NCBI GenBank assembly: GCA_948567375.1
Contig: OX419756.1
Coordinates: 39,756,333 to 39,820,332, forward strand
From: Lunularia cruciata
Taxonomy: Eukaryota; Streptophyta; Marchantiopsida; Lunulariales; Lunulariaceae
Direction: 5' to 3'
Length of the DNA stretch: 64,000 bases
Positions 1-64,000 of this stretch are shown here, piece after piece. The notes under the pieces are model-generated. The model made no database searches. It saw nothing but the letters and a program-made list of their open reading frames with translations, and was not told the DNA's origin. How positions within the stretch are numbered: the stretch's first letter is position 1; each line of letters begins with the position of its first letter. The translations under genes were made by a program, and so were the position numbers.

Positions 1-2019
1 AACTCGTTCTGACAAAGCACCATAAATGTGCGTGAGCTCATAATATGCGACAAATTCGTTTGCCGCGGTTTATTTCTATTTATTTCGGTTTAATATGGCA
101 ACTTAGATGACATCCCCGCTGATCTCAATCTGTCCTAGTTGTTATGGAACAAGCATAAAGTCCCGACTATGATTCTGCCATGATGTCATTGCATCTCTTC
201 TCTAGAGTGTCATGAATAGCTTTTATGCACTAGTGGGTTTCATAAATAGTTTGGCGAAGTTCGATATATTTTCATATAGATTATTACTTCATGTTCAGTA
301 TGTTTTCATACAAATTATTACTAAACGTTGACTAAATTGGTATGGGGCGGGCGGAGGAGAAAAGAGTGCCACTATAGAGTTTCGGTCAAGTTCCTTATTA
401 GTAAACTTTTATTATTAGTAAATTCTATAAGAGTTGATTCGTAAAAATAAATGATATTGAATTTTCTGTTGTCACACCATAACACATTAAATACATATTA
501 GGGCTAATAAAATGCTTGGTTTAGGGTGAATATGGTCTATGTCGGTTGTTGCCTAGTGTAATATGTTAATTTAAGATTAAATGGGATTTGACACATCGTT
601 GCTCGTGGTTGTTAGTTCGGTGGTAGTGGTTGTTGGTCGCTGCTCGTTGTTGGTCATCACCGCCCGTAGCCACTGTTGGTGCCCGAAGCCACTTGTTGCT
701 GTTGTTAGTCCGCTCGTCATTGCTCGTAACCGCTTGATGGCACCTGTAGCCATTCGATGGCTCTCGTTGATTTTGCATCCAAATGTGAGCTTGCATTGCA
801 GTTAGGTTCTTGATTTTCTTTTGCTAAATTGTTGTTGCTCTTTTAGAATAAAATTCCTCAAACTTCAATTGATTTCTTGTTTACCACAAGAGAATGCGAA
901 TCATTTTCCATCACTTGCATATCTCCCTTGCCTCACTAATCTATGGAAATGAACCACTACACCAATGCAAAACTTCAAAGCCCACAGGTTTTGTTTACTG
1001 ATAGGAGCATTTAAACAAAGCATTTGCATTTGCAAATGGTTGATTTGAATTTGAATAGTTGAGAGTGGCATTTTGGATCCGCCAAAAAATTTCATAAATC
1101 CCACTCTAAGAATGACCCACCAAAAAAATATGGCAACACTCTCAAGAAGCCATATCATCTCTTTTGACAATCATTTATTTCACCATAGCAATCCTAAACG
1201 TCCTTAATATAGTGCTTGATTTTTATAAATGAATGCAAATTGCATGTGATATATCGTAAAATAATTTACGAGTTGTTCATTTATTAGCACCTCATCTCCT
1301 TACAAAGTTCACTAAAAATAGTTATGAAGTTTGTTTTTTATCATGTAGACATCCGTCAGAACTGTTTTTGAAACCCCATGTTGTACCACCATATCCTCAT
1401 TCATTTGCGTTACTTCATTACCAGTACATGCTAAACGGACGAAACGTCTCAATAGCGAGAGCCTTGTTAGATGTTTTGTTCTGTTTTTCTTTGCATTTTC
1501 TTTGGTAATTGCCGAGCAAAATATGTTTCTAGTCATTTTTTCTCTTTAATACTTATTTTCCAATTTGAAAATGAAGAACCTAATAATTCTGTGAGTTACA
1601 CTTTAATCACCTCACCTCTTTACGCATGAAGTAAGAAGAAAGAAATGCAAATGACTGACCTCTGAAACTTTGACGACAAAATTTTCATGAGAGTGTTAAT
1701 GTTGTTTATTGTGTACTGTCTTCCAAAATTTATTCCTAAAGTTATCTTTCTAATATGAGTTATATCATTAACCTAAGTAATTACAAGATGTACCCATGTA
1801 TTTACAAATTGTCACATACAATTTTGCATTCCCTTATCAACCATGCTTTTTACCAAGTTAATTTATAATTTAAGAAGTTTTACATGTTCATTATATAACT
1901 CTTGATTTCACTCCATAAATTTTTATGTATGCACACTAATGTTCTACCGTGTCATGTCATTTGGTACATAGCTCCTGATTTTTCTCCATAAATTTTTTAT
2001 GTATGCCCACTAATGTTCT
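1..2019. other. Unassigned AT-rich flank
   Basis: I see no convincing gene or retroelement domain here. Open frames are short and lack recognisable motifs. Around 590-760 the sequence is a degenerate GTT/GCT-rich low-complexity tract. The right edge is set by where similarity to the C-family LTR starts, near 2020. It could be host intergenic DNA or a retroelement too decayed to recognise. Confidence 0.5.
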
Positions 2020-2022
2020 ACC
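1903..2022. repeat. Imperfect tandem repeat, two ~46-bp copies
   Basis: Copies at 1903-1948 and 1976-2022 share a segment running from TGATTT through CTCCATAAATTTTT to AATGTTCTACC, offset by about 73 bp. The second copy abuts the first base of C-family LTR similarity, so this repeat may mark the breakpoint where the C1 LTR was truncated. Confidence 0.6.
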
Positions 2023-2400
2023 ATTTGTAGTGTTGCATCTAGATAACTCGGATTCTGGAGTAGTAGTGTTGGTAGTTAGGAGTATTTTGGTAGTTACTCA
2101 TAGTCTACTTGTTGATGGTCAAATTTTGTGTTCAAAGTATTGACTACATGGTAGTGCCCATTTTCACTTGCACCATTTGTACCATCGGATGTGCCGTTAG
2201 TGGGACCATTAAGGTTGGAGACCAAGGGGGTATACTTTTAAAATGCAGCAATTGTCACTTAGGTTCTCTTAGTTCACTTAGGTCACTAGAGGCTTTGAGG
2301 CATAGGGCTAACAAGCCAGCTTGTTGGCGTGAGGTTAGCTAGTTTAGAGTAGTTTTTGGTCATTGTTTGGCAAAATCTGCACACCCTACTAGATTGTCCG
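2020..2400 (+). repeat. C1 5' LTR remnant
   Basis: Matches 23254-23640 in the C1 3' LTR, starting at ACCATTTGTAGTGTTGCAT and continuing with clear but diverged similarity. The first ~110 bp of the LTR, present from 23141 in the 3' copy, is missing here. The 3' limit is uncertain because the right-hand copy diverges; the LTR may extend towards 2600. The tract 2400-3150 is a presumed leader with no clear primer binding site. Confidence 0.55.
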
Positions 2401-3155
2401 CAATAAGGTTTGACCCCTAGATCTTTGGTTCATAGACTATTGCCCTAGCCAACTAGTCCACCTCACTTGTTATCCTAGTGAGTATTCCATTATTATATAT
2501 ACACCTGGAGCTTTGGCTAGGAGAGATCATTCTTGGTGATCTTGGTAGCTTAGGAAGTAGATAATTCCTATTATGTCAAATGCCAAATGGTGGCAAAGTC
2601 AATCTAGTGTTGATTTATGAGATAGAGGGTTTGGTTTAAATTTCTTGTGATTGGACCACTCTATTCTTTGCCTCCTATTTGTGCATCATGTTTGTGTGAG
2701 GTGCCTTGACTTTAGAGCGTTGGTGCTCTGGTGTGCTCTCAATAGTGAGGCTAGAGTGATGACCAATCAGACTACCTATGTTTCTCTCCAATGAAGCAAG
2801 AAGTGATAACTTGCAGACCATGAGAGTGCATGTTGTTATGGCAAGCTACAAGTTGCCCTTTCCCTTAGTATAGTTGTTGTAGTTAGAGTTACATTAATGG
2901 GTGACGTTTGGTTGATGGTGTTGGCACTTGGTACGGTTGCGGGTGCAATTTCTGGTTACTTTGTCATGACGGAGTTCTTTTTCAGAAGAGATAGCATTGT
3001 AGTACACAATGGGTTTACTCAAAGTGACACTTGATATCAACTTGTATCTTAGGTCCTAATGAGGGAGGAGATTGACTCTAAGATGGAGTTTGGCACTAGA
3101 GTTGATTCAGTTGAGAGTGCACTTGGAGTGTCTGCACCGTTGTTGTGGGACATGA

Positions 3156-3930
3156 ATGAGATTCATGTGGCCTCCAAAAGCACAAAATTACTTTGGTATA
3201 GTGGGTACTATTGATTTGGATGATTTCATCCAAGAGTTTGATAATTGGTGTGATTTGCAACAAATGTGGAACCCTACTTTGTTCACACCCTTCATGGCAT
3301 GGAAGAGGTTGCTTCAGCACTTGGAAGGTCCGCCAATGGACAACTACCAAAATTTCAAGAGAGCTCATTTGGAGGAGATAGAGCTATGGAGACAATATTG
3401 GTCTCCAAACTATGTCTTCATTACTTTAGACTCAATTTTTAAGGGTAAATCACAAGTACCCATGAGTTTTAGCTCTAATAGCATTGGTCGATCTCTTGGA
3501 GATGGTGCTAGTACAAGTGGACGTACTACTACAAGAGGTGGTGTAGTATCAAGTTTAACCCTATGGTGGAGTTCTTCTAGTGTTTGAGGTAAAACTACTA
3601 GGGAGTGCGGATTGACAAGTTGAGGAGCTTGCAAGAGTTCCAATGAAAGGTTTGAAAGAGCATATGCGAGGCATACACTTGCATGAGATGGGTGATCAAT
3701 TTTACTCAAGGAGTTATTGAAGCCCAAGCCGTCCAGTTTTGGTTTGGGATATGTTACAATGAATTGCAACGTAGAGTTCGTGATGCTACGTTGTTATAGG
3801 CTACTTTGCCTATTTTGGCAGTGATCTTTGGTTTGGCTAAGCGTATTGAGCTCAACATAGTAGAGGAGAGAGTGGTGACATCTGGATTTGATAGGGAGAC
3901 CTCATCCATAGTTGTTACTTCTTCAGGAGA
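3156..3930 (+). pseudogene. C1 gag remnant
   Basis: Decayed capsid-like gag of element C1, whose product would assemble the virus-like particle. An open stretch from 3156 to 3587 contains a DDFIQEFDNW-like start and a LLQHLEGPP segment. A second frame from about 3700 contains FWFGICYNELQRRVRDATLL, typical of the helical retrotransposon gag domain (output ELQRRVR). At least one frameshift and an in-frame stop separate them. The sequence is cut at 3976 by A1. No zinc knuckle is visible before the cut. Assignment rests on position after an LTR and on gag-like residues. Confidence 0.55.
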
Positions 3931-3976
3931 GTAGTAGAGTGCACCCGCCATGTTGGTTTCCAAGGACAAGATGGAA

Positions 3977-4666
3977 TGTGAGCTGGCTTGTCTCTCACTC
4001 AAGATGAACCTCTGATGGCTATTATGGTAGCGCACCATGGACTAAGAAGGCAAGGGACCCCAACTCCATCATACTCCTCCAAGGCTAACACTCCAAGACT
4101 CAAGACATTGCTCACTAGAGAACTCAATGAGAGAAAGATAGTTGCAAATGAAAGGATGATGAGTACCTCCTCACCCCTTGTTTATATACTTGTGAAATAT
4201 TTACGTACCAAAGTTACTTATTACCATAGTAACTCAAGTTACTAGACTAAAAGTCAAGTAAAGTCAAAAAGTAGAAAGGAATATCCATTTACATGGGCAT
4301 ATTCCCCTAAGCATGTGGTCTTATCTTGATCCAACCATTAAGTCAAGGATTCGTTCACATGGGCTATCCTTGGACTAAAGAAGAATCCAAAACAAAAAGG
4401 CTAGCGGGCCCAAGAGTTCTCAACTCTTTCCTCAAAGCCAAACACCTAGGAATAATACCAAGTCAACACACTAAAGTCCAAAATAGTGGTGCTCATCTTT
4501 TCTACTTCCTCTAAAGTAAGGTCCCCTCTATCTTAGCTATGACTAACTTAAGCTAACCATGACTAATAGAACCATCCTTTATCTCTATATAAATAATATC
4601 TCTTAACTACTTGTAATACCAAGCTAAATATCACAATACCACACACATGCACAAATGGGTGTTACA
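3977..4666 (-). repeat. A1 3' LTR
   Basis: 690-bp LTR, plus-strand TGTGAGC...TGTTACA, followed on its internal side by TTTACCCCCGGACT, the reverse complement of the A-family polypurine tract. It aligns along its length with the other A LTRs (3977, 8486, 16275, 35861, 53471, 60600). It keeps a 13-bp segment near 4310 that is absent from both A5 LTRs, so A5 belongs to a different subfamily. Confidence 0.9.
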
Positions 4667-4689
4667 TTTACCCCCGGACTAAGTTTTCA

Positions 4690-7600
4690 CTTTGTCCTCA
4701 AAGTGAAGGTCTCTCTACCTTCTATGGTACATCTTCAACTTATCATAGTTAATCCTATCAAAGTGTCTTCCTCCTAACTCCTTGAGATCATAGGTGTAAT
4801 TGCCCCACATCTTCTTCACTATGAAAGGTCCAAAGTACTTAGGCAAAAACTTCTTTTGCACTCTCTTGAATCAGATGGAATCAAAAAACATTACCCAATC
4901 ACCTTCCTTGAAAGGCTCTACCTTCTTCTTGTCTTGGCTCTTGTCATAGCTCTCCTTTTGTTTCCTTTGGGGTTCCTCCACTTGAACCATAGCAATTGCT
5001 CTTGCCTCTTCCAACTCCATGAGTTGATCCTTCCTTGACTTCTCTGCATCACCTCCTTGTGCTTTCTTCAATCTCCTATGAATGCTTTGGAAGGTAGGAA
5101 GATCAAAGTGAATAGGTAAGGTAGAATCAATACCATATACCAATTAAAATGGAGAATATTTGATGGAAGTCTTCATGGTTGTCCTATACTCCCACAAAAT
5201 TGCATGAATCCTCTTGTTCCAATGATGTTTAGCCCCTTCCATTTCTGCATCTTTGGCTAACATCATGCACAAGGTCTGATTGGTTCTCTCTGCCAAGCCA
5301 TTGGAATTTGGCTTATTGGATGTAGTTACTCTATGTGTGATAGAGAAATGTCATAGCATAGCTGTAGTAATTCTTCCTATAAACTCTCCTCCTCTATCAG
5401 AAACCAACTCCAAAGGGCACCCAAACCTAGTGATAATGCGTTCATAAGGAAATCTACCCACTTCATCTTCTTGTCCCTCAATGGTCTAGCCTCAACCCAC
5501 TTAGTAAGGTAATCAGTAACTACCACAATGTACCAATTGTTCCTTGGGGTTCTATTGAGAGGACCTACCAAATCAATTCCCCACTTCTCAAAAGGTCATA
5601 GCAATAGAATTGATCTAAGTGGTGGATTTGATGTAGACTTTCTAGCAAAAGCTTGACAAATATGACAAGTTTTGCAATAATCAAGACAATCCTTGAAAAT
5701 CCGTCTCCAATGGTAACCTGCATCTAGAACTTGAAAGCAGTCACCTTTCCTGCAAAGTGTCCTCCATATACAAAACCTTCATGAAACTCCTTTATGAGTA
5801 GGATAGACTCTTCCTTACCCATTGCTCTTCAAAGTAGACCATATGCTCCTTGGTGAAAAAGAATATCCTCCACCATTGTGTAAGGTCTAGATCTTGCTGC
5901 AAGGGCCTTCCTCTCCCTAGCATGCATCCCTTCTGGATAGTTACTTCTTGTCACAAAATCCACAATCTCCTTGTACTCCATTGGAACCTCTTGAGTGATT
6001 GAGATTTTCATGAGCTCCTCATCCGAGAAGGAATTATCCACTGGCTCATCTCCATCATGATCATAGGCTCTAGATAACAAATCAGCATTTGCATGTTTAT
6101 TTCTTGGCCTATCCTCGATGGTGTAGTCATACTCAGACAAGAGTATCATCCACCTTGCTAGTCTCCCTTCAACATTAGGCTTGTTGAAGATGTACTTCAA
6201 AGCCTTGTGATCCGTGACAATGGTGGCTTTCCCTCCAATCAAGTAGTGTCTAAACTTCTTGAGACCAAAGACCACTGCCAACCCTTCTCTATCCGTGACA
6301 GAGTAGTTCTTCTCTGCTGAAACCATCTGCCTACTAGTATAAACTATTGGATGATCATACCCATCTTGGTCTAATTGACTAAGAGTGCATCCTATAGCTA
6401 CATTAGAAGCATCAGTGTAAAGGATGAAAGGCTTACTCCAATAAGGGTTAGCAAGAATTGGAGCTACAACAAGGGATTGCTTGAGCTCCTCAAAAGCTTT
6501 GAGAGCCTTCTTGTCCTCCAAAATCATCTTGTAATCTACACCCTTCTTCATGTAGATGGTCAATGCATAAGCCTTGTTAGAAAATGAGAAGATGAACCTG
6601 CTATAGTATCCAACCATCCCCAAGAATTGGCGTAACTTTGTCAAGCTTGAAGGGAATGGAAGGTCTGAGATTTTCCTCACCTTCTCAAGATCAACTGTTA
6701 TTCCATCCTTGGAGATGATGTGCTCCAAAAGTAGACCTTCTTCACATCCAAAAATGCACTTCTCTTGGTTGAGTGATGCATTTGCCTCATCCAAGCGTTG
6801 CAAGACTTTGATTAGGTGCTCAAAATGCTCCTCCTTGCTCCCATAGACACAAAAGTCATCAATGAAGTCTCTCACAAATTTCCCAATGAAAGGTTCAAAT
6901 ACCTTGTTCATGAACCGTTGGAATGTGGCTGGAGCATTGCAAAGCCCAAAAGGCATGACCTTGAAAGCGTAAGTTCCCCAAGGTGTGGTAAATGTGGTGA
7001 GTTGTTGATGCTCTAGTGCAATCTTGATTTGGTTATATCCACTATAACCATCTCCAAAATTGTACCTCTCATGACCTACAACCTCCTCCAAGATCTCATC
7101 AATGAATGGCAATGGGTAGTAGTCCTTCTTGGTAACAGCATGGAGGTTTGCCCAAAGCTTGCCATTCTTTTTTGTCATAATGACAATTGGAGACACCCAT
7201 TCTGAATTCTCTACCTCAAAGATAAATCTAGCCTCCTTGAGCTTATCAATCTCCTCTTTCACAACCAAAGATATTGGTGGGCTAATGAGACATTGCTTTT
7301 GGCAGATTGGTCTTGCATGTGACTCCACCTCTATCTTGTGCTCCTCCAAGGTGACTTCCTTCAAATCCTTGTAACTGAAAGCAAAAACATGGATGAATTT
7401 GTGGAAAATCTCCTCAAATCTCACTTTCTCCTCCTTGGTAACATTTGGGCCATACTTGAGGGTAGATAACCTTCTCTCTACCTCCTCAAGTGTCAATGGT
7501 GATTTATTTGGGTCCTTTAAAACCTCTGGCTTAGGTGAAAAATCCATAGCACACAAAGGATACACATCTTAATCAGATTCAGATTCATCCTCCTCCGTGG

Positions 7601-8485
7601 AAGTCTCCTCTTCCATGCTTGTGTCCACACCTGAAGCTCCTTCTTCAGAATCTAATTCCCAATAATCAGAAGATGGTGTATCCGAATGTGAAGTATTGGT
7701 GGTGTTAGTCATAGGAACTGTGAATCTATGGTTTGATGGTCCAATCCTCAAGTACGCTTTGTGCCGTCAATCAGTTGTGCATGTTGCTCTCAACCATGGC
7801 CTCCCAAGAAGTAAGTAATAGCTTGAATCCTTCAAGACTTGGAAAGTCATGAGATTTTGAGCTTCCATAACTCAAACTACCACTTTATCCGTCACCCCTA
7901 TTGGTGGAACTTGTTGCTTGTTTTCCATGCTCACCACAAATGTTGAAGGTCTTGAGTGTATCATACCCAACTTCTTCATCAACCTTTCTAACATGGCATT
8001 CAATGCTGATCCTCCATCAACAAGTGCATCTTTGATGTTGTGACCATTCACTCTCACATCAATCTTGGAGGCATATTCACAAGCCTCCCATGGTGTTGGC
8101 TTGGCATCCACCACCCTCATTGATACTATAGCTTTTTCCTTCTTCTTCCTCTTGCTCCTTGTAGAACTCAAACCACCTCTAAGCTCCTTTCTCAAGGTAG
8201 GGTTCAAAGCAATCAATTGGCCCACTATGATGTTAGCCTTGTGACTACCAACATCATCCAACACATTGTAGTTCCATTGTTGCTTTGAGATCAAGAAGTC
8301 CTCCATCCCCAACTTCTTCCTTGGAGTCTTTGTTGTTGATGGTGTTGAGGTGCGAGTGCTCCTAGTAGACATAGGAGTATCCTTTCTTGGAATAAATCCT
8401 TGAGAAGAGTGAACATCCTTTGCAAAATGAGCTCTCTTCTTTTCTTGTGCCAAAAGCTCCAAATTAAGACCCTTGGAGTTTGAGT
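4690..8485 (-). pseudogene. A1 pol and gag C-terminus (broken)
   Basis: Reading on the minus strand: the gag C-terminal segment (8462 down), protease region, RT, RNase H and integrase. The longest open stretch, 7565-5829, covers RT with MPFGLCNAPATFQRFM and DFIDDFCVYG, and RNase H with YTDAS and VTDHKALKY. Downstream the integrase (5571-4690) is broken by several stops and frameshifts. The protease frame breaks near 7872, and a stop near 7569 separates the acidic linker from RT. Compared with A5 the RT lost part of the VCVDYKKLN region (it reads LWANLHAVTKKDYY near 7140). The gene is not functional. Its gag N-terminus lies on the far side of A2. Confidence 0.85.
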
Positions 8486-9170
8486 TGTAACACCCATTTA
8501 TGCATGTGTGTGGTATTGTGATATTTAGCTTGGTATTACAAGTACTTAAGAGATATTATTTATATAGAGATAAATGATGGTTCTATATTAGTCATGGTTA
8601 GCTAAAGTTAGTCATAACTAAGATAGAAGGGACTTTACTTTAGAGGAAGTAGAAAAGATGAGCACCACTATTTTGGATTTTATTGTGTTGACTTGGTATT
8701 ATTCCTAGGTGTTTGGCTTTGAGGAAAGAGTTGAGAACTCTTGGGCCCGCAAGCCTTTTTGTTTTGGATTCTTCTTTAGTCCAAGGATAGCCCATGTGGA
8801 AGAATCCTTGACTTAGTGGTTGGGTCAAGATAAGACCACATGCTTAGGGGAATATGCCCATGTGAATGGATATTCCTTTCTACTTTTTGACTTTACTTGA
8901 CTTTTAGTCTAGTAACTTGAGTTACTATGGTAATTAGTAACTTTGGTACGTAATTATTTCACAAGTATATAAACAAGGGGTGATGAGGTACTCATCATCC
9001 TTTCATTTGCAACTATCTCTCTCTCATTGAGTTCTCTAGTGAGCAATGTCTTGAAGTGTTAGTCTTGGAGGAGTATGATGGAGTTGTGGTTCGTTGCTGT
9101 CTTAGTCCATGGTGCGCTACCATAATAGCCATCAGAGGTTCATCTTGAGTGAGAGACAGGCCGGCTCACA
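8486..9170 (+). repeat. A2 5' LTR
   Basis: 685-bp LTR starting TGTAACACCC and ending GGCCGGCTCACA. U3 holds several TTGACT boxes and a TATATAAA box at 8966-8973. The sequence immediately after it is the primer binding site. It pairs with 16275-16966. Confidence 0.93.
8688..8973 (+). promoter_or_regulatory. A-family U3 promoter: W-box cores and TATA box
   Basis: TTGACT occurs at 8688-8693, 8808-8813, 8887-8892 and 8897-8902, and TTGACC (as GGTCAA on the plus strand) at 8823-8828. TATATAAA at 8966-8973 follows. TTGAC[CT] is the core W-box bound by plant WRKY factors. A palindromic AGTAAC/GTTACT cluster lies at 8911-8942. The TATA box places the transcription start near 9000. Binding is inferred, not shown. 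Confidence 0.55.
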
Positions 9171-9174
9171 TTTT

Positions 9175-9186
9175 TGGTTCCGTTGC
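9175..9186 (+). other. A2 primer binding site
   Basis: TGGTTCCGTTGC begins four bases after the LTR end. The A5 version continues CGGGACC. Plant Athila/Tat elements commonly use the tRNA-Asp 3' end (complement TGGCGCCGTTGCCGGGG), and this site differs from it at two central positions and by one missing G. The priming tRNA is therefore tRNA-Asp-like by inference. Confidence 0.6.
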
Positions 9187-9211
9187 TAGGACCTCTCTAG
9201 ACGACAAGATA

Positions 9212-9382
9212 ATGTTCCTCGTCCAATTCTACATTAGGCAGAAGGAGGCTATGAGAGCTCACTTGAAGAGGACATTAGGAGAGGAGAGGGCTGAACTTAT
9301 GTTAGAGAACCAAGATCCATTTATATACCCTATAGTTCATTATGATGTCTTTGAGGTGATTTTGTACATCTTGTACACATGA
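9212..9382 (+). CDS. Leader mini-ORF of A2, copy 1 (56 aa)
   Basis: Small ORF just after the primer site, starting at the ATG at 9212 and ending TGA at 9380-9382. It encodes 56 residues with a central MRAHL...LGEERAELM segment and a C-terminal P-[IV]-V-HYD-VFEVILYILYT. The same ORF occurs in the second duplicated leader copy and in A5 (60388-60558) at identical length. It resembles leader ORFs of families B (49519, 49745) and E (39769) in the pattern FG-x-EF/EE...PVV-x-YD. I do not recognise the domain. It lacks the LTR and primer-site codons that a longer upstream frame would include, because no ATG lies there. It could be a translated regulatory uORF or a small structural protein. Confidence 0.55.
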   Translation: MFLVQFYIRQKEAMRAHLKRTLGEERAELMLENQDPFIYPIVHYDVFEVILYILYT

Positions 9383-9797
9383 GAGGAATTGGAGAGATTG
9401 TGTGAGGTGGATTGCAGATTTTGGGGATTAAGGTGATTTTGGGCAAAATCTCAAGTTTGAGATCTGGACTTGAAATTTCTACACATGATAGCTTGGGTTA
9501 TCTTTCAGTTAGCACACTTGAAATTAATATGAGAGCTACTTTGCGCACTGGGCTAGAATTTTTGAAAGTTGATAGGGTAAAGTGCTCCCGCAACCGCAAC
9601 TCTCATTGAGTTCTCTAGTGAGCAATATCTTGAGTCTTGGAGTGTTAGCCTTGGAGGAGTATGATGGAGTTGGGGTTCCTTGCCTTCTTAGTCCATGGTG
9701 CGCTACCATAATAGCCATTAGAGTTTCATCCTGAGTGAGAGACAGGCCGGCTCACATTTTTGGTTTTATTGCCAGGATCTCTCTAGAAGGCAAGATA

Positions 9798-9968
9798 ATG
9801 TTCCGCATTCAATTCTACATTAGGCAGAAGGAGGCTATGAGAGCTCACTTGGAGAGAACATTAGGAGAAGAGAGGGTTGAACTTATGTTAGAGAACCAAG
9901 ATCCATTTGTATACCTTGTAGTTCATTATGATGTCTTTGAGGTGATTTTGTATATCTTGTACACATGA
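9798..9968 (+). CDS. Leader mini-ORF of A2, copy 2 (56 aa)
   Basis: Second copy of the 56-codon leader ORF, created by the 580-bp tandem duplication. ATG at 9798-9800, TGA at 9966-9968, same length as copy 1 and as the A5 version. It differs from copy 1 by a few substitutions, for example PFVYLVV in place of PFIYPIV, and remains open, as copy 1 does. The function is unknown to me. Confidence 0.5.
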   Translation: MFRIQFYIRQKEAMRAHLERTLGEERVELMLENQDPFVYLVVHYDVFEVILYILYT

Positions 9969-10613
9969 GAGGAATTGGAGAGATTGTGTGAGGTGGATTG
10001 TAGATTTTGGGGATTAAGGTGATTTTGGGCAAAATCTCAAGTTTGAGATCTGGACTTGAAATTTCTACACATGATAGCTTTGATTATCTTTCAGTTAGCA
10101 CATTTAAAATTATTGTGAGAGCTACTATGCGCACTGGGCTAGAATTTTTGAAAGTTGATAGGGTAAAGTGCTCCCGCAACTGCATGCTCTCTAGAAAATT
10201 GTATAGAGTCTGCCATTTCTTCAATTTTCAGTGAATTGTCCTGAAAATTTCCAAGAAATTCAGTGCATTGTATCCTACCTGTTGACACAAAAATTAGAGA
10301 GAGATCATTCTTGCGCAAGGAGTTATGAGTTTTTGAAGTGAAGGGGGTGGTTTTCAAACCAAATCTGAAATATGTGTGCTGAATAGAAAGGTGTCTTGCC
10401 AAATGGCTCAATGAAAAGATCTGAAATTTTGCGAGGAGTGACGCCCTAGAGTTATGATCAAGTGTGAAAAAGTTCAGAGGATTGTGACATACTGGTTGGG
10501 AGATTTGAGTAATATTGTGAGGAAGGGTCAATTCTGCAGAGTGGAGATCTCATGCATGAGGAGGTTGAGATCAACAAAAAGCATGTTTGAGTGTTTAGAT
10601 TCATCTTGGGAAC

Positions 10614-11087
10614 ATGGACGGTCATCAAGAGTGGAAATTGAGATTATGCAAGGTTCCCCAAGGGTTTGAGGTGATTGTAGAGATGGATTTGAGGAAAAGA
10701 GAGTTTACAATAGAATTTGAAGAGAGTGTTGAGAGGATCCAAAAACCTACACCACTTGGAGGAAAGAGTGAGTCTAAGTGCTTTTTGTGTGGAGAGAAGG
10801 GACATAACGCAAGTTCATGTCCATTGACCTTTGAGAGCAAGAGATTGAGGGAAAGGAGAGGCTTACTTGATTTGGGTTTGCATGTTAGACCTTCTTCACC
10901 AAGATTGGGAGGGAGAAGATCTAAGACCAAGGAGTTGTGTGAGGTTTGTGGAGTTGAAGGACTTCCAAAAGGACATGAGTGTAGTGGAGTAAAATCACTT
11001 TTGGAGACTTTGGTGAAGGATCTTGGAGAGAGTCTTAGTACAACTACAGAAATACTACCACCTTCATCAGTTAGTTCTCAAGATTAG
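10614..11087 (+). CDS. A-family upstream ORF (ORF0) with zinc knuckle
   Basis: 157-codon ORF between the leader and gag-pol, starting MDGHQEWKLRLCKVP. Residues 50-64 or so contain a CCHC zinc knuckle, CFLCGEKGHNASSCP (C-x2-C-x4-H-x4-C). A second Cys/His cluster, CEVCGVEGLPKGHEC, lies near residue 105. It is encoded separately from gag, which has its own knuckle. Related ORFs are in A5 (59266-59739), A1, A3 and A4. Ogre/Tat elements are known to carry an extra ORF ahead of gag, which fits this placement, but that ORF's function is not established. It probably binds nucleic acid. The frame is intact here although the downstream gag-pol is broken. Confidence 0.7.
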   Translation: MDGHQEWKLRLCKVPQGFEVIVEMDLRKREFTIEFEESVERIQKPTPLGGKSESKCFLCGEKGHNASSCPLTFESKRLRERRGLLDLGLHVRPSSPRLGGRRSKTKELCEVCGVEGLPKGHECSGVKSLLETLVKDLGESLSTTTEILPPSSVSSQD

Positions 11088-11322
11088 TGATGGAGATAAT
11101 CTTTCAACTTATGGATAAACTATCCATGAGGGTTCAATTAATATGCACTCTAGGATTTGATGTTGCTATAGAAATCTTGGAGCAACCTAAACCTTTTGTG
11201 TTCCCTAGGGTGGACTACTCTCAAATGGTGTTAGTCATGTATATACTCTATTAGTTATAGAGTGAGAGAAAAGAAAGAGAAAAAGAAAAATTGAGAGAAG
11301 AGAAAGATAGTGAGAGGTTAAG

Positions 11323-14300
11323 ATGGGGAAACTTCGGTTTTCTTTGGCAAGGATGGAGAAGATGTGGAGGCCTTTGTGAGAGACTTCAAGAGAGCTTGCA
11401 TAGGAAACAATGAGAGGAGGAAGAATGAATGGGCCTCATTATTACCAGATTTCTTTGAGGATGCAGCACTTACATGGTATGAGTCAGAATACCAAAAGAG
11501 AGAGAGGAGAGATGGGGAAGAGGAGTCTTGGGAGACTTTGACTTCAGCACTCATTGAGAACTTTCTTTCTGATGAGAATTATGAGAGATTGATGAGTGAG
11601 GTTACATTTCTCAAGCAAGGAGAAGGAGAGAAAGTGAGAGTCTATGTGGAAAGAGTGGAAAAGTTAGAGTCCAGATTTTGCATTGTGTTGAGGAAGGGTG
11701 GGGATGATGTGGAGACTACAATGATTGGCATAGGGCCATGCTCACCAAGAATTTTGTGGGAGGGTTGAGACCACAAATTAGAAGCAAGGTGAGATATGAG
11801 AAACCTTCTTCCAAGGTTGAAGCTATCAAGATCACAATTTGTATGGAGGAGAGTTTGGAAGAGGATGAGAGTGATTTGGTGGTGAAGGAGGTTGTGCATA
11901 CTCCTCAAGGCTACAAGTATGGTGGAACTTCTGATACTTTGGTGACAAGGGTTGCACCACAAGTAGTAGTTGCTCCAATTCTTGCACCTCCACCAAAGGA
12001 TCCACCTCAAACCATCACAAAACAACTTGCGGATCTCAAGATCAATGTGGTGCAACTATGGGAGAAGAGAGAGGTGGATCAGAATGTAGGGAGAGGGCCT
12101 AGGAGTTATGGAAACTATCCATATAGAGGAGTTCAACCAGCCAACAATTTCAATGATAGAAATTGTTTTGGTTGTGGAGGAAGAGGCCATATCCAAAGGA
12201 ATTGCCCAAATTCCACTTACCATGGAGGAAGGGGTTATGAGGGAGCCAATAGAGGGAAAGAGGGTGGTAGTGAAACCCAAGTGGCTCCTAATCCAAACAA
12301 AGATAAGGAGATGGCATCTATAGATGTGGTGGAGAGCAAGTATGAGAAGGGAGAGTGCTCAAACTCCAAGAGTCTTAATTTGGAGCTTTTGGCACAAGAG
12401 AAGAAGAGAACTCGTTTTGCAAAGGATGTTCACTCTTCTCAAGGATTTACTCCAAGCAAGGATACTCCTATGTCTACTAGGAGCACTTGCACCTCAACAC
12501 TATCAACAATAAAGACTCCAAGGAAGAAGTTGGGGATGGAGGATTTCTTGATTTCAAAGCAACAATGGAACTACAATGTGTTGGAGGATGTTGGTAGTCA
12601 CAAGGCTAACATCACAGTGGGCCAATTGATTGCTTTGAACCCTACATTGAGAAAGGAGCTTAGAGGTGGTTTGAGTTCTACAAGGAGCAAGAGGAAGAAG
12701 AAGGCAAAAGTTCTAGTATCAATGGGGGTGGTGGATGCCAAGCCAACACCATGAGAGGCTTGTGAATATGCCTCCAAGATTGATGTGAGAGTGAATGGTC
12801 ACAACATCAAGGATGCATTGGTTGATGGAGGATCAGCAGTAAATGCCATGTCAGAAAGGTTGATGAAGAAATTGGGTATGATACCCTCAAGACCTTCAAC
12901 ATTTGTGGTGAGCATGGCAAACAAGCAACAAGTTTGACTGGTAGGGGTGATGGATAAAGTGGTAGTTTCAGTTATGGGAGTTCAAAATCTCATGAATTTC
13001 CAAGTCTTGAAGGATTCAAGCTATGACTTACTTCTTGGGAGGCCATGGTTGAGAGCAGCAAGCACAACTGATCAAAGGCACAAAGTGTACTTGAGGATTG
13101 GGCCATCAAACCATAGAGTCTCAGTTCATGTGACTAACACCACCAACACTTCACATTCGGATACACCATCTTCTGATTATTGGGAATCAGATTCTGAAGA
13201 AGGAGCTTCAGGTGTGGACACAAGCATGGAAGAGGAGACCTCCACGGAGAAGGATGAATCGGAATCTGATTCAAATGTGTATCCTTTGTGTACTATGGAT
13301 TTTTCACCTAAGCCAGAAGTTTTGAAGGACCCAGATAAATCACCATTGACACTTGAGGAGGTAGAGAGAAGGTTATCTACCCTCAAGTATGGTCCAAATG
13401 TTACCAAGGAGGAGAAGGTGAGATTTGAGGAGATTTTCCGCAAGTTCATCCATGTGTTTGCTTTTAGTTACAGGGATTTGAAGGAAGTCACCTTGGAGGA
13501 GCAAAAGATAGAGGTGGAGTCACATGCAAGACCAATCCGCCAAAAGCAACGTCGCATTAGCCCACCAATATCTTTGGTTGTGAAGGAGGAGATTGATAAG
13601 CTCAAGGAGGCCGGGTTTATTTTTGAGGTAGAGAATTCAGAATGGGTGTATCCAATTGTCATTGTGAAGAAAAACAATGGCAAGCTTCGGGTATATGTAG
13701 ATTACAAGAAGCTCAATGTTGTTACCAAGAAGGACTACTACCCATTGCCATTCATTCATGAAATCTTGGAGGAGGTTGCAGGTCATGAGAGGTACAATTT
13801 TGGAGATGGTTATAGTGGATATAACCAAATCAAGATTGCACCAGAGCATCAACAACTCACCACATTCACCACACCTTGGGGAACTTACGCTTTCAAGGTC
13901 ATGCCTTTTGGGCTTTGCAATGCTCCAGCCACATTCCAATGGTTCATGATCAAGGTATTTGAACCTTTCATTGAGAAATTTATGAGAGACTTCATTGATG
14001 ACTTTTGTGTCTATGGGAGCAAGGAGGAGCACTTTGAGCACCTAATCAAAGTCTTGCAACGCTTGGATGAGGCAAATGCATCACTCAACCAAGAGAAGTG
14101 CATTTTTGGATGTGAAGAAGGTCTACTTTTGGAGCACATCATCTCCAAGGATGGAATAACAGTTGATCTTGAGAAGGTGAGGAAAATCTCAGACCTTCCA
14201 TTCCCTTCAAGCTTGACAAAGTTACGCCAATTCTTGGGGATGGTTGGATACTATAGCAGGTTCATCTTCTCATTTTCTAACAAGGCTTATGCATTGACCA

Positions 14301-16262
14301 TCTACATGAAGAAGGGTGTAGATTACATGGTGATTTTGGAGGACAAGGAGGCTCTCAAAGCTTTTGAGGAGCTCAAGCAATCCCTTGTTGTAGCTCCAAT
14401 TCTTGCTAAACCTGATTGGAGTAAGCCTTTCATCCTCTACATTGATGCTTCTTATGTAGCTATAGGATGCACTCTTAGTCAATTAGACCAAGATGGGCAT
14501 GATCATCCAATAGCTTATGCTAGTAGGCAGATGGTTTAAGCAGAGAAGAACTACTCTGTCACGGAGAGAGAGATGGGCATCATCATCCAATAGCTTATGC
14601 TAGTAGGCAGATGGTTTCAACAGAGAAGAACTACTCTGTCATGGAGAGAGAACGGTTGGCAATGATCTTTGGTCTCAAGAAGTTTAGACACTACTTGATT
14701 GGAGGGAAAGCCACCATTGTCACGGATCACAAGGCTTTGAAGTACATCTTCAACAAGCCTAATGTTGAAGGGAGACTAGTAAGGTGGATGATACTCTTGT
14801 CTGAGTATGACTACACCATCGAGGATAGGCCAGGAAAGAAACATGCAAATGTTGATTTGTTATCTAGAGCCTATGATCATGATGGAGATGAGCCAGTGGA
14901 TGATTCCTTCCTGGATGAGGAGCTCATGAAAATCTCAATCACTCAAGAGGTTCCAATGGAGTATAAGGAGATTGTGGATTTTGTGACAAGAAGTAACTAT
15001 CCAGAAGGGATGCATGCTAGGGAGAGAAAGGCCCTTGCAGCAAGATCTAGACCTTACACGATGGTGGAGGATATTCTTTTTCACCAAGGAGCAGATGGTC
15101 TACTTCAAAGAGAAATGGGTAAGGATGAGTCTATCCTACTCATAAAGGAGTTTCATGAAGGTTTAGTATATGGAAGACATTTTGCAGGAAAGGTGACTGC
15201 TTTCAAGATTCTAGATGCCGGTTACCATAGGAGAAGGATTTTCAAGGATTGTATTGATTATTGCAAAACTTGTCATGTTTGTCAAGCTTTTGCTAGGAAG
15301 TCTACATCCACTCCACCACTTAGATCAATTCCATTGCTAGGACCTTTTGAGAAGTGGGGAATTGATTTTGTAGGTCCTCTCAATAGAACCCCAATGAACA
15401 ATTGGTACATTGTGGTAGTTACTGATCACCTTACCAAGTGGGTTGAGGCTAGACCATTGAGGGACAAGAATGAAGATGAAGTGGGTAGATTTCTTTATGA
15501 ATGCATTATCACTAGGTTTGGATGCCCTTTGGAGTTGGTTTCTGATAGAGGAGGAGAGTTTACAGGAAGCATTACTACAGCCATGCTACAACATTTCTCT
15601 ATCACACATAGAGTAACTACATCCTATAAGCCAAATTCCAGTGGCTTGGTAGAGAGAACCAATCAGACCTTGAGCATGATGTTGGCCAAAGATGCAAAAA
15701 TAGAGGGGGCTAAACATCATTGGGACAAGAGGATTCATGCAGTTTTGTGGGAGTAAAGGACAACCATGAAGACTTCCACCAGATATTCTCCATTTCAATT
15801 GGTGTATGGTATTGAGTCTACCTTACCTATTCACTTTGATCTTCCTACCTTCCAAAGCATTCATAGGAGATTGAAGAAAGCACAAGGAGGTGATGTAGAG
15901 AAGTCAAGGAAGGATCAACTCATGGAGTTGGAAGAGGCAAGAGCAGTTGCTATGGTTCAAGTGGAGCGAGCCCAAAGGAAACAAAAGGAGAGCTATGACA
16001 AGAGCCAAGACAAGAAGAAGGTGGAGCCTTTCAAGGAAGGTGATTGGGTAATGTTGTTTGATTCCATTTGATTCAAGAGAGTGCAAAGAAGTTTTTGCCT
16101 AAGTACTTTGAACCTTTCATAGTGGAGAAGGTGTGGGGCAATTACACATATGATCTCAAGGAGTTGGGAAGAAGACACTTTGATAGGATTAACTATGATA
16201 AGTTGAAGATGTACCATAGAAGGAAGAGAGACCTTCACTTTGAGGACAAAGTGAAAACTTAG
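11323..16262 (+). pseudogene. A2 gag-pol (frameshifted)
   Basis: Equivalent of the intact A5 polyprotein but with many lesions. A one-base deletion lies directly after the start codons (near 11336), another near 11733 separates the two gag halves, stops replace Trp or Arg codons near 12752 and 12936, a stop lies near 14537, an 80-bp tandem duplication at 14491-14650 shifts frame, and stops lie near 15754 and 16069. The normal terminator is also lost, with the frame running on to 16262. The gag knuckle CFGCGGRGHIQRNCP, RT DFIDDFCVYG and the integrase GIDFVGP and SDRGGEF motifs are all recognisable. Non-functional. Confidence 0.9.
14491..14650 (+). repeat. 80-bp tandem duplication in A2 RNase H region
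   Basis: Segment 14491-14570, beginning AGATGGGCAT, is repeated at 14571-14650 with a few differences (GATCATCC versus CATCATCC, TTTAAGCAG versus TTTCAACAG). Eighty is not a multiple of three, so the duplication shifts the pol frame. A5 has a single copy. Confidence 0.9.
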
Positions 16263-16274
16263 TCCGGGGGTAAA
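16261..16274 (+). other. A2 polypurine tract
   Basis: AGTCCGGGGGTAAA directly precedes the 3' LTR (TGTAACACCC). The same tract, reverse-complemented, borders the A5 3' LTR at 54150-54163 and the A1 and A3 3' LTRs. It would prime plus-strand DNA synthesis. Confidence 0.8.
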
Positions 16275-16966
16275 TGTAACACCCATTTATGCATGTGTGT
16301 GATATTGTGATATTTAGCTTGGTATTACAAGTACTTAAGAGATATTATTTATATAGAGATAAAGGATGGTTCTATATTAGTCATGGTTAGCTTAAGTTAG
16401 TCATAGCTAAGATAGAGGGGACCTTACTTGAGAGGAAGTAGAAAAGATGAGTACCACTATTTTGGACTTTAGTGTGTTGACTTGGTATTATTCCTAGGTG
16501 TTTGGCTTTGAAGAAAGAGTTGAGAACTCTTGGGCCCGCAAGCCTTTTTGTTTTGGATTCTTCTTTAGTCCAAGGATAGCTCATGTGAAGGAATCCTTGA
16601 CTTAATGGTTTGGTCAAGATAAGACCACATGCTTAGGGGAATATACCCATGTGAATGGATATTCCTTTCTACTTTTTGACTTTACTTGACTTTTAGTCTA
16701 GTAACTTGAGTTACTATGGTAATTAGTAACTTTGGTATGTAACTATTTCACAAGTATATAAACAAGGGGTGAGGAGGTACTCATCATCCTTTCATTTGCA
16801 ACTATCTCTCTCTCATTGAGTTCTTTAGTGAGCAATGTCTTGAGTCTTGGAGTGTTAGCCTTGGAGGAGTATGATGGAGTTGGAGTTCCTTGCCTTCTTA
16901 GTCCATGGTGCGCTACCATAATAGCCATTAGAGGTTCATCTTGAGTGAGAGACAGGCCGGCTCATA
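16275..16966 (+). repeat. A2 3' LTR
   Basis: 692-bp LTR from TGTAACACCC to GGCCGGCTCATA, with the terminal CA mutated to TA. It matches 8486-9170 apart from scattered substitutions and a 7-bp difference near 16847. Confidence 0.92.
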
Positions 16967-18011
16967 GAGCACTGTCCCTTCTCATACTTGCTCTCAACCA
17001 CATCAACCACATATGGATGCTATCCCCTTACCTTTGTTTGGATTAGGAGTCACTTGGGTTTCACTACCTCCCTCTTTCCCTCTATTGGCTCACTCATAAC
17101 CCCTTCCTCCATGGTAAGTTGAATTTAGGCAATTCCTTTGGAAATGGCCTCTTCCTCCACAACCAAAACAATTTCTATCACTGAAATTGTTGGTTGGTTG
17201 GCCTCCACTATATGGATAGTTTCCATAACTCCTAGGCCCTCTCCCTACATTCTGATCCCCCTCTCTCTTCTCCCATAGTTGCACCACATTGATATTGAGA
17301 TCCCCAAGTTGTTCTATGATGGTTTGAAGTGGATCTTTTGGTGAAGGTGCAAGAATTGGAGCAACTACTACTTGTGGTGCAACCCTTGTCACCAAAGTAT
17401 CAGAAGTTCCACCATACTTGTAGCCTTGAGGAGGATGCACAACCTCCTTCACCACCAAATCACTCTCATCCCCTTCCAAACTCTCCTCCATACGAATTGC
17501 GATCTTGATAGCTTCAACCTTGGAAGAAGGTTTCTCATATCTCACCTTGCTTCTAATTTGTGGTTTCAATCCTCCACAAAATTCTTGGTGAGCATGGCCC
17601 TATGCCAATCATTGTAGTCTCCACATCATCCCCACCCTTCCTCAACACTATGTGAAATTTGGACTCTAACTTTTCCACTCTTTCCACATAGACTCTCACT
17701 TTATCTCCATCTCCTTGTTTGAGAAAGGTAACCTCACTCATCAATCTCTCATAACTCTCATCTGGAATAAAGTTCTCAATGAGTGCTGAAGTCAAAGTCT
17801 CCCAAGACTCCTCTTCCCCATCTCTCCTCTCTCTCTTTTGGTATTCTGACTCATACCATGTAAGTGCTGCATCCTCAAAGAAATCTGGTAATAATGAGGC
17901 CCACTCATTCTTCCTCCTCTCATTGTTTCCTATGCAAGCTCTCTTGAAATCTTTTACAAAGACCTCTACATCTTCTCCATCCTTGCCAAAGAAAACCAAA
18001 AGTTTCCCCAT
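16967..18011 (-). pseudogene. A1 gag N-terminal part (broken)
   Basis: Continuation of A1 on the far side of A2. On the minus strand it starts with MGKLLVFFGKDG at 18011 and keeps the retrotransposon gag domain (WASLLPDFFEDAALTWY) and zinc knuckle CFGCGGRGHFQRNC near 17150. A frameshift near 17560 (VGGL region) and another near 17095 break it. The sequence ends at 16967 where A2 begins. In the intact A5 copy this frame runs straight into protease. Confidence 0.85.
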
Positions 18012-18432
18012 TTTAACCCCTCACTATCTTTCTTTTCTCTCAATTTTTTTTTTCTCTCACTTTGTTACTAATAGAGTATATACATGACTAACACCATTTG
18101 AGAATAATCCACTCTAGGGAACACAAAAGGTTCAGGTTGCTCCAAGATTTCTATAGCAATATCAAATCCTATAGTGCATATTAATTGAACTCTCATGGAT
18201 AGTTTATCCATAAGTTGAACGAAATTCATTAAAATTTAAAGCTGCTTTCTCTTTTACGCTGTACGGCCCTGGATTCGCTATGCTTACTGACATAGCGAAT
18301 CAAGCCCCCTGCTGATTATCTCCATCACTAATCTTAAGACCTAGCTGATGAAGGTGGTAGTATTTCTATAGATGCACTTAGACTCTCTCCAAGATCCTTC
18401 ACCAAAAACTCCAAAAGTGCTTTTACTCCACT

Positions 18433-18801
18433 TCACTCATGTCCTTTTGGAAGTCCTTCAACTCCACAAACCTCACACAACTCCTTGGTCTTAGATCTTC
18501 TCCCTCCCAATCTTGGTGAAGATGGTCCAACATGCAAACCCAAGTCAAGTAAACCTCTCTTTTCTCTCAATCTCTTGATCTCAAAAGTCAATGGACATGA
18601 ACTTGCTTTATGTCCCTTCTCTCCACATAAAAAGCATTTAGACTCACTCTTTCCTCCAAGCGGTATAGGTTTTTGGATCCTCTCAACACTCTCTTCAAAT
18701 TCTATTGTAAACCCTCTTTTCCTCAAATCCACCTCTACAATCACCTCAAACCCTTGGGGAACCTTGCATAGTCTCAATTTCCACTCTTGGTGACCCTCCA
18801 T
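18433..18801 (-). pseudogene. A1 upstream ORF0 (truncated)
   Basis: Starts MEGHQEWKLRLCKVP at 18801 and keeps the knuckle CFLCGEKGHKASSCP. The frame stops at GLPKGHE near 18433, about 35 residues short of the 157-residue A5 and A2 versions. The lost C-terminus lies in the diverged sequence 18335-18432. About 100 bp between this ORF and gag (around 18230-18310) is not alignable with A5 and looks like a local insertion. Confidence 0.75.
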
Positions 18802-18869
18802 GTTCCCAAGATGAATCTAAACACTCAAACATGCTTTTTATTGCTCTCAAACTCTTCATGCATGAGATG

Positions 18870-19133
18870 GGCCCAAGAGTTCTCAACTCTTTCCTCAAAG
18901 CCAAACAGTTAGGAATAATACCAAGTCAACGCACTAAAATCCAAAATAGTGGTGCTCATCTTTTCTACTTCCTCTAAAGTAAGGTCCCCTCTATCTTAAC
19001 TATGACTAACTTAAGCTAACCATGACTAATATAGAACCATCCTTTATCTCTATATAAATAATATCTCTTAAGTACTTGTAATACCAAGGTAAATATCACA
19101 ATACCACACACATGCAGAAATGAGTGTTACAGA
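18870..19133 (-). repeat. A1 5' LTR, truncated
   Basis: About 264 bp of A LTR ending TGTTACA at 19133. The internal junction near 18870 joins the ORF0 leader (GCATGAGATG) directly to mid-LTR sequence (GGGCCCAAGAG), so the rest of the LTR, the primer site and most of the leader are deleted. Confidence 0.85.
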
Positions 19134-20110
19134 CCGGAGCACGTTGGCATGGTAAGACAGATGGGAGATGGTGCCAGGTTGGCATGCATCAGCCTTTTTG
19201 TGTATATTTGCAGAGGCTTTGGTGGTATCTCTCTCAGTGCATACATGAGAGGTTATTGAGGTCATAGATCCAAAGAGTGAAGATATTGGTACAGTTCAAC
19301 AAGACATTCATGATGATGTCTTAGTGATGGACTATCTTCACATTAGCGTTGTGGGTGGCACAGTGGGGGCCAAGGAGAAAGACCGTGTTCTTCAGCAAGC
19401 CAGACGGTTCAGATTGGAGGGTAGACATCTTTTGCGTGTATGGGAGGATGGTAGAGTGCAAGTAGTACCACTTCCATCTCAGAGACCACAGTTGGTCCGT
19501 CATGCTCATGAGGAGCTAGGACATTTTGGAGTAAAGCGTACGTATAGCTTACTCTAGAGTCATTACTGGTGGCACGATATGCAGACAAAGGTACAGCAAT
19601 TTGTTGCTAGATGTGTGGTTTGTGACCGAGTTAGAGCATCATTCAATGCTCCTACGCCACAATTACACCCATTACCTATCATGGAATTGGGTTACCGTTG
19701 GAGTTTGGACTTTGCTGGACCTTTACTGCTAATTGTGAGACATCATCGATATGTTTTGGTGATGGTGGAGCACTTCTCCAAGTGGATTGAGTTGGTGGCA
19801 CTTCCTAACAAGCCTAGTGAAGGGACGGCTTACTCGTTCCTGGATCGAGTTCTTAGTCATTTTGGTGTACCAGATGAGGTTTTGATTGATTAAGGTATAG
19901 AGTTCTTGGGGGAGTTTCAAGTCTTGTGTGACAAGGCTTTGATTGATTGCTGTTCTACCTCCCAAGATCACCCTGAGGCAGATGGCTTAGCAAAGAGAGT
20001 GGTTCAGACGATGAAGAGAGGATTGCAAAAGTATGGTTTGCAGAGAGGCCACTTGGGAGATTGGGATCTCCAATTACCTTGGTTGGCCATGGGCTGTCGG
20101 TTCAGACGGT
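19134..20110 (+). pseudogene. C1 integrase, N-terminal and core part
   Basis: Integrase joins element DNA to the host genome. The HHCC zinc-binding module is seen as HAHEELGHFG near 19500 and CVVCDR near 19615. The catalytic core has SLDFAGP (first Asp, near 19707) and VLID-stop-GIEF (second Asp, near 19890, with CAA read as TAA). The third acidic residue is lost: the ERVVQ seen in C2 reads AKRVVQ here (GAG to AAG, near 19992). Stops lie at 19555 and 19891. The frame is cut near 20110 by an insert and resumes near 22331. It follows A1 directly. Confidence 0.85.
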
Positions 20111-22330
20111 ATCATACTTTCCTTTTCTCTCTCTGGGAACACACAAGGTGCCTAGCTGTGGAGACTATAGATCAGAGGCTAGAGGTAAACCCGTAATGAA
20201 TCGACAAAGCACACGTGTGACCCTTATTGCCGGAACCCTCCTTTCTCATGACTAATATTCTTGCTATCGAGAAGGATAGTACCAGGCAACTTGACCTATC
20301 ATCACAACACGCACTCCTGGTCTGCTGGTCATCACTTCCAACATAACCAAGGAGAAATACACAACACTCCTAGAAGCAAATAATCTGAGCGCAACGCCCG
20401 CACACCAATCCAAGCTAACTGGGCATACAAACAAGCATACAAGTACAGAGAGGATCTAATCACAAGAAAAGGCAACAACTCTTTGTACTTTTTGTCGGGA
20501 AAGAGCTTTAGAGCCTTCATGCTCTGTCATCAAGCTCATTCCAACCTGTACTCCAAGCCTCCTCCCATCTGTACTTCAAATCTCAACAAATTCCTACCTC
20601 ATGTGTGGATTTTCTATGTCTTTTTGATGGGGAGAGCTCTGTGCAGCTCATATGCAAGTAACTATTTCTACATAGCTTGGATTCAAGTGATCTAGGATTC
20701 AATGGAAAGCCTGTAAGATAAGATTTTCAATGATATAAAATACACTTCAATCAGATTACTAAAGCTCTCCTGAAAATCTCTCAAAGTTGGCTAGGGTTTT
20801 TTTTGACTTCACCCTAATTTTGAAATCTTCTTTTTAGGGTTTGCTCCTGGTTCTTGGCAAATTTTCCCCAGATTTCTGATTCAGAAATACATTTGATCCT
20901 AAAAAACACTCTGGCAACCTGAAACTCTCAATCATAGTCACAAGACATGAGACTTGATATCCAATCAAGATGAAAGGAAAATTTGCTCTACCGAGCTTAT
21001 GACAGTATTTTTAGCAAGATGTTTTGCATCAGATCTCACTCTGCACAGATCTAGAACCACCCAAATTTTCCATAGTAGTTGGTTGTGTTTTTCTCTAACC
21101 TCCTGCAAATTTTCGTAGCCTAATCCAACTCCAGTCTTTAGATGTGGATCAATTCCTGAGCTGGGCTAACTTATGAGCTCTACAGACCCAGGTATACTTG
21201 ATCCAAGATCCTGATTTCTCTATTAAAAAAATTTACATGGAACCTTCACAAAAAGAAGCTAAACCTATCCATCAACAACTCTGGAAATTTTCATGAGGAA
21301 ATTTGAACTGAAACTTGGGGAGTGACCAAAACTCCAAACCTGATCATTAGCTCTTCTCCAACACCTTACATCCCATAAGCTTCAACTTCAATCAATTGGA
21401 TCTGATTCAAGATTGACCCAAAACTAGAATTTATTATTCTCAGTATTGTAATAACATTTTTTAATCTCCAATTCCACTGACAGATAGTAAAAAAGTCTCA
21501 AGAAGCTCCCTCAATTGACCACTTTGTGCTCTTGGGTATGAATTCAACCCCCCTTCACTCAATTGATCATATCCCTCTCATTCTCAGCTCAAATTGCGTG
21601 ATTCCTCTCTGAAAATTGTAGCATGTCATCCCTTCTTTCTAACCATGTCCTCCATTGCTCAAATGGCCTCACCAAACTCCCTCAATGGTTGAAAAACTCC
21701 CAACTTCCCTCTTGAGACCCAAGTTCTTGCACCTTTGTCCTTTACTCTTTTTACTTTTTGACAAATGGACCCCACAACTCCACCTTGAAGCTTATGAGCA
21801 AAATTTTAGGCATTCCCCAACTATAGAAGAACATAAATTGTCAAGTCCTAGACATTCTCATAAGTAAGCACCGGAAGGACTATAGGATCTGGGTTTCCCA
21901 TCATCGACTCCACAAACACCACCCCGAAACGTGCTACCAACCAATCCCGTAAGTCGTTAAGGTGTAAAATCTGAAGCCTGATGAGAAAAGGATTTGCAAG
22001 TGGCAGATCAGGAGCATGGGACATCTCATGCTCGAATGCTTCCTCTGATGCTCTAACACTTGCTCTTTGCTACAACTCTCTCCCAACTTCCTTCTCTCCT
22101 CGAGACTCTCCAAACTAAAACACACCCGTCTCTCTACTCGCCCTCATCTTTATTCATCAAAGCCCTCAAACATGATAAGATTGTAACCCATGTGGCCAAT
22201 CACATACATGTACATAGATGGCTCACATGGCAACATCTCATCCGTCGGATCTAGCATGCAACCTACCCCACTAACGTGGAGATAAACTATGATAAGTCAC
22301 TTTTTATAGGCTACGCAAATCACAACATGA
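20111..22330. other. Unidentified ~2.2-kb insertion in C1 integrase
   Basis: Comparison with C2, where the sequence is continuous at 35430, shows that C1 gained about 2.2 kb between GGTTCAGACGG and CAAGCCTCC. The insert has no long ORF and no recognisable gag, pol or transposase residues. It starts TATCATACTTTCC, and an inverted, imperfect match (as GATAAACTATGATAA) lies at 22282-22296, which is weak evidence for terminal inverted repeats. A clear TSD is not visible. Candidates are a non-autonomous DNA element or a captured genomic fragment. Confidence 0.5.
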
Positions 22331-22972
22331 CAATGGCAAGCCTCCTTAGCATCCTTCTATCTGTGCTTTCTACTCTATGGACAAGATCTAGATTTACTTG
22401 CAGCCATTCATCAAGATGTTATTGTAGTTTTGGACTTGGATGACCCAGATGTATTGATGAGCGCACGTTCTCAACGGGTAGAGATCTTTCAAAGAGTGAT
22501 GCCGATGGCCTTTGAGAACTTGGCAATTGCTTAGCATAGAGATACTTTACGCTATGCTACCATTTGAGGAGGAGATTATAGACCCTTGATCCGTCAATTT
22601 CACCCAGGAGACTATGTATATCTACAACAAACAACACCAATGACACTTGATGTTTCTACAGGCCGCACTACCTTGAGAGTGCGTGAGGTTTTGCCATGTA
22701 GAGTCCTTGTGTTTGAAGGACATGATGGTGTTATTTAGAAGGATCATCTACGCAATTGTATGCCCTGCCACCTCCCAAACATTGATGGTACTATGGACCC
22801 AAGCTTAGCACTTGTACGTGCAGGCTTGAGGTGTATATTATGTGGCTCTTCTGGTGAAGCTGCTACTATGTTAGTGTGTGATAGCTGTTTGAGAGGATGG
22901 CATATGGCATGTATGACTCCTCCCCTCACAGTGGTTCCTCAAAGACAGTGGTTATGTCCTAGATGTACTTGA
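22331..22972 (+). pseudogene. C1 integrase C-terminal part with PHD finger
   Basis: Resumes the integrase region with YGQDL-like residues (near 22380) and the post-core module FHPGDYVYL (near 22600), then VREVLPCRVLVFEGHDGV. One in-frame TAG at 22736-22738 (probably a former Trp) separates this from a C-terminal extension that reads in the same frame through a complete PHD finger to the TGA at 22970-22972. Chromoviruses have a chromodomain at this position. Because the frame continues from the integrase module without a shift, I read the PHD finger as part of the pol polyprotein, not as a separate gene. C2 is interrupted by A3 just before the corresponding position. Confidence 0.8.
22832..22966 (+). 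other. PHD-finger domain at the C1 pol C-terminus
   Basis: All eight zinc ligands are present in the order C-x2-C-x11-C-x2-C-x4-H-x2-C-x14-C-x2-C, which is the canonical Cys4-His-Cys3 PHD pattern. Key segments are CILCGSSGE, CDSC, RGWHMAC, PPL and WLCPRC. The Trp two residues before the final CxxC pair is the conserved structural one. PHD fingers usually bind the histone H3 tail. In an integrase the likely role is choosing chromatin for insertion, by analogy with chromodomains. The domain has no internal stop. Confidence 0.88.
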
Positions 22973-23130
22973 CCTATAGCTAGTTCATTCTTTATATGGT
23001 ATAGATTGCAGACAGACAACTAACAATGGGGCTCCATAGCACATGGCCTCCTGATCTTTGCCCATCATAGGGTATACCATATACTTAGAGTAGATGGCTA
23101 TCTGGAGTTAGAGGGACCTAACTGCCAGCT

Positions 23131-23693
23131 AGGGGGCGATTGTGGCACTTTAGAGTCTATGTATGACTAATGTGTGAGTTGTGCTTCTATTGTGTATGAT
23201 GTTGACAGCGATGTATGTTGTGTAATGATATATATACGCACGACATCTGTCACACCATTTGTAGTGTTGCATCTAGATGCTCAAACACTGGAGTTCCAGT
23301 GATAGTAGTTAGAGGCATTTTGGTAGTTACTCATAGATTACTTTCGGACGGTCAGATTTCAGGTTTAGGGTACTGACTTCATGGCGGGGCCCATTGTCAC
23401 TTGCACCGTCCGCACCATTGGGTGTGCCATCAGCGGGACCGTTGGGAAGAGACCTAGGTCGAAATCAGGGGTATACCTTGGGAGTGCAGCTCCAGAGAGC
23501 TCACTTCTCTAATGTTGAGCCTTCGAGTTCTTGGCTAGAGTGGACAAAAAGCCGGCAAGCGTCACCTGGAGTCTCTTAGCTAGAGTGGGTGTGGCTTGAC
23601 TGTAATCAATGCACTATTTTTGGCAAGTTGTTGAGGATCAGATCAAGTATTGATCTGAGTTTGATTGATTTGAGTGGTAAACAATCTGATTAT
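23131..23693 (+). repeat. C1 polypurine tract and 3' LTR
   Basis: AGGGGGCGA at 23131-23139 is followed by TGTGGCACTTTAGAG at 23141, a typical polypurine tract and LTR start. From 23254 the LTR matches the 5' remnant at 2020-2400. The LTR-like sequence then appears to restart near 23694 (GCACTTTAGAATC), taken here as the start of C2. Between 22973 and 23130 there is only 3' untranslated sequence. Confidence 0.65.
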
Positions 23694-24189
23694 TATCGCA
23701 CTTTAGAATCTATGTATGACTTATATGTGAGTTGTGCTTCTATTGTGTATAATGTTAACAACAATGTATGTTGTGTAGCAATGTATATTTGCACAAAAAG
23801 AGGGAAGAAACAACCTTTATAGACCAAGTGAGCAGTCATGTGAAGGATAGGTATGTCGCTTACTAGTATGCTTTAGTAATGGTAGTCTTGGCTCACTACA
23901 ATCAAGGACCATGGTAGCATCAGTTTCAGCTTTCAATTGTTTTGTTACTTGGCCTAGTGATTTATTGGAGGGGAATGCCCATGCAGAAGATACTCCAATA
24001 CCAAAGGAGATCACTCGGATTTGGAGTATGAGTAGGATCATTCCATCCACCTTGGATGTTCCTTTGTGGAGTTCAGAGGAGGCATTGCAATAACATGTGG
24101 TCAATTGATGCATTAGGCTTGGAGTGGAGCCTTTGTACCATCAGGAGACTAGTGTGAGGATGAGCCTCAATAGTCAATTACCTTGACAC

Positions 24190-26340
24190 ATTTGGATACC
24201 ACACTCCTTGCTTGGTAGTATCCAATAAAGGGAGTATGTCTATTGAAGTTATTTGGTGGGATTAACACTGGACTAGTTGTGGAACTATAGGCGGGTACAC
24301 TAGTACAAAGGTACTTGTATGTGGAGAGAGATGAGATTGCTAGGCAAGTCTCTCTACATCATGTGCCACACTTGGCCTATTGGTATCTTGAGTTATTACC
24401 AATGTTAGCCATCAAGGGTTACCAGATGTAATACCAATAGCTAGACATATGATCTAGAGGTGAATATGGTTTGGTAAAATTTAGAAGGATGTTATATATG
24501 ATAGGCTAAATATATCAGATAGAGATATCACCAAAAGAGTACTTTTACTAATAGGGCAAAATCCAAAATAAACTTGAAAACCTTAGAACCAATAGCTAGA
24601 CATATGATCTAAAGGTGAAATTTGGTTTGATAACATATGGAAGGATGTTATACATGATAGACTAAATAGATCAAAAATAATTATCTCCAAAAGGGTACTT
24701 TTACTAATAGGGCAAAAACCAAAATATGCTTGAAATCTTTAGAGGTAATTTCAAGATGGATAAAAAATGGATAGATTAGGCTCAAAAAATGTACAATTTC
24801 CCCCTAGGAAAGAAAATGCTAGCTTTCCTTCCTCCCATTTGTCTCATCAAGCACTTTCCAATAGTACCTCACCCATATAATTTGGAGAATCCCTATAAGA
24901 AGATTCCCTTTGGTCAAAATTGGTTTGACCAACCAGATTGGACCAGGTCTGACATGTCACGCATGCATGCATTTCATCTAAGGATGGAGATCAATGACAT
25001 ATCACAAATCCATATATCTGATCAAAGGGTTAGGCTTCTATTGAGTGTCTCTACTTTTCTATATAATAAAACCAAGGTGCTTCTTTGGAGCATCAAAGTT
25101 TGAGTGTGAAACTTATGTTTTCTCTTCTATATTTCTCTACTATCCTTAGTACTAGATTTCTACTACAATGATATTAGAGCAAGTGTTTCAATCCAAGAGA
25201 GTGGATCAACCCTCTTGGAAGAACATGAGCTATTGAAATTGAGTAATTTTGAGGAGGAAAAAAAAAGCACAAAGCAATTGATAGGTTAGGAGTGTTTTAA
25301 AGAGACAATAAGATGGAGGCTCTTGGAGGACAATTTCTTGCACCTCATTTTCCATTCTTGAATCCATTTCACATCAAGGTCATGTACATCCAACGTGCAT
25401 CTAATATGAGAGTGGAGATCAATGACATGTCACAAATCCATGTATCTGATCCAAGGGTTAGGCTTTTGTTGAGTGCCTCTGCTTTGCTATATAATAGAGC
25501 CAAGGTGCTCCTTTGAGGCATGGGAGTTTGTGTGTGAAACTTGTGTTTTCTCCTTTGTGTTTCTCTACTATCCTCAAAATATTACACCAGAAGACCCTTC
25601 TAGCATACAATTTCTTGCTAGAGGTGAGATCTCAAGAGACATGGTCCCATTCATTTGGTGATTTTTGGATGGCCATGCTAGGGGCATACAAGTGGTGGCC
25701 GAGGTTTGGGTCTTTAAGATCCCCATTTTGGTATGTTTTGGTAGATATTACGGATACTATGATATCTCCAAGTTCATCAATTTGTTTCTCCAGCTTACAT
25801 TTTGGAGAAGATCCCTTTGATGGATGATTCTACACCAAGGTGATGGCAAGTACACATCAGGTCCATTCTGGGATGGGACTTGCCACATTGTTAGATGTAG
25901 TCGGAGTGAGATCATGAGCTCACTGTCTTCATCTTTGGTGGACAAACCTCTTACCTAGAGAGGTTCTACAACACACTTATGATGGGATTCAACGATTAGA
26001 CCATATCATTGTTGATGACATCTTGGATGTTAGGTGTCAGTCTCAAAGAGTGGTAGTGGCTGATAGGTCACCTATGGTAGTGGTGAACCTAGTTGGACAG
26101 TCCCAAGCCACTTTTGCTACATTCATGAGTTTCCCAAGCTCCCATGCTTTTAGAGAGGGAGGTCCTAGACTATTTGGGACTCATAGTTATAATAGTTAGT
26201 GTAGTCCAACGCCAATGAGAGAAAGCGTATGATGGCTTTTCACATTGGTATAACCATTGTTCTAGTAGTGTTAGAGGCATCCAAGCTTCAAGTGTTAGGT
26301 CGGCTATGGACTTGAACTATTTGACCTAGATTGTGAGCCT
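24190..26340 (+). pseudogene. C2 cytosine-5 DNA methyltransferase domain (decayed)
   Basis: C5 DNA methyltransferases transfer a methyl group from S-adenosylmethionine to cytosine. Motifs appear in canonical order once B3 (24427-25586) is ignored. Motif I (cofactor) is LFGGINTG at 24249-24272, followed by YLYVERDEIAR (motif II-like). Motif IV, FGWPC, places the catalytic Cys at 25676-25678; the next codon, normally Gln, is TAG. Motif VI reads EKIP at 25805-25816, where ENVP is usual. A motif VIII-like LHLWWTN lies at 25927-25947. FMSFP near 26130 and AMDLN at 26303-26317 fit motifs IX-X. The domain totals about 900 bp, the size of a minimal catalytic domain. Stops and at least two frameshifts make it inactive. 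It lies upstream of RT, and I infer it was part of the polyprotein. Retroelement-borne methyltransferases have been reported in charophyte algae and dinoflagellates. Confidence 0.85.
24427..25586 (+). mobile_element. B3, internally deleted B-family element
   Basis: A 741-bp B-type LTR (24427-25167, TGTAATACC...CTACA), a degenerate tRNA-iMet primer site (TGATATTAGAGC from 25169) and about 240 bp of leader, joined near 25411 to the last ~175 bp of a second LTR ending ATTACA at 25586. The 5-bp repeat CCAGA flanks it (24422-24426 and 25587-25591), so it transposed as an element with two LTRs and then lost everything between the leader and the 3' LTR end. The fused leader still shows the start of the B leader ORF (near 25313). 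Confidence 0.9.
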
Positions 26341-26819
26341 TGGCTTGGTAGAGAAACATATGATCCACTTGATAGGCATCACCACTTGGACACTTGTGAG
26401 CTCTTTGCCTATCAAGATGATTTAGGCACATGTTGGAGGGCAATAGACTGAGTGGACATGGTATTCTTGGGACACATCCAGTGGCTACTAAGGAGAGTGG
26501 TCTATTTGGAGTCCATCTAGGTGAACGTGGTCACCTTTGGTCTACTTGGGATGCAGCTAGAGGACATATGGAGCTTGCAGTCAGAGTGGAGGGAGTTTTT
26601 CACACTAAGGTTGGGACCTCTAATGGTTTGGCATGACTATACTGCATTTAAGGGCCCAATGTAGTAGCTAGTCAATATGTCTTCCACTCTTATGATAGTT
26701 ACAAAGGATACTTGGGAGCCAAACCCAGAGAGTTTGGAGGTTCTTGAGGAGCTACACAGGTTATTTTACCGTCAATATGAAGGATTTGGATGCTTTGAAA
26801 GGATTTGGTATTAGGATTG

Positions 26820-28100
26820 AGCTAACTAGCAATACACCATTTTTTTGACATCCATATCTACATAGTAACATGAGAGAGCATTGATTCAAAGTTAGAGTAG
26901 ACCTTTTCGAGGCTAAATTGATAGAGATTTCACATGGAGAATATGCATCAGCTATAGTGATGCCAATTAAGAAGGATATGCATGGCAACTACACAGATAG
27001 GCAGATGTGTGGAGATTACCATCCTATCAACCAGTAGACTAGAGCTGATTGGTATGCCATGTCTACACCGGAGGAGATCTTTGATGTGATTGGGCATGCA
27101 AAGATCTCTAGTACTTTGGATCTTCAAGCGAGATATCATTAGTTTCCAATTAGGGAAGACGATAGGTCCAAGATAGCATTTGAGCTATTGATTCTCATGG
27201 CAAGGATGTGTTATGTTAGTAGAGGTTCTTACCATTTGGGTTAAAGAATGCTCTTACTGAGTTCCAAAGGGTCATGGACATGATCTTAGCTAGATTAAAA
27301 ATTACTTGGTGCTATATTGATGATATTTTGGTTTATAGTACTATTATGGAGTGTTTGAGAGGTTGAGATCTCATGGAATCAAAATATATCCTAGAAAGCA
27401 TAGGTTATTCCACAAGCAGGTTGAGTATTTGGGTCACACTATCTACCTTGGAGGACTTTGTATCCATAAGACCAAGGTGGAAGTTATTGCGTGTATTCCT
27501 TGGCTTATAGATATGAGCAGAGTGTAAGCATTCATTGGGTTGGCAAACTTCTATTGCCGCTATGTTAGAGGATTTAGTAGCATTGCCAAGGCCTTGACAA
27601 GGCTTACCAAGCTTACACATGAGTGGTGTTGGGGAGATGAGTAGGAGAGAGCTTTTGGAGAGCTCAAGGAGACGTTGACATCTACTCCTATTTTGAGGAG
27701 ACTGATCAGAGGATGAACATTTCAAGTTCACACCAATTGGAGTATGTTGGAGCTTGGAGCAATGCTCACCCAACATGATGATGAGGGGAGCAAGTTTGTG
27801 GTGGCCTATGCTAGTTGCTCCAACAATTCAGCAGAGGCAAAGTATAGTTCATATGAAAGAGAGTGCTTAATAGCAATATGGGTAGTAGCACATTTTTTAT
27901 GTTACTTGTTTGGTAATGCCTTTGCTCTCATCATTGATCATTAGCCATTGAAGTGGTTGATGGAGTCCAGCAAGCTTTTAAGGAAGCTTGCATAATGGAC
28001 TCCGATAGAATTTACAAGAGTATGATTTCATAATTATTCATAGACTTGAAGTGTTGAACCATGATGCAAATGGATTGAGTAGAAATCCATGTCCTAGCCA
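26820..28100 (+). pseudogene. C2 reverse transcriptase and RNase H (decayed)
   Basis: RT copies element RNA into DNA and RNase H removes the RNA strand. RT motifs are MPIKKDMHGNY near 26960, MCGDYHPIN near 27009, STLDLQARYH near 27112 (the usual Gly is Arg), RFLPFGLKNA near 27223 (one frameshift before it) and the catalytic YIDDILVYS near 27313. RNase H shows LGAMLTQHDDEGS, AKYSSYERECL and IIDH near 27940. Stop codons occur throughout, many at former Trp or Gln codons. The CGDYHPIN style of RT differs from the RTs of A, B and E and marks C as a separate lineage. The interval 26340-26820 has short frames only and may hold the protease, which I cannot identify. Confidence 0.85.
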
Positions 28101-28149
28101 ACAGGATCAAACTGGAGCATGTTAGCATGGTGAGAGAGATGAGAAGATG

Positions 28150-28657
28150 GTGGTACATGCCAGGTTGGCATGTATCTACCTTTCTATATATTTTCTAAGG
28201 CTTTGATGGTATCTCTCTTAGTGCATCCAGGAGGAGTTATTGAGGTCACATATCTAGAGAGTGCGAATAGTGGTACAACTCAACAAGACATTCATGATGA
28301 TGTCTTAGTGATGGACTATCTTTACACTAGTGTTTTGGGTAGCACAATTGAGGCCAAGGAGAGAGACTATGTCCTTCACCAAGCTAAGCGGTTCAGATTG
28401 GAGGGGAAACACCTTCTTCATGTATGGGAGGATGGTAGAGTGAGAGTAGTACCACTTCTTTCTTAGAGACCACAGTTGGTCTGTCATGCTCATGAGGAGC
28501 TAGGACCTTTTGGAGTAAAGCATACATATAGCTTACTCTAGAGTCATTATTGGTGGCATGGTATGCAAACCAATGTACAGTAGTCTGTTATCAGATGTGT
28601 GGTTTGTGACCAAGTTAGAGCATTGAATGATGCTCTAACTTGGTCACAAACCCATTA
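28150..28657 (+). pseudogene. C2 integrase N-terminal part
   Basis: Corresponds to 19134-19670 of C1: HEDV-like linker, QAKRFRLEGKHLLHVWEDGRV (near 28381, quoted residues are a sample), HAHEELGPFG (second His of the zinc module now Pro) and CVVCDQVRA near 28597. It ends in a perfect foldback (28601-28652) and is then interrupted by B2. Confidence 0.8.
28601..28652. repeat. Perfect 23-bp inverted repeat, 6-nt spacer
   Basis: The left arm 28601-28623 (GGTTTGTGACCAAGTTAG...) is exactly complementary to the right arm 28630-28652. The left arm is normal integrase coding sequence, as seen in C1 at 19618-19640. The right arm replaces the sequence found at that place in C1. The B2 TSD starts at 28653. 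Confidence 0.95.
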
Positions 28658-29236
28658 TGTAATACAAGCAACTAGAGGTGAAAATTGGCTTGGTAATATC
28701 TAGAAGGATGTTTTTTACAATGGGCTAGGTAGATCAGATAGAGGTGTCACCAAAAGGTACTTCTACTAATAGTGTAGAAACCAAAAATAGCCTAAAAACT
28801 TTAGAGTTAATTTTGGAAGCCTAAACGGATGAATTAGGCCTCAAACATGGAACACATATGTCCCTTAGGAAGAAAAGGCTTTACTTCTTCACCTATGATC
28901 TCATCAATAGATTTCCAATGGTACCTCATGCATGCAATTCTGAGCTCCCTACAAGAAGATTCCCTAAAGATTCCCTTTGGTCAAACCCATTTGACCAACT
29001 AGATAGGACAAGGACTGACATGTCACCCATCCAAACAACTAATCCAAGGATGGAGCTCATTGACAAGTCACAAATCCATGTATCTGATCCAAGGGTGGAG
29101 CTTCCTTTGAGAGGATCCTCTTTGCTATATAATAAAGAGAAGGTGCTCCTTGCGGGCATTGGAGGATTGAGTGTGAAACTTGTGTTTTCTCTCTTGTAAC
29201 TCTCTTGGAGAGTTCTCTTGTCCTTGGAATGCTACA
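28658..29236 (+). repeat. B2 5' LTR
   Basis: 579 bp, TGTAATACAAGC...GCTACA, containing a TATATAATAAAG box near 29128. Pairs with 34393-34988. Confidence 0.9.
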
Positions 29237-29400
29237 ATGGTATTAGAGTGGGTTTTTTAATCCAAGAGAATGGATCACCCCTCTTAGAAGAGCACGAGCT
29301 ATTGAAATTAAGTAATTTGAGGTAGAAAACATAATGCAATTGCTAAACAAAGCAATTGCACTATGTTGCACCGTAGGAAGTGCTTTAAAGAACGGATGGG

Positions 29401-29830
29401 ATGGATGTATTGGGAGGACAATTTCCTCCACCTAGTTTCCCATTCTTGAATCCATTCCACCTCAAGATTATGTACATCTAACATGAGAAAATGAGAGTAT
29501 ATCTAGTTTATCACTTTGGAGTAGAATTCATGGACAGAGTGATGAATTCACCAAACCCAATGATTGTACCTATGCTGGTATATGAAAAAGAGTGAGATTT
29601 GACAACCTATATTCTATTATGATGTTATGGATCTGAATGTACTGAATCCTCACCCTTTCAACACACAAGTAGAAATCCATTATGTAGTTAGACCAAAAGT
29701 GATGTTTAGGGATTTTGTAGTCTGCAATTTTGGTGCGGAATATTATCAACAAATGATAGCCTCTAAGGTCCCAATGGTAGTCCCCATAGTTTGTGCATCC
29801 TCCTAAGTGATCATTTTAACCCTTTATTGA
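29401..29830 (+). pseudogene. B2 leader ORFs (two, decayed)
   Basis: Two consecutive small frames as in B1. The first starts MDVLGGQFPPPSFPF at 29401 and keeps MRVYLVYHFGVEFMD, but has stops where B1 reads Gln and Trp (near 29479 and 29594). The second starts MDLNVLNPHPFNTQ at 29627, with FGAEYYQQMIAS and a stop at 29803-29805 before the frame end at 29830. Both match the B1 ORFs at 49519 and 49745, so they predate the split of the two copies. Confidence 0.6.
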
Positions 29831-29871
29831 AGTAGGAAGTAGCAATTGAATATCAATTGTGTGCAAGAATC

Positions 29872-30958
29872 ATGGATTTGTAGTTGCAAGAGTTGATGCA
29901 AGGAATGTAGAGGATGTTGAACAAGTTTCAAGAAATCAAGATGACCATGGAGGAATTGCAAAATCAAATACAAAATATCAAGAATGATCAAGTAATGCAA
30001 GAAGTGGAGCTATCTCAACAACTAGCAATAGCAATTGAAGTACTTGGAGAGTTATGCATGCCAATGATATTGATTCCAATCAACAACCAAGCCACATTGT
30101 TGCTACAAATGAAAAAGACATGCAACATCAAGCCTTAAAAGGGACAATGTTCCATGAGGGTAGTGGAAAATTAGATTTCAAGAATGAATTGATACCTTTT
30201 ATTGTTCACATTGGAGATCACTAATCATTCTACAAGTGTGTTTGTGTGCGGGTACTTGATTGATAAAGCCTTCACATGGTATGATATTTGGGAATGATCA
30301 TTATTGGTAAAAGGAAGAGAGGTCACTTGGACAACAATGAAAGAAGGGCTGCTCAAGAATTTCCAATCTGTGGATTACGTGCAAATGGCCCGAACCAAAC
30401 TCTGGGGTTGAAGCAAAAGAATAACATACAAGAGCTTGTGGAGGCATTTTTGGATCTACAGGTTGTGATAACCAATATGAGTCCAGCCAAAGCTCTTGAA
30501 AATTTCAAGAGAGGATTTAAAGAGTGGATTTTCCAAGAAGTAGTAGTGAAACATCCTTGTACTATTTTTGAAGCCATTACCTATGCCCAAAGAATAGCAA
30601 GAACACTTGGAGGAGGTGCAATAGCACCAATGCAAAAATATTGGGCCAAGACACACCATTTTGGTGGACCAATTCCTATGGAATTGGGCAACATTTGGTT
30701 CCAAGATAGAGGAGCAAGACCTCTCTAAGGAAAATGGGGATGGGTTGAAGAAAGGAGAGAAGGAGTCCCATGGGGAGAAAGGGCTCAAGTAGAACAACAA
30801 TAATGTTACAATTGTGGCCAAATTGTGAACATAGCCATCAATTGCCATGCTTGTCATCTTAGAGGCACTTGGCCTCCATACAAGCAACCTCTGAACTACA
30901 TGGAGAGGCAAATTAAAGAGGAAGATATGGAAACCACATTGGAAAACAAAGATCACTA
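29872..30958 (+). pseudogene. B2 gag (decayed)
   Basis: Begins ATGGATTTG with an immediate stop where B1 reads Gln, then LQELMQGM-like coiled sequence, the capsid segment (AKALENFKRGFKEWIFQEVV near 30490) and a zinc-knuckle remnant CYNCGQIVNIAINC near 30808. The His position of the knuckle is Asn. Several stops and frameshifts make it non-coding. Confidence 0.75.
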
Positions 30959-31059
30959 ATAAATGTACCTTATGGCCTTACTGGCTTGGTGAAGAAGAGT
31001 AAAAGCGGGGGGAGGAGGAAGAGGACGAGTGTGCAAAGAAGGAGGGAGATAAACAAACA

Positions 31060-34000
31060 GTTAATTGTTGTTAATAGAGTACTAGAAGGCAATCCGATGA
31101 AAGTGTTGATAGACCCCATGGCAATAGATAATTTCTTGTTTTCCTTGTTGCAATAAGGTTGGGAATGGAACTAGAGAAGTATGAGAAGGACAAAGTAGAG
31201 TTACCTAATGGTCAGACAAAGAAGATTGAGTTGTTACCAAAAAAGGTTATACTCTTTATAAGAGGGTATCAAGAAGCAATCAAGTGGTAAGTGATACAAC
31301 TAGCTTTTTATGATGCAATCTTAGGTATACCGTGGATAGAGCACTACAATTCCATTGTGGATTGGAGAAAGAAAGTAGTGAAAACTAGTCAATGGAAGAT
31401 CTTTGGGATTAAAGGAAGATCACAAAGGCAAGAGTTGCCTTTGTATGCTATCAAGACCACATCTATTGGTAAGATAGATAGATGCTTCAAGGGTTTAATA
31501 AAAGAAAGACCAGAGTGTCCAACATAATGGACAAATTCTTGAGAAATTAAAATATGTGGTCAATGAGTTTCAAGATGTCTTTCCGGATGAAATACCCGTA
31601 GGTTTACTACCAAAAAGGAGAGTAGATCATAAAATTGAGATACTTCTTGGGAAGATACCTCCTTGTAAGGCCCCATATCAACTATCACCTCATGAGTTAA
31701 AGGAGTGTAAGGCTCAAACTGAGGATATGTTGCAGAAGGGGTTTATCCAACCCAACGTATCACCATATGGGGCTCTATATTGTTTGTGAAGAAGGACAAA
31801 ATAATATGCATGTGCATTGACTACCTAGGGATTGAATCAACAAATGGTGAAGAACAATATCCATTACCTTGTATAGATGACTTGTTTGATCAAGTCAATG
31901 GGGCAAAGCACTTCACCAAACTTGATTTGTGGAGCGGTTACAACCAAATCAAGATTGCAAAAGAAGACATACACAAAATGGCCTTTCGAACAAGGTATGG
32001 TCAGTTTGAGTACTTGGTGATACCATTTGGCCTCACCAATGCTCCAACCACTTTCATGAGTTTGATGAATGACATATTTTGTCCACACTTGGATAAATCT
32101 ATTATCATTTTTCTTGATGACATCTTAGTCTATAGTAGGTAGATGATAGAGCATAAGCAATATCTGCAAGAAATCCTCCAAATTTTGTGACAGAATCAAT
32201 TGTACGCCAAAATCTCAAAGTACAAGTTTTGAAAATCTGAAGTAGACTACTTAGGGCATATAGTAAGTGCAAAGGGTATCCAAGTGTTTATAGATTAAAT
32301 AGAGGTCATTCAAAAATGGAGTACTCCAAAAGATCAAACTCAACTCAAGAGTTTCTTGGGATTGATGGGGTTTTATCCTCAATTTGTCAAGGCCTTCTCT
32401 AAGATTGCACAACCTTTACCATCACTGTTGGAGAAGAGAAAGAGGTGGATATGGGGAGACACACAAGAATTAGTCTTTTAGGAGTTGAAAGACATATTAC
32501 TACATGCACTAATCTTGAAATGAGATGACCTAAAATGTCCAATCAAGATGGCAACACATGCATCAAGTCTAGCAATAGGAGCAGTCCTATGGCAGGATGG
32601 ATGGCACTCAATTGCATATTTCTCTTGTAAGTTGCTACCGGTAGAATGCAACTATCATACCACCAAATGAGAAGAGCTGGCTATTGTCCTTGCAACCAAG
32701 CATTGGAAGCACTATGTGGGTGAGAAGTCATTTGTAGTAGAGACGGATCACAAACCTCTAGTCTACCTCAAGACACAAAAAGATATTTCTCATCGATAGA
32801 TTTGATGGGCAAAGTGGAGATAACAATTCAACATGACAATCAGATATGTGGAAGGCAAGAAGCAACTTGCAGATGTGTTCAAACAAATGCCAATGGCAAA
32901 CAATTTGGTGGTGGAAATCATGATGAACTCTAAATTCTGGCCTAGGATGTTTGCTGCTACAAAGACTAATCCATAGATTGTAGATGCTCAATCATCCAAA
33001 GGCATCACCAACACCCAAGGACTCACCTTCCGTGATGGCAGGTTGTGGATCCCAGATGATACAGATATAAGAACAACCATCCTAGTAGAATGTCATGATT
33101 CTGCCATTGCAAGTCATGTTGGAATGGACAAGACCTTGGATGCAATCAAACATTATTACTATTGGTCTAAGATGAACAACAATGTGATGAAATATGTTTG
33201 GAGCTACCTAATTTTTCAACAAAATAAGGCTTCTAATCAAGCTCCCACAATGACTCCTCTAACCTCTCCTTACTCCTACACAATGTTGGGAACAGGTAAG
33301 CATGGATCTGGTTTGTGAATTGCCCAAGACCACCTTTGGGTTTGGTTCCATTGTAGTCTTTGTCGACCAACTTAGCAAAATGATTCATGTATGTCCTACC
33401 ACCAAGGATGTGACTGCTCCACAACTAGCTCAATTGTACTAAGATGTAGTATTTTCCCATCATGGTTTGTCTTGAGTGCTCATCATAGATAGAGACACTC
33501 AATTCACTAGTTTGTTTTGGAGTCAATACACTCTTTGGGTTCTTCAAAACCAAATTGGCTATGCCACAACTTACCATCCATAGACCGATGGAAAAATAGA
33601 GAGTGAAAATTGCACTATTGAAGACATGCTTCAAGGCTTTACTTTGGATAAGCAAGAGAGTTGGGACACCTTACTCCCATTGGTGCAATTTGCTTATAAC
33701 AATTCAGTGAATGCCTCCACACAAGTCAAATTGTTCTTCCTCATGTAGGGAGAGCATCCTTTCACACCTTCAAGCTTGATGACGGTCCATCCGGTGGCTA
33801 CCAAGGTTGATGTTATCAACACTTTTGTTTCTAAAATCCAACATGGGGTAGAGCACGCCAAGCACAAGTTGCAGATCGCCCAAAATCAGCAAAAGCAAAA
33901 TGTAGATACACAATGCCAACAAATGGAGTTCAATGTGGGAGATCAAGTCTAGCTGTCAACCACCAAACTCAAGTTAGTTGGTCCTCATAAGCTCAGACCT

Positions 34001-34378
34001 TGCTTTATTGGACATTTCTCCATCCTTTGTCGCATCGGCACCATGACCTATCACCTTGAGCTATTGCCACATATGAAGATCCACCCAGTGTTTCATGTTT
34101 CCTTATTATGCCAATATTCTCCCTAGATACCCCACTTCTTTTCCATCCAAGAAAGTTGACATTGTCCAACCTTGGTTGAGGAGGCGGAGGAGTATGAAGT
34201 CAAACGCATTCTCCAAAAATGCATCCATGGTACTTGCCATTTGCATGTGGAATACCTGGTCCATTAGAAAGGGTACTCATTGTATGAGGCAATATGAGAG
34301 CTAGCAACCAACTTGACCAATGCACCAGTGTTAGTTCAATATTTTGAGCAACAACTTCACAACGAGGATGTGCATCTT
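31060..34378 (+). pseudogene. B2 pol with chromodomain (decayed)
   Basis: In order: protease remnant (LIDPMAIDN near 31110), RT (FVKKD near 31783, [16 protein letters not shown] near 31913, [11 protein letters not shown] near 32104), RNase H (ATHASSLAIGAV near 32550, ETDHKPLVYL near 32742), integrase (VECHDSAIASHVGMDKT near 33087, then a core with RDTQFTS-like residues near 33490) and a chromodomain-like end near 34190-34350 (VKRILQKCIHGTC, EYLVH-stop-KGY). Many stops match Trp or Gln codons in B1. Non-functional. Confidence 0.85.
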
Positions 34379-34392
34379 AAAAGGGGGAGGTT

Positions 34393-34988
34393 TGTAATAC
34401 AAGCAACTAGACATCTTATCTAGAGGTTAAATTGGCTTGGTAATATCTAGAAGGAATTTGTGTACAACAAGCTAGGTAGATTAGACAAAGGTATCACAAA
34501 AAGAGTACTTCTACTAATATGGCAGAAGCCAAACATAGCATGAAAACCTTAGAGCCAATTTTGGAAGCCTAAACATATGAATTAGGCCTTGAAAATAGAA
34601 AGATTTTTTCCCTTAAGGACAAAAGGCTTACCTTCTCTCCCCTATGATTCATCTTGTGAAGAGCTTTCCAATGGTACCTCACTATGTGATTTTGAGCTCC
34701 ATACAAGAAGATTCCCTAAAACTTCCCTTTGGTCAAACCAGTTTGACCAACTAGATAGGACAAGAACTGACATGTCACCTATCCAAACAACTAATCCAAG
34801 GATGAAGTTCATTGAAAAGTCACCAATCCATGTATTTGATCCAAAGGTGGAGCTTCCTTTGAGAGGATCCTCTTTTCTATACAATAAAGAGAAGGTGCTC
34901 CTTTGGGAGATTGTAGGATTGAGTGTGAAACTTGTGTTTTCTCTTGTGTAACTCTCTTGGAGAGTTCTCTTGTCCTTGGAGTATTACA
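34393..34988 (+). repeat. B2 3' LTR
   Basis: 596 bp, TGTAATACAAGC...GTATTACA, with a TATA-like ACAATAAAGAG near 34879. Pairs with 28658-29236. Confidence 0.9.
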
Positions 34989-34993
34989 CATTA

Positions 34994-35860
34994 CCTTTCA
35001 TGAGGTTGGGTTATTATTGGAGTTTGGACTTCATTGGACCTTTATCATTGACTGTGAGACATCATCGGTATGTTTTGGTGATGGTAGAGCACTTTTCCAA
35101 GTGGATTAAGTTAGTGGCATTTCTTGACAAGTCTAGTGAAGGGACGACTTACTTGTTCCTAGATTGGGTTCTCAATCATTTTGGTGCACCAATTGAGGTT
35201 TTGATTGATCAAGGTATACAATTCATGGAAGAGTTTTAGGTCTTGTGTGACAAGGCTTTGATTGATCATTGTACTATCTCCCAAGATCACCCTCAGGTAG
35301 ATGGCTTAATAGAGAGAGTGGTTCAAATAGTGAAGAGAGGATTGTGGAAGTATGGTTTGAAGAAAGGCCACTTGGGAGATTAGGATCTCCAGTTACCTTG
35401 GTTAGCCATGGGCTATTGGTTCAGCCGGCAAGCCTCCTTAGCATCCTTCTATCCTTACTTTCTACTCTATGGACAAGATCTAGATTTACCTATAGCCATT
35501 CCTCAAGATGCTACTATAGTGTTGGACTTGGATGATTCAAATGTATGGATGAGCGCATGTTCTCAATTGGCAGAGATCTTTTGGGAAGTGATGCCGATGG
35601 CCTTTGAGAACTTGGCAATTGCTCAGCATAAGGATACCTTACTTTATGCTACCATTTGAGGAGGAGGTTATAAACCCTTGATCTGTCAATTGCATGATAG
35701 AAAGTGACTATGTATATCTAGAACAAAAAAGCACCAACAACACTTGATGTTTTTGTGGGCCATACTATCTTGAGAGTGTGTGAGGTTTTTCCATCTGGAG
35801 TCCTTGTGTTAGAAGGATGTGATGGTTTTTCTTGGAATAATCATATGCACAATTGTGCAC
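34994..35860 (+). pseudogene. C2 integrase core and C-terminal part
   Basis: Resumes after the B2 TSD. The core keeps SLDFIGP, VLIDQGIQF and GLIERVVQ, so all three catalytic acidic residues (Asp near 35031, Asp near 35209, Glu near 35311) are present, unlike C1 where the Glu is Lys. Stops lie at 35237 and 35382, and a frameshift near 35420 precedes LYGQDLDLP. The C-terminal module reads to NHMHNCAL and is cut by the A3 LTR at 35861, one step before the position of the PHD finger in C1. Confidence 0.85.
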
Positions 35861-36528
35861 TTTGAGCCGGCCTGTAACTCACTCAAGAAAAACCTTTGAT
35901 GGCTATTATGGTAGCACACCATGGACTAAGAAGGCAAGGAATCCCAACACCATCATACTGCTCCAAGGCTAACACTCCAAGACTCAAGACATTGCTCACT
36001 AAAGAACTCAATGAGAGAGAGATAATTGCAAATGAAAGGATGATGAGTACTTCCTTACCCCTTGTTACACCAATGTTACAAAAACCTGGAGTAACTCAAG
36101 TTACTAGGCTAAAAGTCAAGTAAAGTCAAAAAGTATAAGGAATATCCATCCACATGGGCATATTCCACTAAACATGTGATCTTATCTTGACCCAACCACT
36201 AAGTCAAGGATTCTTTCACATGGGCTATCCTTGGACTATAGAAGAATCCAAAACAAAAAGGCTTGCGGGCCCAAGAGTTCTCAACTCTTTCTTCAAAGCC
36301 AAACACCTAGGAATAATACCAAGTCAACACACTAGAATCCAAAATAGTGGTGCTCATCTTTTCCACTTCCTCTAAGGTAAGGTCCACTCTATTTAGCTAT
36401 GACTAAATTTAGCTAATCATGATTAATGTAAAACCATCCTTTATCTCTATATAAATAATATCTCTCAAGTACTTATAATACGAAGATAAATATCACAATA
36501 CCACAAACATGCACAAATGGGTGTTATA
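35861..36528 (-). repeat. A3 3' LTR
   Basis: 668 bp, plus-strand TTTGAGCCGG...GTGTTATA, with both terminal dinucleotides mutated (TG to TT, CA to TA). Polypurine-tract complement TTTACCCCCGGACT follows. The left end abuts C2. Confidence 0.88.
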
Positions 36529-36559
36529 TTTACCCCCGGACTAAGTTTTCACTTTGTCC

Positions 36560-39080
36560 TCAAAGTGAAGGTCTCTCTACCTTCTATGATACATCTTCAA
36601 ATAATCATGGTTAATCCTATCAAAGTGTCTTCTCCCCAACTCCTTGAGATCATATGTGTAATTGCCCCACACCTTCTCCACTATAAAAGGTCCAAAGTAC
36701 TTAGGCAAAAAATTCTTTTGTACTTTCTTGAATTGAATATAATCAAACAACATTACTCTATCACCTTCTTTGAAAGGCTCTACCTTCTTCTTGCATTGCC
36801 TCTTGTTTTAGTTCTCCTTTTTTTTTCCTTTAAGCTTGCTCCACTTGAACCATAGTAATTACTCTTGCCTCTTCCAACTCCATGAGTTGTTCCTTCCTTT
36901 GACTTCTCTTCATCACCTCCTTGTGCTTTCTTCAATCTCCTATGAATGCTTTGGAAGGTAGGAAGATCAAAGTGAATAGGTAGGGTAGACTCAATACCAT
37001 ATACCAATTGGAATAGAGAATATCCGGTGAAAGTCTTCATGGTTGTCCTATACTCCCACAAAACCACATGAATCCTCTTGTCTCAATGATGTTTAGCCCC
37101 CTCCATTTATGCATCTTTTGCCAACATCATGCACAAGGTTTGATTGGTTCTCTCTGCCAAGCTATTGGAATTTGGCTTATAGGATATAGTTCCTCTATGT
37201 GTGATAGAGAAATGTTGTAGCATGGATGTAGTGATGCTTCTTGTAAACTCTCTTCCTCTATCAAAAACCAACTCCAAAGGGCATCAAAACCTAGTGATAA
37301 TGCATTCATAAAGAAATCTACCAACTTCATCTTCATTCTTGTCCCTCAATGGTCTAGCCTCAATCCACTTGGTAAGGTAATTAGTAACTACCACAATGTA
37401 CTAATTGTCCCTTGGAATTCTATTGAGAGGACCTACAAAATCAATTCACTACTTCTCAAAAGGTCCTAGAAAATGGAATTGATCTTGTGGTGGAGTGGAT
37501 GTAGAATTTCTAGCAAAAGCTTGACAAACATGACAAGTTTTGCAATAATCAAGACAATCCTTGAAAATCTCTCTCCAATGGTAAGTTGCATCTAGAATCT
37601 TGAAAGTAGTCACCTTTCCTGCAAAGTGTTCTCCACATACTCAACCTTCATGAAACTCCTTTATGAGTAAGATAGACTATTCCTTACCCAATGCTCTTTG
37701 AAGTAGCCCATTTGGTTATATCCACTATAACCATCCCCAAAACTATACCTCTCATGACTTGCAACCTCCTCCAAGATCTCATCAATGAATGGTAATGGGT
37801 TGTAGTCCTTCTTGGTAACAACATTGAGCTTCTTGTAATCCGTACATACTCAAAGCTTGCCATTCTTTTTCTTCACAATCACAATCGGAGACACCCATTC
37901 TGAATTCTCCACCTCAAAGATAAATCTAGCCTCCTTGAGCTAATCAATCTCCTCCTTCACAACCAAAGATATGGTGGTCTGATGCAACATTGCTTTGGCG
38001 GATTGGTCATGCATGTGACTCCACCTCTATCTTGTGCTCGTCCAAGGTGACTTCCTTCAAATCCTTGTAACTGAAAGCAAAAACATGGATGACTTGCTGA
38101 AAATCTCCTCAAATCTCACCTTCTCCTCCTGGGTAACATTTGGGCCATACTTGAGTGTAGCTAACCTTCTCTCTACCTCCTGAATTGTCAATGGTGATTT
38201 ATCTGGGTCCTTCAAAACCTCTAGCTTAGATGAAAAATCCATAGCACACAAGGGATACACATCTGAATCCGATTCAGATTTATCCTCCTCCATGGAAGTC
38301 TCCTCCTCCATGCTTTGTCCGCACTTGAAGCTCCTTCTTTAGAATCTGATTCCCAATAATCAGAAGATGGTGTATCTAAATGTGAAGTGTTGGTGGTGTT
38401 AGTCATAGGAACTGTTACTCTATGGTTTGATGGCCCAATCCTCAAGTACCCTTTGTGCCATCGATCAGTCATGCGGGCTGCCCTCAACCATGGCCTCCCA
38501 AGAAGTAAGTCATAGCTTGAAGACTTGGAAGAATCCTTCAAGACTTGGAAACTCATGAGATTTTGAACTCTCATAACTGAAACTACCACTTTATCTATCA
38601 CTCCTATTGGTCAAACTTGTTGCTTGTTTGCCATGCTCACCATGAATGTTGAAGGTCTTGAGTGTATCATACCCAACTTCTTCATCAGCCTTTCTTACAT
38701 GGCATTCATTGCTGATCCTCCATCAACCAATGCATCCTTGATGTTGTGACCATTTACTCTCACATCAATCTTGGAGGCATATTTATAAGCCTCTCATGAT
38801 GCTTGTTTGGCATCCACTACTCCCATTGATACTAGAACTTTTGTCTTCTTCTTCCTCTTGCTCCTTGTAGAACTCAAACCACCTCTAAGCTCCTTTCTCA
38901 AAGTAGGATTCAAAGCAATCAATTGGCCCATTGTGATGTTAGCCTTGTGACTACTAATATCCTCCAACCCATTGTAGTTCCATTTTTGCTTTGAGATCAA
39001 GAAGTCCTCCATCCCCAACTTCTTCCTTGGATTCTTTGTTGTTGATGGTGTTGAGGTGTGAGTGCTCCTAGTAGTGCTCA
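36560..39080 (-). pseudogene. A3 pol/gag remnant
   Basis: Minus-strand remnant. Integrase parts include ALWEYRTTMK-like sequence near 37060 and an HVCQAFARK-like segment near 37530. A junction near 37711 joins the RH/IN linker to the middle of RT (GYSGYNQ). RT N-terminus, acidic linker (38057-38311) and protease (near 38720) follow with multiple stops and frameshifts. Sequence near 38800-39070 matches the gag C-terminal segment GMEDFLISKQ, then jumps to the leader at about 39080. RT catalytic sequence and RNase H are absent. Confidence 0.8.
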
Positions 39081-39119
39081 TGGATAGTTTATCCATAACT
39101 TGAAAGATTATCTCTGTCA

Positions 39120-39341
39120 CTAATCTTGAGAACTAGCTGATGAAAGTGGTAGTATTTTTGTAGCTATATGAAGACTCTCTCCAAGATCCTTCACCAAAGT
39201 CTCCAAAAGTGTTTTTACTCCAATACATTCATGTCCTTTTGGAAGTCCTTCCACTCTACAAACCTCACACAACTCTTTGGTCTTAGATCTTCTCCTTCCC
39301 AATCTTGGTGAAGAAGGTCCAACATGCAAACCCAAGTCAAG
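39120..39341 (-). pseudogene. A3 ORF0, C-terminal part
   Basis: Matches the C-terminal ~73 residues of the A-family upstream ORF: LDLGLHVGPSSPRLG, CEVCRVEGLPKGHEC and the terminal SASSQD. The N-terminal half with the zinc knuckle is not found across the E insertion. Confidence 0.75.
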
Positions 39342-39746
39342 TGTAACAATATGGAGTTTAGCAATGTAGTTAGTAAAGCTAACAAAGTAGAGAATAAGCA
39401 AAATTAGCCTTGAATATTCTAGAAGCATCTAGAAAGCTTCTTGGGAAGCTTCCCAACTAGTTAACTTGTGCCCTAAGCAGGTAGCTTCTAGAAGCTTCTA
39501 ATTAGCTTAGCTTGCACGCCAAGTAGGCGGCTTCTAGAAGGAAGCTTCTTGAGAAGCTTCCTAGTTAACTTGGCTTGCACAGAGCGGCTTGAGGAAGCTT
39601 CTTGAGAACCTTCTCAAGGGCTTTGTATGCTACCTATACATAACAAAGCCAAAGCTCATGCTAGGCATTTGGAGTTTTCCCTCATTCAAGCATACCAATG
39701 TGAGCTTCCATTCTCCTATTTCTCTCCTCAGTCTTGGTCTTTTACA
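39342..39746 (+). repeat. E 5' LTR
   Basis: 405 bp, TGTAACAATATGGAG...CTTTTACA. U3 is packed with GAAnnTTC/TTCnnGAA units between 39412 and 39613. Pairs with 44542-44955. Confidence 0.9.
39412..39613 (+). promoter_or_regulatory. Heat-shock-element-like array in E U3
   Basis: Perfect three-unit elements: GAAtaTTCtaGAA at 39412-39424 (continuing to 39434 with one mismatch) and TTCtaGAAgcTTC at 39486-39498. Two-unit elements: TTCtaGAA 39532-39539, GAAgcTTC 39541-39548, GAAgcTTC 39553-39560, GAAgcTTC 39594-39601 and GAAccTTC 39606-39613. The heat-shock factor consensus is nGAAnnTTCnnGAAn. The 3' LTR has a degraded version. The heat-induced retrotransposon ONSEN has such elements in its LTR. Function here is inferred. 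Confidence 0.6.
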
Positions 39747-39768
39747 TTAGTATCAAAGCAAGAATGGG

Positions 39769-40023
39769 ATGGATGGAATTTATGGACCACCAAATCCACT
39801 TCCGCCAAACCATTGGGATTTTTATGTCCAAATATTACCCAAGCATCATTTCACACAATTCATCACCTCGCGCTTTGGGCATGATTTTTTGCATATGATC
39901 ACCGTGTTTGAGGAACCCTTGATACTTCCGATAGTACCTTATGGAGAACGGTGGACGTGGAGAATAGTGGATGTGTTGTATCTATGTGTTAATCAATTAG
40001 ATAATTTGAGAGTAGTGGAATAG
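39769..40023 (+). CDS. Leader ORF of E (84 aa)
   Basis: 84-codon ORF between the primer site and gag, starting MDGIYGPPNPLPPNH at 39769. The core FTQFITSRFGHDFLHMIT...LPIVPYGERW matches the B leader ORFs (FGAEFMDKVMN...LPVVIYDREW and FGEEYYQRVIA...VPIV) and, more weakly, the A leader ORF. The NPLP motif near its start is shared with the second B ORF. No known domain comes to mind. It is still open although the E gag and pol are broken. It ends 11 bp before the gag ATG (40034). Confidence 0.6.
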   Translation: MDGIYGPPNPLPPNHWDFYVQILPKHHFTQFITSRFGHDFLHMITVFEEPLILPIVPYGERWTWRIVDVLYLCVNQLDNLRVVE

Positions 40024-40033
40024 AGTAGTAGCT

Positions 40034-40940
40034 ATGGCGGTAATATCAAACATTATCCTTGCAATACAACAACAAATCGAGCATCTTACTTGATTGTTGG
40101 ATGAACAAGACAAACAACGACAAGAACATATAGAGAGAGAGCACCAATTCAAGATAGAGAAGATTACATTTGATTTCTGGAACCCAAGGTGTTTGAAGGT
40201 AAGAATCTTCCATGCATAGTGGAGAATTTTGGGTTTGACTGCAAACTTTACTTTGAAGCCACCAATCTTCAAGATGAGCGGAAACAAATTCTCTTGGCTT
40301 CTAGCCTATTGGATGGTGTGGCAAAACTTTGGTGGTGATTCCATGTGGAGCAAGCTAAATGATAGATTGTTGCACCAATTTTGACATGGGTAGAATTCAA
40401 GGATGCAATACTTGGTCGATTTCAAACTATAAATGCCACCCAAGCCACATGAGATAAATTGGCGGAGTTGAAGCAAATTGGCTCAATAAGGAGTTACAAC
40501 AAAAAATTTTAGAACATCATCATGCAAATTCCAAATATCCAAGAAAGTGAAGTTTTGGATCAATTTGTGCAAGGATTGAAGTCACAAACCAAATTGGAGG
40601 TGACCATGTAGGAGCCACAAAACATAGAAGAAGCCATGAAATTGGCTGAGCGTTTTGATTCCTTGGTTGTGACATTTTGGTCTCGACCTCAATCTACACA
40701 AAACCTACTAGTACACTATGCACAAGTGGAAGAATCGGTACCAATGGAGATTGATGCTATCCAATGGAGACCACTTGGTACAGCAAATAGAGAAAGATTG
40801 CAACAAAATAGAAGTTGTTGTTATTGTCACCAAGTTGGACATTGCATTGTTGAATGTCCACTTAGGAATGGGTGATCTTGACAAGTTACCCAAATGGAGT
40901 TTGTGGAATAGAATGATGAGGGAAACAAAGAATCCCAATA
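40034..40940 (+). pseudogene. E gag (decayed)
   Basis: Starts MAVISNIILAIQQQI at 40034. The capsid region shows LASSLLDGVAKLWW-like sequence near 40290 and YNKKF near 40498, with stops where Trp or Glu is expected. The C-terminal zinc knuckle is complete: CCYCHQVGHCIVEC near 40816 (C-x2-C-x4-H-x4-C). Frameshifts separate the pieces. Gag would form the particle and bind RNA. Confidence 0.75.
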
Positions 40941-41004
40941 GGAGATTTTGAGCCGCCTATTGGGAGCTTGATTAGTTCCAATGGGATTGAAGGCTAGACC
41001 TATA

Positions 41005-43860
41005 CAAGTTTGCTTCACTTGCAAGGTACGATATCTAATTGGAGTTGTAGGATTTTGGTTGATTCTGGAAGTTTAGAGAATTGCATGTCTATGCAAGTAG
41101 CAAAGGAATTGGGTATTCCTATCAAGCTAGTGATTGGAAGTAGATTGATGATGGCGGATGGTAGACAAGGTTTTGCATTCCTAAACCTCACATCCTATTA
41201 CCTTCAAGATTGGGAATGAGTATTTAGAGTGTATGAGGTTTGTAGTGGCATCTTTACACTATAATATTATTCTAGGTCTACCTTGGCTTGAACGTCATAA
41301 GGTTCAATTTAATTGGAATTGACAACAAATTCAAGTACAACACCAAGGTAGGAATTTCTGACTAGGTTGTCTAGCACCTCTGAGTAAGACACCTAAGAAT
41401 AGTCAGTTCCAAGATCGGAAGTTTGTCAATAAGGTAGCCATAGAGCAAACCTTGAAGAAAGATGAGTCCCAAGATGGGAAGTTTACCAAGAAGGCAACCA
41501 TAGAGCAAGCTTAGACGAGAGATTAGTCCCTAGAAGGGAAGTAGCCATAGAGCAAGCTTTAGAGGAAGATAAGTCTGTATTCACGGTGTGGATCAAGCAG
41601 ATTGCACAAGAACAATCTAAGGAGGGCCAAGAGCCTCATCAAGCAATGGTTGATTGGATAGTTCAGGAGTTTGCGGACATGTTTCCAGATGATCTGCCAA
41701 AGAGATTACACTCCGATCAAGGTATGCCCTTCAAGATCAAGTTATTGCCAAGGAGTACTCCAGTGAGTAGACTAATCTATCGGCTCTCACCAAAGGAGTT
41801 GGATGAAGTTGCGGAAAACACTTATAGAGTTGTTGGAGAAGGACTTCATACAACATAGTACCTCTCCTTGGGGAGCACCAGTACTATTTGTTCCAAAGAA
41901 GGATGGAGGACTTCATTTTTGTATTGATTATCGTGGGCTCAATAAGCAAACCGTGAAGAATGCATATCCCTTACCTTGGATTGATGACTTGCTTGATCAA
42001 CTAAGTGGAGCACACTACTTTTCCAAGTTGGATCTTTGCAACGGCTATTGGCAAAATCCTATTGATAAAGAGAATGTGCAAAAGATTGCCTTTTGCACAA
42101 GGGATGGGCATTTCGAGTGGAGAGTTCTACCTTTTGGACTCACTAATGCTCCAACGATCTTCATGAATCAGATGCATTGGGTGCTGGATGAACTATTGGA
42201 TCGGTCCGTGGTGGTGTTCTTGGATGATATCTTAATCTATGGTAAGATAGAGGTAAAACACATGAATCATGTGCAAGAAGTCCTAAGACGACTACAACAA
42301 TGGAAATTTTACTGCAAGAAGTCAAAATGTGCCTTTTGGCATAAGGAGGTTACCTTCTTAGGTCATAAGATCTCATCAGAGGGGATCAAGATGGAAGAAG
42401 AAAAAATCAAGGCCATTATTGATTGGCCTACTCCCAAAAGGATACTATAGAAGTATGCACATTCAATGGATTGGCCAGTTTTTACCAACGGTTCATCCAC
42501 TATAATGCTCATGTGGCCGCACCATTGACCAATCTCTTGGGGAAGAACTTGAGCTTTCAATGGACCAACAAGGACAAGGAAGCATTCCAAAAGCTGAAAC
42601 ATATGGTGTCTTTAAGACCAATTTTTCAACCATATGATCCTCAACTACCATATATGGTTGATTTTGATGCTTCTAACTTTGCAATTGGAGCCGTGTTGCA
42701 ACAAGAATTCATAGATGGATTGCATCCCATTGCCTTTGTGTCTCACATACTAAATATAGTGAAAAAGAATTACTCTTCTCAAGATCAAGAACAACTAGCA
42801 ATGGTATATGACACCAAGGTATGGAGACATTATCTCTTGGAGAAACAAGTGGTCATGCAAATTGATCACAAGTCCTTACAAACATTTGGAACACATGAAG
42901 AGTTGCCATCATTGATGAGAAGAACAACTATAGTTGTTTGATATCAAACTTGAGTATAAACTTGCTTGGTTCCATGTCATCCTTGATGCCCTATCATGAT
43001 GACCTAATTTGAAGTCTCTTCCTTCCATCATGGCGGCAATTACGATAGTATTAGTTGACTCCAAAGTCCAAACTGAGTTTAGGATAGCTCTACAACAAGA
43101 TCCATTTTTCTGATAGTACAAGGTTGTCTCACAACATGCAACAAGGAGCATAACACCTTCTCCTACAAGGAAGACCTTCTATTTTGTGAGAATCAGATTT
43201 ATGTTCCAGGCAATGGTGATCTCTGGCTTGTGTGCCTCCAAGAAGCCCATGACTTACCAATTGCTGGTCACATGGCTGTGGAAAAGACCTTGGGTAACCT
43301 TCAACGCCAATGGTGGTGGCCCAACATGACACAAGATGTTCAAGAGTTTGTCTAATTGTGTGAGAGCTGCCAATGCAGCAAGGCCAACAATTAGAAACCA
43401 AGTGGACTTTGTCAACCACTTCCCATTCCATCTACTTGATGGGAACATGTGAGCTTGGATATCATCACATCCTTACCTAAGACAAAGCAAGGTCATATAG
43501 CGATTGTGGTGTTTGTGGATAAGCTTAGTAAGAAAATCCATTTGGCACCAACCTTTGATACTATGAATGCTCTAACATTAGCGTAGATCTACTTCAGTAA
43601 TGTATTCAAGCATCATGGGATGCCATGTGTACTCATCTTCGATCATGATCCTTGCTTCATTGGAAATTTTTGGCAAGCACTCTTCCACATACTCGGCACC
43701 AAGCTTATTTTATCCACAATCTATCATCCTCAAATTGATGGGCAAATAGAATGCACAAATTTCACCTTGGAGGATATGCTTTGTGCCTTTTGGCAATGTT
43801 CACCATACCAATTGGGATTAATGTCTTACAGTTGTAGAATTTACTTATAATAATTCCAAG
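41005..43860 (+). pseudogene. E pol: protease, RT, RNase H, integrase (decayed)
   Basis: Protease ILVDSGSLENCM near 41050 keeps DSG. RT spans about 41800-42450 with [31 protein letters not shown] and [12 protein letters not shown] (catalytic pair near 42220). RNase H follows (VDFDASNFAIGAV near 42658, QIDHKSLQTF near 42860). Integrase shows LPIAGHMAVEKTLG near 43250, CESCQCSKAN near 43360, SLDIITSLP near 43455 and FDHDPCFIGNFW near 43636, with GQIECTN carrying the third acidic residue near 43741. Stops and frameshifts occur at 41219, 41858, 42450 and later. Confidence 0.85.
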
Positions 43861-44335
43861 CAGGCAAGAACCAGATTTTCTTCTTTCTTTCTTAATTTTG
43901 GCCAAGATCCACTTGTTCCAAATTCCTTTCTTGCTCCTCTTCCATCTCATGTCCCTCATACTTCAACCTTCTTAACCACCATATCTCAATCCCTCCAACA
44001 AGCCAAATCTCACCTCCTTGTTGCTCAGAATTGTTAGAAACAATATGCAGACCACCATCGTTGTGATCTAACCTTTAAAATTGGTGATAAAGTCATGCTA
44101 TCCTCTAGAAACCTACCTCTCCCGCTTGATACCTGATTTTGTAAACTCGCCCCTAATTGGATAGAACCCTTTGATATCACCCAAATCATCTCTCTTGTTG
44201 CTTATCAACTTGCTTTACCTTGTCATATGCACATCCACCCTATCTTTCATATTTCCAAGTTGAAACCCTTTGTTTCTAACCCATCTTCTTTTTCCTCTTG
44301 TGTCTAACCTCCTCCTCCTCCTCCGTCCCTATCAA

Positions 44336-44533
44336 TGATCATGAGGAGTAGAGAGTTGATCGTATCTTTGTGTGTCGCCACATTCAATGAGAATACAGAT
44401 AATATACATAGTACAAGGTCCTTTGGAAAGGGTATCCCCTTTGGAAAGGGTATCCCCTTCATGATGCCACATAAGAACCTCTTTCTTACCTCCAGAATGC
44501 ACAAACGGCCATCCAAGAGTTTGAAGCTTCATT
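44336..44533 (+). pseudogene. E chromodomain remnant with duplicated WKGYP
   Basis: In one frame from about 44336 the sequence reads RVDRIFVCRHI, then KVLWKGYPLWKGYPLHDAT, and AQTAIQEFEASL near 44490. This is the C-terminal chromodomain of chromoviruses, which binds methylated H3 tails. Six codons including WKGYP are present twice because of the 18-bp tandem repeat, and several stops replace Trp and Gln or Arg codons. The pol module before it ends in a TCC repeat (44309-44324). Confidence 0.7.
44421..44456 (+). repeat. 18-bp perfect tandem duplication in E chromodomain
   Basis: CTTTGGAAAGGGTATCCC at 44421-44438 is repeated exactly at 44439-44456. The repeat is in frame and doubles the WKGYP motif. 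Confidence 0.95.
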
Positions 44534-44541
44534 GAGGAATA

Positions 44542-44955
44542 TGTAACAATATGGAGTTTAGCAACACAATTAGTAAGGCTAATGAAGTAGAGAGTAAGCC
44601 AAATTAGCCTAGAATACTCTAGAAGTGTCTAGGAAGATTCTTGGGAAGCTTACTAGCTAACTTAACTTGCACTTCAAGTAGGTAGCTTCTAGAAGGAAGC
44701 TTTTAGAAGCTTCCAACTATCTTAGCTTGCATGCCAAGTAGGCGGCTTCTAGAAAGAAGCTTCTTGAGAAGGTTACGGGTTAACTTGGGTTTCACTCTAA
44801 GAAAGTGGTTGAAGGAAGCTTCTCAAGAGCCTTGTATGTTCCCTATAAATACCAAAGCCAAAGCTCATACTGGGCATTTGGAGTTTTCCTAAATTCAAGT
44901 ATCCCAATGTGATCTTCCATTCTCCTATTTCTCTCCTTGGTCTTGGTTTTTTACA
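44542..44955 (+). repeat. E 3' LTR
   Basis: 414 bp, TGTAACAATATGGAG...TTTTTTACA. It has a degraded heat-shock-like cluster at 44687-44713 (TTCtaGAA, then GAAgcTTTtaGAAgcTTC) and at 44747-44763, and a well-formed TATA box CTATAAATACC near 44842 downstream of it. Confidence 0.9.
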
Positions 44956-47900
44956 CCTCCCTTCCACATTAGGCTTGTCAAATATGTATTTCAAAACCTT
45001 GTAATCCATGACAATGGTAGATTTCTCTCCAATCAAGTAGTGTCTAAATTTCTTGAGACCAAAGTCATTGAGAGAGAAGGGTCATTCTCTCTCAATGACT
45101 GAGTAGTTCTTTTCTGCTGAAACCATCTATTTACTACCATAAGATATTGGATGATCATGGTAATCTTGATCTAATTGACTAAGAGTTCATCTTATAGCTT
45201 CATTGGAAGCATTAATGTAGAGGATGAAAGGCTTTCTCCATTCAGGTTTAGCCAGAATTGGAGCTACAACAAGGGATTGCTTGAGCTCCTCAAAAGCTTT
45301 GAGAGCCTTCTTATCCTCCAAAATAACCATGTATTCTACACACTTCTTCATATAAATTGTCAATGCATAAGCTTTGTTAGAAAATGAAAAAATAAACCTC
45401 ATATAATACCCAACCATCCCCAAGAATTGGTGTAACTTTGTCAAGCTTGAAGGGAATGGAAGGTCTGAGATTTTCCTCACCTTCTTAGGATCAATTATTA
45501 TTCCATCCTTGTAGATGATGTGCCCTAAAAGAAGAGCTTCTTCACCACTAAAAATTCACTTCTTTGGGTTGAGTGATGCATTTGCTTCATCCAAGCATTG
45601 CAAGACCTTGATCAAGTGCTCAAAGTGCTCCTCCTTGCTCCCATAGACACAAAAGTCATCAATGAAGTCTCTCATAAATTTCCCAATGAAAAATTCAAAC
45701 ACCTTGTTCATGAACTGTTGAAATGTGACTAGAGTATTGCAAAGACCAAAAGGTATTACCTTGAAAGTATAAGTCCCCAAAGGTGTGGTGAATGTGGTGA
45801 GTTGTTGATACTTTGGTGCAATCTTGATTTGGTTGTACTCACTATAACCATCTCCAAAATTGTACTTCTTATAACCTGCAACCTCCTCCAAGATCTCATG
45901 AATGAATAGCAAAGGGTAATAGTCCTTAGTAATAACATTGAGCTTCTTGTAATCCACACATACCCAAAGCTTGCTATTCTTTTTCTTCATAATCACAATT
46001 GGAGACATCTTTTTTGAATTCTCCACCTCAAAGTTAAATCCAACCTCCTTGAGCTTATCAATCTCTTCCTTCACAAACAAAGTTATTGGTGGGCTAATGC
46101 AACATTGCTTTTGGAGGACTGGTCTTGTATGTGAATCCATCTCTATCTTGTGCTCCTCCAAAGTGACGTCCTTTAGGTCCTTGTAATTGAAAGTAAACAC
46201 ATAGATGAACTAATGGAAAATCTCCAAAAATCTCACCTTTCTCCTCTTTTGTAACATTTGGAACATACTTGAGGGTAGATAACCTCCTCTCTATCTTATC
46301 AAGTGTCAATGGTGATTTATTTGGGTCTTTCAAAACCTCTACTTTAAGTGTAAAATCCATAGCCTACAAGAGATACACATTTGAGTCAGATTCAGATTCA
46401 TCCTCCTTTGTGGAAATCTCTTCCTCCATGCTTGTGTCCACACTTGAAGCTCCTTCTTCTAAACCTGATTCCCAATAATCAAAAGATGGTCTATCTAAAT
46501 ATGAAGTGTTGGTGGTGTTAGTCATAAGAAATATAGCTCTATGGTTTGATGGCCCAATCCTTAAGTACCCTTTGTGTTGTTGATTAGTTGTGCATGTTGC
46601 TCTCAACCATATCTCCACAAGAAACAAATCATAGCTTGAATCCTTCAAGACTAGAAAAGTCATGAGATTTTGAACTCCCACCTTATCTATCATCCATATT
46701 GGTTGAACTTGTTGCTTGTTTGCCATGCTCACAAAAAATGTTGAGGTCTAGAGGGTATCACACCCAACTTCTTCATCAACCTCTCTAATATGGCATTCAT
46801 TATAGATCCTCCATCGACAAGTGCATCCTTGATGTTGTGACCATTCACTCATATCAATCTTAGGTGCATATTCATAAGCCTCCCATAGTATTGGTTTGGC
46901 ATCCACCACCCCCTTAGATATTGGAGATTTTTCTTTCTTCTTCCTCTTGCTCCTTGTAGAACTTAAATCACCTATAAGATCTTTTCTCAAAGTAGAATTC
47001 AAAGTAATCAATTGACCCAATATGATGTTAGCCTTGTGACTACCAACATCCTCCAACACATTAAATTCCATTGTTACTTTGAGATCAAGAAGTCCTCCAT
47101 CCCCAACTTCTTCCTTGGAGTCTTTGTATGTTGATGGTGTTGAGGTGCTAGTGCAAGTGCTCCTTGTAGTCATAAGAGTCTCCTTGCTAGGACTAAATCC
47201 TTGAGAAAAGTATACATCTTCTGCAAAATGAGCTCTCTTCTTCCCTTGTGCCAAAAGCTCCAAATTAAAACCTTTGGAGTTTGAGCACTCCCCCTTTTCA
47301 TACGTGCTTTCAACCACATTTATGGATGCTATCCTCTTACCTTTGTCTGGATAAGGAGTCACTTGGTTTTCACTACCTCCCTCTTTCCTTCTAAAGGCTT
47401 CCTCATAACCCCTTCCTCCATAGTAGGTGGAATTTGGGCAATTCCTTTGGATGTGATCTCTTCCTCCACAACCAAAACAATTTCTATCATTGAAATGGGT
47501 TGGTTAGCTTCTTCTATATGGATATCTTCCATAACTCCTAGGCCATCTTCTCACATTCTGAATTACTTTTCTCTTTTCCTATAGTTGCACTACATTGATC
47601 TTGAGATCCACAAGTTGTTATGTGATGGTTTGAAGTGGATCTTTTGGTAGAGGTGCAAGAACTGGAGCAACTACTACTTGTAGTGCAACCCTTGCCATCA
47701 AAGTATCAAAAGTTCTACCATACTTGTAGCCTTGAGAGGATACAAAACCTTCTTCACCACCAAATCACTCTCATCTCCTTCCAAACTCTCCTCCATACAA
47801 ATTGCAATCTTGATAGCTTCAACCTTGGAAGAAGGTTTCTCATATCTCACCTTACCCACTTGAACCTCCTACAAAATTCTTGGTGAGCATGGTTCTTAAG

Positions 47901-48299
47901 CCAATCATAGTAGTCTCTACATCATCTCCATCCTTCCTCAACACTATGCAAAATCTGGAGTTTAACTTCTCCACTCTTTCTACATAGACTCTCACTTTCT
48001 TTCCATCTCCTTGTTTGAGGAAAGCAACTTCACTCATCAATATCTATAACTTTCATTTAGAAGAAATTTCTCAATGAGTACTGAAGTCAAACTCTCCCAA
48101 GACTCTTCTTGCCTATCTTTTTTTTTTGGTATTTTGACTCATACCATGTAAGTGCAGCATCCTCAAAGAAATCTAGTAATAATAAGACCCACTCATTCTT
48201 CCTCCTCTCATTGTTTCCTATGAAAGATCTCTTGAAGTCTCTCACAAAGACCTCCACATCTTCTCCATCCTTGCCAAAGAAAACTGGAAGTTTCCCCAT
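44956..48299 (-). pseudogene. A4 gag-pol (decayed)
   Basis: On the minus strand gag starts MGKLPVFFGKDG at 48299 and has the capsid region (FFEDAALTWYESKY), a poorly preserved zinc-knuckle region (near 47450), the C-terminal segment near 47100, a protease remnant near 46830, an acidic linker (46364-46500), and RT from 46200 to 45556 with IPFGLCNTLVTFQQFM and DFIDDFCVYG. RNase H is partial and ends at 44956 with NVEGR. Frameshifts occur near 47880, 47360, 46360, 46094 and 45550. Integrase is absent. Confidence 0.85.
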
Positions 48300-48510
48300 C
48301 TTAGATCCTCACTATCTTTCTCTTTTCTCTCAATTTCTTTTGTTTTATCTCACTTTATAACTAATAAATTATATATATAACCAACACCATTTGAGAGTAA
48401 TCTACCCTAAGGAACAAAAAAGGTTCAGATAGTAACACCAAATCCTAGAATGCATATTAATCAAACCCTCATGGATAGTTTATTCGTAAGTTGAAAGATT
48501 ATCTCCATCA

Positions 48511-48641
48511 CTAATCTTGAAAACTAGTTGATAAAGGTAATAGTTCCTCTTTAGTTATGCTACAACTCTCTCCAAGATCTTTCACCAAAGTTTCCAAAAT
48601 TGTTGTTACTCCACTACACTCATGTCCTTTTGGAAGTCCTT
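48511..48641 (-). pseudogene. A4 ORF0 C-terminal part
   Basis: Encodes GLPKGHECSGV and the TLVKDLGES C-terminus on the minus strand. It is interrupted at 48641 by B1 and continues at 63056. Confidence 0.75.
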
Positions 48642-49378
48642 TGTAATACCAAGGGTTAGCAATATGATCTAGATATGAAATTTGATTTGGTAACATCTAG
48701 AATGATGTTATACATGATGGTCAAAATAGATCAAATAGAAGTATCACCAAAAGAGTACTTCTACTAATAGGGCAGAAACCGAAATAGACTTGAGAACCTT
48801 AGAACCAATAGCTAGACATATGATTTAAAGGTGAGAATTTGTTTGGTAACATCTGGAAGGATGTTACACATGATGGACTAAACAGATCAGAAAGAGGTAT
48901 CACCAAAAGGGGACTTTTACGAATAGAGTAGGAACCGAAATATGCCTAAAATCTTTGAAGGCAATTTCGGAGGCCTAAACGGATAAATTAGGCCTCAAAA
49001 ATGTGCGGATCCCCCCCAGCAAAAGAAAGTCTGGCCTTCCCTCCCACTTGCTTTGTCTCGTCGAGAGCTTTCCAATGGTACCTTACTCACGTGATTCTGA
49101 GATTCCTACAGGAAGATTCCCTAAAAGATTCCCTCCGGTCAAAGCTGGTTTGACCAACCAGATAGGACCTAGACCAGACAAGTCACCCATCCAAGTAAGT
49201 AATCCAAGGGTGGAGCTTGCTGACATGTCACCTATCTGTGTCCCTAATCCTATGGTGGAGATTCCTTGGAGGAGATCCTCTTTGTCTATATAATAAAGAG
49301 AAGGTGCTCCCTTGGGGCATCAAATGTTTGAGTGTGCAATCTGTGTTTTCTTTCTTCTCTTGTCCTCGGAGTATTACA
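48642..49378 (+). repeat. B1 5' LTR
   Basis: 737 bp, TGTAATACCAAGGG...GTATTACA. A TATATAATAAA box lies at 49287-49297, placing U3 to the left. Pairs with 62312-63055. Confidence 0.95.
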
Positions 49379-49379
49379 A

Positions 49380-49391
49380 TGGTATCAAAGC
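49380..49391 (+). other. B1 primer binding site (tRNA-iMet)
   Basis: TGGTATCAAAGC starts two bases after the LTR. The usual plant initiator-Met primer site is TGGTATCAGAGC, so 11 of 12 positions match. B2 (29238) has TGGTATTAGAG. Confidence 0.85.
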
Positions 49392-49518
49392 AAGTGTTCT
49401 AGTCCAAGAGAGTGGATCACCCCTCTTGGAATAGCACGAACTACTAAAACTAAGTAATTTGAGGTGGAGAACATAGAGTAATCGCTAGACTTAGGAAGGA
49501 CTTTAGAGAGCGGATGGG

Positions 49519-49740
49519 ATGGATGCGCCGGGGGGACAATTTCCTACACCTAGCTTTCCATTCTCAAATCCATTCCACATCAAGGTTATGTACATCCAGC
49601 ATGAGCAGATGAGAGTATCGCTAGTTTATCACTTTGGTGCGGAATTCATGGACAAAGTGATGAACTCACCAAACTTGGTGATTCTACCTGTGGTGATATA
49701 TGACAGAGAGTGGGATTTGACAATCTACATTCTTTTATGA
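49519..49740 (+). CDS. B1 leader ORF 1 (73 aa)
   Basis: ORF starting MDAPGGQFPTPSFPF soon after the primer site. Its core reads MRVSLVYHFGAEFMDK...LPVVIYDREWDL and ends YILL. The same layout occurs in the E leader ORF and in the A leader ORF (which ends YILYT). It stops four bases before the ATG of leader ORF 2. The frame is open although gag and pol downstream carry stops. I do not recognise the family. It may be a small structural or regulatory peptide, or the former N-terminal part of gag. Confidence 0.6.
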   Translation: MDAPGGQFPTPSFPFSNPFHIKVMYIQHEQMRVSLVYHFGAEFMDKVMNSPNLVILPVVIYDREWDLTIYILL

Positions 49741-49744
49741 TAAT

Positions 49745-49948
49745 ATGGATATGAATGTCCTAAATCCTCTCCCTTTCAACACTCAAGTAGAAATCCGTTA
49801 TGTAGTGAGGCCGAAAGTGATGTTTAGAGATTTTGTGGTTAGGAATTTTGGTGAGGAGTATTATCAACGAGTGATAGCTTCTGAGGTCCGAATGGTAGTT
49901 CCCATAGTTTGTGCGTCTTCCAGAGTGATTATATTGACTCTGTATTGA
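49745..49948 (+). CDS. B1 leader ORF 2 (67 aa)
   Basis: Second small ORF, MDMNVLNPLPFNTQ..., with core FVVRNFGEEYYQRVIAS and MVVPIV. It is a diverged repeat of ORF 1 (same FG-x-E spacing and the same P-[IV]-V near the C-terminus), and its NPLP start matches the E leader ORF. Gag begins 34 bp later at 49982. The tandem pair is also present in B2. Confidence 0.6.
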   Translation: MDMNVLNPLPFNTQVEIRYVVRPKVMFRDFVVRNFGEEYYQRVIASEVRMVVPIVCASSRVIILTLY

Positions 49949-49981
49949 AGTAGACGTTAGCAATTGGGTGTTGCAGGAACC

Positions 49982-51070
49982 ATGGATCCGCAGTTGCAAG
50001 AGCTGGTGCAAGGAATGCAATGGATGTTGAATGAATTTCAAGAGATTAAGATGACCATGGAGACATTACAAAGTCAAGCGCAAATCCTCAAGAACGATCA
50101 AGCCATGCAAGAAGAAGAGCCGTCTCAAAACCCAGTACCTGTGATTGAACTACTTGGAGAGGCACCCGTGCCTACAAACCCTATCAACGATGAAGCCACA
50201 TTGCTACTCTGGATGACAAAGACCTGCAACATCAAGCCTTACAAGGGGCAGCGTACGATGGGAGTAGTGGAAAATTGGATCTCGAGAATGAATCAATATT
50301 TTTGATTGTTCTCAACGGAGATCATAGAGCATGCTGCAAGCGTGTTTGCATGTGGGTACTTGACCAATAAAGCCCTCACATGGTATGATGCTTGGGAACG
50401 ATCCATCCTGGCAGAGAGAAGGGAGGTCACATGGACAGCAATGCAAGAAGGACTGTTGAAGAATTTCCAATCGGTGGATTTTGTGCAGATGGCTCAAACC
50501 CGACTATGGGGATTGAGATAGAAGAATAGCGTACAAGAGTATGTGGAGGCATTTCTGGATCTACAAGTCACAATTACCAACATGAGTCCAGTAGAGGCTC
50601 TCGACAATTTCAAACGAGGGTTGAAAGAGTGGATTCGCCAAGAAGTCATGGTGTAAAACCCTCGCACGGTATTTGAAGCTATTGCTTGTGCACAGAGAAT
50701 AGCAGGAGCATTAGGTAGAGGTGAAGGAGTAGTTCCACCTCAACATTATTGGGCAGAAATGCCACACATGGGAGGACCAGTACCGATGGAATTGGGCAAC
50801 CTTCGATTCCGGGATTGAGGAGCACGGCCGCTTCAAGGGGAGCGGGGACGGGTAGAAGAACAAAGAGATGGAGTCCCACGAGGAGAAGGGACTCGAGGAG
50901 AACAACGCTGTTGTTACAATTGTGGCCGTATTGGGCAAATATCTACCAATTGTTGCACTCATTTCCCTAGAGGCCCTCGGCCTTCATACAGGTGATCTTT
51001 GAACAACATGGAGAGGCACATTGAAGAGGAGGAGGTGGAAACCACTTCGGAAAACAAAGATCGCCAGTAA
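49982..51070 (+). pseudogene. B1 gag (stops)
   Basis: Starts MDPQLQELVQGMQWM. It has an N-terminal coiled-coil-like stretch, then the capsid domain (TWYDAWERSIL near 50380, VEAFLDLQVTI near 50540, FKRGLKEWIRQEV near 50610) and a C-terminal knuckle CYNCGRIGQISTNC near 50913 in which the His ligand is Gln. Stops lie at 50303-50305, 50519-50521, 50654-50656 and near 50816; each could arise from a Gln, Arg or Trp codon by one transition. Otherwise the reading frame holds well. Confidence 0.8.
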
Positions 51071-51129
51071 ATGTACCTTGCGGCCTTACTGGCTCAATAA
51101 GGAAGCAGAGAAGCAAGGGAAGGAAGAAG

Positions 51130-53470
51130 AATAATGTGCAAAGATCCCGAAAGGCAACCTCACAATTGATTGTTGTGAATGGAATCCTAGAAGGTAATCA
51201 AGTGAGAGTATTAATAGATCCGAGAGCAACAGAGAATTTATTGTCTTGCTCTGTTGCAATAAGATTGCGAATGGATCTAGAGAGAGATGGAAGTGAAGAA
51301 GTAGAGTTACCAAATGGGCAAACAAAGAGGATTGAATCATTACCTAGACGGGTAACCCTCTCTGTAGGAGAATATTAGGAAGCAATTGAGTGGCGAGTGA
51401 TATAGTTAGCCCGTTATAATGCAATTTTAGGCATACCATGAATTGAGCAGTACAACCTAATGGTGGATTGGAGGAAGAAAGTAGTGAGAACCCACCAATG
51501 GTCAATCATTGGGGTCAAAGAAAAATCACATAGGCAGAAATTGCCTCTATATGTTGTAAGGACGACAACTGTCTGTAAGACCGATAGATGTTTTATGGGT
51601 CTAATAAGAGAAGTCCAGAGTGCACAACTTGCTGGACAAATCCCTGAGAAATTGAAGGATGTGGTGGATGAGTTTCAAGATGTCTTTCCCAATGATCTAC
51701 CTTCAAGATTACCACCTAAAAGGCGAGTAGATCACAAAATAGAGACACTCCCGGGGAAGACACCTCCTTGTAAGGCCCCATATCGCCTATCACCTCATGA
51801 GTTGGAGGAGTGTAAGACTCAAATTAAGGAGATGCTATAAAAAGGGTTCATCCAACCTAGCATATCACCATATGGAGCCCCTGTCTTGTTTGTGAAGAAG
51901 AAGGATGGTACAGTGCGCATGTGCATTGACTATCGGGGTCTCAATCAGCAAACAATGAAGAACAAATACCCCTTACCTTGCATAGATGACCTGTTTGATC
52001 AACTCCATGGAGCGAGAGACTTCACTAAACTGGACTTGCAAAGCGGTTACAATCAAATCCAAATTGCAGAGGAGGATGTGTACAAAACTGCCTTTCAAAC
52101 CAAGTATGGCCACTTTGAGTATCTTGTGATGCCTTTTGGCCTCACCAATGCGCCTGACTCTTTCATGAGCCTAATGAATGACATATTTCATCCATACTTG
52201 GATAAGTCTGTTATTGTCTTCTTGGATGATATCTTAGTATATAGTAGCATGATGACAGAACACAAATAGCATCTACAAGAGGTCCTCCAGATTCTAAGGC
52301 AAAATCAGTTGCCAAAATCTCAAAGTGTGAGTTTGGCAAGTCTGAAGTAGACTACTTAGGGCATAGAGTAAGTGTAGAGAGCATTCAAGTATTGACAGAT
52401 AAAATAGAGGTCATTAAAAAATGGAGTGCCCCAAAAGATCAGACTCAACTTAAGAGCTTCTTGGGATTGACGGGATTCTATCGTAGATTTGTCAAGGACT
52501 TCTCCAAGGTTGCACAGCCTTTAATGGCACTACTTGGCAAGGGGAAGAAGTGGACATGGGGAACTGCACAAGAGTTGGCCTTTCAAGAATTGAAGGCCGC
52601 CTTGCTACATGCACCAATCTTGAAGTGGTATGACCCAAAATGTCCAATCAAGTTGGCTACAGATGCATCAGGCGTAGCAATAGGAGCAGTCCTACAACAA
52701 GAATGGCATGACGGATGGCATCCAATTGCATATTTCTCTTGAAAGTTGTTACCGGTAGAGTGCAACTACCACACCACAGAACGAGAAGAGTTGGCCATCA
52801 TTCTAGCAACCAAGCATTGGAAGCACTACCTGGGCGAGAAGGCATTTGTAGTAGAGATAGACCACAAACCTCTAGTCTACCTTGAGACGCAGAAGGATAT
52901 ATCTCGTTGCCAAATTTGGTGGGCAGAGTGGCAACAACGCTTCAACATGATAATCACCTACGTGGAAGGTAAGAGGCAACTTGCAGATGCATTCACCCGC
53001 ATGCCAATGCCCAACAACTTGGTGGCAGAGGTTAAGATTAACCCTAAATTCTGGCAAGAGATTCTAGTTGCTACAAAAACTGTCCACAGATTGTAGAAGC
53101 GCAATCATCCAAAGGTGTCACCAGCACCCAAGGACTCACCTTTTGGGAGGGCAGATTGTGGATCCCAAATGTCCCAGAATTACGCACCACCATTCTAGCG
53201 GAATGTCATGATTCGGCCATTGCAGCTCATGTCGGAGTGGACAAGACCTTGGATGCAATCAAGCGCCATTACTATTGGCCCAAGATGAGCAACGATGTGA
53301 TGGACTATGTGTGTAGCTACCTACTTTGTCAACAAAACAAAGCTTCTAATCAAACTCCTGCATGGCTCCTTCAACCTCTCCCCACTCCTACCCAACATTG
53401 GGAACAAGTAAGTATGGATCTCGTCTGTGAATTACCCAAGACCACCTTAGGGTTTGACTCCATTGTGGTC
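51130..53470 (+). pseudogene. B1 pol, 5' part: protease, RT, RNase H, integrase start
   Basis: Protease LIDPRATEN near 51208 (the Gly of D-x-G is Arg). [21 protein letters not shown] near 51886, [13 protein letters not shown] near 52018, MPFGLTNAP near 52128 and [12 protein letters not shown] near 52212. A stop lies at 52267 and a short deletion (YAK residues) near 52312. RNase H: LATDASGVAIGAVLQQ near 52651, a stop at 52739, and EIDHKPLVYL near 52855. Integrase zinc module: HDSAIAAHVGVDKT near 53208 and CSYLLCQQNK near 53311. The core starts at SMDLVCELP near 53412 and is cut at 53470 by A5. Confidence 0.88.
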
Positions 53471-54149
53471 TGTGAGCCGGCCTGTCTCTCACTCAGGATG
53501 AACCTCTGATGGCTATTATGGTAGCGCACCATGGACTAAGAAGGCAAGGAACCCCAACTCCATCATACTCCTCCAAGGCTAACACTCCAAGACTCAAGAC
53601 ATTGCTCACTAGAGAACTCAATGAGAGAGAGATAGTTGCAAATGAAAGGATGATGAGTACCTCCTCACACCTTGTTTATATACTTGTGAAATAGTTACGT
53701 ACCAAAGTTACTAATTACCGTAGTAACTCAAGTTACTAGACTAAAAGTCAAGTAAAGTCAAAAAGTAGAAAGGAATATCCATTCACATGGGCATATTCCC
53801 CTTATCTTGACCCAACCACTAAAGCAAGGATTCCTTCACATGGGCTATCCTTGGACTAAAGAAGAATCCAAAACAAAAAGGCTTGCGGGCCCAAGAGTTC
53901 TCAACTCTTTCCCCAAAGCCAAACACCTAGGAATAATACCAAGTCAACACACTAAAATCCAAAATAGTGGTGCTCATCTTTTCTACTTCCTCTAAAGTAA
54001 GGTCCCATCTATCTTAGCTATGACTAACTTTAGCTAACCATGACTAATATAGAACCATCCTTTATCTCTATATAAATAATATCTCTTAACTACTTGTAAT
54101 ACCAAGCTAAATATCACAATACCACACACATGCACAAATGGGTGTTACA
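53471..54149 (-). repeat. A5 3' LTR
   Basis: 679 bp, plus-strand TGTGAGCC...TGTTACA. The polypurine-tract complement TTTACCCCCGGACT at 54150-54163 borders its internal side. Confidence 0.96.
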
Positions 54150-54197
54150 TTTACCCCCGGACTAAGTTTTCACTTTGTCCTCAAAGTGAAGGTCTCT

Positions 54198-57100
54198 CTA
54201 CCTTCTATGGTACATCTTCAACTTATCATGGTTAATCCTATCAAAGTGTCTTCCTCCCAACTCCTTGAGATCATAAGTGTAATTTCCCCACACCTTCTCT
54301 ACTATGAAAGGTCCAAAGTACTTAGGCAAAAACTTCTTTTGTACTCTCTTGAATCGAATGGAATCAAACAACATTACCCAATCACCTTCTTTGAAAGGCT
54401 CCACCTTCTTCTTGCCTTGCCTCTTGTCATAGCTCTCCTTTTGTTTCCTTTGGGCTTGCTCCACTCGAACCATAGCAACTGCTCTTGCCTCTTCCAACTC
54501 CATGAGTTGATCCTTCCTTGACTTCTCTGCATCACTTCCTTGTGCTTTCTTCAATCTCCTATGAATGCTTTGGAAGGTAGGAAGATCAAAGTGAATAGGT
54601 AAGGTAGACTCAATACCATACACCAATTGGAATGGAGAATATCCAGTGGAAGTCTTCATGGTTGTCCTATACTCCCACAAAACTGCATGAATCCTCTTGT
54701 CCCAATGATGTTTAGCCCCCTCCATTTCTGCATCTTTGGCCAACATCATGCACAAGGTCTGATTGGTTCTCTCTGCCAAGCCATTGGAATTTGGCTTATA
54801 GGATGTAGTTACTCTATGTGTGATAGAGAAATGTCGTAGCATGGCTGTAGTAATGCTTCCTGTAAACTCTCCTCCTCTATCAGAAACCAACTCCAAAGGG
54901 CATCCAAACCTAGTGATAATGCGTTCATAAAGAAATCTACCCACTTCATCTTCATTCTTGTCCCTCAATGGTCTAGCCTCAACCCACTTGGTAAGGTAAT
55001 CAGTAACTACCACAATGTACCGATTGTTCCTTGGGGTTCTATTGAGAGGTCCTACAAAATCAATTCCCCACTTCTCAAAGGGTCCTAGCAATGGAATTGA
55101 TCTAAGTGGTGGAGTGGATGTAGACTTTCTAGCAAAAGCTTGACAAACATGACAAGTTTTGCAATAATCAAGACAATCCTTGAAAATCCCTCTCCAATGG
55201 TAACATGCATCTAGAATCTTGAAAGCAGTCACCTTTCCTGCAAAGTGTCCTCCACATACTAAACCTTCATGAAACTCCTTTATGAGTAGGATAGACTCTT
55301 CCTTACCCACTGCTCTTCGAAGTAGACCATCTGCTCCTTGGTGAAAAAGAATATCATCCACCATTGTGTAAGGTCTAGATCTTGCTGCAAGGGCCTTCCT
55401 CTCCCTAGCATGCATCCCTTCTGGATAGTTACCTCTTGTCACAAAATCCACAATCTCCTTGTACTCCATTGGAACCTCTTGAGTGACTGAGATTGTCATG
55501 AGCTCCTCATCCGGGAAGGAATCATCTACTGGCTCATCTCCATCATGATCATAGGCTCTAGATAACAAATCAGCATTTGCATGTTTCTTTCCTGGCCTAT
55601 CCTCAATTGTGTAGTCATACTCAGACAAGAGAATCATCCACCTTGCTAGTCTCCCTTCAACATTAGGCTTGTTGAAGATGTACTTCAAAGCCTTGTGATC
55701 CGTGACAATTGTGGCATTCCCTCCAATCAAGTAGTGTCTAAACTTCTTGAGACCAAAGATCACTGCCAACCCTTCTCTCTCTGTGACAGAGTAGTTCTTC
55801 TCTGCTGAAACCATCTGCCTACTAGCATAAGCTATTGGATGATCATGCCCATCTTGGTCTAATTGACTAAGAGTGCATCCTATAGCTACATTAGAAGCAT
55901 CAGTGTAGAGGATGAAAGGCTTACTCCAATCAGGTTTAGCAAGAATTGGAGCTACAACAAGGGATTGCTTGAGCTCCTCAAAAGCTTTGAGAGCCTCCTT
56001 GTCTTCCAAAATCACCATGTAATCTACACCCTTCTTCATGTAGATGGTCAATGCATAAGCCTTGTTGGAAAATGAGAAGATGAACCTCCTATAGTACCCA
56101 ACCATTCCCAAGAATTGGCGTAACTTTGTCAAGCTTGAAGGGAATGGAAGGTCTGAGATTTTCCTCACCTTCTCAGGATCAACTGCTATTCCATCCTTGG
56201 AGATGATGTGCCCCAAAAGTAGACCTTCTTCACATCCAAAAATGCACTTCTCTGGGTTGAGTGATGCATTTGCCTCATCCAAGCGTTGCAAGACTTTGAT
56301 TAGGTGCTCAAAGTGCTCCTCCTTGCTCCCATAGACACAAAAGTCATCAATGAAATCTCTCACAAATTTCCCAATGAAAGGTTCAAATACCTTGTTCATG
56401 AACCGTTGGAATGTGGCTGGAGCATTGCAAAGCCCAAAAGGCATGACCTTGAAAGCGTAAGTTCCCCAAGGTGTGGTGAATGTGGTGAGTTGTTGATGCT
56501 CTGGTGCAATCTTGATTTGGTTATATCCACTATAACCATCTCCAAAACTGTACCTCTCATGACCTGCAACCTCCTCCAAGATCTCATCAATGAATGGCAA
56601 TGGGTAGTAGTCCTTCTTGGTAACAGCATTGAGCTTCTTGTAATCCACACATACCCGAAGCTTGCCATTCTTTTTCTTCACAATGACAATTGGAGACACC
56701 CATTCTGAATTCTCCACCTCAAAGATAAATCCAGCCTCCTTGAGCTTATCAATCTCCTCCTTCACAACCAAAGATATTGGTGGGCTAATGCGATGTTGCT
56801 TTTGGCGGATTGGTCTTGCATGTGACTCCACCTCTATCTTGTGCTCCTCCAAGGTGACTTCCTTCAAATCCTTGTAACTAAAAGCAAACACATGGATGAA
56901 CTTGCGGAAAACCTCCTCAAATCTCACCTTCTCCTCCTTGGTAACATTTGGGCCATACTTGAGGGTAGATAACCTTCTCTCTACCTCCTCAAGTGTCAAT
57001 GGTGATTTATCTGGGTCCTTCAAAACCTCTGGCTTAGGTGCAAAATCCATAGCACACAAAGGATACACATCTGAATCAGATTCAGATTCATCCTCCTCCG

Positions 57101-59024
57101 TGGAAGTCTCCTCTTCCATGCTTGTGTCCACACCTGAAGCTCCTCCTTCAGAATCAGATTCCCAATAATCAGAAGATGGGGTATCTGAATGTGAAGTGTT
57201 GGTGGTGTTAGTCACAGGAACAGTGACTCTATGGTTTGATGGCCCAATCCTTAAGTACCCTTTGTGCCATCGATCAGTTGTGCGTGCTGCTCTCAACCAT
57301 GGCCTCCCAAGAAGTAAGTCATAGCTTGAATCCTTCAAGACTTGGAAAGTCATGAGATTTTGAACTCCCATAACTGAAACTACCACCTTATCCATCACTC
57401 CTACTGGTCGAACTTGTTGCTTGTTTGCCATGCTCACCACAAATGTTGAAGCTCTTGAGGGTATCATACCCAACTTCTTCATCAACCTTTCTGACATGGC
57501 ATTCACTGCTGATCCTCCATCAACCAATGCATCCTTGATGTTGTGACCATTCACTCTCACATCAATCTTGGAGGCATATTCACAAGCTTCCCATGGTGCT
57601 GGCTTGGCATCCACCACCCCCATTGATATTGGAACTTTTGCCTTCTTCTTCTTCTTGCTCCTTGTAGAACTCAAACCACCTCTAAGCTCCTTTCTCAAGG
57701 TAGGGTTCAAAGCAATTAATTGGCCCACTGTGATGTTAGCCTTGTGACTACCAACATCCTCCAACACATTGTAGTTCCATTGTTGCTTGGAGATCAAGAA
57801 GTCCTCCATCCCCAACTTCTTCCTTGGAGTCTTTGTTGTTGATGGTGTTGAGGTGCGAGTGCTCCTAGTAGACATAGGAGTATCCTTGCTTGAAGTAAAT
57901 CCTTTAGAAGAGTGAACATCCTCTGCAAAACGAGCTCTCTTCTTCTCTTGTGCCAAAAGCTCCAAATTAGGACCCTTGGAGTTTGAGCACTCTCCTTTCT
58001 CATACTTGCTCTCAACCACATCTATGGATGCTATCCCCTTACCTTTGTTGGGATTAGGAGCCACTTGGGTTTCACTACCTCCCTCTTTCCCTCTATTGGC
58101 TCCCTCATAACCCCTTCCTCCATGGTAAGTGGAATTTGGGCAATTCCTTTGGATATGGCCTCTTCCCCCACAACCAAAACAATTTCTATCATTGAAATTG
58201 TTGGCTGGTTGGCCTCCTCTATATGGATGGTTTCCATAACTCCTAGGCCCTCTCCCTACATTCTGATCCACCTCTCTCTTCTCCCATAATTGCACCACAT
58301 TGATCTTGAGATCCGCAAGTTGTTCTGTGATGGTTTGGAGTGGGTCTTTTGGTGGAGGTGCAAGAACTGGAGCAACTACTACTTGTGGTGCAACCCTTGT
58401 CACCAAAGTATCAGAAGTTCCACCATACTTGTAGCCTTGAGGAGGATGCACAACCTCCTTCACCACCAAATCACTTTCATCCCCTTCCAAACTCTCCTCC
58501 ATACGAATTGCGATCTTGATAGCTTCAACCTTGGAAGAAGGTTTCTCATATCTCACCTTGCTTCTAATTTGTGGTCTCAATCCTCCCACAAAATTCTTGG
58601 TGAGCATGGCCCCTATGCCAATCATTGTAGTCTCCACATCATCCCCACCCTTCCTCAACACTATGCGAAATCTGGACTCCAATTTTTCCACTCTTTCCAC
58701 ATAGACTCTCACTTTCTCTCCATCTCCTTGCTTGAGAAATGTAACCTCACTCATCAATCTCTCATAACTCTCATCAGGAAGAAAGTTCTCAATGAGTGCT
58801 GAAGTCAAAGTCTCCCAAGACTCCTCTTCCCCCTCTCTCCTCTCTCTCTTTTGGTATTCTGACTCATACCATGTAAGTGCTGCATCCTCAAAGAAATCTG
58901 GTAATAATGAGGCCCACTCATTCTTCCTCCTCTCATTGTTTCCTATGCAAGCTCTCTTGAAGTCTCTCACAAAGGCCTCCACATCTTCTCCATCCTTGCC
59001 AAAGAAAACCGGAAGTTTCCCCAT
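54198..59024 (-). CDS. A5 gag-pol polyprotein (1608 aa)
   Basis: Single open frame coding the full set of retrotransposition proteins. Residues ~10-190: gag capsid domain. 282-295: zinc knuckle CFGCGGRGHIQRNC. ~490-580: aspartic protease with LVDGGSA (Asp502). ~760-940: RT with FGDGYSGYNQ (Asp829), MPFGLCNAPATFQ and FIDD (Asp893/894), the Athila/Tat-like form of the YxDD box. ~1030-1155: RNase H (YTDAS, VTDH, Asp1042 and Asp1109). ~1250-1295: HHCC zinc module (H1252, H1260, C1291, C1294). Integrase core: Asp1322 (GIDFVGP), Asp1382 (SDRGGEF), Glu1418 (GLAERTN). The C-terminal GPF-like module ends MYHRR. No chromodomain or PHD finger. The ATG at 59024 is conserved in A1 and A4 and precedes the gag domain directly. 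No frameshift separates gag from pol, so protein ratios must be set another way. Confidence 0.95.
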   Translation of the reverse strand: MGKLPVFFGKDGEDVEAFVRDFKRACIGNNERRKNEWASLLPDFFEDAALTWYESEYQKRERREGEEESWETLTSALIENFLPDESYERLMSEVTFLKQGDGEKVRVYVERVEKLESRFRIVLRKGGDDVETTMIGIGAMLTKNFVGGLRPQIRSKVRYEKPSSKVEAIKIAIRMEESLEGDESDLVVKEVVHPPQGYKYGGTSDTLVTRVAPQVVVAPVLAPPPKDPLQTITEQLADLKINVVQLWEKREVDQNVGRGPRSYGNHPYRGGQPANNFNDRNCFGCGGRGHIQRNCPNSTYHGGRGYEGANRGKEGGSETQVAPNPNKGKGIASIDVVESKYEKGECSNSKGPNLELLAQEKKRARFAEDVHSSKGFTSSKDTPMSTRSTRTSTPSTTKTPRKKLGMEDFLISKQQWNYNVLEDVGSHKANITVGQLIALNPTLRKELRGGLSSTRSKKKKKAKVPISMGVVDAKPAPWEACEYASKIDVRVNGHNIKDALVDGGSAVNAMSERLMKKLGMIPSRASTFVVSMANKQQVRPVGVMDKVVVSVMGVQNLMTFQVLKDSSYDLLLGRPWLRAARTTDRWHKGYLRIGPSNHRVTVPVTNTTNTSHSDTPSSDYWESDSEGGASGVDTSMEEETSTEEDESESDSDVYPLCAMDFAPKPEVLKDPDKSPLTLEEVERRLSTLKYGPNVTKEEKVRFEEVFRKFIHVFAFSYKDLKEVTLEEHKIEVESHARPIRQKQHRISPPISLVVKEEIDKLKEAGFIFEVENSEWVSPIVIVKKKNGKLRVCVDYKKLNAVTKKDYYPLPFIDEILEEVAGHERYSFGDGYSGYNQIKIAPEHQQLTTFTTPWGTYAFKVMPFGLCNAPATFQRFMNKVFEPFIGKFVRDFIDDFCVYGSKEEHFEHLIKVLQRLDEANASLNPEKCIFGCEEGLLLGHIISKDGIAVDPEKVRKISDLPFPSSLTKLRQFLGMVGYYRRFIFSFSNKAYALTIYMKKGVDYMVILEDKEALKAFEELKQSLVVAPILAKPDWSKPFILYTDASNVAIGCTLSQLDQDGHDHPIAYASRQMVSAEKNYSVTEREGLAVIFGLKKFRHYLIGGNATIVTDHKALKYIFNKPNVEGRLARWMILLSEYDYTIEDRPGKKHANADLLSRAYDHDGDEPVDDSFPDEELMTISVTQEVPMEYKEIVDFVTRGNYPEGMHARERKALAARSRPYTMVDDILFHQGADGLLRRAVGKEESILLIKEFHEGLVCGGHFAGKVTAFKILDACYHWRGIFKDCLDYCKTCHVCQAFARKSTSTPPLRSIPLLGPFEKWGIDFVGPLNRTPRNNRYIVVVTDYLTKWVEARPLRDKNEDEVGRFLYERIITRFGCPLELVSDRGGEFTGSITTAMLRHFSITHRVTTSYKPNSNGLAERTNQTLCMMLAKDAEMEGAKHHWDKRIHAVLWEYRTTMKTSTGYSPFQLVYGIESTLPIHFDLPTFQSIHRRLKKAQGSDAEKSRKDQLMELEEARAVAMVRVEQAQRKQKESYDKRQGKKKVEPFKEGDWVMLFDSIRFKRVQKKFLPKYFGPFIVEKVWGNYTYDLKELGGRHFDRINHDKLKMYHRR

Positions 59025-59265
59025 CTTAACCCCTCACTATCTTTCTTTTCTCTCAAATTTTATTTTTTTTTCCTCTTTTCTTTTCTCTCACTCTATTACT
59101 AATAGAGTATATACATGACTAACACCATCTGAGAATAATCCACTCTAGGGAACACAAAAGGTTCAGGTTGCTCCAAGATTTCTATAGCAACATCAAATCC
59201 TAGAGTGCATATTAATCTAACTCTCATGGATAGTTTATCCATAAGTTGAAAGATTATCTCCATCA

Positions 59266-59739
59266 CTAATCTTGAGAACTAGCTGATGAAGGTGGTAGTA
59301 TTTCTGTAGCTGTACTAAGACTCTCTCCAAGATCCTTCACCAAAGTTTCCAAAAGTGCTTTTACTCCACTACACTCATGTCCTTTTGGAAGTCCTTCAAC
59401 TCCACAAACCTCACACAACTCTTTGGTCTTAGATCTTCTCCCTCCCAATCTTGGTGAAGAAGGTCCAACATGCAAACCCAAGTCAAGTAAGCCTCTCCTT
59501 TCCCTCAATCTCTTGCTCTCAAAGGTCAATGGACATGAACTTGCCTTATGTCCCTTCTCTCCACATAGAAAGCACTTAGACTCACTCTTTCCTCCAAGTG
59601 GTGTAGGTTTTTGGATCCTCTCAACACTCTCTTCAAATTCTATTGTAAACTCTCTTTTCCTCAAATCCACCCCTACAATCACCTCAAACCCTTGGGGAAC
59701 CTTGCATAATCTCAATTTCCACTCTTGATGACTCTCCAT
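59266..59739 (-). CDS. A5 upstream ORF0 with zinc knuckle (157 aa)
   Basis: Separate ORF upstream of gag-pol, starting MESHQEWKLRLCKVP at 59739. The zinc knuckle CFLCGEKGHKASSCP is near residue 50, and a second cluster CEVCGVEGLPKGHEC near residue 105. I chose this ATG because a longer frame to 59763 has no ATG and because the A2 ORF begins at the same point. It ends 241 bp before the gag ATG. It is intact and the same length as in A2, and lies where Ogre/Tat elements carry their extra ORF. Likely nucleic-acid-binding; the function is unknown. Confidence 0.75.
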   Translation of the reverse strand: MESHQEWKLRLCKVPQGFEVIVGVDLRKREFTIEFEESVERIQKPTPLGGKSESKCFLCGEKGHKASSCPLTFESKRLRERRGLLDLGLHVGPSSPRLGGRRSKTKELCEVCGVEGLPKGHECSGVKALLETLVKDLGESLSTATEILPPSSASSQD

Positions 59740-60387
59740 GTTCCCCAAGATGAATCTAAACACTCAAACATGCTTTTTGTTGATCTCAAACTTCTCATGC
59801 ATGAGATCTCCACTCTGCAGAATTGACCCTTCCTCACAATGTCATTCAAATCTCCCAACCAATACGTCACAGTCCTCTGAAATTTTGCACACTTGATCAC
59901 AACTCCAGGGCGTCCCTCCCTGCAAAATTTCAGATCTTTTCATTGAGCCATTTGGCCTAGACACCTTTCTATTCAGCACCCATATTTCAGATTTGGTCTG
60001 AAAACCACCCCCCTCACTTCAAAAACTCATCACGCCCTGCGCAAAAATGATCTCTCTCTAATTTTTGTGGCAGCAGGTAGGATACAATGCACTGAATTTT
60101 CTTGGAAATTTTCAGGACAATTCACTGAAAATTGAAGAAATGGCAGACTCTGTACAATTTTCCAGAGAGCATGCAGTTGCGGGAGCACTTTACCCTATCA
60201 ACTTTCAAAAATTCTAGCCCAGTGCGCATAGAAGCTCTCTCAATAATTTCAAGTGTGCTAACTGAAAGATAACCCAAGCTATCATGTGTAGAAATCTCGA
60301 GTCCAGATCTCAAACTTGAGATTTTGCCCAAAATCACCTTAATCCCCAAAATCTGCAATCCACCTCACACAATCTCTCCAATTCCTC

Positions 60388-60558
60388 TCATGTGTACAAG
60401 ATGTACAAAATCACCTCAAAGACATCATAATGAACTACAGGGTATACAAATGGATCTTGGTTCTCTAACATAAGTTCAGCCCTCTCCTCTCCTAATGTTC
60501 TCTCCAAGTGAGCTCTCATAGCCTCCTTCTGCCTAATGTAGAATTGGACGCGGAACAT
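60388..60558 (-). CDS. A5 leader mini-ORF (56 aa)
   Basis: Starts MFRVQFYIRQKEAMRAH at 60558, just inside the primer site, and ends YILYT at 60390. Identical in length to both A2 copies (9212 and 9798). The pattern of a central Gly-Glu-Glu segment and a C-terminal PVVHYD matches leader ORFs of B1 and E. No known domain. It is the first ATG-led ORF of the transcript of at least 50 codons that I can place, so it may affect translation downstream. The leader between it and ORF0 (59740-60387) shows no further convincing gene. Confidence 0.6.
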   Translation of the reverse strand: MFRVQFYIRQKEAMRAHLERTLGEERAELMLENQDPFVYPVVHYDVFEVILYILYT

Positions 60559-60576
60559 TATCTTGCCTTCTAGAGA

Positions 60577-60595
60577 GGTCCCGGCAACGGAACCA
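60577..60595 (-). other. A5 primer binding site
   Basis: On the minus strand TGGTTCCGTTGCCGGGACC lies four bases inside the 5' LTR. It is close to the tRNA-Asp primer site used by plant Athila/Tat elements, with two central mismatches and one missing G. Confidence 0.65.
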
Positions 60596-60599
60596 AAAA

Positions 60600-61278
60600 T
60601 GTGAGCCGGCCTGTCTCTCACTCAGGATGAACCTCTGATGGCTATTATGGTAGCGCACCATGGACTAAGAAGGCAAGGAACCCCAACTCCATCATACTCC
60701 TCCAAGGCTAACACTCCAAGACTCAAGACATTGCTCACTAGAGAACTCAATGAGAGAGAGATAGTTGCAAATGAAAGGATGATGAGTACCTCCTCACACC
60801 TTGTTTATATACTTGTGAAATAGTTACGTACCAAAGTTACTAATTACCGTAGTAACTCAAGTTACTAGACTAAAAGTCAAGTAAAGTCAAAAAGTAGAAA
60901 GGAATATCCATTCACATGGGCATATTCCCCTTATCTTGACCCAACCACTAAAGCAAGGATTCCTTCACATGGGCTATCCTTGGACTAAAGAAGAATCCAA
61001 AACAAAAAGGCTTGCGGGCCCAAGAGTTCTCAACTCTTTCCCCAAAGCCAAACACCTAGAAATAATACCAAGTCAACACACTAAAATCCAAAATAGTGGT
61101 GCTCATCTTTTCTACTTCCTCTAAAGTAAGGTCCCATCTATCTTAGCTATGACTAACTTTAGCTAACCATGACTAATATAGAACCATCCTTTATCTCTAT
61201 ATAAATAATATCTCTTAAGTACTTGTAATACCAAGCTAAATATCACAATACCACACACATGCACAAATGGGTGTTACA
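60600..61278 (-). repeat. A5 5' LTR
   Basis: 679 bp. The minus-strand TATATAAA box is at 60804-60811. AGTCAA (W-box core complement) lies at 60875-60880, 60885-60890 and 61071-61076 and TTGACC at 60936-60941. It is almost identical to 53471-54149. Confidence 0.96.
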
Positions 61279-62298
61279 GGTCTTTGTGGACCGGCTCAGA
61301 AAAATGATTCATGTATGCCCTACCACCAAGGAGGTGACCGCTCCACAACTAGCTCAACTATACTTAGATGCAGTCTTTGCTTACCATGGCTTGTCTAGAG
61401 TACTCATCACCAATAGAGGCACCCAATTCACCAATTTGTTTTGGCAAACACTCTTTGGTTTCTTCAAAACCAAGTTGGCTATGTCTACAGCTTACCACCC
61501 ACAAACAGATGGCCAAATAGAGCGGGCTAATCGCACGATTAAAGACATGTTACGCGGCTTCACCTTAGAAGAGCAAGACAGGTGGGACACCCTACTACCG
61601 TTGGTGGAATTTGGTTACAACAATTCAGTGAATGCCTCCACCCAAGTCACTCCGTTCTTCCTCATGTATGGTGAGCATCCCTTCACACCTTCTAGCTTGA
61701 TGAAGATCCGTCCAGTGACTACCAAGGTGGATGCAGTCGACACATTTTTTTCTAGAATTCAACAAGGTGTGGAGAGCGCCATCACAGGTTACAGATTGCG
61801 CAAAATTGACAAAAGCAGTATGTTGATGCACACTGTAGGCACATGGAGTTCAATGTTGGGGATCAAGTGTGGCTATCAACAACCAACCTTACATTAGTTG
61901 GATCTTGTAAGCTAAGACCTCGTTTTATTGGGCCTTTCTTGATTCTTTGTTGCATCGGCGCTGTGGCCTATCACCTTGAGCTACCACCACACATGAAGAT
62001 CCATCCAGTGTTCCATGTCTCCCTATTACGTAGATATGCTCCCCAATCAGGCCAAGGTCCTTCCACACAGGACATTCAACCTTGTCCGACAGTCATTGAT
62101 GGCACAGAGGAATATGAAGTGGAGCGGATTCCCCAAAAGCGCATGCGTGGTACTTGCCATCCACGGGTGGAATATCTAGTACAATGGAAAGGTTACCCCC
62201 TCTATGAAGCAACCTGGGAACCCGCTGCCAATTTGGCACATGCACCGGTGTTGGTGCAAGCATTTGAGCAACAATTGCATGAGGACGTTACGTTTTAA
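61279..62298 (+). pseudogene. B1 pol, 3' part: integrase core and chromodomain
   Basis: Continues the integrase cut at 53470. TNRGTQFTN near 61411 (second catalytic Asp read as Asn, GAT to AAT), TDGQIERANR near 61506 (third, Glu present). A frame change near 61810-61850 leads to the C-terminal module (VGDQVWLSTTNL, RFIGPF, HPVFHVSLLR) and the chromodomain at 62107-62277. The terminator TAA at 62296-62298 overlaps the polypurine tract. The chromodomain itself has no stop. Confidence 0.88.
62107..62277 (+). other. B1 chromodomain
   Basis: EEYEVERIPQKR...EYLVQWKGYPLYEATWEPAANL, the classic chromodomain of plant chromoviruses (last 20 residues form the conserved WKGY and TWEP motifs). Aromatic residues Tyr91, Trp115 and Tyr118 of this frame sit where the methyl-lysine cage is expected. 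It would direct integration to marked chromatin. Confidence 0.9.
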
Positions 62299-62311
62299 AA
62301 GGAGGGAGGTC

Positions 62312-63055
62312 TGTAATACCAAGGGTTAGCCATATGATCTAGATGTGAAATTTTGGTTTGGTAACATCTAGAATGATGTTATACATGATGGTCAAAATAG
62401 ATCAAATAGAAGTATCACCAAAAGAGTACTTCTACTAATAGGGCAGAAACCGAAATAGACTTGAGAACCTTAGAACCAATAGCTAGACATATGATTTAAA
62501 GGTGAGAATTGGTTTGGTAACATCTGGAAGGATGTTACCAAACCACATGATGGACTAAACAGATCAGAAAGAGGTATCACCAAAAGGGGACTTCTACTAA
62601 TAGAGTAGGAACCAAAATATGCCTAAAATCTTTGAAGGCAATTTCGGAGGCCTAAACGGATGAATTAGGCCTCGAAAATGTGCAGATTCCCCCCAGCAAA
62701 AGAAAGTCTGGACTACCCTCCCACTTGCTTTGTCTCGTCGAGAGCTTTCCAATGGTACCTTACTCACGTGATTCTGAGATTCCTACAGGAAGATTCCCTA
62801 AAAGATTCCCTCTGGTCAAAGCTAGTTTGACCAACCAGATAGGACCTAGACCAGACAGGTCACCCATCCAAGTAAGTAATCCAAGGGTGGAGCTTGCTGA
62901 CATGTCACCTATCTATGTCCCTAATCCTATGGTGGAGATTCCTTGGAGGAGATCCTCTTTGTCTATATAATAAAGAGAAGGTGCTCCCTTGGGGCATCAA
63001 ATGTTTGAGTTTGCAATTTGTGTTTTCTCTCTTCTCTTGTCCTCTGAGTATTACA
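62312..63055 (+). repeat. B1 3' LTR
   Basis: 744 bp, TGTAATACCAAGGG...GTATTACA, with TATATAATAAA at 62964-62974. It differs from the 5' LTR at about 20 positions and by a 6-7-bp insertion near 62538 that creates an inverted repeat. Confidence 0.95.
62510..62545. repeat. 14-bp inverted repeat in B1 3' LTR
   Basis: Arms 62510-62523 (TGGTTTGGTAACAT) and 62532-62545 are exact complements with an 8-nt spacer. The 5' LTR reads GGATGTTACACATGATGG at this point, without the extra bases that complete the right arm. Confidence 0.9.
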
Positions 63056-64000
63056 TCCTTCCACTCCACAAACCTCACACAACTCCTTGGCTTGGATCTC
63101 CTCACTCCAAATCTTAGTGAAGAAGGTCCAAAAAACAATCCCAAGTCAAGTAAGCCTCTTCTTTCCCTCAATCTCTTGCTTTCAAAGGTTAAAGGTCATG
63201 AACATACCTTATATCCCTTCTCTTGTATAAAAAACCATTAAAATCACTCTTTCCTCCAAGTAATGTATGTTTTTGGATCCTCTCAACACTCTCTTCAAAT
63301 TCTATTTTAAACTCTGTTTTCCTCAAATCCACTCCTACAATCACCTCATACACTTAGAGAACCTTGCATAGCCTCAACTTCCACTCTTGGTGACCCTCCA
63401 TGTTGCTAAGATGAGTCTAAACACTTAAATATGCTTTTGGTTGCTCTCACACTCATGCATGAGATCTCAACTATCCAGAATTAACCTCTCCTCACAACAT
63501 CACTAAATTATCTCAATTGGCATGTCACAATCCTCTAGAATTTTTCACACTTAATCACGTTCTCAACTTGTGATTCTGTGAAAAATTTCAAATGTTTTCA
63601 TCTAGCCATTTGGCCTAGACACTTTTCTATTTAACACACATATTTCAGATTTGGTCTTAAAAACCACTCACTTATTTTAAAAGTCATAACTTCCTGTGAA
63701 AGAACAATCTCTCTCTAATTCTTAGGTCAAAAGGTAAACACTATGCACTTTAATTCTCTTGAAAAGTTTCAAAACAATCCGATGCAAAATGAAAAAATGG
63801 CAAACTCTATACAAAATTCTAGAGTGTGCAATTTGCAAGAACAATTTACCCTACCACTTTCCAAAAATTCTAGCTCAATGCATGTAGTAGCCCTTGCAAT
63901 AATTTCAAGTGTCTCATCTAACATATAATCCAAGCTATCCTTTGTGAAAATTTCAGGTCCAGATCTTAAACTTGAGATTTTGCACAAAATCACTATAATC
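63056..64000 (-). pseudogene. A4 ORF0 N-terminal part and leader
   Basis: Continues A4 after the B1 TSD. Minus-strand ORF0 codons include LLDLGLFFGPSSLRFG (63171 region). The knuckle region near 63230 is damaged. From about 63400 to 64000 the sequence matches the A leader at 59755-60330 with many differences, including an ISSLRSG-coding segment near 63970. No intact frame. Confidence 0.75.

What the first reader, a model, noticed from the sequence alone, without database searches (positions are those of the whole stretch)
24249..26320. Cytosine-5 DNA methyltransferase domain inside a plant Ty3/gypsy element
Seen: C5-methyltransferase motifs in canonical order, spaced as in a ~300-residue catalytic domain once the B3 insertion is removed. 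They are motif I LFGGINTG (24249), FGWPC with the catalytic Cys (25676-25678), EKIP at the motif VI position (25805), LHLWWTN (25927) and AMDLN (26303). The domain lies directly upstream of RT in the same orientation. Known: retrotransposon-borne DNA methyltransferases were reported in charophyte algae and dinoflagellates. Inference: a related lineage, or an independent capture, exists or existed in this genome, where the element could have methylated its own or host DNA. The copy is dead (stops, frameshifts), so intact relatives are the target.
Basis: partly seen in the sequence, partly recalled or inferred. Interest (0 to 1): 0.95.

Follow-up and report, generated by a model that had tools for sequence, protein, structure and literature searches.

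The report
Retrotransposon carrying a DNA methyltransferase
The window holds dead copies of a jumping gene that carries its own DNA-methylating enzyme and a chromatin-reading finger; thousands of related places lie in this genome, which is probably a liverwort's, and kin occur in a moss and in green algae.

Summary
The stretch is a decayed, interrupted copy of a Ty3/gypsy element whose Gag-side polyprotein carries a DNMT3-type cytosine methyltransferase. The genome holds 3532 places with a DNMT 28-mer and 3217 with an RT 28-mer. Twenty natural copies keep the catalytic motifs; the modelled domain (pLDDT 93.5) is closest to DNMT3A/B. Layout: A1 - Gag-protease-DNMT - UAG (20 of 20) - RT-RNaseH-integrase-PHD finger - B1-A2-B2, with 4-bp target duplications (4 of 4). 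Shared variants are depleted of amino-acid changes in DNMT as in RT, once CG/CHG transitions are set aside. Kin occur in Marchantia, Sphagnum, Closterium (12 of 12 without PHD), Klebsormidium, Monoraphidium and unnamed records, and form one RT lineage against other gypsy elements (100/99). DNMT-bearing gypsy elements were published for Klebsormidium (PMC5890265). New, as far as my paper searches reach: land-plant members, PHD finger, UAG split, two DNMT positions, and a broad lineage instead of a K. nitens capture. That the enzyme methylates the element's own DNA is inference.

The parts
23802..24426 (+). copy 3: stretch between protease and DNMT, and start of the DNMT with motif I (LFGGINTG 24249)
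   Evidence: 82.9% to L014 3363-3989; tblastn 4.8e-73
24427..25585 (.). repeat inserted in the DNMT gene; not part of the element (kin at 28672, 34393, 48642, 62312)
   Evidence: self-BLAST of the window; L014 positions 3984-3989 align on both sides, as a 6-bp duplication would give
25586..26330 (+). copy 3: rest of DNMT, motif IV (FGWPC, Cys 25676-25678), VI (EKIP 25805), VIII (LHLWWTN 25927), motif X (AMDLN 26303, other frame); stops inside
26331..26704 (+). copy 3: spacer between DNMT and RT; a TAG at 26662-26664 stands where the fetched copies have their UAG
   Evidence: sequence; collinear with L014; UAG in 20 of 20 fetched copies
26705..28623 (+). copy 3: reverse transcriptase, RNase H and start of integrase, broken frames
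   Evidence: tblastn of ORF2, 62.7-76.8% identity
28624..34985 (.). nested insertions interrupting copy 3 (among them another gypsy element with RT near 31810-32856)
   Evidence: gap between collinear blocks; tblastn 34.9%
34986..35858 (+). copy 3: integrase core and C-terminal part, cut at 35858
   Evidence: 85.9% to L014 7116-7983
19130..20109 (+). copy 2: stretch after RNase H and integrase
   Evidence: 93.5% to L014 6578-7558
22335..23138 (+). copy 2: end of integrase, PHD finger (22832-22966) and 3' untranslated part
   Evidence: 87.9% to L014; PF00628 44.8 bits, 1.3e-11
23139..23245 (+). copy 2: repeat B1
   Evidence: 93.5% to L014 B2, and within the collinear block
23248..23692 (+). copy 2: repeat A2
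   Evidence: 81.6% to A1 of the copy at L029/L014
23692..23794 (+). copy 2: repeat B2 (3' end of copy 2)
   Evidence: 86.4% to L014 B1
2021..3975 (+). a further old fragment: part of repeat A (2021-2216), 5' untranslated region and Gag
   Evidence: 74.6% and 79.7%

Best explanation
Shown: the finding is part of a dead copy of a very abundant retrotransposon family of the Ty3/gypsy superfamily; the four copies that could be dated are young. Its first ORF encodes Gag, protease and a complete DNMT3-type C5 methyltransferase; its second ORF, behind one conserved in-frame UAG, encodes RT, RNase H, a DDE integrase and a C-terminal PHD finger. The ends are split direct repeats (A1 - body - B1-A2-B2) with TGTC...GACA termini and 4-bp target duplications, so the integrase, not a tyrosine recombinase, most likely inserts it. 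The same RT lineage, with the DNMT and (outside Closterium) the PHD finger, runs through bryophytes and streptophyte algae, with traces in chlorophytes. Inferred: because the DNMT lies before the UAG it is made at the level of Gag rather than of RT, so many copies per particle; it most likely methylates the newly made element DNA during or right after reverse transcription (about 0.5), while the PHD finger steers the integrase to chromatin with a given histone H3 state (about 0.6), in the place where chromoviruses have a chromodomain. The likely gain is that a new copy arrives already marked as silent chromatin and so disturbs host genes less, or is shielded from attack on the cDNA.
For: DNMT and RT 28-mers at 3532 and 3217 places, backward controls 0; of the 100 exact DNMT places listed, 52 have an exact RT place within 2.5 kb downstream on the same strand, 0.003 expected per place. 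Pfam: PF00145 31.2 bits on ORF1; RVT_1, RT_RNaseH, H2C2, rve, PHD on ORF2. PDB sequence match DNMT3A 8.5e-9; model pLDDT 93.5, pTM 0.92; the 50 PDB matches listed are all DNMT3 chains, best E 6.5e-20, TM-score by target length 0.84. Catalytic Cys in 54 of 57 (2 gaps, 1 Tyr), motif VI Glu in 57 of 57, one motif VIII Arg in 55 of 57 (2 gaps) element DNMTs. UAG CAG in 20 of 20. Repeats and 4-bp duplications in 4 of 4 copies read at both ends. Shared against private variants with CG/CHG transitions set aside: DNMT 5 N:16 S against 32:20, p 0.0045; RT-RNaseH 1:11 against 32:21, p 0.0012. RT lineage 28 against 8, 100/99.
Against: No expression, methylome or enzyme data could be had. The published Klebsormidium domain showed no activity in yeast, which its authors call inconclusive (PMC5890265). 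The excess of CG and CHG transitions in inserted copies fits host methylation as well as self-methylation. The shared/private contrast was not significant before CG/CHG transitions were set aside, a step I chose after seeing that result (DNMT p 0.12, RT p 0.17); integrase shows no contrast even then. None of 12 Closterium proteins with integrase shows a PHD finger, so it is not needed everywhere. Readthrough of the UAG is inferred from its conservation and frame only; its genome-wide count did not complete. The order of events behind the split repeats is inferred.
Confidence: 0.8

Rival explanations
1. Same element, but the enzyme acts on host chromatin, on rival elements or on RNA instead of its own DNA, for example to tilt the host methylome or to protect genomic RNA in the particle.
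For: De novo CG methylation in yeast was shown for DNMTs of the dinoflagellate SymbioDIRS elements (PMC5890265). The copy number is very high. Motif IV is changed to WECQ in 26 of 57 members, so substrate or chemistry may differ in some lineages.
Against: Nothing here links it to host targets. [quoted passage not shown] The nearest folds are DNA enzymes of DNMT3 type.
Confidence: 0.25
2. The DNMT domain is kept for binding or particle structure, not for catalysis.
For: The published Klebsormidium domain gave no methylation in yeast; one of 57 rows has lost the Cys.
Against: Catalytic Cys in 54 of 57 rows (2 gaps), Glu in 57 of 57, one motif VIII Arg in 55 of 57; shared variants are depleted of amino-acid changes.
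Confidence: 0.12
3. Several independent captures of DNMT3 by gypsy elements, as the 2018 paper proposed for Klebsormidium.
For: The DNMT sits in two places (before RT, or between RNase H and integrase), and Closterium elements lack the PHD finger. Only three non-element eukaryotic DNMTs could be put in the tree, so a host DNMT nested among element ones may have been missed.
Against: All 57 element DNMTs in the tree lie on one side of a 100/100 branch; 18 of them do so at 92/96 with a phage enzyme added. Their RTs are one lineage against other gypsy RTs: 110 against 9, 28 against 8 at 100/99.
Confidence: 0.15
4. A host DNMT gene fragment lying beside RT by nested insertion.
For: The window is full of nested elements.
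Against: The pair is repeated at a fixed spacing (1353 bp in 33 of 52 pairs) and lies in one collinear block in 20 of 20 fetched copies. The host's own DNMT3 (apparently split by an intron) and DRM lie elsewhere.
Confidence: 0.01

Closest known systems
KnitGypsy-Dnmt3 of Klebsormidium nitens (de Mendoza et al. 2018, PMC5890265)
   Same: DNMT3-type enzyme in a Ty3/gypsy polyprotein with key residues kept, DIRS-like repeat order with gypsy domains, purifying selection; K. nitens proteins come up as relatives by DNMT (P0080, P0085) and by RT (P0117, P0165, P0199)
   Different: Here in a land plant, with about 3,500 places; PHD finger described (the word PHD does not occur in that paper's main text, though a K. 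nitens protein, P0199, carries one by Pfam); UAG between DNMT and RT; 4-bp target duplications; one lineage instead of a capture in the K. nitens line
SymbioDIRS-Dnmt3 and SymbioLINE-Dnmt of dinoflagellates (same paper)
   Same: Retrotransposon-borne cytosine DNMT in hundreds of copies, two domain orders in the DIRS case
   Different: Tyrosine-recombinase or LINE elements, which the paper calls only distantly related to LTR Gypsy; no PHD mentioned in the main text
Chromoviruses (Ty3/gypsy with chromodomain; recalled, and chromodomains in LTR elements named in PMC6338049, passages)
   Same: Histone-reading type of domain at the integrase C terminus (position recalled for chromoviruses)
   Different: PHD finger instead of chromodomain; no chromodomain found by Pfam in ORF2
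DNMT3A/DNMT3B and plant DNMT3 (host)
   Same: Motif order I-IV-VI-VIII-X, nearest fold
   Different: About 22% identity; separate branch from host DNMT3; no ADD or PWWP domain in Pfam scan of ORF1

Membership tests
KnitGypsy-Dnmt3-type elements | gypsy RT, RNase H and DDE integrase | tested here: met
KnitGypsy-Dnmt3-type elements | DNMT3-type domain in the element's own polyprotein | tested here: met
KnitGypsy-Dnmt3-type elements | DIRS-like repeat order A - body - B-A-B | tested here: met
   4 of 4 copies read at both ends
KnitGypsy-Dnmt3-type elements | purifying selection on the DNMT | tested here: met
   (p 0.0045 with CG/CHG transitions set aside; p 0.12 without that step); catalytic residues
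KnitGypsy-Dnmt3-type elements | common descent with the Klebsormidium elements by RT and DNMT | tested here: met
   few non-element DNMTs in the tree, trees unrooted
Ty3/gypsy LTR retrotransposons (Metaviridae) | order protease-RT-RNaseH-integrase with DDE integrase | tested here: met
   (protease by motif and own profile)
Ty3/gypsy LTR retrotransposons (Metaviridae) | short target duplication | tested here: met
   4 bp in 4 of 4
Ty3/gypsy LTR retrotransposons (Metaviridae) | two identical intact LTRs at the ends | tested here: not met
   split repeats
DIRS/PAT elements | tyrosine recombinase | tested here: not met
   none in Pfam scan of both ORFs; rve integrase instead
DIRS/PAT elements | split direct repeats | tested here: met
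DNMT3 family | unpermuted motif order and DNMT3-like fold | tested here: met
DNMT3 family | falls inside the DNMT3 clade | tested here: inconclusive
   separate branch; only DNMT3A, host DNMT3 and host DRM available
DNMT3 family | de novo DNA methylation | not testable with these tools
   needs enzyme or methylome data
Chromoviruses | chromodomain at integrase C terminus | tested here: not met
   PHD finger PF00628, 39.1 bits, instead

The most novel reading that the evidence does not exclude
One green-plant lineage of Ty3/gypsy elements has carried a DNA-methylation writer (DNMT3 type) and a chromatin reader (PHD, lost in Closterium) since before the bryophyte, zygnematophyte and klebsormidiophyte lines parted, perhaps since before the chlorophyte/streptophyte split, moving the writer between two places in the polyprotein. 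It packs the writer at Gag dose and lays methylation on its own new copies, so that liverwort methylomes are in part written by a transposon.
Probability: 0.28. Interest if true: 0.9.

Novelty: new variant of a known kind. Interest (0 to 1): 0.74.

Why it matters
Transposons are the main targets of DNA methylation; an element family that has kept its own methyltransferase under selection over deep time turns that round. A genome with thousands of copies, and kin in the model liverwort Marchantia, make the question left open in 2018 (what do retrotransposon DNMTs do for the element?) directly testable in a land plant. The PHD finger puts a reader beside the writer in one element. The RT tree suggests one old lineage where a capture in the K. 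nitens line was reported.

Tried and rejected
Rejected: host-gene fragment (fixed spacing of DNMT and RT; one block in 20 of 20 copies). Rejected: chance motifs. The viral-contig scan gave two loci: L033's enzyme matches phage DNA methyltransferase families, L034's piece is very like it (sequences), and my RT profile found nothing in either; they are not relatives of the element. A first shared/private variant test was not significant; it became so when CG/CHG transitions, which recur, were set aside (there stop codons count as amino-acid changes, they were left out). I chose that step after seeing the first result. The TRD lines are void (the search string was not in the sequence) and are not used. 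The Tetraselmis DNMT (P0169; organism read from the code Tetstr, recalled) rests on my own iterated profile, Pfam did not find it; Monoraphidium P0084 likewise has no Pfam DNMT, though it was found at 1.2e-19. Host identity was not settled: proteins point to liverworts, and size plus Ty3/Gypsy bursts fit Lunularia cruciata (PMC9985172, passages), which is a guess. Genome counts for the PHD 28-mer and for UAG against other codons did not complete. Rows left out: 54 of 111 sequences with a DNMT match are not in the DNMT tree (short or broken match); 48 of 167 with an RT match are not in the RT tree; the 36 rows were hand-picked, and its group label was given by me: 20 of the 28 'lineage' rows show the DNMT (own element included), 8 are RT-only proteins.

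Full report
What was claimed and what is there. All five motifs are at the stated places. Searched alone and unjoined, five DNMT pieces of the window (of seven stop-free pieces) give no Pfam hit. The proof comes from the genome. A six-frame search of the window's own assembly (565.8 Mb, 74 contigs) with PF00145 returned 123 matches, all over the cut-off; 123 of 2161 candidates were scored, so this is a lower bound. Most rows cover the same part of the profile (about 48-120), and many lie in long open frames.

Copies. I fetched 20 of the 123, chosen by the longest open frame. Three of them, compared with the other nineteen, are 96.2 to 98.9% identical over 6 to 9 kb (not all pairs were compared). 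A 28-mer of the DNMT occurs at 3532 places with up to two mismatches, a 28-mer of the RT at 3217, backward controls 0. Of the first 100 exact DNMT places listed, 52 have an exact RT place within 2.5 kb downstream on the same strand, 33 of them at 1353 bp; 0.003 per place are expected by chance. In 20 of 20 fetched copies DNMT, RT and PHD lie in one collinear block. The unit is mobile as a whole, not a host fragment.

Anatomy. ORF1 (up to 1428 codons between stops) reads Gag with zinc-knuckle motifs, protease (LLDSGAQ) and DNMT; Gag and protease are named from motifs and from relatives, since Pfam gave only a sub-threshold gag match there. A single in-frame UAG followed by CAG stands in all 20 copies, and a TAG stands at the same place in the window's old copy (26662-26664). 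ORF2 (1037 codons in two copies) reads RT, RNase H, integrase (H2C2 and rve) and a PHD finger. The PHD finger's best PDB matches are CHD4, PHF12 and KMT2D. The ends are split repeats: A1 of about 450 bp at the 5' end, then at the 3' end B1 of 107 bp, A2, B2. The outer ends are TGTCAC and CGACA, and four of four copies read at both ends are flanked by a 4-bp duplication (GAGG, AACC, AGTG, AATG). A1 and A2 differ by K2P 0.007 to 0.023 in these four. With a recalled plant rate of about 7e-9 per site per year that is roughly 0.5 to 1.6 million years; the rate is untested for this host.

The window's copies. Copy 3 carries the finding: 23802-24426, a repeat inserted at 24427-25585, 25586-28623, a large nested stretch, 34986-35858. 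Copy 2 ends just before it: integrase and PHD finger in 19130-20109 and 22335-22972, then B1, A2, B2 up to 23794. A Gag fragment lies at 2021-3975. The PHD finger of copy 2 still scores 44.8 bits.

The enzyme. The DNMT domain matches DNMT3A by sequence (8.5e-9). Its AlphaFold2 model (24 aligned sequences) has mean pLDDT 93.5 and pTM 0.92; the 50 PDB matches listed are all DNMT3 chains, best E 6.5e-20, TM-score 0.84 by target length, 22% identity. Among 57 element DNMTs the catalytic Cys is present in 54 (2 gaps, 1 Tyr), the motif VI Glu in 57, one motif VIII Arg in 55 (2 gaps); motif IV Pro is Pro in 30, Glu in 26, a gap in 1.

Selection. Private variants of single copies arise mostly after insertion, shared ones were mostly passed on by transposition. 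With all variants the contrast goes the expected way but is not significant (DNMT N/S 1.82 against 1.04, p 0.12; RT-RNaseH 1.12 against 0.61, p 0.17; Gag-protease p 0.17). Private transitions are about five times as frequent per site at CG (0.0159) and CHG (0.0153) as at CHH (0.0030), so the copies are probably methylated in the genome and such changes recur. Setting CG/CHG transitions aside (a step chosen after that result), DNMT is 32 N:20 S private against 5:16 shared (p 0.0045), RT-RNaseH 32:21 against 1:11 (p 0.0012), Gag-protease 84:38 against 6:17 (p 0.0003); integrase 16:5 against 2:1 shows nothing and PHD 2:2 against none is too small. On this test the DNMT has been kept as the RT has.

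Relatives. The first protein search found 48 proteins: 15 of Marchantia polymorpha (59-72% identity), one of Sphagnum fallax, one of Closterium, the other 31 without organism name. From Closterium the search gave 41, mostly Closterium, with two of Klebsormidium nitens and one of Monoraphidium neglectum. An RT search gave 3394 hits, 120 listed, among them Calypogeia fissa, Riccia sorocarpa, Klebsormidium, Tetraselmis (by its gene code) and a EukProt transcript. By profiles built here, 111 of 205 sequences carry the DNMT and 70 a PHD finger; none of the 12 Closterium proteins with integrase does. Pfam confirmed the DNMT in 8 of the 11 proteins checked (P0085, P0105, P0134, P0024, P0073, P0002, P0012, P0080), not in P0169, P0199 or P0084, and the PHD finger in 4 of 11 (P0105, P0134, P0024, P0199). 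The DNMT stands before RT in bryophyte, Closterium and Klebsormidium proteins, and between RNase H and integrase in a group of unnamed proteins; in Monoraphidium P0084 it follows RNase H. The 57 element DNMTs lie on one side of a 100/100 branch from host DNMT3, host DRM and DNMT3A, and 18 of them do so at 92/96 with a phage enzyme added. In the RT tree 110 rows lie on one side (46 with DNMT seen in the same protein) against 9 other gypsy RTs (0 with DNMT or PHD), SH-aLRT 99; in a careful tree of 36 hand-picked rows it is 28 against 8, 100/99. All trees are unrooted, and the rows came from searches started inside the lineage.

Compared with print. I read the first three of seven parts of PMC5890265 and passages elsewhere. 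It reports KnitGypsy-Dnmt3 with gypsy domains, DIRS-like repeats and purifying selection, and calls it an independent acquisition in the K. nitens lineage; PHD, Marchantia and Physcomitrella do not occur in its main text. PMC12344493 (passages) mentions retrotransposon DNMT3s of streptophytes and dinoflagellates in one sentence. Searches for Marchantia, DNMT3 and retrotransposon listed 9 papers (passages of three read; the other six seen as listing only) and 2 with more terms. Searches joining liverwort with methyltransferase domain and LTR retrotransposon, or PHD finger with gypsy terms, listed none; plant homeodomain with integrase terms listed two, unopened; retrotransposon-DNMT phrases listed PMC5890265 alone. 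So I found no paper on the land-plant members or the PHD finger, in a library that lacks most subscription journals.

How it most likely works. The DNMT before the UAG would be made with Gag, so it should sit in the particle at Gag dose and act on cDNA or on the fresh insertion. The PHD finger behind the integrase probably tethers it to a histone H3 state, as chromodomains are held to do in chromoviruses (recalled). The repeat order looks like an ordinary LTR (B plus A, with a G-rich tract before B1) that was opened at the palindrome GACA-GC-TGTC on the B/A border, as from a circular form. All three points are inference from anatomy.

Host. Protein kinship points to a liverwort; assembly size and reported Ty3/Gypsy bursts fit Lunularia cruciata (580 Mb; PMC9985172, passages, where 'methyltransferase' does not occur in the main text). 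This is a guess.

Verdict. Interest 0.74.

Noticed in passing
L014:8362-9025, L029:2075-2526: The B1/A2 border reads CGACA-GC-TGTCAC, a 10-bp palindrome GACAGCTGTC made of the element's two outer ends; a G-rich tract (CTAGGGGGGCG) precedes B1. The integrated form looks like a two-LTR circle opened inside the LTR.
   Followed up: partly
L029:2527-2545: ATCAGAG just after A1 matches the core of the initiator-tRNA primer site of plants (recalled), without its TGG start; may be chance.
   Followed up: no
window 24427-25585, 28672-29236, 34393-34988, 48642-49598, 62312-63033: A second repeat family, 71-96% alike between copies, inserted in and beside the dead element copies.
   Followed up: no
alignment: Motif IV Pro is replaced by Glu (WECQ in place of WPCQ) in 26 of 57 element DNMTs, a position that is Pro in the host DNMT3, host DRM and DNMT3A.
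   Followed up: partly
20 fetched copies, L009-L028: Private transitions are about equally frequent at CG and CHG sites and about five times rarer at CHH, as CG and CHG methylation of inserted copies would give.
   Followed up: partly
L001, L002: The host keeps its own DNMT3 (at least two exon-like pieces) and a DRM with permuted motifs.
   Followed up: no
window 3975-18868, 35852-39342, 44957-48641, 53465-61278: Another large repeat family (82-99% identity between copies) fills much of the window on both strands; gypsy-like RT and integrase by tblastn (27-33% to the element's ORF2).
   Followed up: no
P0117 and P0080: Klebsormidium KFL_013780010 (RT part) and KFL_013780020 (Gag-protease-DNMT) have consecutive locus tags on contigs of the same length (7,497 bases): two ORFs, as in this element.
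   Followed up: partly
P0049, P0051, P0054, P0073, P0077, P0079, P0116, P0137, P0139, P0151, P0152, P0173: Closterium proteins with integrase but no PHD finger by the profile (0 of 12; several are cut short): the finger seems to have been lost there.
   Followed up: no
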